64,000 nt of DNA from Runella rosea (GTDB lineage: Bacteria; Bacteroidota; Bacteroidia; Cytophagales; Spirosomataceae). Every line of letters starts with the position of its first letter. Within the stretch, counting starts at the first letter, position 1. The notes under the pieces are model-generated. The model saw only the letters and a list, made by a program, of their open reading frames with translations, searched no databases and was not told where the DNA came from. The stretch spans positions 1,302,001 through 1,366,000 of the forward strand of contig NZ_CP030850.1 in assembly GCF_003325355.1 (NCBI RefSeq), read 5' to 3'. The position numbers and the translations under genes were made by a program. Shown here one piece after another: positions 1-64,000 of the stretch.

Positions 1-370
1 CAATCGAGGCATTCGTCAACAGGGGAATTTTTCATTGGTGAAAGTCAACGATGAAGGTCAGGAAGCTACGTTGCTCCGTATTGGTCGTCCGACCTATACA
101 CGCGGCCAAATCAGTCGTTGGAACTACGATTTTGTTTTTCACGGAACCGTAGCCCCCAACGCCGCCGGTACGCCCGTCTATACCTCAGCGACTTACGCCA
201 ATTATTCACCGACTATTACGTCACTCACCGACCGCCAAATGATCATTACGTTTAGCACGCAGGGAAATGTCAACGTGCCGATAGTACCTATTACAACCGC
301 CAACCAAACCCAGAACGCGTCTTGGGGCGGGCGATTAATTGTATTTACGGCGACCTATGCCAAACAGTAA
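1..370 (+). CDS. C-terminal end of an unknown protein (5' partial)
   Basis: An open frame runs from the window edge (codons in phase with position 2) to a TAA at 368-370. About 122 residues are visible. They are rich in Thr, Asn and Ala and predicted mostly beta-strand, ending in GGRLIVFTATYAKQ. No family was recognised and no catalytic motif is visible. The apparent GTG start at 35 is probably internal, because the frame stays open upstream with the same composition. A strong hairpin terminator follows 50 bases downstream, so this is the last gene of its transcript. It could be the end of a surface or secreted protein; that is inference from composition only. Confidence 0.6.
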   Translation, partial: NRGIRQQGNFSLVKVNDEGQEATLLRIGRPTYTRGQISRWNYDFVFHGTVAPNAAGTPVYTSATYANYSPTITSLTDRQMIITFSTQGNVNVPIVPITTANQTQNASWGGRLIVFTATYAKQ

Positions 371-420
371 TTCTATTAACAGCCATGAATTCACTGGAAG
401 TATAGATGAACCCCAAACCG

Positions 421-462
421 CTTATTCAGCAAGGACCGATTGTCCTTGCTGAATAAATTTTT
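421..462 (+). terminator. Rho-independent terminator
   Basis: A perfect 14-bp stem (422-435 with 443-456, TTATTCAGCAAGGA and its complement) extends by one inner C-G pair, leaving a 5-base loop. It is followed by ATTTTT at 457-462. It closes the transcript of the partial gene before the hydrolase at 468. Confidence 0.9.
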
Positions 463-467
463 CTCAA

Positions 468-1358
468 ATGATTACTCCCCGACAATGGCACGCTACCGGT
501 AGCCATTTCACTTACAAAACCCATCAAATCTTTTACCGAACCGAAGGGCAGGGTGAAACATTAGTTCTTATTCACGGGTTTCCCACTTCCTCTTGGGATT
601 GGTATCGAATTTGGGACCAACTCGCTGAAAAATACCGAGTTATTGGTTTTGATATGATTGGATTTGGATTATCGGACAAACCCCATCGTTACTCTTATTC
701 CATCCATGACCAAGCCGACCTGTTTGAGGCGCTGATGAATCACTTGCAGATTAACCAATGTCATTTATTGGTACATGATTATGGAAATACGGTGGCACAG
801 GAGCTATTGGCCCGTTGGGAAGATCGAAAAAACGAAACACAGGCTCCCGAATCAAGGTCGTTTCCTATCATCAAGTCAGTTTGCTTTTTGAACGGTGGAC
901 TTTTCCCGGAAATGCACCGGGCTCTATTGGTTCAAAAATTGATGAAAAGCCCGTTGGGAGTGCTACTCACAAAATTCAACAACAAAGCCCGATTGAAAAA
1001 ATCGTTCGAGAAGCTCTATGGCCCTAAAGGAATTGATGATTTAGAGATGGATGGATTCTGGGAAACCATTCAGTACCAAAACGGTCATCGGTTGTTTCAT
1101 AAACTCATTAATTATATCGAAGACCGCCGACAAAATCGCGAACGCTGGGTGGGTGTTTTACAACAAACCTCCATCCCGCTTCGTCTTATCAACGGTCCAG
1201 AAGACCCTGTTTCGGGAAGGCATTTGGCTGATTATTACCAACAAATGATTCCCAATCCTGACGTTGTAATCATTGAAGGTGCAGGGCATTACCCCCAAAA
1301 CGAAGCCCCCGAAGAAGTAATAGCCTATTATTTTGAATTTCGACAAAAGCACTGCTGA
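468..1358 (+). CDS. MEST-like alpha/beta-fold hydrolase
   Basis: A 296-residue single-domain alpha/beta hydrolase without signal peptide, so probably cytoplasmic. The oxyanion-hole motif HGFP is at 36-39. The nucleophile elbow VHDYGN has Asp104 in place of Ser, as in epoxide hydrolases and haloalkane dehalogenases. Asp246 (GPEDP) and His274 (GHYPQ) complete a plausible triad. The stretches HDYGNTVAQELL, NGGLFPEMHR and RERWVGVL closely match what I recall of the vertebrate MEST/PEG1 protein and its bacterial relatives, so I assign it to that subgroup. The substrate is unknown. The ATG lies just 12 bases after the preceding terminator stem, so the promoter must overlap the terminator region. 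It stands 30 bases before the beta-helix gene and could share its transcript. Confidence 0.85.
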   Translation: MITPRQWHATGSHFTYKTHQIFYRTEGQGETLVLIHGFPTSSWDWYRIWDQLAEKYRVIGFDMIGFGLSDKPHRYSYSIHDQADLFEALMNHLQINQCHLLVHDYGNTVAQELLARWEDRKNETQAPESRSFPIIKSVCFLNGGLFPEMHRALLVQKLMKSPLGVLLTKFNNKARLKKSFEKLYGPKGIDDLEMDGFWETIQYQNGHRLFHKLINYIEDRRQNRERWVGVLQQTSIPLRLINGPEDPVSGRHLADYYQQMIPNPDVVIIEGAGHYPQNEAPEEVIAYYFEFRQKHC

Positions 1359-1388
1359 GCTTTTCTTAACTGGCACAACCACACACAC

Positions 1389-2552
1389 ATGAAATTCTTA
1401 CTCGTTTACTTATTCTTACCGATTTTTAGCCTTGCCCAACACCAAATCGGTGATGCTGGGCAAATTTTTGACGAAACAAGCTTTGACCCGCGCTTTCCCG
1501 ACATGAAAGAATGGGCTAAAGCAGGCGTGCAGGGAGGAATTCCGTTGAGAAGTACGTTAAAAATCCAAAAAACGATTACGCCACAGAACAATTTACAGGA
1601 GGCGATTGATGAAGTAGCGGCACAGGGCGGCGGAGTTATTTTACTTAAAAAGGGCGAATACGTTATTTCCAAAACAATTTTTCTAAAATCAAACGTCGTA
1701 TTGCGCGGCGAAAACAAAGACCAAACGGTGCTAAAGGTGGTGATGAAAAAGATGTTTTTCAAATACGCCACCGACCAAAAACACCTCGTAGCATTTGAAA
1801 TAAACAATGCCGAACGGGTGGGATTGGAAGACCTGACTTTTCGGTACGCCGCCGTTGATTTTGAACCTTACGACAAATCCGATTTCAATGCCGCGTGGGA
1901 CCGTCGGGTTTTTCATGAACACGAAACCCGCGACACTACACTATTTGTACACTTGGTTATTTTTAGAAACAGCCGCAATTCGTGGGTGGACAACTGTAAT
2001 TTTCTGTGGGCTGGTACGCATCCGCTCGGTTTGGGCAATTGTGAGCACATCACCTGTCGCAATAACTTCATGGATCGGGCGTACGTCAAAAAGGACTCTT
2101 TTCACGGGGGCTACTACGGTTGTTGGGGGTCGAAATACTGCCTGTTTTACAACGAAAAGGTACGCCGAATCCGCCACTTTGCCATTATGAACCCTGGCGC
2201 GGCTTATAACGTGGTCTATCGCTGTGATTTTGAAGTAGATGTCAACTTTCACGACCAAGACCATGGCCATAATTTGGTAGAGCAGTGTCGCATCGCCACG
2301 CCCGTTTGGCACAGTTGGGACGCCATCGGCATCGGAGCACCCGACAAACACCGCCCGCCCGGTCCCGAAAATCTGCTGTTCAACAACACTGTCATTTCCA
2401 AAGGCGTAGCTGGCTACAACCGAAAAATGGGCTCGGCTCAACCCAACGCAATCTATCAGGTTACGACCGAATTTGGGAAACCTAACGTTTTTCTCCGCCC
2501 CGATGCTCCGCCCAAAGGAGGTACATTTTATGCCGTTAAAGCTCAACCTTAA
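1389..2552 (+). CDS. Secreted right-handed beta-helix protein, pectate-lyase-like
   Basis: 387 residues beginning with a hydrophobic signal peptide (about 1-16, ending SLAQ). Residues 67-110 (NLQEAIDEVAAQGGGVILLKKGEY, then SKTIFLKSNVVLRGE) are the classic first coils of pectate_lyase_3/GH28-like parallel beta-helices. Repeated Asn-rich rungs follow (FRNSRNSWVDNCNF, NCEHITCRNNF, GPENLLFNNTVIS), giving about ten coils. No catalytic set could be assigned by eye, so lyase, hydrolase or binding protein all remain possible. It lies 11 bases ahead of the GH42-like gene on the same strand, which suggests a two-gene operon for breakdown of a plant- or algal-type polysaccharide. Confidence 0.75.
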   Translation: MKFLLVYLFLPIFSLAQHQIGDAGQIFDETSFDPRFPDMKEWAKAGVQGGIPLRSTLKIQKTITPQNNLQEAIDEVAAQGGGVILLKKGEYVISKTIFLKSNVVLRGENKDQTVLKVVMKKMFFKYATDQKHLVAFEINNAERVGLEDLTFRYAAVDFEPYDKSDFNAAWDRRVFHEHETRDTTLFVHLVIFRNSRNSWVDNCNFLWAGTHPLGLGNCEHITCRNNFMDRAYVKKDSFHGGYYGCWGSKYCLFYNEKVRRIRHFAIMNPGAAYNVVYRCDFEVDVNFHDQDHGHNLVEQCRIATPVWHSWDAIGIGAPDKHRPPGPENLLFNNTVISKGVAGYNRKMGSAQPNAIYQVTTEFGKPNVFLRPDAPPKGGTFYAVKAQP

Positions 2553-2563
2553 GTCTTATAATC

Positions 2564-4762
2564 ATGAAATTATCACCCTGTCTATCCGTTATATTTCTGA
2601 TTTTCAGTGTCTCTATACCAATTTTCGCTCAAAACGACCCGTACCTGCACAAGCTGTACGACGCACTGCACGACGCACCCATGCAGCAAAAATTTAGAAA
2701 GTTGGCGCCCATGCCAGCGGGAGTCGTGTACCTGCAGCAACCCAACGAAGGCGAGAAAGAGATGCGGGTGCATTTCCAAAACATGAAAAAGCTGGGCTTC
2801 AACGCCCTGAAACAAATCATGCCCTTACCGACCTGGACCATTGAGCAAATTTCCTTGATAGCGTTGGAAGAAGGTATCATGCCGTGGTGGTACGGCGAAG
2901 GCGGCTACGAAGAGATCACCCCTACCCTTTTGGAACAGCTCGGCATTGCTAAAATCCTGTCAATGAGCGACATCTTGCAGCACCCTAAAATGGTCAATTA
3001 CCAAAAAGAAGTGGCCAAAAAACGAATCCAAAATACAGAAAAATACATCCAAAACAGTGCCGACAAAAAATTCATGCGGGTTACGAGTGTGGCCTACGAC
3101 CCCGAAATCGGCGGGCGCGGAGTGGAACTTAGTACCAAAGGGGAAGCCTTGTTTTTGGAATGGCTCAAAAAGCGTTACCACACCGTAGAAAATTTGAACC
3201 AAGCTTGGAATCAGTACCATGCTGGGCTTTTCTTGAACGAACAGCGGGTATTCAGTGACTGGGAGGATGTGGCGAAAAATTGGCGTATGCTCACGAGCCG
3301 TGAGTACAATCACGTCAAAGACATTTACCGATTTAAGGTGGAACACAATTTGGGTCGTATCCGCGAATCTGCCACACAGTTCAATCGTTTTGATGCCAAT
3401 GCGCCCTATCGTGGCGGTGGTGAATTGGCTGTTTTTCACCCTTTTGCATGGTACGGAGTAGATATGGAAGGCATCACCGACGTGCTGACGCAGTACGGCT
3501 CTTTTTATCCTTCCATGCACTTTTCATGGCATTATAATCTCGTCAAAGGGGAAATCACTAAGTCGCTCTACCAGCAGGCGTCATTGATGAACGACTTCAA
3601 TAAAGGCGGCTGGACGGGCGGTTGGGAAAGTACTGGCGGGCCGATGCAAATGGATGGTGAAAAAAATCCGGGACACAACAATTCTTATTACGTCGGCCCT
3701 GATGAACTGATGCAGCTCTATTTCAGTCAGTTGGCCGCGGGCTTCAAAGGATTCGGCATTTGGTGCTGGAACTCACGAAGCGCGGGCAAAGAAGGCGGTG
3801 AGTATAGTTTACTGGACCGAAACGGACAAATCACCGACCGCGCCGTTGCCATCGGCTCATTGGGAAAAGCCATGCAAAAATACCGTTTTGAACTCTGGAA
3901 CGCCCACAAAGAGCCGCTCGTAGGTATCCTGTACGACTGGGAAAATGAAGCCACTTGGGGTGCCATGAGCATTCCTGGACGCGAAGATTTCCGATTTCAG
4001 CCCGTCAAAGCCCGAATCGGCATCAGCAATATGTTAATGACTAATAACATACCTTTTGAATACCTTACGCCAAACGATCTATTCAAAGGCTTGGGCCCGC
4101 GCTACAAAGTGCTGTATTTACCCGCTATGCTCACGATGCGAAAAGAACTATTGCCCCTGTTGAAAAAATACGTGCAGGAAGGCGGGCGCTTGGTCATGGA
4201 CTTACCTTCGGGCTGGTACGACGAAAATACCGTTAACCTTCCGACGGGTAAAGGCTCTGATTTTGAGCAGCTTTTCGGTGCCACGATTGATGATTTTCAA
4301 TTTTCAGGCACCAATCGACAACTCAGAATAGCGGGTAAAGAAGTACAGGGTTTTACCATCAACTCAACGGCTACCACGGCGCGCGTGGCAGAAAGGTACG
4401 ACAATGGCAAACCCGCCGTTTTGGAACATTCTCTCGGCAAAGGCAAGGGAATCTTACTGGGCTTTCAGGCATCACTCAATGCGTTTGAAAATTCTGCAAA
4501 GGCTTCACTACCTGTTTTAGAATACACCCTTGGTGGCTATTCTTCCCCCTACGCCTGCCCCAATGCCCTCGTGTATCGCCTTGCCGCTGCCGAAGCCGAC
4601 CATTATTTTTTATTGAATGAATCGGCCGCCAAAACGGTTGCGCTTACTTTCAAAAATTTAAAGTACAAACGTATTACCGACGCCGTTACTGGCGAAAATG
4701 TCAACCTCACCCAAATCAAATTGGCAACCAAGGGAGGGCGTTGGATACGGGCCGAAAAATAA
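2564..4762 (+). CDS. GH42-like beta-galactosidase family glycoside hydrolase
   Basis: 732 residues with a signal peptide (about 1-22, ending IFAQ), so periplasmic or secreted. The first half is a TIM barrel with GH42-style landmarks: EEGIMPWWYGEGG, YDPEIGG with candidate acid/base Glu181, FLEWLKKRYHTVENLNQAW, GGWESTGGP with candidate nucleophile Glu355, and QLAAGFKGFGIWCWN. The middle part (YLPAMLTMRKELLPLLKKYVQEGGRLVMD) resembles the amidotransferase-like trimerisation domain of GH42. In classical GH42 enzymes the acid/base follows Asn; here it follows Pro, so the subgroup is divergent and galactosidase specificity is uncertain. It sits 11 bases behind the beta-helix gene and ahead of the SusC/SusD cassettes, which supports a role in polysaccharide use. 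Confidence 0.75.
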   Translation: MKLSPCLSVIFLIFSVSIPIFAQNDPYLHKLYDALHDAPMQQKFRKLAPMPAGVVYLQQPNEGEKEMRVHFQNMKKLGFNALKQIMPLPTWTIEQISLIALEEGIMPWWYGEGGYEEITPTLLEQLGIAKILSMSDILQHPKMVNYQKEVAKKRIQNTEKYIQNSADKKFMRVTSVAYDPEIGGRGVELSTKGEALFLEWLKKRYHTVENLNQAWNQYHAGLFLNEQRVFSDWEDVAKNWRMLTSREYNHVKDIYRFKVEHNLGRIRESATQFNRFDANAPYRGGGELAVFHPFAWYGVDMEGITDVLTQYGSFYPSMHFSWHYNLVKGEITKSLYQQASLMNDFNKGGWTGGWESTGGPMQMDGEKNPGHNNSYYVGPDELMQLYFSQLAAGFKGFGIWCWNSRSAGKEGGEYSLLDRNGQITDRAVAIGSLGKAMQKYRFELWNAHKEPLVGILYDWENEATWGAMSIPGREDFRFQPVKARIGISNMLMTNNIPFEYLTPNDLFKGLGPRYKVLYLPAMLTMRKELLPLLKKYVQEGGRLVMDLPSGWYDENTVNLPTGKGSDFEQLFGATIDDFQFSGTNRQLRIAGKEVQGFTINSTATTARVAERYDNGKPAVLEHSLGKGKGILLGFQASLNAFENSAKASLPVLEYTLGGYSSPYACPNALVYRLAAAEADHYFLLNESAAKTVALTFKNLKYKRITDAVTGENVNLTQIKLATKGGRWIRAEK

Positions 4763-4867
4763 ATTTGTCCAAAAATAGTATGCCTGTTTCCCCTTGAGAG
4801 GCACCGATTCCACCCGACATCTCCCAATGAAATAATTTAAAAATCTCCATAAAGTTTAATTTATTCC

Positions 4868-4875
4868 TACTTTTG
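4868..4875 (+). promoter_or_regulatory. Bacteroidota-type -7 promoter element (TACTTTTG)
   Basis: TACTTTTG fits the TAnnTTTG consensus of the Bacteroidota housekeeping sigma exactly and lies 34 bases before the GTG of the ECF sigma gene. I see no convincing TTG at the -33 position. The reading is that the sigma gene is transcribed constitutively at a low level, as is usual for this class. Confidence 0.45.
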
Positions 4876-4909
4876 TTGAATTTTAGGTAAAATTCAACCC
4901 GTATTTTTT

Positions 4910-5503
4910 GTGGTAAACCCCTCACTCACTGACGAAACTCTCTGGCAGCGCCTCAAATTAGGCGATGAATTGGCTTTCTCTGTCTTGTTTGAGCGGTATT
5001 ATCGTTCATTGATTAACTACGGAAATTCGTTGAGTTCTTACCCCGAACGGGTGCAGGATTGCGTTCAGGATGTGTTTGTAAACCTTTGGCTTTACCGCAA
5101 CACCCTGAGCGACAATGTGGTAATCAAAGCCTACCTGCTCTCAAGCGTCAGGAAGCGCATTGCCCGTTTGCACGAGCGTGATACTATTTTTCGCCAAACT
5201 GCGCCGTTGGATGCTGTGCAATTTTCGTTGGATTTTTCCATTGAAGACCAACTCATTGCCGACGAAGAAACCTCGGCTCAGGTTTCTCAGCTCAATCGAC
5301 TGATTAACGCCTTACCTCCCCGGCAAAAAGAAGCGCTCTATCTCCGCTACCATCAGGGGCTAACGATTGAGCAAATCGGTGAGATGCTCGATATCAATCA
5401 CCAGTCGGTTTCCAATCTACTTCACCGTTGCATCCAACACCTCCGCAAAGAATGGAAGGGTGATTTAACGCTTCTTTTTCTGCTCTTTTCGAGAATACTT
5501 TAA
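4910..5503 (+). CDS. ECF RNA polymerase sigma factor (FecI-like), cassette 1
   Basis: 197 residues. Region 2 (AFSVLFERYYRSLINYG, CVQDVFVNLWLYRN) and region 4 (LPPRQKEALYLRYHQGLTIEQIGEMLDINHQSVSNLLHR) are both intact, giving a two-domain ECF factor of usual length. Translation appears to start at GTG 4910, since no nearby in-frame ATG retains region 2. The last eleven residues (TLLFLLFSRIL) form a short hydrophobic tail, a feature shared with the sigma factor at 14845. The adjacent FecR gene should encode its membrane anti-sigma partner, and the SusC at 6875 with an STN domain its outer-membrane signal source. The likely targets are the cassette's own susC/susD genes. Confidence 0.92.
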   Translation: MVNPSLTDETLWQRLKLGDELAFSVLFERYYRSLINYGNSLSSYPERVQDCVQDVFVNLWLYRNTLSDNVVIKAYLLSSVRKRIARLHERDTIFRQTAPLDAVQFSLDFSIEDQLIADEETSAQVSQLNRLINALPPRQKEALYLRYHQGLTIEQIGEMLDINHQSVSNLLHRCIQHLRKEWKGDLTLLFLLFSRIL

Positions 5504-5581
5504 ATTTTTCAAAAAAAAGTACCACGTTAGTGAGTATTGCCCCGCAAAGCTGTCCTCTCTGTGTCTGAAACTCTTTTTCAG

Positions 5582-6685
5582 ATGCAGCAACGCAACCATT
5601 ATAAAAAAATTGAAGATTTTCTGGCCGACGAATCGTTCCAAAAATGGGTTCGGGAAGGAAAAGAACGGGATAATTGGGAAGAATGGACGGTAGAAAACCC
5701 CCAACGGGCCAAACTCGTGGCCGAAGCTCGGTTGTGGGTATTAGCTACCCGGGTTCAGGAATCAACCCTTTCTTCATCCGAAGTTGCCGCTGCGTTACAG
5801 GCATCCCGTGACAAAATAAAATCCATTGAAAAGGAAACTGCTGTGCCTTCGATTCCGCTTTGGCGTCGTACGGGCTGGCGCAGTATTGCGGCGGTTTTGG
5901 TATTGGGACTCGCGTTGGGGTGGTTGCTTAAGCGCCAAACATTGACGCAGGATACACTTACCTACACCCAACTCATCAACCAAGATATCCAAGGACTGAT
6001 TGAACAGGCCAATAACACCCATAAACCGCAGTTGATTACCCTTTCTGACGGCAGCTCGGTACTGCTTCAGCCCAAAAGTAAGCTCAGCTATCCAAAAAGC
6101 TTTGAAGGCGACGAACGCAAAGTGTATTTGTCGGGCGAAGGCTTTTTTGAAATCAGCAAAAATCCGAAGAAGCCCTTTTTCGTTTTTGCCAACGAGATTG
6201 TCACCAAGGTCATCGGGACGAGTTTTCGGGTAAAAGCCTACACCGACCAACCCAACGTGGAAGTGGTGGTTAGAACGGGAAAAGTAAACGTCAGCTCCAA
6301 CCAAGCCATCACGCAGCTGAACCCTGAAACGGTGCAATTGTTGCCGAATCAGGGAGTTCGGTTTGCGCGGAAAAAGCTTACTTTCGAAAAAATAACGGAT
6401 TTAACCCTCGAAAAACCTGAGGCACAATCAGTTATCGCCATCGAACAACTGAGTTTTGAATTTTCAGATGTTCCCGTTGCCCAAATCTTGAAAACCATTG
6501 AGCAGGCGTATCTGGTAGAGATTGACTATCCGCAGGAGAAATTGAAAGACTGCTATCTTACAACTTCCCTCAGCGACCAACCTCTGCCCGAAAAACTCAA
6601 GATTATTTGCGAGAGTTTGGGCAACATGACCCGTTATGAAATGAACGGCAACCGAATCACGATTTTATCAGAAGGATGTAACTAA
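5582..6685 (+). CDS. FecR-family anti-sigma factor, cassette 1
   Basis: About 367 residues from ATG 5582. An in-frame TTG at 5537 would add 15 residues, but the ATG gives the usual N terminus (HYKKIEDFLADESFQKWV). A single membrane span lies near residues 100-120 (SIAAVLVLGLALGWLL). The periplasmic FecR domain follows (ITLSDGSSVLLQPKSKLSYPKSF, VYLSGEGFFEISKNPKKPFFV, VIGTSFRVKAY), then a C-terminal DUF4974 domain (LSFEFSDVPVAQILKTIEQ ... GNRITILSEGCN). In this family the cytoplasmic N terminus holds the ECF sigma factor and the periplasmic part senses the STN domain of a TonB-dependent receptor. It follows the sigma gene and precedes the leader hairpin and susC. Confidence 0.93.
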   Translation: MQQRNHYKKIEDFLADESFQKWVREGKERDNWEEWTVENPQRAKLVAEARLWVLATRVQESTLSSSEVAAALQASRDKIKSIEKETAVPSIPLWRRTGWRSIAAVLVLGLALGWLLKRQTLTQDTLTYTQLINQDIQGLIEQANNTHKPQLITLSDGSSVLLQPKSKLSYPKSFEGDERKVYLSGEGFFEISKNPKKPFFVFANEIVTKVIGTSFRVKAYTDQPNVEVVVRTGKVNVSSNQAITQLNPETVQLLPNQGVRFARKKLTFEKITDLTLEKPEAQSVIAIEQLSFEFSDVPVAQILKTIEQAYLVEIDYPQEKLKDCYLTTSLSDQPLPEKLKIICESLGNMTRYEMNGNRITILSEGCN

Positions 6686-6738
6686 CCCCGACATTTGCTG
6701 CCTATGACCTAAAAATACCCCTGCTTACCCACAAAAAA

Positions 6739-6767
6739 GCGTCGAAATGCTGCTACATATTCGACGC
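6739..6767 (+). promoter_or_regulatory. Leader hairpin with conserved loop upstream of susC (cassette 1)
   Basis: A perfect 8-bp stem (GCGTCGAA at 6739-6746 with TTCGACGC at 6760-6767) encloses the 13-base loop ATGCTGCTACATA. The equivalent position before the second susC (16636-16661) has a different stem sequence but almost the same loop. A second small hairpin (TGCCCT/AGGGCA) lies downstream near 6797-6815. This is a candidate cis-acting RNA or operator in the fecR-susC interval; no known RNA family was recognised. Confidence 0.5.
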
Positions 6768-6874
6768 CCGATGCTTCCCCTAACGTGTTCAGTTGACATG
6801 CCCTCTGCAAAGGGCACGGGGAGGATTTTGCCAATACCTCCGTAAAAAGTATTAACTAAAAACAAGTCAAAAGT

Positions 6875-9800
6875 ATGAAAAAAACATTGACCAACAAACG
6901 ATTACTATATCGAATTGTGCAAACGTCACTCCTACAACTCACCTTGGCCATCGTGTTTTCGAGCATTGCAATGGCCACCCCAGTAAAGGGTCAAAGTATG
7001 CTTGACCGAAAGGTAAGTGTGAATGTTTCGGATATAGCTTTGGAAAAAGTACTGCTCCAACTCGAAAAAGAGGCACAGGTGAAATTTTCCTTCAATTCGA
7101 GGGCCTTACAACTCGACCGCCCCGTAACGATCAACGCCTCCAACGAACCATTGTCGAGCGTACTAACCCGCCTTCTAAAACCTCTAAAAATCAAACACAT
7201 ACAGGTCAGCAATCGCATTGTTTTACGAAAAGACAACGCCTCCACAACGGGGCTTTGGGAAAATGACCTACCCACAAAATCGTTGGAATATCAACTGACC
7301 GAATCAATCGTGACGGGAACTGTAACCGACGAAAACGGGCAGGGATTGCCGGGCGTGAGCGTACTCATCAAAGGCACCCAACGCGGTACAACCACCGATG
7401 CCGTCGGGAAGTACAAACTGGCGCTGTCGGACAATAATGAGGTACTGGTTTTTTCATTTGTAGGCTACCTTTCCCAAGAAATAAAAATCGGTAGCCAGAC
7501 TACACTCAATGTATCGCTAAAACTCGACACCAAAGCGCTCGAAGAGGTGGTCGTCGTTGGCTACGGAGTTCAGCGAAAAAAAGACCTGACTGGAGCCGTG
7601 TCGACTATCACCAGCGATATGTTTAAGGAGCGTAAAGAAACCCAGGTGGCACAAGCCCTCCAAGGAGCTATGTCGGGTGTAATGGTGACCCGCAACGGGG
7701 CCAATGGTGCCATGGGCGGGGCGACCATCCGTATTCGGGGAGTCACCACGATTGGCAATTCTGACCCGTTGGTGATTGTGGATGGTGTGCCAGTGAGCGA
7801 TGTAAATCAGGTAAACCCCAACGACATCGAAAACTTATCGGTGCTCAAAGATGCGGCCTCGGCTTCAATATATGGCTCCCGGGCGGCTTCGGGTGTGATT
7901 TTGATTACCACCAAAAGAGCCAAAACCGACCAAGCCTCTATTCAATACAGCTACGAAAATGGATTTGATACGCCTACGCAGTTGCCCGATTATATGCGAT
8001 CGCAGCGCTATATGGAGCTTGTCAACGAACTCCGCTGGAACGATGCAGGCAACGGTGCCAATCGCTTCCCCACTTTTAGCCAAGATTTATTGACGGATTA
8101 TAACCAAAAACACCTTTCTGACCCCGACAAATACCCCGATACCGATTGGATGGCATTGACATTGAACAAAATCGCTCCCAGAGAAGCTCACAGTATCAGT
8201 GTCATTGGCGGGTCTAAGTTTGTAAAGTCCAACGCCTCAGTGCGTTATGAAAAAGTAGGTGGTTTTTACGACAACAAAAACTACAATCGGATTTTTGTTC
8301 GGTCAAACAACGATTTTACCATCAATAAACTGATTGGCGGTACGGTCGATTTTAACTTCAAAAGAACCAATGCCTTAGATCCTACGGCCAGTGACCCATT
8401 GTATCGTACTCGGATTTCTTCGCCTATTTATCCGGCAATCTGGGCTGATGGCCGCATTGCCGACGGAAAAGCGGGCGAAAACGTGTATGCTAAGGTTAAA
8501 TACGGCGGCACCGATCGCAACACTTACAATCAAGTGGGAGGTCGACTGGCGCTTGACATCAAACCCATTGAAGGCTTGAAACTTTCGGGAATCATCGCGC
8601 CGATTTTTGACTTTAACAACCAAAAACGCTTCAACAAAAAGGTAGATATTTATGCCGCCAACGACCCTAACCAATACCTTGTATCGCTAATTGGCGGCGG
8701 CCTTACCACCCGCTTAGACGAAAATCGCACGACCAATTACAGTATTACGACTCAGCTTTTGGCCAACTACCTCAAAACCGTTGGCAACCATGATTTTACC
8801 GCCTTAGCTGGCTACGAAAATTATTATTTCAAAGGCGAATCAATGGGCGCTTCTCGTGACCAGTACCTTTTTGATACATACCCTTACCTCAATCAAGGAC
8901 CAGCGGCTTTTAGGGATAATTTTGGCTCGGCTTTCGAAACGGCCTACCGTTCTTATTTTGGGCGTCTGACGTATAGCTATAAAGACAAATATTTGATTCA
9001 GACCAATGTCCGTCGTGATGGTTCATCACGCTTCAACGCCAATTATCGCTGGGGTACATTTCCTTCGGTTTCGGCGGGTTGGGTGATCAGCGAGGAGGAC
9101 TTTTTCAAAAGACAAAACCTTGTTTCTTTCCTCAAACTTCGGGCTTCTTGGGGGACGCTGGGCAACGAGCGCATCGGAAACTATCCGTCAGTTGGAATCA
9201 TGAACTTTAGTAATGCGCTGTTTTATCAAAACAACCTCGTAACCGCCCAACAAACCGCCGCCCAAGTGCAGTATGCCATTCAAGATATTTCTTGGGAAAA
9301 AACGGCATCGACGGATTTAGGGCTTGACGCGTATTTCTTAAAAAACCGCTTGCGCCTCACCGCCGATGTGTATTACAAAGAAACCAAAGACATGCTGCTG
9401 GCATTGCAGATTCCGATTTTTGTTGGATTCGAAAACCCCAACCAAAATACAGGCGTGATGACCACCAAAGGCATCGACCTTGACCTTGGCTGGACCGACA
9501 ACATCGGTAAGCTAAGGTATTCGGCATCCCTGAACCTCTCTCAATTTCAGTCGGTTATGGGCGATTTGGGTGGTACGGAGTTTATCGGCGACCGAATCAA
9601 GAGAAAAGGCAGTCAGTTTGACGAATGGTACGGCTACCGCTCTGAAGGGATTTACCAAACCCAAGAAGATGTCAATAACTCTCCCAAACTCAATACAAAC
9701 GTAAAAGTGGGCGACATGAAATACACCGACATCAGCGGCCCCAACGGCGTGCCCGACGGGAGAATCTCCCCCGAATACGACCGAATACTGCTCGGCAGTT

Positions 9801-10276
9801 CGCAGCCACAATGGATGTATGGCGGTAACTTTAAGTTGGATTACAACGGGTTTGATTTGGGGGTTACTTTTCAAGGCATCGGCTATCAAAACACATCGCT
9901 ACTTTCGTATACCGATTACAACGCCGAAAACTGGGGTGTATTTCCTGTGTATATGGACGGCAGCACTTGGAGTATGAACAATACTGCTGACCAAAATTTA
10001 GCGGCCAAATACCCAAGATTTACCGAAACCAACAAAGGACTGAACCGCGCAATGTCTGATTTTTGGTTGTTTAACGGAGGGTATTTTCGTCTAAAAAACA
10101 TCACTTTAGGCTACACGATTCCCCAGAATATTTCACGGAAAATCATGTCAAACAACATCCGTTTTTACATCAATGCCACCGATGTTTTCTCGCTCAACAA
10201 ATATCCTAAAGGTTGGGACCCCGAGGGAATGGGCATTGTGTCGACGGTTTTAGGAGGTTTTACGATTGGTTTTTAA
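6875..10276 (+). CDS. SusC/RagA TonB-dependent outer-membrane receptor with STN domain, cassette 1
   Basis: 1133 residues. After a signal sequence (cleavage near residues 35-40, ATPVKGQS) comes an STN domain (VSVNVSDIALEKVLLQLEKEAQVKFSF, about 47-125), which in this architecture contacts FecR. Next is a carboxypeptidase-regulatory-like domain (VTDENGQGLPGVSVLIKGT, about 150-220), then the plug (VVVGYGVQRKKDLTGAV, VDGVPVSDVNQVNPNDIENLSVLKDA, IYGSRAASGVILITTKR) and a 22-strand-type barrel ending in TIGF with an aromatic C terminus. It imports an oligomeric substrate, most likely an oligosaccharide, with the SusD encoded 19 bases downstream. The 188-base leader before it carries the hairpin at 6739. 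Confidence 0.96.
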   Translation: MKKTLTNKRLLYRIVQTSLLQLTLAIVFSSIAMATPVKGQSMLDRKVSVNVSDIALEKVLLQLEKEAQVKFSFNSRALQLDRPVTINASNEPLSSVLTRLLKPLKIKHIQVSNRIVLRKDNASTTGLWENDLPTKSLEYQLTESIVTGTVTDENGQGLPGVSVLIKGTQRGTTTDAVGKYKLALSDNNEVLVFSFVGYLSQEIKIGSQTTLNVSLKLDTKALEEVVVVGYGVQRKKDLTGAVSTITSDMFKERKETQVAQALQGAMSGVMVTRNGANGAMGGATIRIRGVTTIGNSDPLVIVDGVPVSDVNQVNPNDIENLSVLKDAASASIYGSRAASGVILITTKRAKTDQASIQYSYENGFDTPTQLPDYMRSQRYMELVNELRWNDAGNGANRFPTFSQDLLTDYNQKHLSDPDKYPDTDWMALTLNKIAPREAHSISVIGGSKFVKSNASVRYEKVGGFYDNKNYNRIFVRSNNDFTINKLIGGTVDFNFKRTNALDPTASDPLYRTRISSPIYPAIWADGRIADGKAGENVYAKVKYGGTDRNTYNQVGGRLALDIKPIEGLKLSGIIAPIFDFNNQKRFNKKVDIYAANDPNQYLVSLIGGGLTTRLDENRTTNYSITTQLLANYLKTVGNHDFTALAGYENYYFKGESMGASRDQYLFDTYPYLNQGPAAFRDNFGSAFETAYRSYFGRLTYSYKDKYLIQTNVRRDGSSRFNANYRWGTFPSVSAGWVISEEDFFKRQNLVSFLKLRASWGTLGNERIGNYPSVGIMNFSNALFYQNNLVTAQQTAAQVQYAIQDISWEKTASTDLGLDAYFLKNRLRLTADVYYKETKDMLLALQIPIFVGFENPNQNTGVMTTKGIDLDLGWTDNIGKLRYSASLNLSQFQSVMGDLGGTEFIGDRIKRKGSQFDEWYGYRSEGIYQTQEDVNNSPKLNTNVKVGDMKYTDISGPNGVPDGRISPEYDRILLGSSQPQWMYGGNFKLDYNGFDLGVTFQGIGYQNTSLLSYTDYNAENWGVFPVYMDGSTWSMNNTADQNLAAKYPRFTETNKGLNRAMSDFWLFNGGYFRLKNITLGYTIPQNISRKIMSNNIRFYINATDVFSLNKYPKGWDPEGMGIVSTVLGGFTIGF

Positions 10277-10295
10277 TATAATTCTCTGACTCACA

Positions 10296-12008
10296 ATGAA
10301 AAATAAGATATACAGCACAGCACTAAGCTTACTATTGTTGGCTTCCTGCCAAAATTCACTGGATCTATATCCGTTAGCCGAGCCTTCGGCCGAAAAGTGG
10401 TATTCTAACGAAACTGAGATTCAGTTGGCACTCAATGACCTCTATCGCATTGATTTTTGGCAATGGGATGAAGACGGAATGAGTATCAATTATCTTTCTG
10501 ATGATGGCTTTTATCGCCAAACCCTTACGCCCATCAAATCAGGAACGGTGACAAGTCAGTGGGCATTTTCGACCACCCTTTGGCGCAATTCTTACAAAGC
10601 CATTGCTCGTGCCAATAGAGCCATTGTGGCCCTGAACAGCGCGGTAACAAAAGCAAAAGTAAACCAAGCTAAATTGGATATTTACTTGGCTGAAGCTCGT
10701 TTTCATCGCGCAGCGCAGTATGCCAAGCTGGTCAATAAATTTGGCGATGTAGTTTATAGCGACGATGTTATCAGTATCGAAGACGCTTACACCAAAGGCC
10801 GTACCGACAAAAAAACGGTCATCACAAAAATCTACGAGGATTTCGATTTTGCCATTGCAAACTTACCGACCAGTTATGCCGCGTCGGCCGTGAAGCGCGC
10901 CACCAAAGGCGTAGCAATGGCCTTAAAAGCACGCTTTGCCCTCTACGAAAAAGATTTTAAAGTAGCCAGCGATGCCGCCAAAGCCTGCATGGACTTAAAC
11001 CAGTACACGCTGCACTCCGACTACGGCAATTTGTTTTTGCAGAGCACCAAAAACGCAAAAGAGATTATTTTTTCAATACCGCGTTCGTTGGAGTTGAAAG
11101 TAAGCACAGGCCCTACCTCCGACATCATCAGTCGCAACTCAGGGGGCTTTGCGGCAGCCAATCCTACTTGGGATTTGTTTTGTTCTTACCTCTGTACCGA
11201 CGGAAAAACCATTGATAAGTCGCCACTGTATGATCCTCGTAACCCCTTCAAAAATCGTGACCCGCGTTGCACTGCTACCATCGTGGAGTTTGGACAGCCG
11301 CATTTAGGCTTTATTTATGACCCCCACCCCAACGCTCTGCAAGTGACGCGCATCAGCACCAACACCAAAGTAACGAACAATGATAACCGAGCCAACGCGC
11401 AGTTTGCGTCTTTTAATGGGTTGATTTGGAAAAAAGGCGTTGACGATTCGTGGCTGCTCAATGGCCGTTTGATTGAGCCAGAGCAGATTATCGTCCGTTA
11501 TGCCGATGTATTGTTGATGTATGCCGAAGCTAAAATTGAACAAAATCAAATTGACAAATCGGTACTGGACGCCATCAACATGGTGCGGGCAAGGGCCTAC
11601 AAAGCCGCGCTTTCGGCCACTACTGCTTACCCCGCCATTACCACCACCAACCAAGCTGAGCTACGTCGTGAGTTACGCCTAGAACGCCGCATGGAATTGG
11701 CTTTCGAAGGGCTTCGCTACATGGACATTATACGCTGGGGCATTGCGGGCAAAGTGCTTAACCGACCAATTTACGGTATGCTCGACCCCGTTGATTTACG
11801 GTCTAAAGTAGTGGATAAAAATCTTTGGTTTTTTGCAGGCACTCCAAAAATTGACGAAGACGGTACACCCGACTTTAGTGAAATGGAAAAAACGGGTCTC
11901 ATCAAAAATCTAGTGCCTACTACTTGGAACGACCGCCAGTATTTGTGGCCAATTCCTACCTCCGAAATCCAAATCAATCCTAACATGAAGCAAAACGACG
12001 GGTATTAG
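10296..12008 (+). CDS. SusD/RagB nutrient-binding lipoprotein, cassette 1
   Basis: 570 residues. A lipoprotein signal peptide ends in LLLASC (lipobox cysteine at residue 18), so the protein is anchored at the cell surface as the lid over its SusC barrel. Typical RagB/SusD stretches are present: NSYKAIARANRAI, YLAEARFHRAAQYAKLVNKFGDV, YADVLLMYAEAKIEQ, LRRELRLERRMELAFEGLRYMDIIRWG and the C-terminal YLWPIPTSEIQINPNMKQNDGY. It follows susC by 19 bases and precedes the unknown secreted protein by 72 bases. Substrate cannot be read from sequence. Confidence 0.95.
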   Translation: MKNKIYSTALSLLLLASCQNSLDLYPLAEPSAEKWYSNETEIQLALNDLYRIDFWQWDEDGMSINYLSDDGFYRQTLTPIKSGTVTSQWAFSTTLWRNSYKAIARANRAIVALNSAVTKAKVNQAKLDIYLAEARFHRAAQYAKLVNKFGDVVYSDDVISIEDAYTKGRTDKKTVITKIYEDFDFAIANLPTSYAASAVKRATKGVAMALKARFALYEKDFKVASDAAKACMDLNQYTLHSDYGNLFLQSTKNAKEIIFSIPRSLELKVSTGPTSDIISRNSGGFAAANPTWDLFCSYLCTDGKTIDKSPLYDPRNPFKNRDPRCTATIVEFGQPHLGFIYDPHPNALQVTRISTNTKVTNNDNRANAQFASFNGLIWKKGVDDSWLLNGRLIEPEQIIVRYADVLLMYAEAKIEQNQIDKSVLDAINMVRARAYKAALSATTAYPAITTTNQAELRRELRLERRMELAFEGLRYMDIIRWGIAGKVLNRPIYGMLDPVDLRSKVVDKNLWFFAGTPKIDEDGTPDFSEMEKTGLIKNLVPTTWNDRQYLWPIPTSEIQINPNMKQNDGY

Positions 12009-12080
12009 TCTCAGTATTTACAACCCATATCCGTAAGTTAGAACTCAACATTTAACTAAATAAGGAATTCAAAGTTCACA

Positions 12081-14567
12081 ATGAATACATATAAAATCGC
12101 CTTTATTTGGGCAGGAATAGCAATGGGGCTACTGCTTATTGGCTCAACCACCCAAGCTCAACCCAAAACCTCCTACCCTCAATTCAGCGGCATTTATCCA
12201 CACCTCGCCTATTACAACAACGAAGGCGAGTGCGGAACAGGTGCGGTGGTGCCTTGGGCTGACCGCCTTTGGGTGATTACCTACGGGCCACATTTACCTT
12301 TTGGTTCATCAGATAAACTCTATGAGATCACGCCCAGTTTGCAGCGAACCATTCGGCCCGAAAGTACGGGAGGAACACCCGCCAACCGCATGATTCATAC
12401 CGAAAGCAATCAATTGTTTATCGGCCCCTACGCCATCAACGCGCAGCGCAACGTGCGTACCATTCCGTACACGCAAGCCCCTGGTCGCTACACGGGTTTG
12501 GCGCGGGGATTGACCGACCCGCAAAGCAAAATCCTGATTGCTACCATGGAAGAAGGTTTTTACGAAATGGACGTAAAAACCCTAAAAACCAAACAGCTGT
12601 ACCAAGACGGCAACGTCAAAGAAAAGAAGGGAGAGGATACTTCCAACAACCACAATGGACTACTGCTTCCGGGCGCACACGGCAAAGGCGTCTATTCTGG
12701 GCAGGGAGTAATGGTCTATTCCAACAACGGTGAATCAGGCCCACAGGCGCTGAAACAATTTGACATTGAAGCGGGCGTGTTGGCCGAATGGAACGGCAAA
12801 GATTGGAAGGTCGTGCGTCGTAATCAGTTTGTTGAAGTAACTGGACCGGGTGGCATTTATGGCAACAAAAACACCGACACCGACCCGATTTGGGCTACGG
12901 GCTGGGACCATAAATCGGTTTTATTAGGCGTACGTGATGGTGGGAAATGGTCTTTTTTCAGGCTCCCTAAAACCAGTCATAGCTACGACGGCGCCCACGG
13001 CTGGAACACCGAATGGCCCCGCATCCGCGACATCGGTACCGCCGACAAACCTGATTATCTAATGACCATGCACGGACTATTTTGGCGTTTCCCCCAAACG
13101 TTTACGTCCAAAAACACCGCCGGTATTCGTCCGCGCTCGTCTTACTTAAAAGTCATTGGTGACTTTGCACGCTGGAATAACCAACTGGTTTTTGGTTGCG
13201 ACGACTCGGCCCAAAAAGAGTTTTTGAACAAACGTAAGACCAAAGGAAACATCGAAGGCCCCGGACAATCCAACTCCAATCTTTGGTTCACTTCGTTCAA
13301 TACACCTGACGAATTAGGCCCCAACACCGCGCAGGGAGCCGTTTGGCTTGCCGAAAAAATTGAGGCCAATGCCGTTTCTGAACCTTTTCTTTTTGCGGGT
13401 TGGAACAAACGAATGGCATGGGTTCATAATGCAGGAAATCAGAACGTTAGCTTCAGTTTTGAAACAGATATCGACGGCAAAGGCAATTGGAAATCGTTGC
13501 GTACGGTAGAAACTCCAGCAGGTCAAAGCGTTGCCGTGACTTTTACCGCCAATGAAACTGGGGAATGGATTCGCGTAAAAAGCAACCTCGCCACCACCGC
13601 AACCGTCAATTTTAACTACAGCGATGCTTCCCGCTTTCAACCAACCGCCGACAAAATGTTCAACGGATTGACCAACATCCGTTCTGCAAATTACTCCGGA
13701 GGACTCATGTATGGCTTGGGCGACAATCGCCGGGCGATGGGCCTTTTGGCGGGTCAATTCTCCAACGGAAAATTCACCGAAAACGGCTACTACGAATTGG
13801 ACAGCGCCATGAATTTGGTCAAAAAGGAAGACCCAAAAACGGCGCAGTTTATCCGCGACAAGTTTGCCATTCCCAAAGAAGTTATTACGGTGGACGAAGC
13901 CTCCGTGCTTATCATTGACGACAGCGGCAGAAGATGGAGATTGCCCAAAGGAAATGAGGCATTTACCAACAAAACCCATAATGCTTCGCTCCGCATTTGC
14001 CGAGAAGTGGCCACCGAACGTGATTTATTGAACGCCCACGGGACATTCTACGAATTGCCCGCCGAAAATGCCGACGGTTTTGCTAAAATCAGGCCCGTGG
14101 CCTCGCACTCGCTCAGTGTACATGATTATGCGTCGTACCGTGGCTTATTGGTCATGACAGGCCTCGACAACCAAACGGCTGCCAATGAGCACATTATCGC
14201 CTCAAACGACGGAAAAGCCAAAGTATGGGCGGGTACCATCGACGACCTTTGGAAATTAGGCAAGCCAGTAGGTCAAGGCGGTCCGTGGAAAAACAGTCAA
14301 GTAACCGCTGACACTCCTTCGGATGCGTATTTGATTGGATTTTATGACAAAAAAAGCCTCAAACTTTCTCACAACGCCAAGCAAACAATTACGTTCACCA
14401 TTCAGGTAGAACCCATCGGTCACGGCCCTTGGATGAACTTTAAACAAGTGACAGTGAAGCCCGGCGAAACTTTTGAGTACACCTTCCCTGATGCTTTTCA
14501 AGCCCGGTGGGTACGATTTAAGGCCGATAAAAATTGTGAGGCTACCGCGTGGTTAACGTATCAATAA
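12081..14567 (+). CDS. Large secreted protein of unknown function, beta-propeller-like
   Basis: 828 residues with an N-terminal signal peptide (hydrophobic core about 5-25, ending TTQAQ). I do not recognise a named family. The first 300 residues look like propeller blades: alternating short strands with recurring patterns such as DRLWVITYGPHL, NQLFIGPYAIN, SKILIATMEEGFYEMD and DYLMTMHGLFWRFP. Two similar beta-sandwich-like stretches follow (near 445-515, VSFSFETDIDGKGNWKSLRTV ... GEWIRVKSN; and near 775-828, ITFTIQVEPIGHGPWMNFKQV ... ARWVRFKAD), apparently an internal repeat. Because it ends cassette 1 directly after susD and before a terminator, it is probably co-induced and may bind or process the imported substrate. 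Confidence 0.8.
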   Translation: MNTYKIAFIWAGIAMGLLLIGSTTQAQPKTSYPQFSGIYPHLAYYNNEGECGTGAVVPWADRLWVITYGPHLPFGSSDKLYEITPSLQRTIRPESTGGTPANRMIHTESNQLFIGPYAINAQRNVRTIPYTQAPGRYTGLARGLTDPQSKILIATMEEGFYEMDVKTLKTKQLYQDGNVKEKKGEDTSNNHNGLLLPGAHGKGVYSGQGVMVYSNNGESGPQALKQFDIEAGVLAEWNGKDWKVVRRNQFVEVTGPGGIYGNKNTDTDPIWATGWDHKSVLLGVRDGGKWSFFRLPKTSHSYDGAHGWNTEWPRIRDIGTADKPDYLMTMHGLFWRFPQTFTSKNTAGIRPRSSYLKVIGDFARWNNQLVFGCDDSAQKEFLNKRKTKGNIEGPGQSNSNLWFTSFNTPDELGPNTAQGAVWLAEKIEANAVSEPFLFAGWNKRMAWVHNAGNQNVSFSFETDIDGKGNWKSLRTVETPAGQSVAVTFTANETGEWIRVKSNLATTATVNFNYSDASRFQPTADKMFNGLTNIRSANYSGGLMYGLGDNRRAMGLLAGQFSNGKFTENGYYELDSAMNLVKKEDPKTAQFIRDKFAIPKEVITVDEASVLIIDDSGRRWRLPKGNEAFTNKTHNASLRICREVATERDLLNAHGTFYELPAENADGFAKIRPVASHSLSVHDYASYRGLLVMTGLDNQTAANEHIIASNDGKAKVWAGTIDDLWKLGKPVGQGGPWKNSQVTADTPSDAYLIGFYDKKSLKLSHNAKQTITFTIQVEPIGHGPWMNFKQVTVKPGETFEYTFPDAFQARWVRFKADKNCEATAWLTYQ

Positions 14568-14610
14568 TAGAAGTTTTTGAGTTAAAAAAAGATAGGTAAT
14601 GAACAGCATT

Positions 14611-14645
14611 AATCCCCGGCGGGCTTCCGTTGGGGATTTGTTTTT
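14611..14645 (+). terminator. Rho-independent terminator ending cassette 1
   Basis: Stem 14611-14622 pairs with 14627-14638 around the loop GCTT. It has an inner CGG/CCG clamp, two G-T wobbles and an outer TCCCC/GGGGA arm, followed by TTTGTTTTT. The core CGGGCTTCCG recurs in the terminator at 23301-23332. Confidence 0.85.
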
Positions 14646-14844
14646 ATGCGCCATCGCTCGTGTCTTACAACAGCCCTCCGTTCTATTTACCTAATGTTGA
14701 TGCTTTTTGTATTTTCTAAAAAAAATATTTCTGAATAAAGGGTATTTTTTCATAAACCTTGTACCTGTACTTATAACAGATTTATGACTCGTTGGAGAAT
14801 AAATAGTAATATGCCAAGCAGATAACGAAGTGTTTGTAAAAGAC

Positions 14845-15456
14845 ATGAACAGAACCTTCCAAAACAACACCGACGAAACAACCCTTTGGATTGCTTTTAA
14901 AAAAGGCGACGTGCGGGCGTTTGAGCAGTTGTATAACCGTTACTTCGAGGTACTGGCCAACTACGGCTATCGGTACTGCACCGACAAACAACAACTCGAA
15001 GACGCCATTCAAGACGTTTTTGTGGATGTATGGCGACGCCGACAGCATCTTGCCGACGTAGATAGCGTAAAATTTTACTTATTTCGGGCTTTACGCCATC
15101 AAGTAATCCGTAACACCCGCAACGACTTACTCGAAACGTCTGAAGACATCAACGATTTCCTTGATTTTTTGGTGGCATTTTCGTCGGAACAACAATCGAT
15201 TGAACAGGAAACTCATATCACCCAAACGCAGGCCGTTGCAAAGGCCATTGCCCAACTAAGTCAACGCCAGCAAGAAGCCATCAATCTGCGCTTTTATCAC
15301 GGCATGAGTCTCGATGAAATGACCCAACTTATGAGCCTCAGCAAGCAGTCGGTCAGCAATCTACTTTTTAAGGCATACAGTGTGTTACGCCTCACTATCA
15401 GAGGGATACCCCCACTTTTACTGCTGTTTTTACAAATATCCCACCTTATTAATTAG
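14845..15456 (+). CDS. ECF RNA polymerase sigma factor (FecI-like), cassette 2
   Basis: 203 residues from ATG 14845; an in-frame GTG at 14830 would add five residues. Region 2 (AFEQLYNRYFEVLANYGYRYC, DAIQDVFVDVWRRRQHL) and region 4 (LSQRQQEAINLRFYHGMSLDEMTQLMSLSKQSVSNLLFKAYSVL) are intact. Like the sigma factor of cassette 1 it ends in a hydrophobic run (PPLLLLFLQISHLIN). The FecR gene starts 23 bases downstream, and this pair should respond to the STN domain of the SusC at 16738. The 277-base interval before it contains the cassette 1 terminator and an AT-rich promoter region without a clear TAnnTTTG element close to the start. Confidence 0.92.
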   Translation: MNRTFQNNTDETTLWIAFKKGDVRAFEQLYNRYFEVLANYGYRYCTDKQQLEDAIQDVFVDVWRRRQHLADVDSVKFYLFRALRHQVIRNTRNDLLETSEDINDFLDFLVAFSSEQQSIEQETHITQTQAVAKAIAQLSQRQQEAINLRFYHGMSLDEMTQLMSLSKQSVSNLLFKAYSVLRLTIRGIPPLLLLFLQISHLIN

Positions 15457-15479
15457 TCACCTTTTAAGTTTTCGATCAC

Positions 15480-16568
15480 ATGAACTATGACCATTTTCAA
15501 CCCAACGACTTCATGCACAACGACTCGTTTGTGCGGTGGGTGTTGTTTCAGGAAGAAGACTCTTTTTGGCAGGAATTTCTGAAAAAATACCCTGCCAAAG
15601 CCGACGAAATTAAGCAGGCGCAGCAACTGATTTTAGGCGTCAAATCAGCCGAAGCGCAAAATACCCCCGCTCTCAATCAAAAAGCTGTTTGGGCCAGCAT
15701 TGAAGCCATTATTACCGAACCAGATGAGGAAGAAACTATTTTTGAGCGCAAGTTTTGGCAAACCAATGTCTTTAAGTACGCAGCAAGTTTGGCAGTGTTG
15801 GTCGGCTTAGCGTGGCTCTGGACTACGAGACAACCCGACCACCAAGTCAGTTATCAAGATTTGATAGCCGTTATCGAAGAAAAAAGCCCGCGTCAAGAAG
15901 TGGTAAACAACGGTCAAACCACCAAAAAAATACGCCTCGAAGACGGCACAATGGTACATTTGGAAAAGGGAAGCCGCCTGAGTTTTCCCGTGCATTTTGA
16001 AACCAAACGCCGCGAAGTAGTACTGAGCGGAGAAGCGTTTTTTGAAGTAGCCGAAAATCCTGCCAAACCGTTTTATGTCTACGCAAACGAACTGATTACT
16101 AAAGTATTGGGGACAAGTTTTAGAGTATATGCCTTAGAAAATGGCAAACAGGTAACGGTAAAAGTACAGACGGGCAGGGTGTCGGTATTTAAACAAAATC
16201 GCATAGACATCGCTGACCCCGAAACCAAAGGACTGCTCTTGTTACCCAACCAACAGGCCGTTTTCAACCGAACAAATGAACTATTGAACCGAAGTTTGGT
16301 AGAAGTACCTGTCCCCATTATCGCACAAAGCCCACTTGTAAAAAGACAATTTGAAGAAGTTCAAGTAGCCGAGGTGTTTGAAGAACTGGAAAAATTGTTT
16401 GGCGTTGAAATACGCTACAACGAAGACGCGCTTTCCGACTGTATTTTGACCACCACCATTAGTGATGATTCTCTGTACGACCAACTCGAAGTGATTTGTC
16501 AGACCATAGGCGCGGCTTACAAAGAGATTGATGCCCAGATTATTATCGAATCGACAGGCTGTAAGTAA
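15480..16568 (+). CDS. FecR-family anti-sigma factor, cassette 2
   Basis: 362 residues with the same layout as the cassette 1 protein: a cytoplasmic N-terminal part (FVRWVLFQEEDSFWQEFLKKYPAK), one membrane span near 100-116 (FKYAASLAVLVGLAWLW), a FecR domain (RLEDGTMVHLEKGSRLSFPVHF, VVLSGEAFFEVAENPAKPFYVY, VLGTSFRVYAL) and a C-terminal DUF4974 domain (FEEVQVAEVFEELEKLFGVEIRYNED ... IIIESTGCK). Both FecR proteins in the window end in a Gly-Cys plus one residue. It follows the sigma gene by 23 bases and lies upstream of the conserved leader hairpin and susC, so it is the expected anti-sigma relay of cassette 2. Confidence 0.93.
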   Translation: MNYDHFQPNDFMHNDSFVRWVLFQEEDSFWQEFLKKYPAKADEIKQAQQLILGVKSAEAQNTPALNQKAVWASIEAIITEPDEEETIFERKFWQTNVFKYAASLAVLVGLAWLWTTRQPDHQVSYQDLIAVIEEKSPRQEVVNNGQTTKKIRLEDGTMVHLEKGSRLSFPVHFETKRREVVLSGEAFFEVAENPAKPFYVYANELITKVLGTSFRVYALENGKQVTVKVQTGRVSVFKQNRIDIADPETKGLLLLPNQQAVFNRTNELLNRSLVEVPVPIIAQSPLVKRQFEEVQVAEVFEELEKLFGVEIRYNEDALSDCILTTTISDDSLYDQLEVICQTIGAAYKEIDAQIIIESTGCK

Positions 16569-16633
16569 ATCATTTGTCATTAAATCCAATAAATAGGTTA
16601 ACCAAAAATCCCTTAAACCTCAAAATCAAAAAA

Positions 16634-16663
16634 AGGGGAAAGATGCTGTAACACCTTTCCCTT
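16634..16663 (+). promoter_or_regulatory. Leader hairpin with conserved loop upstream of susC (cassette 2)
   Basis: GGGAAAG at 16636-16642 pairs with CTTTCCC at 16655-16661, extended by a G-T and an A-T pair, around the 12-base loop ATGCTGTAACAC. Compare ATGCTGCTACATA at 6747-6759 in the same fecR-susC position of cassette 1. A second, weaker hairpin (ACGAA/TTCGT) follows near 16682-16701. Loop conserved while the stem changes is the pattern expected for a structured RNA element. Confidence 0.5.
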
Positions 16664-16737
16664 GCTGAATCCGCAGGTGTGTACGAAGCACCGCGTTTTC
16701 GTGTCTTGCCTTTTCCAAAACAAAAACAATCAAAATT

Positions 16738-19700
16738 ATGTCAAATTTCTTTACCAGAAAAGAGATTTTCTGCCTTATGAAAATCACCCTCACCCCGTTA
16801 CTGCTCGTTTGTCTGCTGACTACCCTCAGTTTTGCGGAAAATACCTTTGGCCAAGAACGGCTTCAGGAAAAAATTACACTCAATCTGAAAAACGCGGATA
16901 TCAAAGCTGTGCTCAAAAGCATTGAGCGAAAAGCGAATGTTGTTTTTTCTTACCAAAAAGGTGTAATCGCCACCGACGAAAAGCTGACCATTGACATCAA
17001 AGACGAGACTTTAGAATCGGTATTGCAGCGCATTCTCACCCCTCGACAAATCAGCTACCAAGTCATCAAAGCCAACAAAATCGTTTTGGTGCGTCGTGTC
17101 TTGGGAAACGAACCCGAAGCATCTGAGCCCAAGCCCGTTCCAACTACCCTCGACATCCAATTGGCTCAAACGGTTATGGGGACCGTCACCGACGAAAACG
17201 GGGCGGGCTTGCCAGGTGTGAGTGTTATAGTGAAAGGAACGCAGAAAGGTACAACGACCGATGCCAGTGGAAAATATAAAATAGACGTACCTGACGAAAA
17301 AGCTATTTTGGTGTTTTCGTATGTAGGGTATTTATCTCAAGAACTGGTTGTTGGCAATCAAAGCCAAATCAACATTAGCCTCAAAACAGACATTAAGGCA
17401 CTGAATGAAGTAGTAGTAGTAGGTTACGGAACTGTCAAAAAAAGCGACTTGACTGGTTCAGTCGCACAGGTAAAATCTAAAGAATTAAATGCCTTTCCGA
17501 CCGCTAACGTATTACAGTCCTTATCTGGACGGGCGGCAGGTGTGCAGGTTACCCAAAATAACGGCTCACCTGGGGGCGGAGTAAGTGTACGCATCAGAGG
17601 CACGAACTCAATTCAGGGAAGCAACGAACCTCTTTATGTAGTAGATGGATTTCCAACATCTGGGAGCAATCCAACGGTACTTAACAATGTGGATATTGAA
17701 AGCATAGAAATTCTGAAAGATGCCTCTGCAACAGCCATTTACGGCTCACGAGGTGCTAATGGAGTAGTGTTGATTACTACCAAACGAGGTAAAGCAGGAG
17801 AAACCAATGTAGATTTTGAGACAAGCTATAGTTCACAAACACTCCGCAGAAAACTGGACTTGATGAATGCGCGCGAGTATGCCACCTTCTACAATAAACA
17901 AGCTGCCAACGACGGCATTCGCCCCTATTTCACACAGACTCAAATCGATTCCTTTGGCGAGGGTTTTGATTGGCAAGACTTTGTGTTTCAGAAAGCTCCC
18001 ATGAAAACCATGTCACTCAACATCAGTGGTGGAAACGAAAAAACCCAGTTTTCGGTGTCGGGAAGTGCTTTTGGGCAGGAGGGTATCATCCGAGAAAGTA
18101 ATTACAATCGCTATTCGCTCCGAACCAACATCAATCATATCATCAGCAAAAAATTCACCTTCAATCTAGCCAGTACCCTGACTCGGATTATGACCCAAGC
18201 CCAAAACAGTCAGGGGGGCAACCGAGGCGGGTCGCTGATTTCGGCGGCGGTGTCTTCTCCTCCTATCCTTTCTCCTTACAATGATGATGGTACTTACCGC
18301 ATTTTTGGCACGGCCTATTCCTTTATCAGTGCCCTACTCGTAAACCCCATCAATCCTCTCAACGAGCAAAGTAACCAAACTAAAGGAAACAGGATATTGA
18401 CCAATGCAGCTTTTATTTATAATCCAATCCCCGAATTGACCATCAAAGTGTCGGGTGGTATCGAAAACATGGACGACCGTACCGATTCTTACACCACCAA
18501 CAATTTCATCAATTCGCAAGGCAGTGCAGGAATAAGTACGAGTCAGTTTACCAGTTTTTTGAGTGAGAATACCGTCAGTTATCTCAAAACCCTCCAACAA
18601 AAACACAATATTTCGGCAGTAGTTGGTTTTACTTATCAAGATTTCCTGAGTACTTCTTTGGGAGGCAATGGAGTGGGTTTTCTAAGTAATACAAGTCAAA
18701 CCTACGACTTGGGTGCAGCCAACACACCAGGCATCCCAAGTTCTAGTTATTCCCAATCCAAGCTTTTGTCTTATTTGGGGCGGCTCAATTATTCGTATGA
18801 CAGTAAGTACTTAGCCACCATGAGCTTTCGGGTAGATGGCTCTTCCAAGTACAGCGAAGGCAACAAATGGGGGTATTTCCCGTCGGCAGCGGTGGCATGG
18901 CGTATTTCGAACGAAGAATTTTTGAAAAACAATACCTTCATCTCTGATCTCAAACTACGCGCAAGCTGGGGACTGACGGGTAGCCAAGCCATCGGCCCTT
19001 ATGCTACGCTCAACCAACTTTTTTCGGGAAAAACCGTTTTTGATGATGCTCTTTTCACTACTTATGCTCCCGGTACGGTGCTCCCCGGAAATTTGAAATG
19101 GGAAACTACTGAACAAAAAGACATTGGCCTCGACGTCGGTATCCTCAACAACCGCTTCTTAATTACGGCGGATTATTACATCAAAAATACCCGAGATTTA
19201 CTCAATACGGTTCAGTTGCCCTCTTCTCTGGGTTTCACAAGTACCATTCAAAACATCGGTGAAATCCAAAACAAAGGATTTGAGTTAGGACTCAACGCCA
19301 ATGTTTTGACGGGCGCATTGAAGTGGCACATCAATACCAACATTTCTTTTAACCGCAACAAAATCCTCAAACTTTACGGTGGGCAAGATATTTTGGGTGG
19401 CTTTGTAGATATTTCTGCCATCACAGATAATCGTAACATCCTTCGTGAAGGTCAGCCTTTGGGGCGTTTTTGGGGATACATCGAAGATGGCTACGACGAC
19501 AAAGGCAAAATCAGATACAAGGATATCAACGGTGACGGTAGTATCACGGTGTTAGATAAAACCTACATCGGCAACCCCAACCCTAATTTTATTTATGGTA
19601 TCACTTCTAACTGGTCGTTCCGAAATATCGAATTGAGTATCTTCTTACAAGGTACCCAAGGCAATGACATCTTTAATACGAGTTCGATCAACAACACCGT

Positions 19701-20082
19701 TGATTTTGGCTATGGGCTCAACATGCCGCGCGAAGTGTATTTCAATCACTGGACGCCCGCTACGCCCAACGCCAAATATCCTATTGTGAGTAATACCACT
19801 CGTACCAATGTCTCTAATCGTTTTGTAGAAGACGGTTCTTACTTGCGCCTTAAAAACATCCAAATTGCTTATAACCTCCCTCTTCAAAATTGGGGTGTAA
19901 AATGGATGCGTTCGGCACAGCTTTATGCCAGTGCTCAAAACTTCCTTACACTCACCAAATACTCTTGGTGGGACCCCGAAGTAAACTCAAATGGTGGAGC
20001 CAACTCCACCGCTCAAGGTTTTGACCACAACAGTTACCCTACCTCTAAAGCTATGACAGCGGGTGTGAGGGTTGGTTTTTGA
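16738..20082 (+). CDS. SusC/RagA TonB-dependent outer-membrane receptor with STN domain, cassette 2
   Basis: 1114 residues. Start could be ATG 16738 or ATG 16777; the second gives a more compact signal peptide (MKITLTPLLLVCLLTTLSFA). The STN domain (ITLNLKNADIKAVLKSIERKANVVFSY, about 47-125) implies signalling to FecR. The carboxypeptidase-like domain (VTDENGAGLPGVSVIVKGT), plug (VVVGYGTVKKSDLTGSVAQV, VDGFPTSGSNPTVLNNVDIESIEILKDA, IYGSRGANGVVLITTKRG) and barrel follow, ending VRVGF. It differs clearly from the cassette 1 SusC in the barrel, so the two probably import different substrates. The coupled susD start at 20126 lies 43 bases downstream. Confidence 0.96.
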   Translation: MSNFFTRKEIFCLMKITLTPLLLVCLLTTLSFAENTFGQERLQEKITLNLKNADIKAVLKSIERKANVVFSYQKGVIATDEKLTIDIKDETLESVLQRILTPRQISYQVIKANKIVLVRRVLGNEPEASEPKPVPTTLDIQLAQTVMGTVTDENGAGLPGVSVIVKGTQKGTTTDASGKYKIDVPDEKAILVFSYVGYLSQELVVGNQSQINISLKTDIKALNEVVVVGYGTVKKSDLTGSVAQVKSKELNAFPTANVLQSLSGRAAGVQVTQNNGSPGGGVSVRIRGTNSIQGSNEPLYVVDGFPTSGSNPTVLNNVDIESIEILKDASATAIYGSRGANGVVLITTKRGKAGETNVDFETSYSSQTLRRKLDLMNAREYATFYNKQAANDGIRPYFTQTQIDSFGEGFDWQDFVFQKAPMKTMSLNISGGNEKTQFSVSGSAFGQEGIIRESNYNRYSLRTNINHIISKKFTFNLASTLTRIMTQAQNSQGGNRGGSLISAAVSSPPILSPYNDDGTYRIFGTAYSFISALLVNPINPLNEQSNQTKGNRILTNAAFIYNPIPELTIKVSGGIENMDDRTDSYTTNNFINSQGSAGISTSQFTSFLSENTVSYLKTLQQKHNISAVVGFTYQDFLSTSLGGNGVGFLSNTSQTYDLGAANTPGIPSSSYSQSKLLSYLGRLNYSYDSKYLATMSFRVDGSSKYSEGNKWGYFPSAAVAWRISNEEFLKNNTFISDLKLRASWGLTGSQAIGPYATLNQLFSGKTVFDDALFTTYAPGTVLPGNLKWETTEQKDIGLDVGILNNRFLITADYYIKNTRDLLNTVQLPSSLGFTSTIQNIGEIQNKGFELGLNANVLTGALKWHINTNISFNRNKILKLYGGQDILGGFVDISAITDNRNILREGQPLGRFWGYIEDGYDDKGKIRYKDINGDGSITVLDKTYIGNPNPNFIYGITSNWSFRNIELSIFLQGTQGNDIFNTSSINNTVDFGYGLNMPREVYFNHWTPATPNAKYPIVSNTTRTNVSNRFVEDGSYLRLKNIQIAYNLPLQNWGVKWMRSAQLYASAQNFLTLTKYSWWDPEVNSNGGANSTAQGFDHNSYPTSKAMTAGVRVGF

Positions 20083-20125
20083 GAATAGACCCTACTTCAT
20101 ATTTCATCCTAACAAGATATTCAAA

Positions 20126-21592
20126 ATGAAAAAAATAGATTTTGTTTTCCCGAAAATATCCACCTTGTTTCTATCGTTGGCCTGCGTATTATCTTCTTGC
20201 GAAAGCATTTTAAAAGAAGAACCAAAATCGCTCGCTACTGAAACCTTCTACAATACTGCCGCTGAGGTAGAAGCGGCTGTCAATGCCATTTATACACCGC
20301 TACGCAGCAGCAACACCAGTGGCATGGGCGTGTATATCGCTGTTTTAGAAGCCCACATCGACTATGCGTATGGCCGTGGCAGTTATGCAGTTTTGAACAA
20401 TTTTCAAGGGCTCGACAACGTGAACATTAGCCGCACGGCTGGAGCATGGGAAGGTTTTTATCTCAGTATTCGAAATGCTAATTTGGTCATAAAAAATGCA
20501 CCCAACGGAAAGTCTATTTCCAAGGCGAACATTGACAAATACATCGCGGAAGCAAAATTTTTGAGAGCGTTCAATTATTTCCATTTGGTCAGGAATTGGG
20601 GAGGAATCCCTATCAGAACCGAGGCTAACATGACAGAAATCAATGCAAAACGCAACTCCGTAGCCGAAGTCTATAACCTTATTTTGGCAGATTTGAAAGT
20701 GGCTGAAGCTGGCCTTCCCGATCAAATATCTCAATCGGGTCGCCCCTCCAAATGGGCCGCCAAAACGCTACTCGCTGACGTATATTTAGAACTTAAACGT
20801 TACGCCGAGGCCCGAGATAAAGCCGAGGAAGTGATGCTATCTAAGAAATTTTCGCTGGTAGCAGTCCAAACATCCGAAGACTTTCAGAAGATTTTTGGCC
20901 CAACCGTTGTCACCACTTCCGAAGAAGTATTTTACCTCAAATATTCTCGCCAATCAGGGCAGGGAAATCTTTGGCCTTGGCTCACAAATCATCCCAGTAC
21001 GCGACTTCACGGCGGAGGTGGAGTATATGGGCATCACAGCGATGTCACCAACCCTGTTTATAAAAACTGGGACGACAAAGACCTCCGAAAAGGCCTTTGG
21101 TATGCTTGGAACATCGGTTTAGGCGCTACATCGATTTTGTCAAAAAAATTCATCGACCCTGACGCAATCGGTGGCTCAGGTGCAGGCAACGACGCGCCTT
21201 GGTATCGCTACGCCGACGTTTTGCTCATCTATGCCGAAGCCGCCAGTCAAGCCGCCAACGGGCCTACGACCGCCGCCTTAGAAGCCCTCAATCAAGTACA
21301 CCGCCGCGCTTATGGCTTGGCTCCGACCAGCCCTTCTGCGATTGATTTCAAGTTGACAGACTACAATACCCCCTCCTTTTTAGACTTGATTATCAAAGAA
21401 CGAGGCTATGAGTTTCAGTACGAAGGCAAACGATGGTTAGAACTTAAACGCACCGGCAAAGCGAAACAAATCATCTTGGCCTCCAAAAGCAAGACCATTG
21501 CCGACAAAGCTTATTTGTGGCCCATTGCAGTATCAGAACTTGGCTACAATACCGCCATTGACGCTGTCAAAGACCAAAACCCTGGCTATTAA
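20126..21592 (+). CDS. SusD/RagB nutrient-binding lipoprotein, cassette 2
   Basis: 488 residues from ATG 20126. This start is preferred over an in-frame GTG at 20072 that overlaps susC, because it gives a normal lipoprotein signal (LFLSLACVLSSC, lipobox Cys near residue 26). SusD hallmarks include WEGFYLSIRNANLVIKNAP, YIAEAKFLRAFNYFHLVRNWGGIP, RYADVLLIYAEAASQ, IIKERGYEFQYEGKRWLELKRTG and the terminal YLWPIAVSELGYNTAIDAVKDQNPGY. It forms the surface lid of the preceding SusC. Confidence 0.94.
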   Translation: MKKIDFVFPKISTLFLSLACVLSSCESILKEEPKSLATETFYNTAAEVEAAVNAIYTPLRSSNTSGMGVYIAVLEAHIDYAYGRGSYAVLNNFQGLDNVNISRTAGAWEGFYLSIRNANLVIKNAPNGKSISKANIDKYIAEAKFLRAFNYFHLVRNWGGIPIRTEANMTEINAKRNSVAEVYNLILADLKVAEAGLPDQISQSGRPSKWAAKTLLADVYLELKRYAEARDKAEEVMLSKKFSLVAVQTSEDFQKIFGPTVVTTSEEVFYLKYSRQSGQGNLWPWLTNHPSTRLHGGGGVYGHHSDVTNPVYKNWDDKDLRKGLWYAWNIGLGATSILSKKFIDPDAIGGSGAGNDAPWYRYADVLLIYAEAASQAANGPTTAALEALNQVHRRAYGLAPTSPSAIDFKLTDYNTPSFLDLIIKERGYEFQYEGKRWLELKRTGKAKQIILASKSKTIADKAYLWPIAVSELGYNTAIDAVKDQNPGY

Positions 21593-21618
21593 TTCCCCAC
21601 TTTCAAAACATCGAAATC

Positions 21619-23076
21619 ATGAATTCCAACGATAATTTTGCAACGTTTGCATCCATGTTTAATCTCAATCGCCGCAAGTTTTTACAATCGGCCATTGCCA
21701 GTACGAGTGCAGCTATATTGCTTTCTCAAGCAGCCGAGGCGTCATCTCCCGAAGCTAGTATATTTAAAGAACCTGCCCAAAATCTTCCTATCAAAGATGA
21801 AGTAGATGTGATGGTATGTGGGGCGGGACCCGCAGGCGTATCGGCGGCTATCACCGCCGCACGAGCTGGTGCCAAAACCCAACTCATCGAAATACATGGT
21901 TGTTTAGGAGGCGTATGGACAGCGGGACTTCTGACTTATATTTTTGATTTTAATAAACCCGGCTTGACCAAAGAAATCAAAGCCAAACTCGACGAAAGAG
22001 ACGCGCGTCGCAACAAAATCGCGGATCAGTTTGTATACCACCCCGATGAAATGAAGCTACTTTTGGAAGAAATGTGCCAAGAAGCGGGCGTAAAATTTCT
22101 TCTACACACCCGAGTAGCCGCGGCCTATCGCGACAAAAAACGCCTCACAACGGCCATTACCGAATCAAAGTCGGGTCGAGAAGCATGGAAGGCCAAAGTG
22201 TTTATTGATGCTACTGGCGACGGCGACCTTGGCGCGCAAGCAGGCAACACATGGGAAATTGGGAAGGGCGGCGACACTTGCCCTTGTCAACCTCTGACCC
22301 TCAATGTATTGGCGGTAGTGAAAGATCCCGCCGCGCTCAAGCAATACATTTCATTTTATACCAACGAAGGCGAACGTGCCAATTGGCACGTTCCTGCCGT
22401 CAATGCTTTCATGAAAGAAATCAAACGAGCGGGCATCACACCTTCTTATGGAATGCCTACTTTGTTTTTGATTCGTGAAAATCTGGTGATGATTATGGTC
22501 AACCACGAGTACAACATCAAAGCATTTGATGCCACCGAAATCACCGACGCTACGGTACGCGCCCGTGCAGAAGTATATAATATCGTAAGAGGTCTCAACA
22601 AACTCGGCGGCCCGTGGGAGGGAATGCAAATCGTGGCTACGCCCGAGCAAATCGGCATCCGTGACGGTCGTCGTATTCAGGGGCGCTATACCGTCACCAA
22701 AGAAGATTTAGTAGTGGGTGCTCGCCATGTCGACGCCGTGACGCGCCCTACTTTTGGGGTGGACATTCATGCTACCGACCGCAAAACCAACGAAGTAGAA
22801 ACCATTTCGCGCGGAGGTATCAAGATGATCCCCTACGATATTCCTCTACGAGCGCTTATTGCCAAAGACGTCGATGGCCTTATGATGGCGGGTCGCTGTA
22901 TCAGCGGAGATTTTACGGCACACGCCAGCTACCGTGTCACGGGCAATGCAGTTGCGATGGGCGAAGCCGCCGGAGCGGTAGCCGCCTTAGCAGCCAAAAA
23001 CAACAAACTCCCCCACGAAATCGATTGGAGTGACGCCGCCCAGTTATTGCATCAATTAGGAATGCGTACTAAGTGA
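21619..23076 (+). CDS. FAD-dependent oxidoreductase with twin-arginine-like signal
   Basis: 485 residues of the FAD_oxidored type. The N terminus holds NRRKFLQS followed by a hydrophobic Ala/Ser stretch ending QAAEA, which looks like a Tat signal; a start at ATG 21655 would still keep it. The dinucleotide-binding fold is at 62-92 (VDVMVCGAGPAGVSAAITAARAG), with GCLGGVWTAGLLTY and a C-terminal VTGNAVAMGEAAGAVAALAA that usually completes the FAD site. If exported by Tat, it would carry its folded cofactor into the periplasm. It follows susD by 26 bases and ends cassette 2, so it probably oxidises the imported substrate or a product of it. The substrate is unknown; proteins of this class are often attached to carbohydrate gene clusters. 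Confidence 0.85.
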   Translation: MNSNDNFATFASMFNLNRRKFLQSAIASTSAAILLSQAAEASSPEASIFKEPAQNLPIKDEVDVMVCGAGPAGVSAAITAARAGAKTQLIEIHGCLGGVWTAGLLTYIFDFNKPGLTKEIKAKLDERDARRNKIADQFVYHPDEMKLLLEEMCQEAGVKFLLHTRVAAAYRDKKRLTTAITESKSGREAWKAKVFIDATGDGDLGAQAGNTWEIGKGGDTCPCQPLTLNVLAVVKDPAALKQYISFYTNEGERANWHVPAVNAFMKEIKRAGITPSYGMPTLFLIRENLVMIMVNHEYNIKAFDATEITDATVRARAEVYNIVRGLNKLGGPWEGMQIVATPEQIGIRDGRRIQGRYTVTKEDLVVGARHVDAVTRPTFGVDIHATDRKTNEVETISRGGIKMIPYDIPLRALIAKDVDGLMMAGRCISGDFTAHASYRVTGNAVAMGEAAGAVAALAAKNNKLPHEIDWSDAAQLLHQLGMRTK

Positions 23077-23300
23077 GGCAATAATTTTACGAAAAATATT
23101 GTTGTAAACACTACGCTTTTTACTGAAAGCGTCTGAGTATAAAAAACAAGCTTTTGGACTTACAAAACGAACCAGCCGTTTGTGAAACATACGGAATTGA
23201 AGGTCATTTTAAAACTATCCATAAAGGTCACGGCCAAAACCCACAACAAAGATCTAGATTTTTGGAAGCATAATTTGATAGATAGATAAAAGTGAACTCT

Positions 23301-23332
23301 TAAACCCCCACCGGGCTTCCGTTGGGGGTTTA
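23301..23332. terminator. Bidirectional terminator between cassette 2 and rlmD
   Basis: TAAACCCCCA and TGGGGGTTTA arms pair around an inner CGG-GCTT-CCG clamp with one C-T mismatch. A and T runs on either side let it work for the plus-strand cassette and the converging minus-strand methyltransferase gene. The core CGGGCTTCCGTTGGGG is identical to that of the cassette 1 terminator. Nothing else was seen in the 273-base interval 23077-23349. Confidence 0.85.
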
Positions 23333-23349
23333 AACGGTAAAACAACGAC

Positions 23350-24765
23350 CTACCTCTTTCTCTCCAACAGCACCACATTCTCCACATGGTGCGTATGCGG
23401 AAACATATCTACCGGACGAACCCGTTGTACAGTATATTTTTCATCCAACCACGCCAAATCCCGCGCCTGCGTGGCGGAGTTGCAACTAACGTAAACGATT
23501 TTTGTGGGTTCCATCGTCAGCAAGGTGCGCACCACTGGTTCATCCATCCCAGCGCGCGGCGGATCAGTGATGACCACATCGGGGTGGCCGTTTTGATGGA
23601 TAAATTCTTCGTTCAACACGTTTTTCATGTCGCCGGCATAAAAGCGCGTGTTCTCAATGCCATTGATGGCTGAATTTATTTTGGCGTCTTCAATGGCCTC
23701 GGGAACATACTCCACTCCTATCACGGCTTTGGCCTGCCGTGCCACAAAATTAGCGATGGTGCCCGTGCCTGTATACAAGTCATAAACGTGCTCATTACCC
23801 GTCAACTGCGCAAAGTCACGTGCTATTTTGTACAATTCGTAGGCTTGGTCGGAGTTGGTTTGATAAAAAGATTTGGGGCCAACCCTAAACGTCAGTCCTT
23901 CCATTTGTTCTTCAATGTACGGCTTACCCGCGTAAAGAATGGCCGTTTGGTCGTAGTAAGAATCGTTTCCTTTGGTATTGATGATGTATTGTAGCGAAGT
24001 GATTTGGGGGAAAGTATCGGCCAAGAAAGCCATTGTCACATCAATATCTTCTTGATTCGGCTCCGCAAACTGCACAATCACCATGACGTCGCCCGTGTTG
24101 GCGGTTCGGATAATGACATTACGTACAAAGCCAACATTGTGTTTTTGGTCATAAAAACGAAACCCTTTCGAAAGCGCAAACGTCCGCAGTTGGTTGCGAA
24201 TGTCGTTAGAAGGGTCGGGCTGAAGAAAGCATTTTTCAATGTCCAGAATCCGGTCAAAGCGCTTGGGAATGTGAAAACCCAACGCATTGCGTTCTAGTTC
24301 AACACCCTTCGCAATTTCTTCATTGGTAAACCAACGCAAATTAGAAAAAGTATATTCCAGTTTATTCCGATAAAAAGTGGTCTTCTCAGAGGGCAAAATA
24401 GGCTCAATTTCAGGAAGTGGTACCTTGGCGATGCGGTGTAGGTGGTCGCTGACCTGCTGCCATTTAAACTGAAGCTGCTCTTTATAGCCAATGTGCTGCC
24501 ACTTACATCCTCCACAAGTTCCGAAGTATTCACAAAACGGCTCTGCCCGCTTCTCCGACAATGAATGCGTTTTGATAACCCGTGCTTCGTAGAACTTCTT
24601 TTTCTTAAAACTAAGAATTTCAACATCAACTACATCGCCAGGCGCCACGTTGCCTTCCACAAAAACAACCGCGCCGTCTAGCTTTCCAATACATTTTCCT
24701 TCGGATGCAAAATCTTCAATGAGTAAATTTGATACGACTTGTCTATTTTTTTTGTAATTTTTCAT
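23350..24765 (-). CDS. rlmD: 23S rRNA (uracil-5-)-methyltransferase, RlmD/RumA family
   Basis: 471 residues. An N-terminal TRAM-like domain (about 15-65, SEGKCIGKLDGAVVFVEGNVAPGDVV) is followed by an iron-sulphur cluster motif: Cys78, Cys84, Cys87 (CEYFGTCGGCKWQH) and Cys179 (EKCFLQ), the RumA spacing. The SAM-binding part has VYDLYTGTGTIANFVA, and the catalytic cysteine lies in IVYVSCNSATQARDL near the C terminus, with DPPRAGMD before it. This architecture methylates C5 of a specific 23S rRNA uridine. Assignment to RlmD rather than the related RlmCD subgroup is by overall similarity. It converges with cassette 2 and is divergent from the T9SS-type gene at 24905, with 139 bases between the starts. 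Confidence 0.88.
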   Translation of the reverse strand: MKNYKKNRQVVSNLLIEDFASEGKCIGKLDGAVVFVEGNVAPGDVVDVEILSFKKKKFYEARVIKTHSLSEKRAEPFCEYFGTCGGCKWQHIGYKEQLQFKWQQVSDHLHRIAKVPLPEIEPILPSEKTTFYRNKLEYTFSNLRWFTNEEIAKGVELERNALGFHIPKRFDRILDIEKCFLQPDPSNDIRNQLRTFALSKGFRFYDQKHNVGFVRNVIIRTANTGDVMVIVQFAEPNQEDIDVTMAFLADTFPQITSLQYIINTKGNDSYYDQTAILYAGKPYIEEQMEGLTFRVGPKSFYQTNSDQAYELYKIARDFAQLTGNEHVYDLYTGTGTIANFVARQAKAVIGVEYVPEAIEDAKINSAINGIENTRFYAGDMKNVLNEEFIHQNGHPDVVITDPPRAGMDEPVVRTLLTMEPTKIVYVSCNSATQARDLAWLDEKYTVQRVRPVDMFPHTHHVENVVLLERKR

Positions 24766-24904
24766 CCAATTTGATTCGTTACGTTATCCATAAATCTTTA
24801 CATTGATTCCTTTCTACTCATCAAGCAACGCAACGGTGTTTTTTTGCGTAAGAGTTTGAAACAATTCGGCAAAAATACAACGAGAAGTTAAGCCCTAAAA
24901 CCTT

Positions 24905-27136
24905 ATGAAAAAAATTCTACTTCGCGCATTGTGGATATTGGTGCTTTTTCCGCTCACTTCGTGGGCGTCGCATATTGTGGGAGGCGAAATTGAATTTTAT
25001 CCAACCAACCGTTCAGCCAACCGTTTTTACATTGGACTTAATTTTTATTTTGACCAAGCCAACGGGCGTACTGGGGCCGAAACCTCCACGGTAATTCTGT
25101 ATTTTTACCGTAAATCAGACAATGCCCCCATGGGTAATATTGAACTTCCGCAAACCACCCGAAAGCTCATTAATTACACCAACCCTACTTGCAGCAATGC
25201 CAATACTGATTTAAGAACATTACTGCTCAGGTACTCTTCCGAAATCGTCATTAATACCCAAAACTTCAACGACCCCAAAGGCTATTACATCGTGTGGGAA
25301 CGCTGTTGTCGCAATAATATCATTACCAACATCACCAACCCAGCCAGCACGGGAGAGACTTTTTACACGGAGTTCCCCGCGTTGGTCCAAAATAATCTTC
25401 CCTACATTAATTCATCACCCAAGTTCGGGGAGCTGAAAGGGGATTACATCTGCCTGAATCGCCCTTTTGTCTTCGATTTCAGCGGGACGGACGCCGATGG
25501 CGACAGCCTCGTTTATTCTCTCTCTAAGCCATGGGCGGGGTACGCTGGTCCCAACAATCCCGAGCCTATTGCGCGCGGGGCCAGCAGCTATCCCGAAGTA
25601 AACTGGGCACCAGGGATCACCAACGAAAACATGATTCCAGGCCCACGGCCGTTGACCATCAACCGACAAACGGGCGTGCTAAGTGTCACCGCCGATAAAG
25701 CGGGGCTTTACGTATTTGCCGTACTGGTGGAAGAATACCGCAAAGGGGTGAAAATTGGCGCAACGCGGCGGGAGTTTCAGCTGAAAGCCGTAGACTGCCC
25801 CCTCAACCGAACGCCCGTAGCCCTCTATCGCGAAACGGGCAAAAGAGCCTTTTACAAAGAAGGAGAAACCCTAACCATCAAAAAAGACCAGTCTAAATGC
25901 CTGGACATCATGCTGACCGACGGTGACCCCAACCAACGACTGACCATCAAAACCGTAGGGATCAACTTCGACGATAAGTCGGTTGTGGCCAACCCTGTCT
26001 CCTTCATTACCACTTCCGCAACCGATACCCTAAAAGCGCAGATTTGTTTTGAGAAATGCGTAGAAAGCCGAAACAATCAACCTGTAATTTTGGAGGTGAT
26101 TGTTAGCGATGACGGCTGCCCGCAACCCCTAACCGATACCTTACGAATTCGGGTTATTATCGAAGGTTCTACCAATAATAATCCCGATGTAACCACCGAT
26201 TTGAGCAACAACCGCGCCACCATTCCGCAGGGTACTACCCTCAATTTCAAAGTAACGGGCATTGACCTCGACAATGATGATTTGGTCTTGGAAGCTAAGG
26301 GAAGAGATTTTCAGCTAACAACAGCGGGAATGACCTTTAACAACGCCACGGGCAAGGGAAGCGTAACGCAGCCTTTCACTTGGACCCCACCTTGTACCGC
26401 CACCAATCGAGAATACATCGTTGATTTTATCGTCACCGATGTGGCCTGTAACAAGCAAGTAAAAGATACCGTCAGTGTACGGCTACAATCCACCGCCAAA
26501 CCCAACAATGCTCCCGATGTGTCGACGAGTTTGACGGCCAAACTACCCATTGATGTGCCGCTCCCTTCCGTAGATGCCGCCGTTCTCGGGTTTGACGTCT
26601 TTGGTGATGACCTCGACAAGAACGACCAACTCAAGCTATATGCCCAACCCAAAGGTTTTACGCTAGCCCAATACGGGATGAAGTTTAGCGATAAAACGGG
26701 CGTACCTCGCTTGGCTTCTCGCTTTGAATGGGAGCCTACTTGCGCCCAATACAGCGAGCTGTCGGGCAAAGAGTTAACCGTCAATTTCATTACCGAAGAC
26801 AACAGTTGTGGCCCCGTAAAAACTGATACGGTAGCAGTAGTGCTACGATTTGGTGAGTTGCCGAGCATTGAAAGTCTTGACAAAAATATCCCGAACGTGA
26901 TTACCCCCAACAACGATGGTAAAAACGATTGTTTCTTTTTGGAAAGTCTTTCCGCAGCCACCTGTGGACCGCAGTTTTTGCAGGTTGATATTTACAGCCG
27001 TTGGGGAAAACTTATTTTTACTTCTACCGACCGTAAATTCAAATGGTGCGCCGAAGGCGTGCCCACGGGACAATATTATTACGGCCTGAAATTTACCGAC
27101 CGAACCTTCAAAGGAACGATGACCGTCATTAAGTAA
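24905..27136 (+). CDS. Secreted gliding-motility-associated (CHU_C, T9SS type B) protein
   Basis: 743 residues. A signal peptide (about 1-21, ending TSWA) precedes SHIVGGEIEFYP, a common N-terminal motif of this protein group. The middle holds two tandem Ig/cadherin-like repeats starting NNNPDVTTDL and NNAPDVSTSL; each ends in a WTP/WEP-plus-Cys segment and a DTV.V strand. The last about 80 residues (NVITPNNDGKNDCFF ... YSRWGKLIF ... GVPTGQYYYGLKFTDRTFKGTMTVIK) form the CHU_C gliding-motility C-terminal domain, which directs export by the type IX system and surface anchoring. It probably acts as a surface adhesin or scaffold; no enzymatic motif is visible. Confidence 0.88.
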   Translation: MKKILLRALWILVLFPLTSWASHIVGGEIEFYPTNRSANRFYIGLNFYFDQANGRTGAETSTVILYFYRKSDNAPMGNIELPQTTRKLINYTNPTCSNANTDLRTLLLRYSSEIVINTQNFNDPKGYYIVWERCCRNNIITNITNPASTGETFYTEFPALVQNNLPYINSSPKFGELKGDYICLNRPFVFDFSGTDADGDSLVYSLSKPWAGYAGPNNPEPIARGASSYPEVNWAPGITNENMIPGPRPLTINRQTGVLSVTADKAGLYVFAVLVEEYRKGVKIGATRREFQLKAVDCPLNRTPVALYRETGKRAFYKEGETLTIKKDQSKCLDIMLTDGDPNQRLTIKTVGINFDDKSVVANPVSFITTSATDTLKAQICFEKCVESRNNQPVILEVIVSDDGCPQPLTDTLRIRVIIEGSTNNNPDVTTDLSNNRATIPQGTTLNFKVTGIDLDNDDLVLEAKGRDFQLTTAGMTFNNATGKGSVTQPFTWTPPCTATNREYIVDFIVTDVACNKQVKDTVSVRLQSTAKPNNAPDVSTSLTAKLPIDVPLPSVDAAVLGFDVFGDDLDKNDQLKLYAQPKGFTLAQYGMKFSDKTGVPRLASRFEWEPTCAQYSELSGKELTVNFITEDNSCGPVKTDTVAVVLRFGELPSIESLDKNIPNVITPNNDGKNDCFFLESLSAATCGPQFLQVDIYSRWGKLIFTSTDRKFKWCAEGVPTGQYYYGLKFTDRTFKGTMTVIK

Positions 27137-27140
27137 TGAC

Positions 27141-27983
27141 TCAGTAGATACTCAATATTTTATCAATTAGCAAATCTGCCGTAAAATCGTGGGTTTCTTC
27201 GGGATAAAAATAATAGCGGTAGTTCAAGCGCAGTAGGTTGAGTTTGAAGCAGAGAATTTCGCCCTGCTCTTTGGGAACTACCCGGTCTTTGCCCCCGTAA
27301 AAAAGCATCGTAAGCGGTGGGGCCTTGTGATTAACGATAAAAAAAGGACTTGCTTTTTGGTATTCTTCGGGCGAATCTGAGAAGGTTTTTCCGATTAGTT
27401 GTTGAATCGGGATTTCGAGTCCCGCTTCCCGGAGCGGCTCAGAAGTCAGGTCGGTAGGAGCAGCTATACCCACCACTCCTTTGAGCTTTACCCCAGAAAA
27501 ATTGGAATAGGCATAATTTAAGGCCAAATGTCCTCCCGCGCTCACCCCGCCAATCACAAACCCCTCTTGGGTGATGTTATACTTAGCGGCATTTTTTCGC
27601 AAATACTCCACCAACAGTTGGATGTCTGCCATTTGCTGTTCTAATCGAATACCTTTGGTACTCGTAAGGCGGTAATTGGCATTGACGATGGTTAAATTTT
27701 TGTTTCGACCTTTGAGTCCCATCACGCTGGGAATCAGAAACGACTTATCTCCAGACCCCCACGCTCCTCCGTGCAACAATATCAACACTTCCGAAGGGCG
27801 CTCTCCCGTTGTCACAGGGGCATATATGTCGCATTTTTGAACTGGGTCCGCACCGTAAGCCTGATTAAAATACTCTTTATATCCAGTCACTTCCTCTTCA
27901 ATGGCTGGAGTAACTTCTGATAATTTACACCCACCCAAGGCTACCATCAAACACCCTACTAATGCTAATGAATACTTGCGCAT
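27141..27983 (-). CDS. Lipoprotein alpha/beta hydrolase (carboxylesterase-like)
   Basis: 280 residues from the ATG at 27983, preferred over one 27 bases upstream because it gives a clean lipoprotein signal (VALGGC, Cys19). The oxyanion motif HGGAWGSGD is at 71-79. Ser149 in GVSAGG, Asp233 in GGKDRVVP and His265 in EETHDF form the triad. The pattern matches the BD-FAE/hormone-sensitive-lipase-type esterases that often remove acetyl or other ester groups from polysaccharides or small esters. The stop is only 4 bases from the stop of the converging T9SS-type gene, with no terminator between them, so transcripts of the two probably overlap. Confidence 0.85.
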   Translation of the reverse strand: MRKYSLALVGCLMVALGGCKLSEVTPAIEEEVTGYKEYFNQAYGADPVQKCDIYAPVTTGERPSEVLILLHGGAWGSGDKSFLIPSVMGLKGRNKNLTIVNANYRLTSTKGIRLEQQMADIQLLVEYLRKNAAKYNITQEGFVIGGVSAGGHLALNYAYSNFSGVKLKGVVGIAAPTDLTSEPLREAGLEIPIQQLIGKTFSDSPEEYQKASPFFIVNHKAPPLTMLFYGGKDRVVPKEQGEILCFKLNLLRLNYRYYFYPEETHDFTADLLIDKILSIY

Positions 27984-28232
27984 CTTTTTTAGAAATTTTA
28001 ATAAAAACAATACTACCTAATTGGCCTTATTTCTTCAAAAGAAACTTATTTAGTGGTTAAAGATACGATTTTGAATAATTGGTACATATACGATTGTAAA
28101 CACTGTTTGGATTCATAGGCCTCAAAAGTTAGTCATTTATAAAAATAGACCAGTAAAAAACGCTCAATATTATAAAATCGCGGTAATTTTACGCCCTTTA
28201 GCGCTTTTGTAAGCAAAAAGATTTTACACCTC

Positions 28233-29006
28233 ATGTTTTCACTTACCGATAAAGTAGCCCTCATTACGGGTGGTGCCAGTGGCATTGGACTGGCAATCAG
28301 CCAACTTTTCGCCCAACAAGGCGCCCACGTCCACATTCTTGAACTGAACGAAACGCTCGCGCAAAGTGTGGCCACAGAACTCCAAAATGAAGGGTTTAAA
28401 GCCCAAGCCCACGGGCTGGATGTTTCCAAACAGGCCGATGTTATTGCGACAATTGACGCCATTTCCCAACAACATCCCATTGACATTTTAGTCAATAACG
28501 CAGGAATCGCCCACATCGGAAAAGCGCATACCACCACCGAAAGTGACTTTGACCGTATCATGAACGTCAATGTAAAGGGAATGTACAATTGCCTTTTTGC
28601 TACTATCCCCCATTTCTTGTCCAAAGGGAGTGGTGTTATTTTGAATACCGCTTCAGTAGCAGCATCCGTTGGGATTCCCGATCGTTTTGCGTACTCGACT
28701 GGTAAGGGTGCCGTCATTGCCATGACACTCTCGGTGGCTAAAGATTATTTACATAACAATATCCGTTGTAATTGCCTCTCGCCCGCCCGCGTACATACGC
28801 CTTTTGTGGATGGCTTTATTGCCAAAAACTACCCAGGGCAAGAAGAAGAAATGTTTGAGAAACTTTCTAAAACACAACCCATCGGGCGAATGGCAAAACC
28901 CAAAGAAGTGGCCGCGTTGGCACTTTACCTGTGTTCTGACGAAGCGGGTTTCATTACGGGCTGTGATTACTTAATCGACGGTGGATTTGTAAAATTGAAT
29001 AATTAA
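28233..29006 (+). CDS. SDR-family NAD(P)-dependent oxidoreductase
   Basis: 257 residues, a classical short-chain dehydrogenase. The cofactor motif TGGASGIG is at 12-19 and NNAG at 88-91. The catalytic set is Ser141 (NTASVAAS), Tyr154 and Lys158 (YSTGK). The C terminus holds GCDYLIDGGF. An acidic residue following beta-2 (HILELNE) suggests NAD(H) preference. The substrate is not readable; FabG-like, sugar or sugar-alcohol dehydrogenase roles are all possible. It is divergent from the esterase gene with a 249-base interval whose content near 28184 (TAATTTTA) weakly resembles a -7 element. Confidence 0.88.
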   Translation: MFSLTDKVALITGGASGIGLAISQLFAQQGAHVHILELNETLAQSVATELQNEGFKAQAHGLDVSKQADVIATIDAISQQHPIDILVNNAGIAHIGKAHTTTESDFDRIMNVNVKGMYNCLFATIPHFLSKGSGVILNTASVAASVGIPDRFAYSTGKGAVIAMTLSVAKDYLHNNIRCNCLSPARVHTPFVDGFIAKNYPGQEEEMFEKLSKTQPIGRMAKPKEVAALALYLCSDEAGFITGCDYLIDGGFVKLNN

Positions 29007-29024
29007 AAAGAAGGAACGGAAAGA

Positions 29025-29807
29025 GTGGCGTGGAAAATGAGGAATACACCAACCAATAAAAAACAATTGAAGAGCAAAAAATGGTTAGCGATTTGTTGGA
29101 AATGGATGTTTTTACTCATCATCACGCTATCGGCACAGGCGCAGGACGTAAACCTACCGCAGGCTGATTCGTTGTTTCTAAGTGGTCGGCAGGCTGAGGC
29201 AAAGGTGCTATACGAAAAACACCTTTCACAGGTCATCAACACGACCACTATTCCCATTCCGATTTATTATAAATTGGCTTTCATCAGCGAAAAGCAAAAC
29301 GACTATGCGCGGGCGCTTTATTATCTAAGCATGATTTATAATAAACAACCCCGTCAAAATATATTGAATAAAATCAATGAAATTGCGGCCAACCACAACC
29401 TAGCGGGTTATGAAGTGGATGATTTCAGTTTTGTTTTTCTGTTCTTTCGCAAGTATTCCCTTTACTTCAATTTATTTTTGTTGATTGTAGCCATTTATGC
29501 ATTTTGGGCGTTAAACCAAAAGAGAGTCAGGGGAGAATCTATCAGAAGCCGTCATAAATTTGTGGTGATTGCCTATCTGATTGCCCTGCTTTTACTGCTC
29601 AATCTCCCTGATTCTTACCAAATTGCCATCATTAACAAAGGTCAAACCTACTTGCGAGCTGCCCCCTCCTCGGCGGCTCCAGTCACATTGTCGATTGCCC
29701 GGGGAAATAAAGTAACGGTCATAGGCGAAACCGACGAATGGCTCCGAATTTGGTGGGACCAACAGCCGCTTTACGTTCGTAAATTAGACGTTTGGAGGGT
29801 ACGTTGA
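29025..29807 (+). CDS. TPR/SH3-domain membrane protein (BatE-like)
   Basis: 260 residues. The GTG at 29025 has a purine-rich AAGGA eight to ten bases upstream; an in-frame ATG at 29037 is equally possible. An N-terminal hydrophobic segment (WMFLLIITLSAQA) acts as a signal or anchor. Residues about 45-125 form tetratricopeptide-like helices (ADSLFLSGRQAEAKVLYEKHL, YYKLAFISEKQNDYARALYYLSMIY). Two membrane spans follow (LYFNLFLLIVAIYAFWAL, FVVIAYLIALLLLLNL). The C terminus is a bacterial SH3 domain (KGQTYLRAAPSSAAPVTLSIARGNKVTVIGETDEWLRIWW). The order TPR, two spans, SH3 matches BatE-type proteins of Bacteroidota, but no other bat gene is nearby. It starts 18 bases after the SDR gene, so co-transcription is likely. 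Confidence 0.75.
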   Translation: MAWKMRNTPTNKKQLKSKKWLAICWKWMFLLIITLSAQAQDVNLPQADSLFLSGRQAEAKVLYEKHLSQVINTTTIPIPIYYKLAFISEKQNDYARALYYLSMIYNKQPRQNILNKINEIAANHNLAGYEVDDFSFVFLFFRKYSLYFNLFLLIVAIYAFWALNQKRVRGESIRSRHKFVVIAYLIALLLLLNLPDSYQIAIINKGQTYLRAAPSSAAPVTLSIARGNKVTVIGETDEWLRIWWDQQPLYVRKLDVWRVR

Positions 29808-29827
29808 AGGATTTTTATGCACAAATT

Positions 29828-29859
29828 TTTGTATATTCTGAGATAAACCTATATTATTG
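29828..29859 (+). promoter_or_regulatory. Bacteroidota-type promoter of the CHRD gene
   Basis: TTTG at 29828-29831 is followed after 20 bases by TATTATTG at 29852-29859, seven of eight matches to TAnnTTTG. The spacing fits the -33/-7 layout of this phylum, and the -7 box ends 28 bases before the ATG at 29888. Confidence 0.5.
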
Positions 29860-29887
29860 CAACTAAACAAACAAATCAGCAAATTCC

Positions 29888-30364
29888 ATGAAGAGATTGA
29901 CGCAAGCTTTACCCGTTTTTTTCGCCCTGTTCACGGTAGGCGTTATGGTTGGCTGTAAAGACGAAGGTCCACACACAAATCCTGAAGTTAAATTTGAAGC
30001 GACGCTGACCGGTGCTAATGAGGTTCCTCCTGTTACAACCAGTGCTACAGGAAGGATGGAAGGGATTTACAACAAAGAAACCAAAACCCTTACTTATACC
30101 ATTACGTATTCTGGCCTTACACCGACTGCTGGCCACTTCCATAGCGGAAACAGTTGGGAAACTGGCGGAGTTATCCATACGTTTAGTGGAGTAGCAACAT
30201 CACCTATTTCTGGTAGATGGGAGGGATTAAACCAGCAACAAGAAAATCTGCTTTTCTCAGGACTGTTTTACGCAAATCTTCACACGGCTGTTAATAGAGG
30301 TGGAGAAATTCGCGGTCAGGTAAATATGTCTGACTTTGTGGCCTGGAAGGCAGCCCGCCAATAA
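29888..30364 (+). CDS. CHRD-domain lipoprotein
   Basis: 158 residues. A lipoprotein signal ends VGVMVGC (Cys22). Residues about 35-150 are one CHRD domain: FEATLTGANEVPPVTTSATG, LTYTITYSGLTPTAGHFH, and FYANLHTAVNRGGEIRGQV. CHRD domains were first described in chordin; in bacteria they occur in secreted or surface proteins of unknown biochemical role. It has its own promoter-like element upstream and a strong terminator downstream, so it is probably monocistronic. Confidence 0.9.
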   Translation: MKRLTQALPVFFALFTVGVMVGCKDEGPHTNPEVKFEATLTGANEVPPVTTSATGRMEGIYNKETKTLTYTITYSGLTPTAGHFHSGNSWETGGVIHTFSGVATSPISGRWEGLNQQQENLLFSGLFYANLHTAVNRGGEIRGQVNMSDFVAWKAARQ

Positions 30365-30386
30365 CATTTCTAAAAATACTTTTCAC

Positions 30387-30416
30387 AAAAAAGCTGCCTA
30401 TCGGCAGCTTTTTTTA
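30387..30416 (+). terminator. Rho-independent terminator of the CHRD gene
   Basis: AAGCTGCC at 30391-30398 pairs with GGCAGCTT at 30403-30410 around TATC, flanked by an A run upstream and TTTTTT downstream. Confidence 0.92.
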
Positions 30417-30439
30417 TTTTGTAACTTCATCAACAGGTA

Positions 30440-30470
30440 AAAAAATAAGCGGGGCACTTGCCCCGCTTAT
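30440..30470 (-). terminator. Rho-independent terminator of the aconitase gene
   Basis: ATAAGCGGGGC at 30445-30455 pairs with GCCCCGCTTAT at 30460-30470 around a four-base loop. An A run at 30440-30444 becomes the T tract on the minus strand, 26 bases after the aconitase stop. Confidence 0.92.
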
Positions 30471-30496
30471 CCTATTACTTATTTCCGAGTAACAGA

Positions 30497-32770
<2,274 letters not shown>

Positions 32771-32851
32771 AGTATATGAAATTGATGAGTTAATTTACAG
32801 GCATAAAACTACAAACTGTAAAGCAAAATACCCTAAAAATCTTGCTAAATA

Positions 32852-32873
32852 GTTGTAGAAAACCTTCTACAAC
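32852..32873. promoter_or_regulatory. Perfect 9-bp palindrome upstream of aconitase
   Basis: GTTGTAGAA (32852-32860) and TTCTACAAC (32865-32873) are separated by AACC. The site lies 82 bases upstream of the aconitase ATG. There is no T tract on the minus side, and the small lipoprotein gene on the same strand ends 100 bases farther upstream (32973), so an operator reading is favoured over a terminator. No known regulator motif was recognised. Confidence 0.35.
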
Positions 32874-32972
32874 CTAAGGAAGCACCTTATATTCGGGTTT
32901 TACTTGTTTTGCAATCGTTGTTCTAACCTGCTGTTTATTATCACCAACATCAATGCACATACAATCGTTTTT

Positions 32973-33455
32973 TTATTGGCAAATTCTCACAAACTTTCGC
33001 TCATTGGTTTCACCTTCTTTGCCCACGATAATCCCCAGTATCAATTCTTTAGTGGTTAATTTTACCACCCGCGTTTTCTTTTGCCAAGCCGCCCCGCCAA
33101 GAATTTGCTCCCCCAACGAAATCTCTTTTCCATCAAACTTAAAATCTGTCATTAATCGGGCGGGTAATGCTGGCGCTACGCCGTTGGTTCCCGAGAGATT
33201 ATTTGTCACTTTTAGCTGACCATCGCCCGTAAATTCCAATAAATACGAATTGTCGGGGGCTTTTTTCCAAGAAGAATCGGCAATAACGGGACAACAGCCC
33301 CCAAAATAACGGAACTCCGTCATCGTCCATTTCCCAGTTAAAATTGGCTGATCGGAAATGCATCCCGCCGCCTCTGGAGCCAGTAGAGCATCTGAAGTGG
33401 ACTGACAACGAATGCCAATCAAAGCCACCAGTCCGAACAAAATTATTTTTTTCAT
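32973..33455 (-). CDS. Small lipoprotein of unknown function, lipocalin-like
   Basis: 160 residues. A lipoprotein signal ends VALIGIRC (Cys17). The mature part has a GKWTMTEFRYFGG motif near 42-54, then alternating strands (YLLEFTGDGQLKVTNNL, LMTDFKFDGKEISLGEQ, TRVVKLTTKELILGIIV). This resembles the lipocalin-like or META-like beta-barrel lipoproteins common in Bacteroidota. A Cys-Cys pair (GGCCPV) is distinctive. Function is unknown. It lies about 95 bases after the AlkP-type phosphatase stop on the same strand but has its own start region. Confidence 0.7.
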   Translation of the reverse strand: MKKIILFGLVALIGIRCQSTSDALLAPEAAGCISDQPILTGKWTMTEFRYFGGCCPVIADSSWKKAPDNSYLLEFTGDGQLKVTNNLSGTNGVAPALPARLMTDFKFDGKEISLGEQILGGAAWQKKTRVVKLTTKELILGIIVGKEGETNERKFVRICQ

Positions 33456-33550
33456 TGTGTCAACGCATTCTGCTTATAATAGTACAGGCAGCAAAAAAAG
33501 GCTGCCAAAACCATGACGCTGACATCAAGCCAAAGGTTGGAATGGTATAT

Positions 33551-34807
33551 TTATTCTACCAACCACTTATTTTGTACATTGTATTTTGCTTCCAATACAA
33601 TCTTATAAAACTTTGAAGGAATTTTTGTTACATCTATCACGGCTTTTTCGTTGACGACGGGCACTTCGTCCATGAGCAAATAGCGGTCTTTTTTACCCTG
33701 TTCAAATTCATTGGTGGTGGTTAACCATATTTTTACGGTTCCTTCCTTTTCTACCGCTTTCCACGCCAATTCCAACTGATTTCCTTCTCTCTTCAAGGTT
33801 GAATTTACGAGCGACAGTTTGCCCGTTAGCGGGGTTCCATCCACTTCAAAAGCCTGTATTTTAGGAATCGAAACGCCCAAATACCGAGCTATGGATGGCA
33901 TAATATCCACCACGGCAGGCAGCGTTTCGGCTCCCGTTTTTCCCTGAAAATACACATTAAGGTCTTTGGCATTGGTCACAATCCAAGTGCTCCGCTCCCG
34001 GTCCGACTGTCCTCCGTGGTTCTTGCCGCTTGCGGCGTCGCGTCCGTGGTCGGTGGTGATAAACAGTTGCCATTCTTCCCCAAAATTCTGCTCCCTGTAC
34101 TGTATTGCCTTCCACAATCGCCCCATTTGGTTGTCCATCAGACGAACGGCGTTGGTAAAACGGTCGCTATCACCGAATTTATGCCCCATGTCGTCGGTAT
34201 ATTCCAAGTAAACCCACGAAAGATCAGGAGCTTCGTTTTGAAGGTAACGGGCCGCTTCGTCAACTACTTTTTCGTCAATTTGATGGATGTATTCGGCTTC
34301 TTTATCGTGCGGGAAATGAAGCGTATCCAATTCAAATCCGTCAAAGAAATAATCTAGTTGCAGTTGGTTGGTTTGGGGCAACCCTTCACCAATCAGTTTT
34401 GTGCGATTATCGAGCCAAGTTGAAAAAACGGCCGTTTTTTTGTGAGGATACTGCGCTTCAAAAAACCGAAAAATCGTCCAATAATGATAATTAGGGTCTT
34501 TGATGTTATTGTCCCACACGTTGTGTTTGTTTACCCACGTTCCCGTCAATAAGCTATTGTACCCTACCGCTGAGATGGTGGGAGTTTGAGAATAGGTATT
34601 TTTTTTGCCGCCCACGTACGCTCGCGTATAGCCTCCCGTTTGGGCAATGGCCGTCAGATTTGGCAACTTTAACTTTTCAATCACATCCGCCGCAATTCCA
34701 TCGACGATAACAAAGAGTGCTTTTTTCTTCTCCGTTTGGGCTTGAATTGGCTGCAAAAAACAACTCCCAAATAAGGCGAAAAATAACGAGACTAACACGA
34801 CTCTCAT
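33551..34807 (-). CDS. AlkP-superfamily phosphatase/phosphodiesterase
   Basis: 418 residues with a signal peptide (about 1-23, LFFALFGSCFLQPIQAQ). The metalloenzyme landmarks are present: FVIVDGIAADVI near the N terminus, the nucleophile region TYSQTPTISAVGYNSLLTG, YTDDMGHKFGD, and ITTDHGRD followed by KNHGGQSDRERSTWIV. This is the nucleotide pyrophosphatase/phosphodiesterase-like branch, a periplasmic or secreted enzyme that cleaves phosphate mono- or diesters; the substrate is not readable. Its ATG overlaps the ppk stop in an ATGA arrangement (34804-34807), so translation is probably coupled. Confidence 0.88.
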   Translation of the reverse strand: MRVVLVSLFFALFGSCFLQPIQAQTEKKKALFVIVDGIAADVIEKLKLPNLTAIAQTGGYTRAYVGGKKNTYSQTPTISAVGYNSLLTGTWVNKHNVWDNNIKDPNYHYWTIFRFFEAQYPHKKTAVFSTWLDNRTKLIGEGLPQTNQLQLDYFFDGFELDTLHFPHDKEAEYIHQIDEKVVDEAARYLQNEAPDLSWVYLEYTDDMGHKFGDSDRFTNAVRLMDNQMGRLWKAIQYREQNFGEEWQLFITTDHGRDAASGKNHGGQSDRERSTWIVTNAKDLNVYFQGKTGAETLPAVVDIMPSIARYLGVSIPKIQAFEVDGTPLTGKLSLVNSTLKREGNQLELAWKAVEKEGTVKIWLTTTNEFEQGKKDRYLLMDEVPVVNEKAVIDVTKIPSKFYKIVLEAKYNVQNKWLVE

Positions 34808-37143
34808 ACTTCTGATTCAGAAAGGGTTATGGTTGGTTCGACCGTCGAACTTTCGGTTGATTCAGTTTTGGCTTCGGCAAAAAGCTTAGCTTTCATTACT
34901 TCTTCCAACGTTACATGAAAGAATTCTTTGTGAATATCAAACGATTCGTCTTCTCCCTTTTCCGCGCATTTTACGTAATGCCCATCTTCCAACAGCTCGT
35001 ACGAATTTACATTGTCACGAAGATTGTAGTCCAAAATATTGATGGCCTGCTGCTTCACGCGGGGATTAACAAAAGCAAACATGGATTCAATCCGACGGTC
35101 AAAAGAACGCACCATTGCGTCGGCACTGCCTCCGTATATCTTGGGGTTTCCGTTATTGTGGAAATAAAAAATCCGGGTGTGTTCCAGAAAATCACCTACA
35201 ATAGAACGCACCGTAATGTTTTCACTCAACCCCTGCCGCCCTGGACGAAGGCAGCAAATGCCCCGTACGATAAGCCGAATTGGCACCCCCGCCTGTGAAG
35301 CCTTGTAGAGTTCTTCGATGGTTGTTTTATCTTCCAACGAATTGATTTTAATGCAAATACCACTCACCAAACCATTGGCGGCATTGGTAGCTTCTTGCTG
35401 AATCAACTTGATGATTTGCTTGCGCATGTCGCGCGGAGCCGTAAGTAAATATTGGTAATCATTGGGCAAAGAATGCCCCGTGATGACGTTAAAAAACTCG
35501 GTAATATCGCGGTTGTAGACTTCATCGCAGGTCAGAAGCCCAATATCCGTGTATAGTTTGGCCGTTTCTTCGTTGTAATTTCCACTAGCCAAGTGTGAAT
35601 AACTGATGACTCCCTGCTCTTCGGCCCGCACAATTTGGAGCAGTTTGGTGTGGGTTTTGAAACGGCTAATTCCGTAAATAACAAAGCACCCCGCTTTTTG
35701 CAGGCGTTGGGCCTCTCGTATGTTGTTTTCTTCGTCAAAGCGGGCTTTCACCTCAAAAAGCACAGAGACGTGCTTACCATTTTCGGCCGCTTTCAGCAAT
35801 GCTTCCGTGATGCGTGATTTTTTGGCCAAACGATAAATGGTCAATTTAATGGCCAACACTTTGGGGTCATCTGCGGCTTCTTCCAAAAGCTCCAACACGG
35901 GCTCAAAGTTATTGTAAGGGTGATGCAGAAGTATATCTCCTTCTTTGATGGTTTCAAAAATATCCTCCATCTCTTCGCGGGTTACTCCCAAAGGCGGTAC
36001 GGGTGCGGGAGGGGTAGGAACCAACTCAGCAAACTCTGGGTGTTTGATTATTTGCCACAAACAAGTAAAGTCCAAAAGGTGTCGACAGGTAAAGACGTTA
36101 TAATCATCTATTTCCCAACGTTTTTTCAATAAATTGAGCAGCCATTCGGAGAGATTTGGCTCCACTTCCATACGTACCACTCGCCCCAATCGACGCGTTT
36201 TGAGTTTTTGCTTTACTTCATCCAAAAAGTCGGTTTCAACATCGTCGTTATCATCAATGGAAAAATCACCATTTCGCACGATTCTGAACAAGTGCATGTC
36301 CAAAATCTCGACATTTCGGTACAGTTTCCGCAACTCATGCCGCATGATTTCTTCAATGGGAATAAAGACCGTTTCCCCATTTTTTCGTTCAATCGTGTAC
36401 AAACGTTTTAAATTGGCGGGAATCTGAACAAACGAAATTTTACGATTTTCTTCGTCTTCCTTCACCGATTCGGTGGCCCGAGTTACGACGGCAAAAATCA
36501 GGGTTTTGGCCAGCAGAATAGGGAAAGTATGCGTATAGTCAAACAACATGGGCGTAAGCATGGGATAAATCGTACGGTCAAAGTACTTCCCAACTTCCTC
36601 CTGCTCAGTTGCTTCCAAATCATCCCAGCGGCCTATTTTTAATTTTTGTTCATCAAAAAGGGGCAATAAATCATTTTCAAAAACCTCGTCCTGTTCTTGC
36701 GTAAACTTATGAATGGCGGAAAACAGTGCCTTCCGAAACGGAATCTCCCGTAATCCTGAATAATCCACTCGTTCTTTTCCATAGTCAAGATAATTGTACA
36801 AACTCCCCACCCTAATGGTAAAAAACTCATCCAGGTTTGAATCTGAAATCGCCAGAAATTTCATCCGTTCAAATACCGTCCGACGGGCACTGCGCGCCTG
36901 GTCCAAAACACGGTAATTGAATTGTAGCCAGCTAAGGTCGCGGCTGATAAAATTGCTTTGCTCAATGGTCTGACTAAGTCGTTCGGCCGAGCGGGCAAAA
37001 CGGTCTCCATCGTAAGGAGCTTCTCCTTCTTTCACTTCTTTACGGTCGCGAATAAAAGAGAATAAAGAAGAAAAACCACTTTTGCGATTATCGTTAGAAT
37101 GTTGAGAACTAGGCATAAGAAATTCGGAATTTAAAACAATCAA
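34804..37143 (-). CDS. ppk1: Polyphosphate kinase 1
   Basis: 779 residues; an ATG 27 bases inside (37116, MPSSQHSND) is an alternative start. The enzyme transfers the gamma-phosphate of ATP to a growing polyphosphate chain. Domains follow the PPK1 order: N-terminal (FISRDLSWLQFNYRVLDQA), head (SFVQIPANLKRLYTIE), then two catalytic domains. His498 (FKTHTK) and His517 (SYSHLASGNYN) keep the 19-residue spacing of the two essential histidines of the Escherichia coli enzyme, and EVKARFDEENNI is present. The acidic and Ser/Thr-rich end (TESTESSTVEPT) is lineage-specific. The stop overlaps the start of the phosphatase gene, and a gyrB terminator lies upstream. Confidence 0.95.
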   Translation of the reverse strand: MIVLNSEFLMPSSQHSNDNRKSGFSSLFSFIRDRKEVKEGEAPYDGDRFARSAERLSQTIEQSNFISRDLSWLQFNYRVLDQARSARRTVFERMKFLAISDSNLDEFFTIRVGSLYNYLDYGKERVDYSGLREIPFRKALFSAIHKFTQEQDEVFENDLLPLFDEQKLKIGRWDDLEATEQEEVGKYFDRTIYPMLTPMLFDYTHTFPILLAKTLIFAVVTRATESVKEDEENRKISFVQIPANLKRLYTIERKNGETVFIPIEEIMRHELRKLYRNVEILDMHLFRIVRNGDFSIDDNDDVETDFLDEVKQKLKTRRLGRVVRMEVEPNLSEWLLNLLKKRWEIDDYNVFTCRHLLDFTCLWQIIKHPEFAELVPTPPAPVPPLGVTREEMEDIFETIKEGDILLHHPYNNFEPVLELLEEAADDPKVLAIKLTIYRLAKKSRITEALLKAAENGKHVSVLFEVKARFDEENNIREAQRLQKAGCFVIYGISRFKTHTKLLQIVRAEEQGVISYSHLASGNYNEETAKLYTDIGLLTCDEVYNRDITEFFNVITGHSLPNDYQYLLTAPRDMRKQIIKLIQQEATNAANGLVSGICIKINSLEDKTTIEELYKASQAGVPIRLIVRGICCLRPGRQGLSENITVRSIVGDFLEHTRIFYFHNNGNPKIYGGSADAMVRSFDRRIESMFAFVNPRVKQQAINILDYNLRDNVNSYELLEDGHYVKCAEKGEDESFDIHKEFFHVTLEEVMKAKLFAEAKTESTESSTVEPTITLSESEV

Positions 37144-37292
37144 TTAACTGAGATAACCAATGGAATCTCTATTTATTCAAATGCGTAAAGGTGGTGATTA
37201 TTGTTCAGAAAGAGCGTTTTCTGCAAAACCGCTCTCTTTTCATTCATCCCATTGGTCACGTAAAGAAATAAGGTCAAAGGTACTTTATAAAA

Positions 37293-37331
37293 CAATTGAG
37301 CCACTCGTCCCGGGGGCAGAGTGGCTCAATT
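37293..37331 (-). terminator. Hairpin terminator downstream of gyrB
   Basis: ATTGAGCCACTC (37295-37306) pairs perfectly with GAGTGGCTCAAT (37319-37330), with one further outer A-T pair, around a 12-base GC-rich loop. The minus-strand exit is GTTTTATAAAG, a weak T tract. It separates gyrB from ppk1. Confidence 0.75.
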
Positions 37332-37354
37332 TAATGGTTTGTTAACACTAACAA

Positions 37355-39334
<1,980 letters not shown>

Positions 39335-39385
39335 TTAGTAACGAATAGGGTGCTCCCACTGTAAATATTTCAATTTTTTAACGCG

Positions 39386-39393
39386 TAAAGATA
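39386..39393 (-). promoter_or_regulatory. Candidate -7 promoter element of gyrB (TATCTTTA)
   Basis: Read on the minus strand, TATCTTTA matches TAnnTTTG at seven of eight positions and lies 61 bases before the gyrB ATG. No -33 TTG at the usual spacing was found, so support is weak. Confidence 0.25.
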
Positions 39394-39428
39394 CAAGAAT
39401 CTGGGCAAAAATCCTAAATTTTACTGGT

Positions 39429-42400
39429 TTAAGGCAACCTATACGTTTGAACTGACCGGTGGTTAATTCCAAATAATAAATAGGGACCCACGGCACGTAT
39501 AGAGCGTACCTCTCCTTCAATGTTTAAACCTGATTTTTCCTGATTTGCATAACGAAAATCGTGGTTACCTGCGTTTAGAAATACCTGTCCTTTATTGGCG
39601 TCAATTTTTCCCAAACGAACGCGGGTTCGATCCAAATTTCCACCCAAAATTACGTCTGGCTTTCCGTCTTTGTCGATGTCTACCACCTCAATACCGTACA
39701 CAGGAGCGTATTGTGCTTCAATTGGCAAAGGTTTGAACACGAATTGGCCCCGCTCATTCCACAGGATTCCCGTACGTAATTCCTGCGCGTCTGATTGGCG
39801 TGCAGACTTCAGCAAATCATCGCCCAACATTTCAGACAGGGTGGCAGTGGCGTAAGTCACATAACTAGAATATTTCTTTTTGAGGGCGGGGATTTGGTCC
39901 AACAATTCATCACGACCCGCATAAGGGTATTCTTTTCCGTTCTCGTTTACCGCTACCAACGGCAACATTCCACCATTTCCTGAAAAATCGTTAAAGTACA
40001 ATTTTAGCTGGTCGCCCGAAGTAACGTGGTATTGGGTATTAAGGCCCATGTTACCAATCACAAAATCATCATCCCCGTCGTTGTCTAAATCTGCTTTTGT
40101 GAGCGCGTAAGACAGTTGAGAAGTGAGCGATTTCGTCGCTTCTTTGTGCTCATTCCATTTTCCGTTTTGATTGAGATACACCGTGGGTTTCATCCACTCG
40201 CCCACAAGGAGTAAATCAGGCTTTTTGTCACCATTTACATCGGAAAAAACCGCTCCCGTTACTAATGATGAATGTAAAAATGTACGCACTGCCGAAAAAT
40301 TCCCTTTGCCATCATTTTGTAATAAAACCGACTTCTGCGCCTCGGGATACCTTCCTGGTAGGCTATGCGCCCCGATGAACAAATCTTGATCACCATCAGC
40401 GTCAATATCTGCCGTTAGCACGACCGATGCGTTTATGCGTAGCTTGCTCAAATCATCTGACAGCGCTGCCCGCACAAATTTTCCTTTTTGATTAAAGTAC
40501 AACCGAGGTTGCAAAAGTGAATCCGCAGGGTTTAAGGCATAGCCCGCACTGACTACCGCCAGATCTAAATCGGTATCGCCGTCGGCGTCAAAGAATACCG
40601 CATTCGCATCCTCAAACGCGGCATCTTTTTGAAAATCTGACTGTGAAGAGTTGACAAAACCCGTCGCCGTCTGGAGAAACACCCCTCCCGCCTGACCCCG
40701 TCCGCCACCGATATAAAAATCCTCACGACCATCGCCATTTACGTCTCCTTTGGCCATGCAAGGCCCAACTCCTGAAAGCATTTGTGGCAACAACGTCTGA
40801 ATTTTAAAATCATTAACCATCGGAATCGAATGCATAAAAAGAGAGGAAGAAACTGGTATGAGCATTGGCCGCTGAGCGGTGAAAGCTGAGAGGCCCGTAG
40901 TGGTCAAAATTGCGTCGGCATAATCCGTAATGATGCGTTGGTTGATTTTAGGGGCTTTGACCGAAAGTGTTTTTCCATCAGCCCAAGTGATGGTCAGTGA
41001 ATCAATCTGTGTTGTTTTTCCCAGCCCAAAATGCAGCGGTACGTACATCGCCGACTGAAACCCTCGAACGGGCTGAAACTCCTGCGTCTGCGCTAAATTT
41101 TTGGAATACACCCGTACTTTCGCGCCGATTTTCAAGGCTTCGTTGGGTGCTTTGAGTAGCACTTGAAGGTAGTTTTGTGGGCTTTTCTGCTGTCCGTTGT
41201 TTTGATAAATAAAGGCTTTTTCGCTCACATTATTTGTCACCAAATCCAAGTCTCCATCGTTGTCCAAATCAGCATAAACCGCCCCGTTGGATTGACCAGC
41301 TTGCTCAAAACCCCACTCTTTTATTTTGTTGTCAAAGCCACCCGCCCACGTTCCTTGCTCCGTAAAGCCTTTATTTTTGAAGATATAATTTGGCTCGTTG
41401 ATGGGGGGCATTTTGGCAATTACGTCCATCGTTTCAGGATTTTTACCCGTTTGGCTACTTTCCGTCTGTACATCTGCCGAGTATTTCAAAAATTCCATGT
41501 TGGTATAATCCCGGGCGTATCCATTGGTAATAAAAAGGTCGTTGAATCCGTCATTGTCAAAGTCTGCAAAAAGCGCCGACCAACTCCAATCCGTATTGGA
41601 AATCCCCGCCAATTGCCCGATTTCAGAAAATCCTACTCCTGCCCCTAACTGGGGGGAGGTTGGGAGGCCAGTATTCAACTGCAACATATTTCGCATCGTC
41701 TGCTGGTGAAAGCCCGCCCGAATGAGGGATTGGTATTTATCGTAATTATCATCCCCCGCGGTGAGTTTGATGCGTTCGTTTTGGGCGGGCAGCATGTCCA
41801 GCGTCACAATGTCCATCCATCCGTCGTTGTTGACATCAGCGGCATCGGTGCCCATTGAATAGAGAGATGTGTGTCCCATTGCTTCCCGAATGGATTCTTT
41901 AAAGCCTTTTCCCTGCTGGTTGATGTATAGATAGTCGTTTTCGTTGTAGTCGTTAGATACGTATAAATCCAGCCAGCCGTCGTTGTTTAAATCCGTCACA
42001 TTCAGTCCAAGACCAAAGCTTAATACGTTGTTAATCAAGCCCATTTCGCGTGACACATCCACAAACTTCCCCGCGTCATTTCTCATCAATTTGCTCCCAT
42101 ATCGGGTATCGGTTTGCTCTCGGTATTGGGCAATCAAATTGCTAAAACCCGCGTATTCTTGCACCGAATGGTTCAGCAAAAAGCAGTCTAAATCTCCGTC
42201 TTTATCATAATCAAAAAAAGCAGTCTGTGTAGTATACGAAGGGTCATCAAGGCCATATTCGGCCGCTTTTTCAACAAAACTCACCCCATTTTCACCTTTA
42301 CCTTGGTTGATATACAATAGATTACGACGCAAATTTGGATCTTCGGCCCCAGAGCGAGAAACGTAAATATCCAGCCAACCGTCGTTGTTAATATCAACGA

Positions 42401-42758
42401 CCGACACGCCCGTTTTCCACCCACTGTGTTTGATTCCTGCGGCTTCGGTGATGTCTTCAAAAGTGATACTTTTACCTTTTTCCGTCGTATTCAAGTACAA
42501 TTTATCGGCTACCATATTTCCCGTAAAATACAGGTCAACAAGGCCATCGTTGTTAAAGTCACCCGCGGCCACTCCCCCACCATTATAGAAATAACCGTAG
42601 CCCAGCACATTGTTATCGGCGTCTTCTTCCACAAAATTATTGAAGGTCACCCCCGTATCGTCGGCGTCTAAGCGGGTAAACAGGGTATCAATATCGGGGC
42701 GGCATGATGCCACAATCGATCCCAAGGCAAGCACAAAAAAGCATTTAAAACTATACAT
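39429..42758 (-). CDS. FG-GAP/VCBS repeat lipoprotein with ASPIC/UnbV domain
   Basis: 1109 residues. A lipoprotein signal ends GSIVASC (Cys19). Most of the protein is FG-GAP/VCBS-type beta-propeller repeats with calcium-binding D-x-D/N-x-D-G loops: AAGDFNNDGLVDLYFTGN, VDINNDGWLDIYVSR, FDYDKDGDLDCFL, ADLDNDGDLDLVTNN, ADIDADGDQDLFIG and others. Near the middle lies an ASPIC/UnbV segment (GAKVRVYSKNLAQ ... LHFGLGKTTQIDSLTITWADG). Proteins of this type (CRTAC1-like) sit on the surface of Bacteroidota and often accompany SusC/SusD genes; their substrate is unknown. It lies 80 bases after the DUF5107 gene on the same strand. Confidence 0.88.
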   Translation of the reverse strand: MYSFKCFFVLALGSIVASCRPDIDTLFTRLDADDTGVTFNNFVEEDADNNVLGYGYFYNGGGVAAGDFNNDGLVDLYFTGNMVADKLYLNTTEKGKSITFEDITEAAGIKHSGWKTGVSVVDINNDGWLDIYVSRSGAEDPNLRRNLLYINQGKGENGVSFVEKAAEYGLDDPSYTTQTAFFDYDKDGDLDCFLLNHSVQEYAGFSNLIAQYREQTDTRYGSKLMRNDAGKFVDVSREMGLINNVLSFGLGLNVTDLNNDGWLDLYVSNDYNENDYLYINQQGKGFKESIREAMGHTSLYSMGTDAADVNNDGWMDIVTLDMLPAQNERIKLTAGDDNYDKYQSLIRAGFHQQTMRNMLQLNTGLPTSPQLGAGVGFSEIGQLAGISNTDWSWSALFADFDNDGFNDLFITNGYARDYTNMEFLKYSADVQTESSQTGKNPETMDVIAKMPPINEPNYIFKNKGFTEQGTWAGGFDNKIKEWGFEQAGQSNGAVYADLDNDGDLDLVTNNVSEKAFIYQNNGQQKSPQNYLQVLLKAPNEALKIGAKVRVYSKNLAQTQEFQPVRGFQSAMYVPLHFGLGKTTQIDSLTITWADGKTLSVKAPKINQRIITDYADAILTTTGLSAFTAQRPMLIPVSSSLFMHSIPMVNDFKIQTLLPQMLSGVGPCMAKGDVNGDGREDFYIGGGRGQAGGVFLQTATGFVNSSQSDFQKDAAFEDANAVFFDADGDTDLDLAVVSAGYALNPADSLLQPRLYFNQKGKFVRAALSDDLSKLRINASVVLTADIDADGDQDLFIGAHSLPGRYPEAQKSVLLQNDGKGNFSAVRTFLHSSLVTGAVFSDVNGDKKPDLLLVGEWMKPTVYLNQNGKWNEHKEATKSLTSQLSYALTKADLDNDGDDDFVIGNMGLNTQYHVTSGDQLKLYFNDFSGNGGMLPLVAVNENGKEYPYAGRDELLDQIPALKKKYSSYVTYATATLSEMLGDDLLKSARQSDAQELRTGILWNERGQFVFKPLPIEAQYAPVYGIEVVDIDKDGKPDVILGGNLDRTRVRLGKIDANKGQVFLNAGNHDFRYANQEKSGLNIEGEVRSIRAVGPYLLFGINHRSVQTYRLP

Positions 42759-42838
42759 TTACGTAAATTTCAAGTAGTTACGAAAGTTAAAAAACGAATA
42801 TTGGGGATATTTTATCAGTGCTTGTAACGAATTTTAGC

Positions 42839-45814
42839 CTATTCAAAGAGTTTCAGTAAATCAAATTCTTTAGCTGAAAGACCTTTGCTCAATTTCAATA
42901 AATGTAAATCGATAGCGTCAGGCTCTCTATTTTTAAGTTTTTGATTCACAAATTTTTTCAGGTACAAGGTCAAGCGATTGTCAGGGTTGTAAGGTTCTCC
43001 CGAGCCCAGGTTTTCGGGCCACGTTTCGGCCTGTTCTAGATAAAGTTGTGCTTCTTTGTATTTTTTTCGGTTGGACAATTCGGCGGCGTACCGAATATTG
43101 GCTTCCCGAAACAACGCATGAGCGCCCGAAGCGCCTTCGTTGGGCAGGATATTCAAAGATTGCATCAGCTCAATGCATTCTTTATAGCGCTCTGATTTCA
43201 GGAGTAACCGCGCCCGCTGTTGCCCCAAAATATACACTTCGTGGTCGGGCAGTGGGGTTTCAGATTTGCCAAGCCTTTGAGACTTAGAAAGTCGTGATTC
43301 ATTGACATCGAGGGCTTTTTTTAACTGCCCGTTTTCGGCATAAAAATCCGCGAGGGCTTTTACGGTTCGCCAACTATTTGGCGCCAATTCATAGGCTTTT
43401 TCGAGAGCGGTTTTTACTTGGGCTTTGTCTTTTTTCAATGCCTCCGCTTTGTACAAATAATAAGAAAAAAAATCAGGTTGCGGGTTATATATTTCGATTG
43501 CCCTAAAGTCACTTACATCGTGCATACCACGCACTGAAGCCGTTGCGAGATGCTGATAGTAGCGTAATTTCCCGTGTTGTTTTTTCGTCAAACCCCATTT
43601 TAAAACTTCCACCGTTTCGTTACGAAAAGGGAAAACACCTTCAGGAGAGGCCAAAAGCACGGCTTCTAGGGCTTGCGCCGATTCCGCTTTTCGGTTCAAT
43701 TTATCCAACAAATACGCCTTCCATAGATTCACCATTGGATTGGAAATCGACGATTCTAGTACCTCCAGACTTTCTGGGTACAGCCCCAGTTTTTCATAAC
43801 TGATAGCCATTTCCAAGTAGGTTTCAGAAGGCAATTCACTCCGTATCATTCCCATAAACTGCTGTTTATCTTCCGGTTTCTGCGTCATCCGGGCCATTTC
43901 AAACCGAACCAGATGATTCAGCGGGTCGTTTTGCAAAATCTCTTTTGCTTTTTGTAAAGCCGCTTCATTTGATTTCAACAGGCGTAACACCACAATTTCG
44001 AGGGCTTTAGCGTCCCAGTGGTCGGCTTGGCGTTCCAGCGCCTGCTGTAAAAGCGCCAACGCCTTGACATAATTTTTTTCTCTGACCGCCATTTTTGCCA
44101 AATGATACAGCGCCGCAGCGCGATAAGTCGGGTCGAGGGAAGCCGTAGCGAAACGGTCTTTGGCTGCCGTCCACATTTCTCCTATACCTTCGTAGGCCAG
44201 GCCAGCAATAAAATTGGCTTTGGCATCATAGGCATTATCACCTAGCACAAAATCAGCAACTATACCTGCACGTGTGGAGCCCCTGACATAAGCCACTTCT
44301 GCCTGTAAGACCTGTGCAGGCTTAAAAGAAGGGCTTTTTTCCAGTAATGTATTAATTATTGAATCCGCTTTTATGTAGTTGCGTTGATTCATCAAATCTT
44401 TGGCGTGGAGATACATGCCATAATCTGATTTCCAATCAATTTTTTTTGCAAATCCTAAAAACCGTTGGGTATTTGTCGACCTTCCATCGGCCAGAATCTC
44501 CGCACCGACCTGAATCCTGAGCGAGGCGAAATCGCCCGTCCACTTTACCGAATCACGCACCATTTCGAGCGGTTTTAAGGTTAGTTTTTTTGCGAACACA
44601 AGCGTATTCCTTTCCAGCACTTTCAAGGTATCCTGCACTGTAGAAACCGCGCAATAATCCAGTTTGAGCCAACCATCCTGCACGCGCATATTCATAGCAC
44701 CCTGCGGTGTAGCGTGGGTCAGGCCACGGGTGTTTTTGACGGGAAACCAATATTCCGTCCAACTGTCGTGCGTGTAAGGCATGAATGAAACGTGCTTAAA
44801 CGGGCTGTACATACTGCCCTCTGATGCTTGATTAAACAACCGCCCCGATTGCAATTCTACATACTGCCCATCGGTATCAGTCAAGAGTTTTTCCCAAATC
44901 ATACCTTGGCGGGAAAGCCCCCAAATCCATATTTTTTTGCCCAATTTCTCGTGGTAAGGTGAATAACGAGCAAAACCCATATTGTCGTTGTGCCAAAAAC
45001 CGCCGAAGAAGTCGGTGTTTTTTCCCAACACATGATAGGATTTATAAGAGCCGAAGTTGTTTTGTTCATAAAAATTCAGGTTTCTTCCCAAAGAATCCTT
45101 GGGCCACGTGCCAGCCTCACCGTTGTGTCCAATGTAATTTGTACCCGGAAAGACAAATTCAAGATTGCCAGCGGCTTTGAATCCCGCATTCATCCAGTGA
45201 TAATAGCTTGTTTCTAAAGGCGTTGCGTTATACCAATGCAATTTGGTAGTAAAGTACGCTTTGTCTTTCGGCAGATTGACCTCCACCATCCAACGCGTTC
45301 GGGCTGACCAATCCCACGCCCCCAAAAAGCAACTGACGCTCCCATCGTCATTGGTGCGGGTAAAATAATCCACAGGTGCCGAGACCGTGGGCGCGTGACC
45401 AATATCGCCGAAGTTGATTTCTATCCCACCCGATGTCCACGCCCCGCGCATGGCCACGTCGCGGAATTTGACAACGTGGTTGTAATAGATAAACGGATAA
45501 TCACTTGACTTTTCGTACGCACCCCAGATCTTCCCGCCGATTTCGGGTGTGATGTATACTTTGATGTAGTCATTTTCGAGTTCAATAAACTTCCACTCTT
45601 TCATCACCGGTTGAGCGGTGTAGCCGTCATACCTAAAATAAGGATACACCCGACCAGGTTGGGGAACGGGGTCAGGGTCTGAAAAAGGATAGGTGGTGAG
45701 GGTTTGGGTTGTTTCGCGGACAACCGCATTTTGGGCCGTTGAAGCTTGGATTAATACCAAAAACAGGCTGGTAAACAACCAATGTTTTGGGGATAAAAAA
45801 TGAACCGGACTCAT
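42839..45814 (-). CDS. DUF5107 and TPR domain secreted protein
   Basis: About 991 residues from the ATG at 45814. An upstream TTG frame to 45940 exists but would bury the signal peptide (HWLFTSLFLVLIQASTAQ) and cross the divergent promoter. Residues about 60-430 form the DUF5107 domain: a galactose-mutarotase-like beta-sandwich with ENDYIKVYITPEIGGKIWGAYEK, FGDIGHAPTVSAPVDY, YYHWMNAGFKAAGNLEFVFPG. The rest is a long array of tetratricopeptide-like helices (YVKALALLQQALERQADHWDAKALE, GLYPESLEVLESSISNP). The fold suggests carbohydrate binding or modification in the periplasm; I cannot name a reaction. It may be co-transcribed with the FG-GAP gene downstream. Confidence 0.83.
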   Translation of the reverse strand: MSPVHFLSPKHWLFTSLFLVLIQASTAQNAVVRETTQTLTTYPFSDPDPVPQPGRVYPYFRYDGYTAQPVMKEWKFIELENDYIKVYITPEIGGKIWGAYEKSSDYPFIYYNHVVKFRDVAMRGAWTSGGIEINFGDIGHAPTVSAPVDYFTRTNDDGSVSCFLGAWDWSARTRWMVEVNLPKDKAYFTTKLHWYNATPLETSYYHWMNAGFKAAGNLEFVFPGTNYIGHNGEAGTWPKDSLGRNLNFYEQNNFGSYKSYHVLGKNTDFFGGFWHNDNMGFARYSPYHEKLGKKIWIWGLSRQGMIWEKLLTDTDGQYVELQSGRLFNQASEGSMYSPFKHVSFMPYTHDSWTEYWFPVKNTRGLTHATPQGAMNMRVQDGWLKLDYCAVSTVQDTLKVLERNTLVFAKKLTLKPLEMVRDSVKWTGDFASLRIQVGAEILADGRSTNTQRFLGFAKKIDWKSDYGMYLHAKDLMNQRNYIKADSIINTLLEKSPSFKPAQVLQAEVAYVRGSTRAGIVADFVLGDNAYDAKANFIAGLAYEGIGEMWTAAKDRFATASLDPTYRAAALYHLAKMAVREKNYVKALALLQQALERQADHWDAKALEIVVLRLLKSNEAALQKAKEILQNDPLNHLVRFEMARMTQKPEDKQQFMGMIRSELPSETYLEMAISYEKLGLYPESLEVLESSISNPMVNLWKAYLLDKLNRKAESAQALEAVLLASPEGVFPFRNETVEVLKWGLTKKQHGKLRYYQHLATASVRGMHDVSDFRAIEIYNPQPDFFSYYLYKAEALKKDKAQVKTALEKAYELAPNSWRTVKALADFYAENGQLKKALDVNESRLSKSQRLGKSETPLPDHEVYILGQQRARLLLKSERYKECIELMQSLNILPNEGASGAHALFREANIRYAAELSNRKKYKEAQLYLEQAETWPENLGSGEPYNPDNRLTLYLKKFVNQKLKNREPDAIDLHLLKLSKGLSAKEFDLLKLFE

Positions 45815-45908
45815 TGGTATATACGAGGTTATTGGAGAATGCAAGATAAAATTTCGGCTTGGTTTCTGCCGTTTTTTTTGAGTAAAATTGTCAAAAAAAG
45901 AAAACGCT

Positions 45909-46517
45909 ATGGTTGTCATCGCCACTAAACGCCGCCCCAAAATCCGTAAAATTCCTGCACATCTCGTCTATGAGGAGCTCGACGGACAAGCATTGCCTTA
46001 CCGAGGGTATTTAGAGGTATTATCAGGAAAAAAAACATTCGAAGAAATTATAGGTAGCAGTTCTTTACAGGCCGTACTGGTTTATTTAATGGGTTTCTAT
46101 ATTGGGGTTCGTATCAATCGAAAAAAATATTTAGTTGCCTCCAATGAGTCTGGGCTTCATGTAAGTTCGGGAAGTAATTTAGCCAACAGTATTGCCATTT
46201 TTGAAAAAGAGAAAATTACGTTGACCGATAAATACTTTGACGTAGCCCCAAAAATAGTAATCGAAGTAGACATCAAAGTAGCCCTCGAAGAAACTGGCCT
46301 GTCGAGCGATTTAGAGTATGTGTTGAGCAAATCGCAGAAAATGCTTGATTTTGGCGTCGAAAAAGTCATTTGGATTACCACCCAAACCAAGAAGATTTTT
46401 GTCATTACTCCCAATGCGCCTTGGTACTTTGTCAATTACGATGAAAACATTCCGTTATTGGATGACTGCGTCCTAAATCTTGCCCAATTGCTTCGGGACG
46501 AAGAAATTGAGTATTAA
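45909..46517 (+). CDS. Uma2-family nuclease-like protein
   Basis: 202 residues from ATG 45909; an in-frame TTG at 45888 would add seven residues. Landmarks of the Uma2/DUF820 PD-(D/E)XK family are visible: YLEVLSGKKTFEEIIGSSS near the N terminus, FDVAPKIVIEVD with the acidic and hydrophobic core strand, and SKSQKMLDFGVEKVIWITTQTKKIFVI. In most members the core reads PDLVVEV; here the first acidic position is Lys after Pro, so nuclease activity is uncertain. Family function is unknown, and many genomes carry multiple copies. It is divergent from the DUF5107 gene with 94 bases between the starts. Confidence 0.75.
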   Translation: MVVIATKRRPKIRKIPAHLVYEELDGQALPYRGYLEVLSGKKTFEEIIGSSSLQAVLVYLMGFYIGVRINRKKYLVASNESGLHVSSGSNLANSIAIFEKEKITLTDKYFDVAPKIVIEVDIKVALEETGLSSDLEYVLSKSQKMLDFGVEKVIWITTQTKKIFVITPNAPWYFVNYDENIPLLDDCVLNLAQLLRDEEIEY

Positions 46518-46522
46518 ACCAA

Positions 46523-46546
46523 AAACGAGCGATTTCTCGCCCGTTT
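46523..46546. terminator. Hairpin between Uma2 gene and convergent susD
   Basis: AAACG-A-GCGA pairs with TCGC-C-CGTTT around TTTC, with a single A-C mismatch. It lies six bases after the Uma2 stop and 26 bases before the converging susD stop, so it may serve both. Confidence 0.6.
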
Positions 46547-46571
46547 CGGTCATTTATCTTCAAACGTGTTG

Positions 46572-48125
46572 TTAGGGTTTATCCCACCACAAACGGGTTG
46601 TTGATTTATCCGCGCCACCCAATTTGGATACGCCAGAATCAACGCCAGCCTTGTTGGTGCTGATTTCGCCCGCTACAAACGGTGCTCTGCGCACAATACT
46701 TCCCACTGGTACATCAGGGTCGTCCGAATTTACCCGAGGATAGAGTTTAGGGAATCCTGAACGACGGTATTCGGCCCATGCCTCAAAGCCATAAGGGAAC
46801 AATGCCAACCATTTTTGCGTCAATATTTGCTCACGTTGCTTGGCGGCCGTGGCTTCCCATTTTACGGGAATGTCGGTCATGCCGGGGCTTTTTACCACGT
46901 CATTTAAGGCGACGGGTGTAGAAGTGCCAGCGGTGTAAGCGGCAATCGCAGCCGCGTCGGTGATGCCCCACTGAGTCATGGAAAGCGCAATTCCTTTTTC
47001 ATACAAATCTTTGGCTGTTCCACCCATGCTCCAGCCATTCAAAGCACCTTCGGCGCGGAGGAAATGAGCTTCGGAAGCAAACATAATACCCCAAGGTTGC
47101 GTAAAACGCGCGGCATCCTGAAATGCAGGCGCTACGTTTGAATTGGCTCCCGGCGCATTTTCGGGCAAGCCCAACTGCACCTGCGAATACCCATTACGCA
47201 ATCCTTTATAGGTATCGCCCGACACAGGACTGAAAAACTTGCTGATGCGAGGGTCTTTGAAGCCTTTGAGCGTACTTTCCATGGCTGCACTCATCCGGAA
47301 CTCATTCCATGCCGTGATACCACCAAGCGGGTTGGGTGAGTTGGCGGTTACTTTGATGAAAGCATCGTCGGCGTTTGTTTCCAATGTACCCGCCGCAACG
47401 GCAGCTTCTGCTTCCGTTTTAGCCAAAGCAGGGTCTACTTTTGACATACGAATGGCCAAACGCAAACGCATGGTGTTGGCAAACTTAATCCAACGATCCA
47501 CGTTGCCGCCATACATTTGGTCATTGTTTCCCAAAATGGTTCTGCCCTTGGATTTTTGAAGCTCTGTCACCGCCGCTTTGAGCGTGGCCAGGAAGTCTTT
47601 ATAGATAAACTCCTGACTGTCATACTCTACCACTTTTTCGCCGCTGCCCACTTTTGAGTACGGAATCGCGCCCCAATAATCGGTCATTGGCAAATACATC
47701 TGTACTTTCCAAATTGAAGCCATGGCAAAAATGGCCGCATCTTCGGCCTGCCCGCCGGGCTTGGTGGCATCCAACACCACCAAAAGCGGCGGAATCTGCT
47801 GTCCGTAAAAGTTATTCCAAGCACCATTCAGCCAGTTGCCCACCATCACGTTGCGGTCAGAAGGGAAATTGATGGCTACGTTGGCGTAGTATTGCGCGTG
47901 CAAATCGGCAAACAAGCTTTCCATCAACTGAAAAGGTCCACGGTCGCCAAATACGCCGCGCCACTGTGCTGCCGCAAAGGCATTTCCTACGGCCGACTTA
48001 TCAATGGAAGTCAGCTTTGTTTTATCGGTATTGAGTGTTTCAAACTTATCAGTACAGGCATAAAACCCAACCGAAGCCGTCAGCAGCATACCAACCGGAA
48101 TGACAAGTTTTTTGAAAATTTTCAT
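46572..48125 (-). CDS. SusD/RagB-like lipoprotein (SusD-like_2 type), third pair
   Basis: About 517 residues from the ATG at 48125; the longer frame to 48179 would start with a poor signal sequence. The lipoprotein signal is MKIFKKLVIPVGMLLTASVGFYAC (lipobox Cys near residue 24). Sequence features are of the SusD-like_2 group: NFYGQQIPPLLVVLDAT, WKVQMYLPMTDYWGAIPYS, RWIKFANTMRLRLAIRMSKVDP, LRAEGALNGW, LTQKWLALFPYGFEAWAEYRRSGFPKLYP. It is the surface lid for the SusC encoded directly upstream, with 58 bases between them. No sigma/anti-sigma genes accompany this pair. Confidence 0.93.
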   Translation of the reverse strand: MKIFKKLVIPVGMLLTASVGFYACTDKFETLNTDKTKLTSIDKSAVGNAFAAAQWRGVFGDRGPFQLMESLFADLHAQYYANVAINFPSDRNVMVGNWLNGAWNNFYGQQIPPLLVVLDATKPGGQAEDAAIFAMASIWKVQMYLPMTDYWGAIPYSKVGSGEKVVEYDSQEFIYKDFLATLKAAVTELQKSKGRTILGNNDQMYGGNVDRWIKFANTMRLRLAIRMSKVDPALAKTEAEAAVAAGTLETNADDAFIKVTANSPNPLGGITAWNEFRMSAAMESTLKGFKDPRISKFFSPVSGDTYKGLRNGYSQVQLGLPENAPGANSNVAPAFQDAARFTQPWGIMFASEAHFLRAEGALNGWSMGGTAKDLYEKGIALSMTQWGITDAAAIAAYTAGTSTPVALNDVVKSPGMTDIPVKWEATAAKQREQILTQKWLALFPYGFEAWAEYRRSGFPKLYPRVNSDDPDVPVGSIVRRAPFVAGEISTNKAGVDSGVSKLGGADKSTTRLWWDKP

Positions 48126-48183
48126 TTTGTCTCTATTTGTAATGTTAAACAATGTTTGATCCCAAAAATTAAACGTCAATGGA

Positions 48184-51100
48184 TTAGAAAGAGAGGTTCA
48201 AATTGACACCAAATGTACGCGTTGAAGGCATCGAGAAAGATTCCAATCCAACCGTAGTATTTTGAGCACCAGCGGTGAGTTCAGGATCAAACCCTTTGGC
48301 CTTATTCATAAAGAAAAACAGGTTACGACCCACCAACGAAAGCGAAGCCCCCTGGAAAGGTGTTTTCTGCAACAAACCCGATGGTAAGTTATAGCTCAGG
48401 GCTACTTCTCTCAAACGGATATTGGAAGCACTATACGTAAACACTTCACCAGCAGGGGTGTTACGCCCGCCTACTTTCAACCAATAACGCTCGGCAGTAG
48501 TGGCAATATTGTTGGCAGAGCCGTCTGCTTTTACGCCTGGGAAGGTGTAGCTGTCACGTCCGGCGAGGGTTTCTTCGGTCACCCCGTCGGCATAAATAAC
48601 GGCATTGGTGAAAGAAGTCACCACGCCGCCCATACGAGCGCTGATGAGGAAGTTCAAGGCCAGATTTTTGTACGTGATCCGGTTGCTCAAACCACCCGTC
48701 CAATCAGGGCGTGAGTTTCCTAAATACACCGTTGTACCAGCGGTAATTTGTGGCAAACCATCGGTGCCGACAATCACCTGTCCTGACGCATTCCGAACGT
48801 AGCCACGGCTGAATACCTGACCCAGTGGCTGGCCTTCAATCGCGCGGATGTTGTTCATAAAGTCGTTGGTCAAGTTCAATTCCTTCAATTCCGGCGTTAA
48901 CTCAACCAATTTATTTACGTTTTTCGCGTAGTTCAAATCAATGTCCCACCGGAAATCACCCACCTGTACGGGTGTAGCGTTGAGGGTAAGCTCCACTCCT
49001 TTGTTGTTAACCAAACCCGCGTTGATAAACTCAGAAGACCAACCCGACGCTGGAGGAATGGCCACTTGGAACAATTGGTTTTTGGAATCACTGTTGTACC
49101 AACCCAAATCAAACCCAAAGCGGTTGTTGAGGAATTTCATCTGCAAACCAAACTCAAGCGCCGTGGTCAACTCAGGCTTCAAATTAGGAAATGGTTTGAT
49201 TCCGTCACGGGTGATAAATCCATTAGGCCCGCCCGGCAAAAACGAATAGGTCTGGTTCAACAGATATGGACGGGCGTCGTTACCCGTTTGGGCAAAAGAG
49301 CCCCGCACTTTTGCAAACGAAATGGCTTCTGGCATCGTAATCATATTGGACAGAATGGCCGAAAAACCTGCCCCCGGAAAAAAGTACGATTGGCTTTCTT
49401 TGGGTAAGGTCGAAGACCAGTCATTACGCGCCGTCAGAGTTACGGTGAGGGCATTTTTAAACGTTACGTCAGCCGTGGCAAATATCCCCTGCTTTTCGGT
49501 TTCGTTGATGCCGCGCGTGGTTTGGGTATTGCGGGCATTGGTGGTAATGAACAAATTTTCACGGTTCAAACCACCGTTGGATGTATTCTGGTCCAATTGA
49601 TTACGGCGCTGAATACTTCCCCCCACAGTGGCATTGACGGCAATGAAATCCGAGAATTTCTTGTCGTACATCGCAAACAAATCATAGTTTTGCTCGCTCA
49701 CTTCGCGCCAGCTGGTTTGGTATTCGCCGTTGTCGGCAATGGTATAGGTGTTATTATACCATTTTCCTTCAAACTTATCTACGTAGCGGTCTATCCCACC
49801 CCGCGCCATGATTTTGAGGGCCGAGGTTAACTTATAGGTCAACGAAGTAAAGCCCGTGATACGGTCGCGATTATCGGCCGCAATGACGCGGTTTTTAATC
49901 CAGTAAGGGTTTTGTCCACCGTTTGAACCTGGATTCCAGAAGTTCTGGCGAAGATTACCAGTTACGGGATCAATGTATTCAAATTGTTGGGCTTGCTCCA
50001 ACGAAATGTTGCGCGGCATCCGCAGAATATGGCGCTGCAAGTTGGCAAATGCCTCTCCCGTTTGTTGACGATTATCGATTTTTTCGCTCAAGTAGGTGAT
50101 TTTGGTATCCAATGAAAGCCGCTCGCCAATTTGATTGGAGATACGCAGGTTGAGGTTGTTACGCTTCAACTTGTTGTTGTCAACAATACCCGTTGCTCCT
50201 ACGTTTGTGTAAGAAAAATAGGTCTGGGTCTTTTCACTTCCTCCCGAAAACGCAATGGAGTTTGAGATTTGAGAACCCATAGAATAGAAATCCTTATAAC
50301 TCCCGGGCTGAGAGGTCATGTTGTAGGTTTTGGAAGCATTGGCAGGATCAGGTCCCCAAAGCGCTACCGATTGGCCAGTTATTTTTGGCCCCCAACTGAA
50401 TTCGCTGGCGCGGTTGTAAACACCCGCACTTCCTTGGCCGTATTCGTCCTGAAACTTTTGCAAAACCATGGCCTGCTCTGCTTGGAAAGAGCTGTTGATG
50501 GTTACGCCAAATCCTTTGCGAACGGCTCCTTTTTTGGTGCTAATAATCAAGGCACCATTGGCAGCACGGCTACCGTAAAGGGCCGTGGCCGAAGCTCCGC
50601 TTAGTACGTTAATAGACTCAATGTCGTCAGGGTTCACGCTGGAAAGACCATCCCCTCCGTCGCGACCGCCGTTGGCGTTGCCTGGACTGAAGTTTGAGTT
50701 ATCCATCGGCACCCCGTCAATCACAATCAGGGCTTGGTTGTTACCAGTGATGGAACGATCTCCGCGCAAAACAACCCGCGAAGAACCACCCACTCCCGAA
50801 GAAGAACGAACGATGTCGAGGTTGGCGACTCTACCCGCCAAAGAGTTCGCCACGTTTAATTCACGGGCTTTGGAGATATTGGCTACCTGCACCGTTTGGG
50901 TGGCATAGCTCAATACTTTCTGGTCTTTGGAGATACCCAACGCCGTCACCACCACTTCGCTGAGGGTTCGAGTATCTGTTTGCATCTGAACGGTAATTAC
51001 CGTTGCCGCCCCCAGTTCCACTTCTTTGGTTAAATAACCGACCGATGAAAACACCAGTGTTCCAGAAGCAGGAACCGACAATTTAAAGGCACCCTCCCCG

Positions 51101-51264
51101 TCGGAATTTGTTCCGCGATTGGTGCCTTTGAGAAGAACATTCACGCCAGGCAGGGCTTGCCCGGTTTCGTCTTTGATAGTACCTGACAGGGTTCTGTCCT
51201 GCGCTATCAATTGCCCCATACCGACAAGTGCCGATAAAAGGCTCATAAATAGAGCTTTACGCAT
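48184..51264 (-). CDS. SusC/RagA TonB-dependent outer-membrane receptor, third pair
   Basis: 1026 residues, shorter than the two other SusC proteins because the STN domain is absent. A signal peptide (ALFMSLLSALVGMGQLIAQ) is followed directly by the carboxypeptidase-like domain (SGTIKDETGQALPGVNVLLKGTNRG), then the plug (VVVTALGISKDQKVLSYATQTV, VIDGVPMDNSNFSPG, GASATALYGSRAANGALIISTKKG) and barrel ending VNLNLSF. Without STN it should not signal through FecR, which agrees with the lack of a nearby sigma pair. The Asn/Gly-rich plug loop and SusD-like_2 partner suggest a substrate class different from cassettes 1 and 2. Confidence 0.96.
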   Translation of the reverse strand: MRKALFMSLLSALVGMGQLIAQDRTLSGTIKDETGQALPGVNVLLKGTNRGTNSDGEGAFKLSVPASGTLVFSSVGYLTKEVELGAATVITVQMQTDTRTLSEVVVTALGISKDQKVLSYATQTVQVANISKARELNVANSLAGRVANLDIVRSSSGVGGSSRVVLRGDRSITGNNQALIVIDGVPMDNSNFSPGNANGGRDGGDGLSSVNPDDIESINVLSGASATALYGSRAANGALIISTKKGAVRKGFGVTINSSFQAEQAMVLQKFQDEYGQGSAGVYNRASEFSWGPKITGQSVALWGPDPANASKTYNMTSQPGSYKDFYSMGSQISNSIAFSGGSEKTQTYFSYTNVGATGIVDNNKLKRNNLNLRISNQIGERLSLDTKITYLSEKIDNRQQTGEAFANLQRHILRMPRNISLEQAQQFEYIDPVTGNLRQNFWNPGSNGGQNPYWIKNRVIAADNRDRITGFTSLTYKLTSALKIMARGGIDRYVDKFEGKWYNNTYTIADNGEYQTSWREVSEQNYDLFAMYDKKFSDFIAVNATVGGSIQRRNQLDQNTSNGGLNRENLFITTNARNTQTTRGINETEKQGIFATADVTFKNALTVTLTARNDWSSTLPKESQSYFFPGAGFSAILSNMITMPEAISFAKVRGSFAQTGNDARPYLLNQTYSFLPGGPNGFITRDGIKPFPNLKPELTTALEFGLQMKFLNNRFGFDLGWYNSDSKNQLFQVAIPPASGWSSEFINAGLVNNKGVELTLNATPVQVGDFRWDIDLNYAKNVNKLVELTPELKELNLTNDFMNNIRAIEGQPLGQVFSRGYVRNASGQVIVGTDGLPQITAGTTVYLGNSRPDWTGGLSNRITYKNLALNFLISARMGGVVTSFTNAVIYADGVTEETLAGRDSYTFPGVKADGSANNIATTAERYWLKVGGRNTPAGEVFTYSASNIRLREVALSYNLPSGLLQKTPFQGASLSLVGRNLFFFMNKAKGFDPELTAGAQNTTVGLESFSMPSTRTFGVNLNLSF

Positions 51265-51432
51265 AAAATAAATTGGATTAGTTTAATTACTCAGGCGCAA
51301 ATTATAGGTAATTTTTAAATTTCCATTAAGTTACATGCAGTATTTATTAATTTTTTTTAATATGTCATTTATACACTTAAAATTTGGACATATCAAACAC
51401 TTGCAATTGTGTTTAATCGCGATAACTACTTT

Positions 51433-52524
51433 TTATAAAATATTGTTTTGCCAAGCTTGCTTCAGGCACCGCAGCCAGTTTTGATAAAAGATGTTTTTTA
51501 GGTCATCCTCCCCGTACCCTCGTTGACGAAGTAAATCTTGGTACAATTGCAGATCGGCGATGGTATCTAAATCATAAGGAGATTGCTCACGACCAAACAT
51601 TCCGTCCAAATCTGTCCCAAAAGCAACGTGCAGGCTATTGCCAGTCAACTGGCAGATATGATCCCAATGGTCTACAAGTTTTGACATCGTTACCCCAAAC
51701 GCTTTCGGGTCTGATTGTCGCTGCAAAAAACCTGGGGCCATCATCCAAGCATCCAACGCGCCCCCAATGACGGCACCACGCTCGGCCAACCGCAAAATTT
51801 GCTCGTCGGTAAGCTGTCGCTGGTGCGGCACCAACGCTCGGCAATTATGATGGCTTGCCCAAACCGGTCCTTTAAAAAGGGCTAACGCTTCATCAAAGCC
51901 CTTGTCTGTAAGGTGCGTAGCATCCAGAATCATTCCCAAATGATCCATTTCGCGCAACAAATCTTTGCCCGCCGCGGTCAGTCCATCGGTTGTACCCGTC
52001 CCCGACGCATAACGACCAGAGCCGTACCAAGCTGGGCCAATGGCTCGTAAGCCATAGGCATAGGCTTTTTCCAAATATGAAAGATTGACGAGCGAGTCGG
52101 CTCCTTCCAACGAAAGAATAAATCCCACGGGCTTTTTGTCGTTGGTCACTTCGGTATTTTCCCAAAGTGCAATGTGAGTATCTAGCTCCGTGGCATTGGT
52201 GATCTGAGCCATTTCCCCCAAATCCACCATGGCCTGATACCACGCCACCTGTGCCTGGGTCATGGCCCACGCCTGTGCGGGCGAATACCATCCATCAAAG
52301 GCACTTCCACGTTGCGTAACCCGCGCCAATTGGGTAGCCACGACCAAACCTACGTTGCCCCTTCTCAATTCAGGCAGCGAAACGGTTCCTTTGCCCCGGT
52401 CGCGTTTGTCCGTAAGATTTTTTTCAATTTCGCGCTCCCGAAGTTCCTGTACCGTACAGGTATAATCGCGGTTCCATTCAACGGCATTCATGGCCATGTC
52501 TAAGTGGGCATCAATAATAAGCAT
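51433..52524 (-). CDS. Membrane-dipeptidase-family (M19) peptidase
   Basis: 363 residues without signal peptide, so cytoplasmic. Metal ligands of the M19 renal dipeptidase family are visible: His7 and Asp9 (IIDAHLDM), Glu in LSLEGADS, His in LDATHLTD and in WASHHNCRAL. The C-terminal LHVAFGTDLDGMFG also fits. These zinc enzymes hydrolyse dipeptides, including those with a D-residue at the second position. It precedes the third susC on the same strand with a 168-base AT-rich gap, so a functional link to peptide uptake is conceivable but unproven. Confidence 0.9.
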   Translation of the reverse strand: MLIIDAHLDMAMNAVEWNRDYTCTVQELREREIEKNLTDKRDRGKGTVSLPELRRGNVGLVVATQLARVTQRGSAFDGWYSPAQAWAMTQAQVAWYQAMVDLGEMAQITNATELDTHIALWENTEVTNDKKPVGFILSLEGADSLVNLSYLEKAYAYGLRAIGPAWYGSGRYASGTGTTDGLTAAGKDLLREMDHLGMILDATHLTDKGFDEALALFKGPVWASHHNCRALVPHQRQLTDEQILRLAERGAVIGGALDAWMMAPGFLQRQSDPKAFGVTMSKLVDHWDHICQLTGNSLHVAFGTDLDGMFGREQSPYDLDTIADLQLYQDLLRQRGYGEDDLKNIFYQNWLRCLKQAWQNNIL

Positions 52525-52526
52525 AA

Positions 52527-52548
52527 ATGAGTAGTGAGTATTAGGTAT
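52527..52548. repeat. Short GAGTAGTGAG-type repeat
   Basis: A GAGTAGTGAGTATTAGGTATTGAG stretch lies immediately upstream of the dipeptidase start. It shares the GAGTAGTGAG word with the inverted repeat near 55013, which suggests a small dispersed repeat family. Confidence 0.35.
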
Positions 52549-52595
52549 TGAGCTAAATTTAAAACTTTCATTGTAAGCAATTTACAACAATAACT

Positions 52596-53588
52596 TTATT
52601 CAAGCAATCCTACTGATTTTGAATGGAGGATGGCTTCGTCGGTGTGTTTAAAAAGGCAGGTATGTATGCTTTTATCCTGAATTGAGTCCAATACATTTTG
52701 GGTGAAGCCCTCCCTTTCGGGGCTTATATTCCTGATGTAGAGGGCAATGATTCTTTCGGGATATTTATTGGCAAGCAACGCATAAATTTCGGGGTCTTTT
52801 TGCGAGTTGTCGCCCAACAACACAAATCTTTGTTTGGGAAAAGCCTCAAAAATTCGCACCACCCGCATCAATTTTCCTTGGTGCTTCGTAGCCCCCGTTT
52901 GCAGCAACTCGTACCACCTTTTTATTTTATTGAGCAAAAAAGCCCCTTTTGGTAATCCATTGTGCTTAAAAAATTCATTCAAATCATCGTATAGGTTCCA
53001 CTCACTGCTAGATACGTAGAAGAAGGGATTGGGTAAATCTGGCTCCGTGTGTGCAAATGCGAGGAGTTTGTAAAATCGTACCACATCCGCAAATGTTTTA
53101 CGGCTGCGGGGATTTTTGGTAAACATTACTCTTAATTTTTTTCCCGTGTCGGCCGAGTGTGAAACCAGTACCGTATCGTCAATGTCGGATATAAATCCGT
53201 ATTGCGTAGAGTGTGGCACGAAAATTTTACCTTCCCCCGTGGCCGTGGGTTGCCCTTGTTCGTTGAGTAAGTGTACTTTTAAAAAGTGCCACCCCGCGTC
53301 TACATTGGCCGTCGATTGCCATTCAAATTTAAAAAAACCGTCTTTTTCGGTCGTTGTGTAGAACTTTTGTTCGCCCCATTCTAATTGCACCCGAACCCCC
53401 GGAACGGGGGTAACAAAAAATAATTTTATCAAATGAAGTACATTCTTTAAAACATTGGTAGTATACCGGCGCCGAACTACTTTTTTGCCCGACAGCACAT
53501 GACCATACAAAATTAAATTTTCTTTGTGGCCATATCCGTGATAAACCTTCACCGATATGTCAGAATTGTTTACTTTGTGTTCCATCAT
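52596..53588 (-). CDS. App1-like phosphatidate phosphatase family protein (DUF2183)
   Basis: 330 residues from the ATG at 53588; a TTG two codons upstream and an ATG one codon later are alternatives. The central signature YGFISDIDDTVLVSHS carries the HAD DxDxT motif of App1 phosphatases. SSSEWNLYDDLNEFFKHNGLPKGAFLLN and RFVLLGDNSQKDPEIYALLANKYP match the C-terminal HAD motifs. The N-terminal about 120 residues (VRVQLEWGEQKFYTTTEKDGFFKFEW) form a beta-sandwich. Yeast App1 dephosphorylates phosphatidate; for the bacterial branch this is inferred. It is divergent from a lipid kinase gene, with 48 bases between the starts, which fits opposing roles in phosphatidate turnover. Confidence 0.85.
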   Translation of the reverse strand: MMEHKVNNSDISVKVYHGYGHKENLILYGHVLSGKKVVRRRYTTNVLKNVLHLIKLFFVTPVPGVRVQLEWGEQKFYTTTEKDGFFKFEWQSTANVDAGWHFLKVHLLNEQGQPTATGEGKIFVPHSTQYGFISDIDDTVLVSHSADTGKKLRVMFTKNPRSRKTFADVVRFYKLLAFAHTEPDLPNPFFYVSSSEWNLYDDLNEFFKHNGLPKGAFLLNKIKRWYELLQTGATKHQGKLMRVVRIFEAFPKQRFVLLGDNSQKDPEIYALLANKYPERIIALYIRNISPEREGFTQNVLDSIQDKSIHTCLFKHTDEAILHSKSVGLLE

Positions 53589-53636
53589 CAGCAATTTACT
53601 AAATTAATAGCAGTTCATCGCAACTTTTATTCACCC

Positions 53637-54527
53637 ATGACAACCCCCGAAAGCTACAAAATATTTTTTATCCTCAACCCTGGTTCAGGGCGTAACACCC
53701 GAGATTGGGCGCAGGAAATAACAAACTATTTTGCCCCTTTGAATCACACCATTGAGCTGTATAAACTCCCCAAAAGCGTCAACATAGCCAAAATAAAAGA
53801 TAAAATAGAGCAGTTTTCGCCCCAACGGGTAGTGGCGGTTGGGGGAGATGGTACGATCAAATTAGCGGCTGAATGTATCTTACACTCAAATATCATGTTG
53901 GGTATTTTGCCCGCAGGCTCCGCCAATGGACTGGCGTACGAATTGGGAATCACCGACAATCCCGCGCAGGCATTAGATGTGTTGATTACGGGAATCACCA
54001 AAACAATACACACCACGGTCATCAACGGCGAATTATGCCTACACCTAAGTGACATTGGCCTAAATGCCTACGCCATGAAAAAGTTTAAACTTCAGAAGGT
54101 ACGAGGAATGTGGGGGTATTTGATTGCTTCTCTAAAGGTTCTGTGGCAAAACCCAAAGATGGAAGTTGAACTCCAAATTGACCGAAAAGCCATAAAAATG
54201 AAGGCCGCCATGATTGTCATTGCCAACGCCACCAAATACGGTACGGGGGCGCTTATCAATCCAGTCGGCACGCTGGAAGACGAACTATTTGAAGTGGTTG
54301 TGATTAAAAAACTAGCGGTACGAGAGCTGTTTAAGATGGTCTTTTTTCACGCTGCTTATAATTCTGAAACCGTAGAAATCTTTCAAACCGACGCATTGCG
54401 AATGAAATCCGCTAAAAAAGTCCATTTCCAAGTAGATGGAGAATATTTGGGCAAGGTAAACGAGGTAAAAGCAATTCTTATTCCCAACGCTTTTAAAATG
54501 ATTGTGCCAGCACCCGCCGTTGTTTGA
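53637..54527 (+). CDS. Diacylglycerol/lipid kinase family protein
   Basis: 296 residues from ATG 53637; the longer open frame upstream overlaps the divergent phosphatase gene and is rejected. The DAGK catalytic domain has FFILNPGSGRNTRDW, VVAVGGDGTIKLAAECIL and LGILPAGSANGLAYELGI. The C-terminal half (GLNAYAMKKFKLQKVRGMWGYLIASLKVL ... VHFQVDGEYLG) is the YegS/DgkB-like beta-sandwich. It uses ATP to phosphorylate a lipid, probably diacylglycerol or a sphingoid base; many Bacteroidota make sphingolipids. The divergent neighbour is a phosphatidate phosphatase-like gene. Confidence 0.9.
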   Translation: MTTPESYKIFFILNPGSGRNTRDWAQEITNYFAPLNHTIELYKLPKSVNIAKIKDKIEQFSPQRVVAVGGDGTIKLAAECILHSNIMLGILPAGSANGLAYELGITDNPAQALDVLITGITKTIHTTVINGELCLHLSDIGLNAYAMKKFKLQKVRGMWGYLIASLKVLWQNPKMEVELQIDRKAIKMKAAMIVIANATKYGTGALINPVGTLEDELFEVVVIKKLAVRELFKMVFFHAAYNSETVEIFQTDALRMKSAKKVHFQVDGEYLGKVNEVKAILIPNAFKMIVPAPAVV

Positions 54528-54585
54528 GGGCAAACAAAAAGGACGGAGCCAAGCGAAACGACGACGCAACCCCGTCCCTACGGAA

Positions 54586-54990
54586 TTAATCTTCGGGAAA
54601 GGGGATGAAAACAAATCCCGCAAAATCCCCCTGAATCACGAATAAACAGCAATATTCGTCGGGATTGCGGTAGTTTTCTTTAAACATTTCTACCGCTTCT
54701 GGACCGACTAATCCCCGCTGTGTAAACTCATCCAAGAAAGAGGCTCGGTACGACCATTCGTTATCCAGTTCGTTTTGGGCAATCAATAAAATCCCTAAAT
54801 CAAGGTTGTTTTGTACCGCCACAAAAATGGGATTTTCTGAAAATCCTCTTTTTCGAATCTGGTACGAAGCCTCTTTTAATTGATCGGATATTTTAACAAA
54901 ATCCTGCGATATCAATCCCAAAAGCCGTCGGTTGACTTCTGGCGAATTGGCATCGTCCATTAACGTGTTTTCGTTACTGTTGTTAATCAT
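54586..54990 (-). CDS. Small acidic protein of unknown function
   Basis: 134 residues; an ATG at 54960 (MDDANSPEVNRR) is an alternative start. No signal peptide or membrane segment is seen. The N-terminal part looks helical (RRLLGLISQDFVKISDQLKEASYQIRKRG), and the rest is mixed (FVAVQNNLDLGILLIAQNELDNEWSYRASFLDEF, CCLFVIQGDFAGFVFIPFPED). No family was recognised. It lies downstream of the alanine dehydrogenase gene on the same strand, separated from it by the strong inverted repeat at 55013. Confidence 0.7.
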   Translation of the reverse strand: MINNSNENTLMDDANSPEVNRRLLGLISQDFVKISDQLKEASYQIRKRGFSENPIFVAVQNNLDLGILLIAQNELDNEWSYRASFLDEFTQRGLVGPEAVEMFKENYRNPDEYCCLFVIQGDFAGFVFIPFPED

Positions 54991-55011
54991 AATTTTTCAG
55001 AAGTGAGAAGC

Positions 55012-55057
55012 GAGTAGTGAGGAGTGAGAAGGGAATTATTCTCACTCCTCACTACTC
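55012..55057. repeat. Perfect 19-bp inverted repeat, GAGTAGTGAG family
   Basis: GAGTAGTGAGGAGTGAGAA at 55012-55030 pairs perfectly with 55039-55057 around an eight-base loop. The left arm is itself part of a run of GTGAG/GTAG units starting near 55003. It lies just after the alanine dehydrogenase stop (55061 on the minus strand), so it may also act as a terminator or transcript-stabilising hairpin. Another GAGTAGTGAG word occurs near 52527. Confidence 0.7.
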
Positions 55058-55060
55058 ATT

Positions 55061-56272
55061 TTACATTCTTGCGGCCAGCAACAGACTTAAATCTTTGTGG
55101 CGCATGTTGAATTTTTTTGCAATAATCGGATTGGTGAGCATACCACCGTGGCAGTAAACACCCTTGCTAAACCAACGATTTGCGTACATCATTTGTTCAA
55201 TTCCACCCGTATTTCCTGCCCGTAGTAACATGGGCAAGAACACATTACTCAACGCCATGCTCGCCGTATGGGCCACCCGCGACGCGATGTTGGGAACGCA
55301 ATAATGAATCACGTCATGTACCCGGTAAGTGGGGTCTTTGTGGGTCGTAATGCGCGAAGTTTCGATGCAACCGCCCTGGTCAATGGATACGTCAATAATG
55401 ACCGAATTGGGTTTCATTCTTGACACCATCTCTTCCGTAACGATGCTTGGACTGTAGCCGTCGTTGGGACGCAGCGCACCAATCACCACATCGGCCCGTT
55501 GAATGGCTTCTGCCAGCGTATCTGTCTCAATGATTGAGGTATAGATATTTTGACCAATGGCGTACTTGAGGCGCTGAAGACGGTAAATATGTTGGTCAAA
55601 AATCTTAATTTCTGCCCCCAAAGCCAAGGCAGTACGGGCGGCATACTCGGCCACGGTTCCTGCCCCGATAACGACCACTTTGGTCGGGGGTACGCCCGTA
55701 ATTCCCCCCATAATAATTCCCCGTCCGTTGTTGGCACTGCTGAGGTATTCTGCCGCAATCAGCATAACGGTACTCCCCACAATCTCGCTCAACGACCGAA
55801 TGACGGGCAATCCGCCTACTTTATCTTCAATGTATTCGTAACTGATACCAGTGATGTGCTTTTCGTTCAAAAATTCAAAATACGAACGTTCTCGCGTGGG
55901 CAAATTGAGGGCTGAAATAATCTTTTGACCATTTTTGAGGTGCGTAAATTCCTGCTCAACCAAAGGCTCAATTTTCAAAATCAAGTCCGATGTATAGACT
56001 TCTTGCGGCGAATACGCAATCTGAGCGCCAGCTTCGCTGTACTCGTGATCGGGAAATTGCGCGCCTTCTCCCGCTCCTTTTTCTACCACTACCTGATGCC
56101 CGTTGCGCACCAAAATAGCAACCGCTTCGGGCGTTAGGGCAATCCGATTTTCCTGCAATGACACCTCCTTTGGCAGCCCAATCAACAAACTTTGTTGACC
56201 CACTTTGACGGGTGCCAGTGCTTCCTGTGGGTAAAGAGCGGTTTGTTGAGCCAATTCTCCAAAACCTGTCAT
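55061..56272 (-). CDS. ald: Alanine dehydrogenase
   Basis: 403 residues, with an N-terminal extension of about 25 residues compared with the usual roughly 370. The AlaDh/PNT N-domain has LIGLPKEVSLQENRIALTPEAV; the NAD-binding domain has VVVIGAGTVAEYAARTALALGAEIKIFD (GAGTVAEY at 203-210). The C-terminal SVIIDVSIDQGGCIETSRIT is typical. The reaction is the reversible NAD-dependent oxidative deamination of L-alanine to pyruvate and ammonium. The tsaE gene ends 16 bases upstream on the same strand. Placement next to tsaE is, as far as I recall, common in Bacteroidota. Confidence 0.9.
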   Translation of the reverse strand: MTGFGELAQQTALYPQEALAPVKVGQQSLLIGLPKEVSLQENRIALTPEAVAILVRNGHQVVVEKGAGEGAQFPDHEYSEAGAQIAYSPQEVYTSDLILKIEPLVEQEFTHLKNGQKIISALNLPTRERSYFEFLNEKHITGISYEYIEDKVGGLPVIRSLSEIVGSTVMLIAAEYLSSANNGRGIIMGGITGVPPTKVVVIGAGTVAEYAARTALALGAEIKIFDQHIYRLQRLKYAIGQNIYTSIIETDTLAEAIQRADVVIGALRPNDGYSPSIVTEEMVSRMKPNSVIIDVSIDQGGCIETSRITTHKDPTYRVHDVIHYCVPNIASRVAHTASMALSNVFLPMLLRAGNTGGIEQMMYANRWFSKGVYCHGGMLTNPIIAKKFNMRHKDLSLLLAARM

Positions 56273-56287
56273 TTCTATAAAAAGTGT

Positions 56288-56728
56288 TTAATCGTTCGTG
56301 TCAGTGTTGTTATCGGTAACTATTATTTCCCGCTTCCCGTTCATGGTTTCTTTGATGGAAATGGTAACAAATCGGTCGGGGAGCAAGTCGGCAATTTTAT
56401 CGGGCCATTCAATCAAACACAAATTACCCGAATCGAGGTATTCTTCCAATCCAATGTCGTAGGCTTCGGCGGTATTTTTTAACCGATAACAATCGAAATG
56501 ATAAATAGCCTCCCCGCTCGTGGTAAGGTACTCGTTCACAATGGAAAAAGTGGGACTTTGTACGGTATTTACGACCCCTAAATGCTGGCAAATCGCTTTA
56601 ATGAGCGTGGTTTTCCCCGCCCCCATTTGGCCTTCAAACAACCACACTGGGCTTGTCTGGCAGGCCTGAATGAGCCGCTGTGCCACCTGGCTTATTCCCT
56701 GTAAATCAAACGGTTCTATCTGAAGCAT
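56288..56728 (-). CDS. tsaE: tRNA threonylcarbamoyladenosine biosynthesis ATPase TsaE
   Basis: 146 residues, standard length. A P-loop at 33-41 (GQMGAGKTT) is followed by PTFSIVNEYL, YHFDCYRLKN and CLIEWPDKIADLLPDRFVTISI, the TsaE signature run. TsaE is the ATPase that supports the TsaB-TsaD complex in making the t6A modification at position 37 of ANN-decoding tRNAs. It is the upstream gene of a tight pair with ald, 16 bases apart. Confidence 0.93.
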   Translation of the reverse strand: MLQIEPFDLQGISQVAQRLIQACQTSPVWLFEGQMGAGKTTLIKAICQHLGVVNTVQSPTFSIVNEYLTTSGEAIYHFDCYRLKNTAEAYDIGLEEYLDSGNLCLIEWPDKIADLLPDRFVTISIKETMNGKREIIVTDNNTDTND

Positions 56729-56766
56729 ACGATGTGATACGACTCGGTTACCTTGACAATCGGAGG

Positions 56767-58008
56767 CTAAATAACACCTTTCTTTTTCAACTCTTTAGAC
56801 AGTTCTTCCATCAACAGCCGATGTGCTTCTGGATTGGGGTGTCCATCGTGTTGCAATTGGTACTTTTTGGATGGATAAGGAAACAGATTTCTAAAATCAA
56901 TCACCTTAATGCCCCGCTCTTTTAACAACCCAATCATGGGGGAATCTTTTTTCAATGCATCAGGGTACAAAACCACATAAAAATCGTCATTTTTAAACTG
57001 TTTTTTGTATTCTTCCTGCGATTTTTTAATGAGATTGGCGGTAAGTTCATAATCTTTTGGACGATACGCAAACGGAAAATCCATGGCAAAATGCTGACGA
57101 ACTTTGCTTTTGAAGAGCATCATCCCAAAGCGGTATTTGAGCGGATGGACAAAACGATACACCCCGTTGGTTTGCATCGAAGATTCATCAACATCTGGAA
57201 AATAACCATCGTACATACCAATCCAGCCCGCCGATGGAATGGCCCGATTGACGTGGTCTTCTATGTAAGTATAAACGGCAAAACCCTGCTTTTGAGGAAC
57301 CTGCGTGGTCACGTTCTGGTGCTGCAATCGGGCCAGCATGTGGCGTGGTGAGTACCCGAAAAAACCATAATTATACGCCTGAAAAGCCGTGTTGTCTTTC
57401 TGAAAATAATAGGGTATGGTTTCGTTGTCAGCCACTGCGTCGCCGTAAGTGAACGAACATCCAAAAAACAACGCGTAGCGGTCGCGTTGGGGGTTGAGGC
57501 TATCGACAAAAGGGGTAATGCGCCGCGAAAACGAGTCTACGTGCATCACTACATCAATGACAGGCTTGCCATTCAGCGTTTTAACCCATTTAAAATTGTG
57601 GTTTGGGATGGGTTTTCGGCCCAAGAACTCATCAAAAGCATAGCTCGAATCATACGCAGGGCCCGCATATTGGGGTTGATTGGCGGCAGGTGCTTTTTGG
57701 CCCGCATCATGAATCCACCCAACGACGGTTTCTATGCCGTAAATTACAAAAAATACACTGGTGAATGACAACAAAATATTTTGAACAACGGGAGGACTTT
57801 GCCGAATCATCAAATAAAGACTGACCAATCCGACAGCCCACGCCACCACGCGAAAACCAATGAGCCTTAAATCATAATCAAACCAAATGCCGTCGCCGTT
57901 GCCCACAAAAAATTCAACGGCAATGACCGAAAGAATCAATAAGATCACAATGGATATGAAATAGCCGAGCCAGGCAAAGAGAGTGGTATTCTTCTGAAAA
58001 AAACGCAT
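56767..58008 (-). CDS. Membrane protein with SGNH/GDSL-hydrolase-like domain
   Basis: 413 residues. Three hydrophobic segments occupy the first about 130 residues (LFAWLGYFISIVILLILSVIAVEFFV, VVAWAVGLVSLYLMI, ILLSFTSVFFVIYGIETVVGWI). The C-terminal domain contains YALFFGCSFTYGDAVADNETIP, where GCSF corresponds to the block I nucleophile region of SGNH hydrolases, and QHDGHPNPEAHRLLMEEL, the block V H-containing motif. It could be an esterase or acyltransferase acting on cell-envelope or exported polymers; no closer family was recognised. A 39-base gap separates it from tsaE downstream. Confidence 0.75.
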   Translation of the reverse strand: MRFFQKNTTLFAWLGYFISIVILLILSVIAVEFFVGNGDGIWFDYDLRLIGFRVVAWAVGLVSLYLMIRQSPPVVQNILLSFTSVFFVIYGIETVVGWIHDAGQKAPAANQPQYAGPAYDSSYAFDEFLGRKPIPNHNFKWVKTLNGKPVIDVVMHVDSFSRRITPFVDSLNPQRDRYALFFGCSFTYGDAVADNETIPYYFQKDNTAFQAYNYGFFGYSPRHMLARLQHQNVTTQVPQKQGFAVYTYIEDHVNRAIPSAGWIGMYDGYFPDVDESSMQTNGVYRFVHPLKYRFGMMLFKSKVRQHFAMDFPFAYRPKDYELTANLIKKSQEEYKKQFKNDDFYVVLYPDALKKDSPMIGLLKERGIKVIDFRNLFPYPSKKYQLQHDGHPNPEAHRLLMEELSKELKKKGVI

Positions 58009-58265
58009 TCGTCGAAAGCTGTTCTAGTTTTGAGAGGCCAAAGGTAAAACTTTTTGCCCAATTTATTAGGAATTACCCCAACACACACCGCTAGCTATGA
58101 CGAACATTTGTGGAGAGAGTCAGGAAAAAGCGGCTACCCAGCTCCCTAAAAAAAGACGCTACCGATACAGTAACTTTTGAAAGATTTACCCTTCATTTTT
58201 GGAGAATGCTTTCGTTATTTGCAAATCTGTTTTAGACCACCTTACGTTACTCAAAACTTGTTATT

Positions 58266-59306
58266 ATGTCTACTCCTTTAAATGTTGGTTTAATTGGCTT
58301 CGGGCTATCGGGGCGTTATTTTCATGCACCGTTTTTGAAAGTCAACCCTCATTTCAAATTGACCAAAGTGGTAACGCGCAACGCTGCCTCAGTGCACGAA
58401 TTCGACCCTTCCATTGAGGTCATCAGTAGCACCGAAGCTCTTTTGGCCGACGATTCCATCGACGTTGTGTTTGTCTGTACCCCCAACGACCTCCATTTTC
58501 CCTACGCCAAGGCGGCTTTGGAAGCGGGCAAACACGTAGTCATTGAAAAACCATTCACCAACACAACCGCCGAAGCCGACGAGCTGATTGCGCTGGCCGA
58601 ACAAAAAAAACGGGTGGTGACGGCCTATCAAAACCGCCGTTGGGATGCTGATTTTCTAACCATCCAAAAGCTGCTCAACGACGGAACGCTGGGAGATGTG
58701 ATTGAATTTGAAGGACATTTTGACCGTTTTCGCCCTGAAGTAGCCCAAGGCACCTGGAAAGAAGTAGCCGCCGCAGGGGCAGGAACGCTGTACAACTTAG
58801 GGCCTCACCTAATCGACCAAGCATTGGTGTTGTTTGGCACTCCCCAAAAAGTAACCGCCACCATCAAAATCGTGCGCTCTGGTGGTGAAACCGACGATTA
58901 TTTTGACATCCGGATGGATTATGCCGACAAAAGCATCATTCTCAAAGCCAGTTTAATGGTTTTTGAAAATAACTTACGATACGTCATTCACGGCACAAAG
59001 GGGAGTTTTATCAAATACGGACTTGATATTCAAGAGGATACCTTACGAAAAAACATCCTACCCAACACTGAAAACTGGGGAGAAGAACCAGAAAACCAGT
59101 GGGGAACGCTATACACCGAAGCAGGGAAAGCAACGATTAAAACGCTACCCGGTCACTACACTCCTTTTTATGACAACATTTACGAAGCCATTGCCGAAGG
59201 CAAAGAGCTGATTGTGAAGCCGCAACACGCACGCAACACCACCCGCGTGATGGAGTTGGCGATTGAAAGCAGTCGATTGGGGAAAACAATGGCTTTTGAA
59301 GGATAA
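58266..59306 (+). CDS. Gfo/Idh/MocA-family oxidoreductase
   Basis: 346 residues without signal peptide. The N-terminal NAD(P) fold has VGLIGFGLSGRYFHAPFL (7-24) and CTPNDLHFPYAKAALEAGKHVVIEKPFTN, with the family EKP motif at 94-96. The C-terminal domain has AGTLYNLGPHLIDQALVLFG, in which the His next to the Asp fits the usual catalytic H-x-x-D pair. Members interconvert hydroxyl and keto groups on sugars, inositols or similar compounds; the exact substrate is not readable. It ends in the hairpin at 59333. Confidence 0.9.
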   Translation: MSTPLNVGLIGFGLSGRYFHAPFLKVNPHFKLTKVVTRNAASVHEFDPSIEVISSTEALLADDSIDVVFVCTPNDLHFPYAKAALEAGKHVVIEKPFTNTTAEADELIALAEQKKRVVTAYQNRRWDADFLTIQKLLNDGTLGDVIEFEGHFDRFRPEVAQGTWKEVAAAGAGTLYNLGPHLIDQALVLFGTPQKVTATIKIVRSGGETDDYFDIRMDYADKSIILKASLMVFENNLRYVIHGTKGSFIKYGLDIQEDTLRKNILPNTENWGEEPENQWGTLYTEAGKATIKTLPGHYTPFYDNIYEAIAEGKELIVKPQHARNTTRVMELAIESSRLGKTMAFEG

Positions 59307-59311
59307 ATATG

Positions 59312-59362
59312 CGTGATGCAGGTTGTAAGAACGTGGTGCAGGTTGTGAGCAACCTGCACCAC
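59312..59362. repeat. Tandem 20-bp repeat joined to a bidirectional hairpin
   Basis: Units 59312-59331 and 59332-59351 match at 17 of 20 positions (both contain GCAGGTTGT). The second unit forms a perfect 13-bp stem with its inverted copy: GTGGTGCAGGTTG at 59333-59345 with CAACCTGCACCAC at 59350-59362, loop TGAG. It lies between the converging oxidoreductase and SDR genes and may terminate both. Confidence 0.7.
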
Positions 59363-59370
59363 TGCTCTCA

Positions 59371-60168
59371 TCAGCCGTTGTCCGAAAACTCAGGGTAGAG
59401 CATCATGCCGCCGTCTACGTAGAGGGTTTCTCCCGTGATATAATCAGAATCGTCGGAAGCCAACCAAATGGCAGCCTTGGCCACGTCTTCGGGCTGACCA
59501 ATGCGACGGTACGGAATCAGTTTCATTAACGCTTGCCTATTTTCCTCCGACGACCACACACTTTTGTTGATGGGCGTCTGAATGGCTCCCGGACTGATGG
59601 CATTGACACGGATTTTGAGCGGAGCAAGCTCCTGCGCAATGGACTTCATAAACATCAACACTCCCCCTTTTGAGGCGGCATAGTTGATATGCCCCGCCCA
59701 CGGAATCATGTCATGCACCGAACTCATGCAGATAATTTTGCCAATCGCTCCCGTGGTGGTTTTCCCTTCGGCTTGGGCCACAAAATGGCGGGCGGCTTCG
59801 CGGGCGCACAAAAACTGCCCCGTCAGGTTGATGTTTATTACGTTGTTCCATTGGTCGAGGGTCATATTCAGGAAAGACGCATCGTCCTGAATCCCGCTGT
59901 TAGCCACTAAAATATCCACTTGACCAAAGGCTTCAATGGCCTTTTCAAACATTTTGAGCACGTCGGCTTCTTTGCCCACGTTGGCTTTGACCGCGATGGC
60001 ATCGCCGCCTTCGGCTTTTATTTGTTTGACAACCTCCAAGGCTTTTGTCCGACTGCTGTTGTAATTGACAATCACGTTGGCACCTTCTTTTCCGAAGGCA
60101 ACGGCAATGGCACGGCCAATTCCCGAACTAGAGCCAGTGATAATGGCGGTTTGTTGAGCTAATTTCAT
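59371..60168 (-). CDS. SDR-family oxidoreductase, glucose 1-dehydrogenase-like
   Basis: 265 residues from the ATG at 60168; the frame upstream to 60213 lacks support. Cofactor motif TGSSSGIG is at 11-18, and VNYNSSR after beta-2 suggests NADP(H) acceptance. The catalytic residues are Ser150, Tyr163 and Lys167 (YAASKGG). The motif usually written NNAG reads ANSG here, a modest departure. GGDAIAVKANVG and the C-terminal SDYITGETLYVDGGMMLYPEF resemble glucose 1-dehydrogenases and FabG-like enzymes. It is divergent from the LuxR-type gene at 60261. Confidence 0.88.
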   Translation of the reverse strand: MKLAQQTAIITGSSSGIGRAIAVAFGKEGANVIVNYNSSRTKALEVVKQIKAEGGDAIAVKANVGKEADVLKMFEKAIEAFGQVDILVANSGIQDDASFLNMTLDQWNNVININLTGQFLCAREAARHFVAQAEGKTTTGAIGKIICMSSVHDMIPWAGHINYAASKGGVLMFMKSIAQELAPLKIRVNAISPGAIQTPINKSVWSSEENRQALMKLIPYRRIGQPEDVAKAAIWLASDDSDYITGETLYVDGGMMLYPEFSDNG

Positions 60169-60260
60169 GCGAATAATGGAGAAGAAATTGAGTTGTTTGT
60201 CAATTTTAATCAATTTTGAGAAAAAGTCATGCCACCGCAGTCATTTGTTTTTTTGAAAGA

Positions 60261-60695
60261 ATGAGAAAAACGTATTTTTTGTACGGGCTTGGATTGGGTT
60301 TCCTGCTGATTGTGCTCAAACTCATCGAGTACCAATTTTTGGTACGAATGCACATTTTTGAAATATACGGTGGATTGATTGCGGCCTTATTCATGGGAAT
60401 CGGGATTTGGGCGGGGCTTAAATTCACCCGCCAATCCCCCGCTCCCATGAGTGTTCAGGCAGTGCCCACGTTTGATGAAGCTAAAATCAAGGAATTGGGA
60501 ATCAGCAAACGGGAGTTGGAAGTGTTGGAACTGATTACGCAGGGATTGACCAATCAGGAAATTGCAGATAAACTGTTTGTCTCACCCAACACCGTCAAAA
60601 CACACTCGGCGCGGTTGTTTGAAAAGTTGGACGTAAACAGCCGCACCAAAGCCATCCATCGCGCCAAAGAGTTGGGGATATTAAGGGTAAACTAA
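60261..60695 (+). CDS. Membrane-anchored LuxR-type helix-turn-helix regulator
   Basis: 144 residues from ATG 60261. Two membrane spans fill the N-terminal half (YFLYGLGLGFLLIVLKLIEY and IYGGLIAALFMGIGIWAGL). The C-terminal about 65 residues are a LuxR/GerE helix-turn-helix: ISKRELEVLELITQGLTNQEIADKLFVSPNTVKTHSARLFEKLDVNSRTKAI. There is no receiver domain, so it is not a classical response regulator; DNA binding from a membrane anchor is implied. The DUF4199 gene follows by 131 bases, an arrangement I recall from other Cytophagales. Confidence 0.85.
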   Translation: MRKTYFLYGLGLGFLLIVLKLIEYQFLVRMHIFEIYGGLIAALFMGIGIWAGLKFTRQSPAPMSVQAVPTFDEAKIKELGISKRELEVLELITQGLTNQEIADKLFVSPNTVKTHSARLFEKLDVNSRTKAIHRAKELGILRVN

Positions 60696-60826
60696 AGAAT
60701 GATTTTGGGCCATTTCGGAAAAATCACCCAAAAGTATGACCGTTCGTTCCTGGCTTCTACCCTACTTTTGCTCAGGGTTTACAACAATCACCCCGTTTAG
60801 CATTCACCTCTTCAAAACTACCAATT

Positions 60827-61348
60827 ATGCAAAAGACAATTATTCGGTTCGGGCTTATTTCGGGTGCTCTCTCTTCCGTTTTACTGGTTTTATTAACCAC
60901 CATTGGCCGGGCCATTGGGTTTGAAACCTTTGCCGATTACGGCGTTTGGTTTGGATTTACGTCCATTATTCTCTCGTTAACGTTGGTTTATTTCGGCATC
61001 AAATCGTACCGCGACCAACACAGCGAAGGACGAATTACGTTTGGAAAGGCATTTCAAATCGGCATTGCAGTGACGGTCATTTCCTGCGTTTGTTACGCAC
61101 TTACGTGGTTAATTTTTTTCTTCAATTTCTTCCCTACTTTTATGGAGGATTTTGGGGCCTATCATCTCCAAAAAATGAAAGAAGACGGTAAAAGCGCGGC
61201 CGAAATCGCCCAACAAGCCGCCGAAATAGCCAAGGCCAACACCCAATATCAAAATCCGTTTTACAATTTTGCCGTCACCTTTATGGAGCCATTTCCAGTG
61301 GGTTTGCTCATGACGCTGGTATCGGCACTGGTGCTGAAAAAGAAGTAA
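60827..61348 (+). CDS. DUF4199-family membrane protein
   Basis: 173 residues with four predicted membrane spans (LISGALSSVLLVLLTTIG, YGVWFGFTSIILSLTLVYFGI, FQIGIAVTVISCVCYALTWLIFF, PFPVGLLMTLVSALVLKKK). The spacing and the KSYRDQHSEGRITFGKAFQIG loop match DUF4199. Function is unknown. A pairing with the upstream membrane LuxR-type gene suggests a common regulatory or stress role. An Ala/Glu-rich extramembrane helix (SAAEIAQQAAEIAKAN) lies between spans 3 and 4. Confidence 0.85.
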   Translation: MQKTIIRFGLISGALSSVLLVLLTTIGRAIGFETFADYGVWFGFTSIILSLTLVYFGIKSYRDQHSEGRITFGKAFQIGIAVTVISCVCYALTWLIFFFNFFPTFMEDFGAYHLQKMKEDGKSAAEIAQQAAEIAKANTQYQNPFYNFAVTFMEPFPVGLLMTLVSALVLKKK

Positions 61349-61408
61349 ACCAAACTACTTTTACATCGCTTTTTCAGTTAAAAATTTTACAGTTTTTCGG
61401 CTTAAATT

Positions 61409-62665
61409 TTACGTTTCCATCACGCTTTCTGGCCCGATTTCTACAATGGAGCGGCAACCTGCCAATGCCATTGTCAAATCAAAATCTGCGAGATAATTGG
61501 CCAAAACTTGTTGTACGCCTTCGCTGCCCCCCAAAGCCAGTCCATACACGTAGGGACGCCCCAAGCAAACGGCAGTAGCGCCGAGCGCCAAAGCCTTAAA
61601 AATATCAGCCCCGCCGCGCACGCCACTGTCCAACAGCAAAGGAATACGACCTTGGACGACTTCGGCGATACGCGGCAACATATCCATCGTACCCACCGCC
61701 CCGTCTACCTGGCGACCGCCGTGGTTGGAAATGACCAAACCGTTGATGCCATGATCCAAGGCTTTGAGGGCGTCGTCGGGATGAAGAATTCCTTTGAGCA
61801 AAATCGGCAGTTTAGTTATCTCGCGCAGATAGGCCAGATTTTCCCAAGTAAGCGAAGGGCGCGTATAAATATCGACAAATTTTTTGACCGCCTTGCGGGG
61901 GTTGCCCGATTTGGCATTTTCTAAAAAGCTACCCGGATAATGTCGGATAACGTTCCACAAGGTGCGTATGGCATCGTACGTTATCTTGGGTTTGGGCGCG
62001 GGCGTGGGATCTGGCTCTTCCAGCAATCGACGAAAAACGGGGTCGGAAGTATATTGGGCAATGCCCATTCCACGCAAAAAAGGCAGGTACGCCAGCTCCA
62101 AATCTTGGGTGCGCCAGCCCAGAAGGGTTGTATCCAAAGTAACTACAATTGCCTCACAACCACTGCTTTCGGCGCGCCGAACAAAACTCGCCACCAATTC
62201 GTCCGACTTACTCCAATATAACTGAAACCATCGCGTTTGCTGGCCCATTGCCGCCGCGCAGACTTCCATAGGTACCGATGCCTGATTGGAAAAAATGTAA
62301 GGTATGCCCGTGGCAGCGGCGGCTTTGGCTACGGCCAAATCTGCCTCAGGATGCGCCATTTCCAGCACACCAATGGGAGCCAACAATAAGGGATAGGGAT
62401 GTTTTTTACCGAATAATTCAATGCTCGTATCCCGCCCCGACACATCACGTAACATACGTGGTATGATGCGCCAACGCTCAAACGCCCGACGATTTTGCCG
62501 CATGGTATCACCGTGGCCCGCTCCTCCCACAATATAAGCCGCCGCCTGCGGCGACAGGGCTTTTATCGCTTTGTTTTCCAACCCCTGAGCGTCAACAGGA
62601 ATTGAAGACACGATTCCTGAGGCTCCTTCAAAATATATTTTTTTCTGGCGTTCAAAGGCGTTCAT
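61409..62665 (-). CDS. FMN-dependent alpha-hydroxy-acid oxidising protein (lactate monooxygenase/oxidase-like)
   Basis: 418 residues. The family landmarks are present: AYIVGGAGHGDTMRQNR, PYPLLLAPIGVLEMAHPEADLAVAKAAAATGIPYIFSNQAS, LPILLKGILHPDDALKALDHGINGLVISNHGGRQVDGA with the catalytic His and Arg of the HGGRQ motif, and IPLLLDSGVRGGADIFKALALGATAVCLGRP for FMN phosphate binding. It oxidises a 2-hydroxy acid such as lactate, but whether it acts as dehydrogenase, oxidase or monooxygenase cannot be decided. The length and the N-terminal segment favour the lactate 2-monooxygenase-like group. Confidence 0.88.
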   Translation of the reverse strand: MNAFERQKKIYFEGASGIVSSIPVDAQGLENKAIKALSPQAAAYIVGGAGHGDTMRQNRRAFERWRIIPRMLRDVSGRDTSIELFGKKHPYPLLLAPIGVLEMAHPEADLAVAKAAAATGIPYIFSNQASVPMEVCAAAMGQQTRWFQLYWSKSDELVASFVRRAESSGCEAIVVTLDTTLLGWRTQDLELAYLPFLRGMGIAQYTSDPVFRRLLEEPDPTPAPKPKITYDAIRTLWNVIRHYPGSFLENAKSGNPRKAVKKFVDIYTRPSLTWENLAYLREITKLPILLKGILHPDDALKALDHGINGLVISNHGGRQVDGAVGTMDMLPRIAEVVQGRIPLLLDSGVRGGADIFKALALGATAVCLGRPYVYGLALGGSEGVQQVLANYLADFDLTMALAGCRSIVEIGPESVMET

Positions 62666-62706
62666 AAGGCTGGGTCAATCAGTTGGTATTTTAGGTTTAG
62701 GATAAC

Positions 62707-62737
62707 AAAAAAGGTAATCGGCATTGCACCGATTACC
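62707..62737 (-). terminator. Rho-independent terminator of the Mpo1-like gene
   Basis: GGTAATCGG at 62713-62721 pairs with CCGATTACC at 62729-62737 around a seven-base loop. The A run at 62707-62712 becomes a T tract on the minus strand, downstream of the Mpo1-like stop at 62759. Confidence 0.88.
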
Positions 62738-62758
62738 CCCAAATTTGAGATAAAGTTA

Positions 62759-63223
62759 TCAATATGGTATCCCTGCTTTTTTGTAGATAAAGTGCATCAA
62801 CCACGCGGGGCCAATCATCAGAAATTGTAAATCTTTAAAAAAAGAAGGTTTTTTTCCTTCCACTTTATGCCCCCAAAATTGCCCAATCCAAGCAATCACA
62901 AAAATACCCAACGAAACCTGCCACAGCGTCCAACCTTGATTTTCAACTTGTTGGGCCAGAAAAAGGCACAAACTCGTAAACAGAATCAATCCAATCGCTA
63001 AGGTAACCGATAAGCGTATGTAATAAATCGTCACCAGTGCCAGTACGAGCATAGCCACATTGAGCGGCAGATTTTCGGCAATCAAAACGGGCAGTTTGAT
63101 ACTATAAAGCAACCCTACCACACTAAAAAAAATGGCAGGTACACAAATCCAGTGTACCAGTTTATTGGTAGGATTCTGATGGCTTTCACCGTATTCATTC
63201 AGCCAGGCATCAATGGTTCTCAT
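62759..63223 (-). CDS. Mpo1-like (DUF962) membrane protein
   Basis: 154 residues from the ATG at 63223; the longer frame to 63259 lacks support. It starts MRTIDAWLNEYGESHQNPTNKLVHWICVP, the DUF962/YGL010w signature with its conserved His residues, and carries four hydrophobic spans, the last near GPAWLMHFIYKKAG. Yeast Mpo1 is an iron-dependent dioxygenase of 2-hydroxy fatty acids; whether the bacterial members share this is inference. It stands alone with its own terminator; the downstream neighbour on the same strand is a 2-hydroxy-acid oxidase, which is suggestive but not evidence of a shared pathway. Confidence 0.85.
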   Translation of the reverse strand: MRTIDAWLNEYGESHQNPTNKLVHWICVPAIFFSVVGLLYSIKLPVLIAENLPLNVAMLVLALVTIYYIRLSVTLAIGLILFTSLCLFLAQQVENQGWTLWQVSLGIFVIAWIGQFWGHKVEGKKPSFFKDLQFLMIGPAWLMHFIYKKAGIPY

Positions 63224-63340
63224 AATTGTAAAAGGGTTGGTTTTATAAAGATAAATCACAAATAAACCTCCTTAAAATTATATAAATAACCACAAAATGA
63301 CAAACCCATACTGAATAATCAGCCCAAATCGGGCGTTTGG

Positions 63341-64000
63341 TTATTCATTTTCTTCTTCCTCTTCGGCCCCGACCAGTACATATTCATAATCTCCGTCGAT
63401 GGCGTATTCGTCGCAGAGCGCATCCAAATCTGCCAAGAAATCTTCGTACACATCCGTCAGAATTTCGAAGTTGGTGATTTCGAGGTACTCTACCCCGTCC
63501 TCATCTTCGATGGTTTCGTAGTCAAAATAGTACTCATCTTCCTCACTCACGTACTCCTGACAAAGGGCTTCTAGTTGAGCTGCAAAATCTTCGGGGTCTT
63601 CGACTTGAATGTAGAAATCCGTCAGGTAGGTTCGGTCTTCATCGTAGAAATTGGACTCCTCGCTATCGTCAGAAATATCCTCGCTGAAATCCAAATTTTC
63701 TACGGCTTTTACAATCCAGGAATCGTGTCCGTTGTAATCTTCGTGCATGACATAATCGTACGGAATGTAGCAATAACCACCGTCGCCCCATCTTTCACCC
63801 CAAGAATTACGGACGATAAACATTTTGTCGGGGTCAGAATAACCCACACAAAGCATGGCGTGCCAACCGTGCGTTTCACGAACCTCGTCAGAAGCTTTGG
63901 GCATGATTACCCGGCCTTTGTTGCGATTTGCGCTATCAAAAGACTTAAAGGTATTAAGCGCAAACGCAATCGGGTACCCTTCGGCCAGGGTTTGCCGCCA
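63341..64000 (-). CDS. Papain-family (C1) cysteine peptidase, C-terminal part, with acidic tail
   Basis: The frame continues past the window edge; 219 residues are visible. The first 32 (WRQTLAEGYPIAFALNTFKSF) belong to the C1 fold and extend upstream of the ATG at 63904, which is therefore internal. The catalytic His lies in HGWHAMLCVGYSD and the Asn in FIVRNSWGERWGDGGYCYIPYDYV; the catalytic Cys must lie beyond the edge. After the peptidase domain comes a roughly 115-residue, very acidic tail containing two copies of a pattern EDFxAxLxALCxEY, each followed by acidic and Tyr residues, ending EEEEENE. A tail of this kind is not part of the usual C1 domain. Confidence 0.88.
   Translation of the reverse strand, partial: WRQTLAEGYPIAFALNTFKSFDSANRNKGRVIMPKASDEVRETHGWHAMLCVGYSDPDKMFIVRNSWGERWGDGGYCYIPYDYVMHEDYNGHDSWIVKAVENLDFSEDISDDSEESNFYDEDRTYLTDFYIQVEDPEDFAAQLEALCQEYVSEEDEYYFDYETIEDEDGVEYLEITNFEILTDVYEDFLADLDALCDEYAIDGDYEYVLVGAEEEEENE

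Follow-up and report, generated by a model that had tools for sequence, protein, structure and literature searches.

Two units, each made up of an ECF sigma factor gene, a fecR gene encoding an anti-sigma protein and a susC gene of the STN type, lie on the plus strand of the window of Runella rosea DNA (the window being the whole stretch that was analysed, 64,000 nucleotides). In both units a hairpin sits in the interval between fecR and the STN-type susC. The genes are these:

4910 to 5503, plus strand: ECF sigma factor gene of cassette 1
5537 to 6685, plus strand: fecR (anti-sigma) of cassette 1
6875 to 10276, plus strand: STN-type susC of cassette 1, predicted target of antisense RNA 1
14830 to 15456, plus strand: ECF sigma factor gene of cassette 2
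15480 to 16568, plus strand: fecR (anti-sigma) of cassette 2
16738 to 20082, plus strand: STN-type susC of cassette 2, predicted target of antisense RNA 2

A third susC (48184-51264, minus strand) had been described as lacking both an STN domain and the hairpin element. It has no STN match, and there is no CAAANNTA box (a signal taken up below) within its start region.

The hairpins lie where the earlier note placed them and have the sequences that it gave. On the plus strand, the one in cassette 1 consists of GCGTCGAA (6739-6746), ATGCTGCTACATA (6747-6759) and TTCGACGC (6760-6767), and the one in cassette 2 of GGGAAAG (16636-16642), ATGCTGTAACAC (16643-16654) and CTTTCCC (16655-16661). Both fold, their stems pair perfectly, and further hairpins follow in both folds, again as had been claimed. 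The intervals as a whole are mildly more stable than shuffled versions of themselves (z of -1.11 for cassette 1 and -2.04 for cassette 2). Directly 5' of the hairpins on the plus strand are runs of A6 and A7, which become U6-U7 after the hairpins when the minus strand is read. Each element is therefore a hairpin followed by a U tract, or in other words an intrinsic terminator, on the minus strand. On the sense (plus) strand no U tract follows either window hairpin. The terminator parts are as follows:

6738 to 6768, minus strand: terminator hairpin of predicted antisense RNA 1 (-15.4 kcal/mol; upper stem RUG-N6-CAY)
6733 to 6738, minus strand: U tract at the end of predicted antisense RNA 1, opposite the A6 run
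16636 to 16661, minus strand: terminator hairpin of predicted antisense RNA 2 (-15.0 kcal/mol)
16628 to 16634, minus strand: U tract at the end of predicted antisense RNA 2, opposite the A7 run

A consensus terminator scan of positions 4500-21000 found 20 sites versus 22.6 in shuffled sequence, and it listed the cassette 2 hairpin but not that of cassette 1. The region as a whole has no excess of terminator-like sites; what carries the argument is how the loci compare with one another. The comparison with Rfam that had been proposed gave 0 matches at gathering score in the window; hits such as aspS, PyrR and Qrr are far below the cut-offs and were rejected.

The comparison covers fecR loci identified by the FecR_C family, 15 in the same genome and 88 others of the genus. 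One of the related genomes contains a segment with 100% identity to a plasmid of Runella slithyformis DSM 19594, which places the genus of the window as Runella. One locus (L022) was left out of the counts, as no stop was found downstream of it (its open frame is 927 aa), so that 102 of the 103 genus loci, from 13 genomes, were kept and 14 were counted for the R. rosea genome itself. Among the loci listed, 28 of the 88 outside this genome came from a search and 60 were chosen by hand, with orthologues of the window cassettes taken first; grouping into 29 non-redundant clusters reduces the bias of hand-picking but does not remove it. Outside the window, the gene after fecR was taken as susC by its position and start. 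A terminator was called strong if it had a stem of at least 6 pairs, an energy of -12 kcal/mol or lower and at least 6 T in 8, all within 220 nt of the fecR stop.

Such a terminator follows fecR on the minus strand at 71 of the 102 loci and on the plus strand at 1 of 102. The R. rosea genome contributes 8 of its 14 loci to the minus-strand count (L009, L010, L011, L014, L015, L019, L020 and L021). Among the 31 loci without a strong minus-strand terminator, 19 are separated from the next open frame by at most 61 nt and the other 12 by at least 79 nt. The fecR-susC layout is thus tight at some loci and spaced at others, and it is with the spaced layout that the element is associated. The possibility of a sense attenuator in front of susC was also considered and set aside, plus-strand terminator-like hairpins being found at a minority of loci.

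What had first drawn attention to the two hairpins was their nearly identical loops. As a literal string the loop does not qualify as a motif, because ATGCTGNNACA occurs 43 times in the genome versus 38 times for the reversed control, and the upper stem was used in its place. The conserved "loop" is the upper stem of the terminator, RUG-N5-8-CAY (RTG-N5-8-CAY in DNA), which closes a loop of 5-8 nt. It is present in 24 of the 29 clusters. A background set of 128 strong terminator-like hairpins from 464 kb of the genome includes it three times, twice in the window elements themselves. The likeness between the two hairpins does exceed chance, and in this form it also shows the enrichment across other fecR-susC intervals that the earlier note had asked for. 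RUG...CAY is its own reverse complement, so the motif does not tell which strand is meant.

A second signal lies at the other end of the interval. In the relevant parts of one account, the sigma-A signals of Bacteroides are TAnnTTTG at -7 and TTTG near -33, and in Flavobacterium johnsoniae the -7 element alone was found (PMC7366714). The minus-strand -7 box is TANNTTTG; its plus-strand reading is CAAANNTA, found as CAAANNTATG or CAAANNTAATG. At the two susC start codons in the window stand CAAAAGTATG and CAAAATTATG; the earlier note had remarked neither on these nor on the A6 and A7 runs. Both window loci have an exact -7 box, with a -33 TTTG at cassette 1 only:

6868 to 6875, minus strand: -7 box TACTTTTG of predicted antisense promoter 1; the A of the susC ATG (6875) is common to both
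6895 to 6898, minus strand: possible -33 element TTTG of predicted antisense promoter 1, with a 19-nt spacer (a weak motif)
16731 to 16738, minus strand: -7 box TAATTTTG of predicted antisense promoter 2; the A of the susC ATG (16738) is common to both

Of the 29 clusters, 21 have an exact -7 box at 30-125 nt from the hairpin on its susC side, and every one of these boxes touches an ATG. The usual distance from hairpin to box is 64-101 nt, and the box is fused with the start codon of the next gene. In 200 shuffle runs of the 29 clusters the mean was 2.78 and the maximum 10, and the plus-strand version of the box appears in 0 of 29 clusters. Seven of the remaining eight clusters have a box with one mismatch at an ATG, a form with a background of 22 in 244 gene starts. 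The exact fused box marks 4 of the 244 control genes, the two window susC genes included. Among 21 susC-type genes that lack fecR, drawn from the best 30 of 120 family matches, 0 have it; a minus-strand terminator lies near 2 of these 21. The two signals occur together at 50 of the 102 genus loci, while 21 have the terminator only, 2 the box only and 29 neither. Two middle positions of the box vary, as the sigma-A consensus predicts, the other six being fixed by the search pattern. The -33 element is weakly enriched, with CAA in 13 of 21 cases versus 4.55 in shuffles.

A promoter at the start codon of susC and a terminator just after fecR, both on the minus strand, would delimit a short RNA antisense to the 5' region of susC. 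We infer that such an RNA is made and that it starts about 6 nt past the -7 box, which gives the following products in the window:

6733 to 6862, minus strand: predicted antisense RNA 1, about 130 nt, with its putative start about 6 nt past the -7 box
16628 to 16724, minus strand: predicted antisense RNA 2, about 97 nt, with a putative start

With the start placed 6 nt past the box, the predicted transcripts of the 21 clusters are 68-132 nt long (median 121). Many of them fold into three parts, with U-rich sequence at the 5' end, a central domain that encloses a hairpin of its own, and the terminator. Their bodies fold better than shuffled sequences (n=21), with a mean z of -1.93 when read as antisense and -1.15 when read as sense. 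Covariation, the other check that had been suggested, is also found among orthologues. In an alignment of 12 cassette 1 sequences, two of them from another order (L211 and L212), 5 of the 29 consensus pairs are changed on both sides, and one of the five is in the terminator. The cassette 2 alignment (9 sequences) is less varied, with a change on both sides in 1 of 31 pairs. One-sided changes in the cassette 1 alignment were excluded as evidence on the strand, as these are G.U by definition when the pair is kept.

A clue to the strand comes from stem positions that are not Watson-Crick, counted outward from the tip. In the minus-strand reading, G.T amounts to 22.8 versus 4.6 for A.C with weighting by cluster, although the finder folded the minus strand, so that G.U is favoured there. 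Without weighting the counts are 58 and 24 over 65 elements, and 14 of the 24 A.C positions come from one cluster that is out of register (a bulge). The excess of G.T over A.C favours pairing on the minus strand. Plasmid copy-number antisense RNAs offer a parallel in form; these are short, end in a terminator and are antisense to a leader. One sub-threshold Rfam hit was to RNAs of this kind, and YUNR loops are above shuffles on the minus strand (10 of 24 versus 5.2, with 1.75% of shuffles reaching 10) and number 3 of 24 on the sense side. This is a modest signal and was not relied on.

The earlier note took the element to be a functional RNA that might serve as a sense-strand leader, regulating either the translation of susC or the processing of the transcript that fecR and susC share. 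Part of this stands. The element is structured, shows compensatory stem change and is linked to sigma/FecR/SusC units. Strand and role have to be revised, in view of the 71 minus-strand terminators against the single one on the plus strand. Should transcription come in from further upstream, a sense leader would have to carry this hairpin as well, and here a comparison can be made with PUL24 of Bacteroides thetaiotaomicron, for which part of one report places a 5' end within the anti-sigma gene, at a distance of 291 nt from susC on its upstream side (PMC11501099). The strand-neutral RUG...CAY is compatible with this as well. However, a sense leader accounts neither for the missing sense-side U tract in the window nor for the excess of G.T over A.C on the minus strand, and it leaves the start-codon box and its rarity elsewhere unexplained. 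These observations point to an antisense RNA and make the sense leader very improbable.

What if the terminator is plain insulation, halting stray antisense transcription from susC before it reaches fecR, with no regulatory RNA at all? The energies of the 29 cluster representatives (-12.9 to -22.7 kcal/mol) are ordinary for terminators, as insulation would have it. Against it stands the promoter box, which in 21 of the 29 clusters is fused to an ATG and keeps within a narrow range of distances. The apical stem is conserved, unlike that of other terminators, and hairpins in the body are conserved too, with covariation among the cassette 1 orthologues. We regard insulation alone as highly unlikely. 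The least probable idea is that CAAANNTATG serves these susC genes in the initiation of translation and has nothing to do with the hairpin, which would simply be a terminator. In its favour, the start regions are A-rich and one-mismatch forms of the box are seen at 22 of 244 gene starts. Against it, the exact form marks four of the 244 control genes (two being the window susC genes) and none of the 21 other susC-type genes from the best 30 of 120 matches, its two middle positions vary as in the sigma-A consensus, and it co-occurs with the terminator.

The antisense reading can be followed beyond Runella in a set of 96 loci, 40 of which were picked by hand, some because a susC STN hit came next. 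The terminator is present at 25 of the 96 and the terminator with the box at 9 of 96. By rank, the terminator occurs at 3 of 10 loci of the same family, 6 of 38 of the same order, 16 of 30 of the same class and 0 of 18 more distant loci of the same phylum. The upper stem is found at 13 of the 25 loci with a minus-strand terminator, made up of 3 of 3 in the same family, 1 of 6 in other families of the order and 9 of 16 in other orders of the class. Bacteroides fragilis Q1F2 has 24 fecR loci, with a minus-strand terminator at 11 and a plus-strand one at 1. The fused box is present at 12 of its loci; both signals are seen at 10, the terminator only at 1, the box only at 2 and neither at 11. The upper stem is found at 3 of the 11 loci with a minus-strand terminator, and an identical tip, AUGUUGGCGCAU, occurs in Runella (locus L095) and in B. 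fragilis (locus L360). The signature points to putative PUL antisense RNAs both in Runella and in orders of the class other than its own.

Antisense RNAs of this description are known. DonS of Bacteroides fragilis was reportedly described by Cao et al. 2016. In the portions of the literature drawn on here, DonS represents a family of cis-antisense RNAs of 78-128 nt that are divergent to susC homologues and lower them, and B. thetaiotaomicron has ten antisense RNAs in a DonS-like orientation (PMC7366714). The number of its PUL antisense RNAs has been raised to 32, with both negative and positive correlations with susC; repression has been validated for one PUL antisense RNA, in B. fragilis, and functional work on the class has been called for (PMC10994844). 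DonS is stated to act via an unknown mechanism (PMC11697453). Many antisense RNAs have been reported in a Flavobacterium, with no tie to fecR-susC units in the relevant parts of that account (PMC9723704). A literature search found no paper on such antisense RNAs in Runella.

The DonS family fits the window elements, which had been thought to match no described family. Each of them has an intrinsic terminator and, by its exact -7 box, a predicted sigma-A promoter of its own, as a DonS-type RNA should. Like DonS, the window RNAs are predicted from DNA signals to be antisense to the 5' region of a susC homologue, and their predicted lengths of 130 and 97 nt, which depend on the putative start sites, may be set against the range stated for the family. 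The terminator and the start-codon box are present in fecR-susC intervals of B. fragilis, the DonS species, as they are in Runella. Unlike DonS, the RNAs belong to a Runella host; their resemblance to DonS is one of layout, and they are predicted here from DNA signals. The cited passages on DonS mention neither a box fused to the start codon nor the RUG-N6-CAY upper stem (PMC7366714). The B. thetaiotaomicron PUL antisense RNAs are also positioned opposite susC and, in the portions cited, some of them anti-correlate with it. In contrast to the Runella predictions, they have been mapped experimentally, and some are positively correlated with susC.

It is thus very probable, judging from these sequence comparisons, that the window elements are DonS-type cis-antisense RNAs that would act as a default brake on susC, and not a sense leader. 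Housekeeping sigma-A RNA polymerase would start at the -7 box TANNTTTG fused with the susC start codon. Antisense transcription would run back through the susC leader and stop at the hairpin that was first noticed, yielding an RNA of about 97-130 nt. By default, head-on interference with transcription of the leader, together with pairing of the RNA with the leader, would keep leaky susC expression low; we infer repression by both of these means. When the SusC-FecR-ECF sigma relay is on and the ECF sigma factor is freed, strong sense transcription would override the antisense RNA. If Runella is like PUL24 of B. thetaiotaomicron, the antisense region would lie entirely within the sense leader, between two promoters that face each other.

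A DonS-type RNA is of a known kind; what is particular here is that the start codon of the gene forms part of its predicted promoter. The signature, a terminator plus a -7 box fused to the susC ATG, would allow PUL antisense RNAs to be predicted from DNA and suggests where they may start. A further idea, tentative and less likely than not, is that FecR-linked (transducer-type) SusC is under a class-wide off-switch, with the ATG of each gene contributing to the promoter from which its repressor RNA is made. The conserved tip, RUG-N6-7-CAY, would then be what a common RNA-binding protein recognises, or the site at which the RNA pairs loop to loop with the sense leader. If this is true, many such receptors would each have an antisense brake of their own and a common handle.

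The terminator tip, the upper RUG...CAY stem and loop that tops the hairpin ending the predicted antisense RNA, can be the same in distant hosts. One 12-base tip, ATGTTGGCGCAT, is identical at four fecR loci: L095 in Runella, L360 in Bacteroides fragilis, and L205 and L216 in two further members of the Bacteroidota.

Another recurrence was picked out by eye in the body of the predicted antisense RNA. GACAAAA(A)C followed by a C run is found at L020, L083, L092 and L094, and it precedes the susC ATG by roughly 30-50 nt. Read on the sense strand, it is a G run and then TTTTGTC. Possible roles for this stretch are as an attenuator on the sense strand, as a component of the antisense fold or as a site in the DNA.

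Other features of the window lie after the first susC-susD pair or close to the susC without an STN domain:

12081-14567, ORF of 828 aa that follows the first susC-susD pair and matches no Pfam family at 0.001
14611-14638, plus strand, strong terminator following that ORF
39429-45940, minus strand, large genes close to the susC without STN, for an FG-GAP/ASPIC-UnbV protein and a DUF5107-TPR protein

R. rosea also has a second fecR layout. At L012, L016, L017, L018 and L023 the next gene lies within 20 nt of fecR or overlaps it, and the interval between them holds no strong minus-strand terminator. Regulation of such tightly spaced pairs may involve no antisense RNA.
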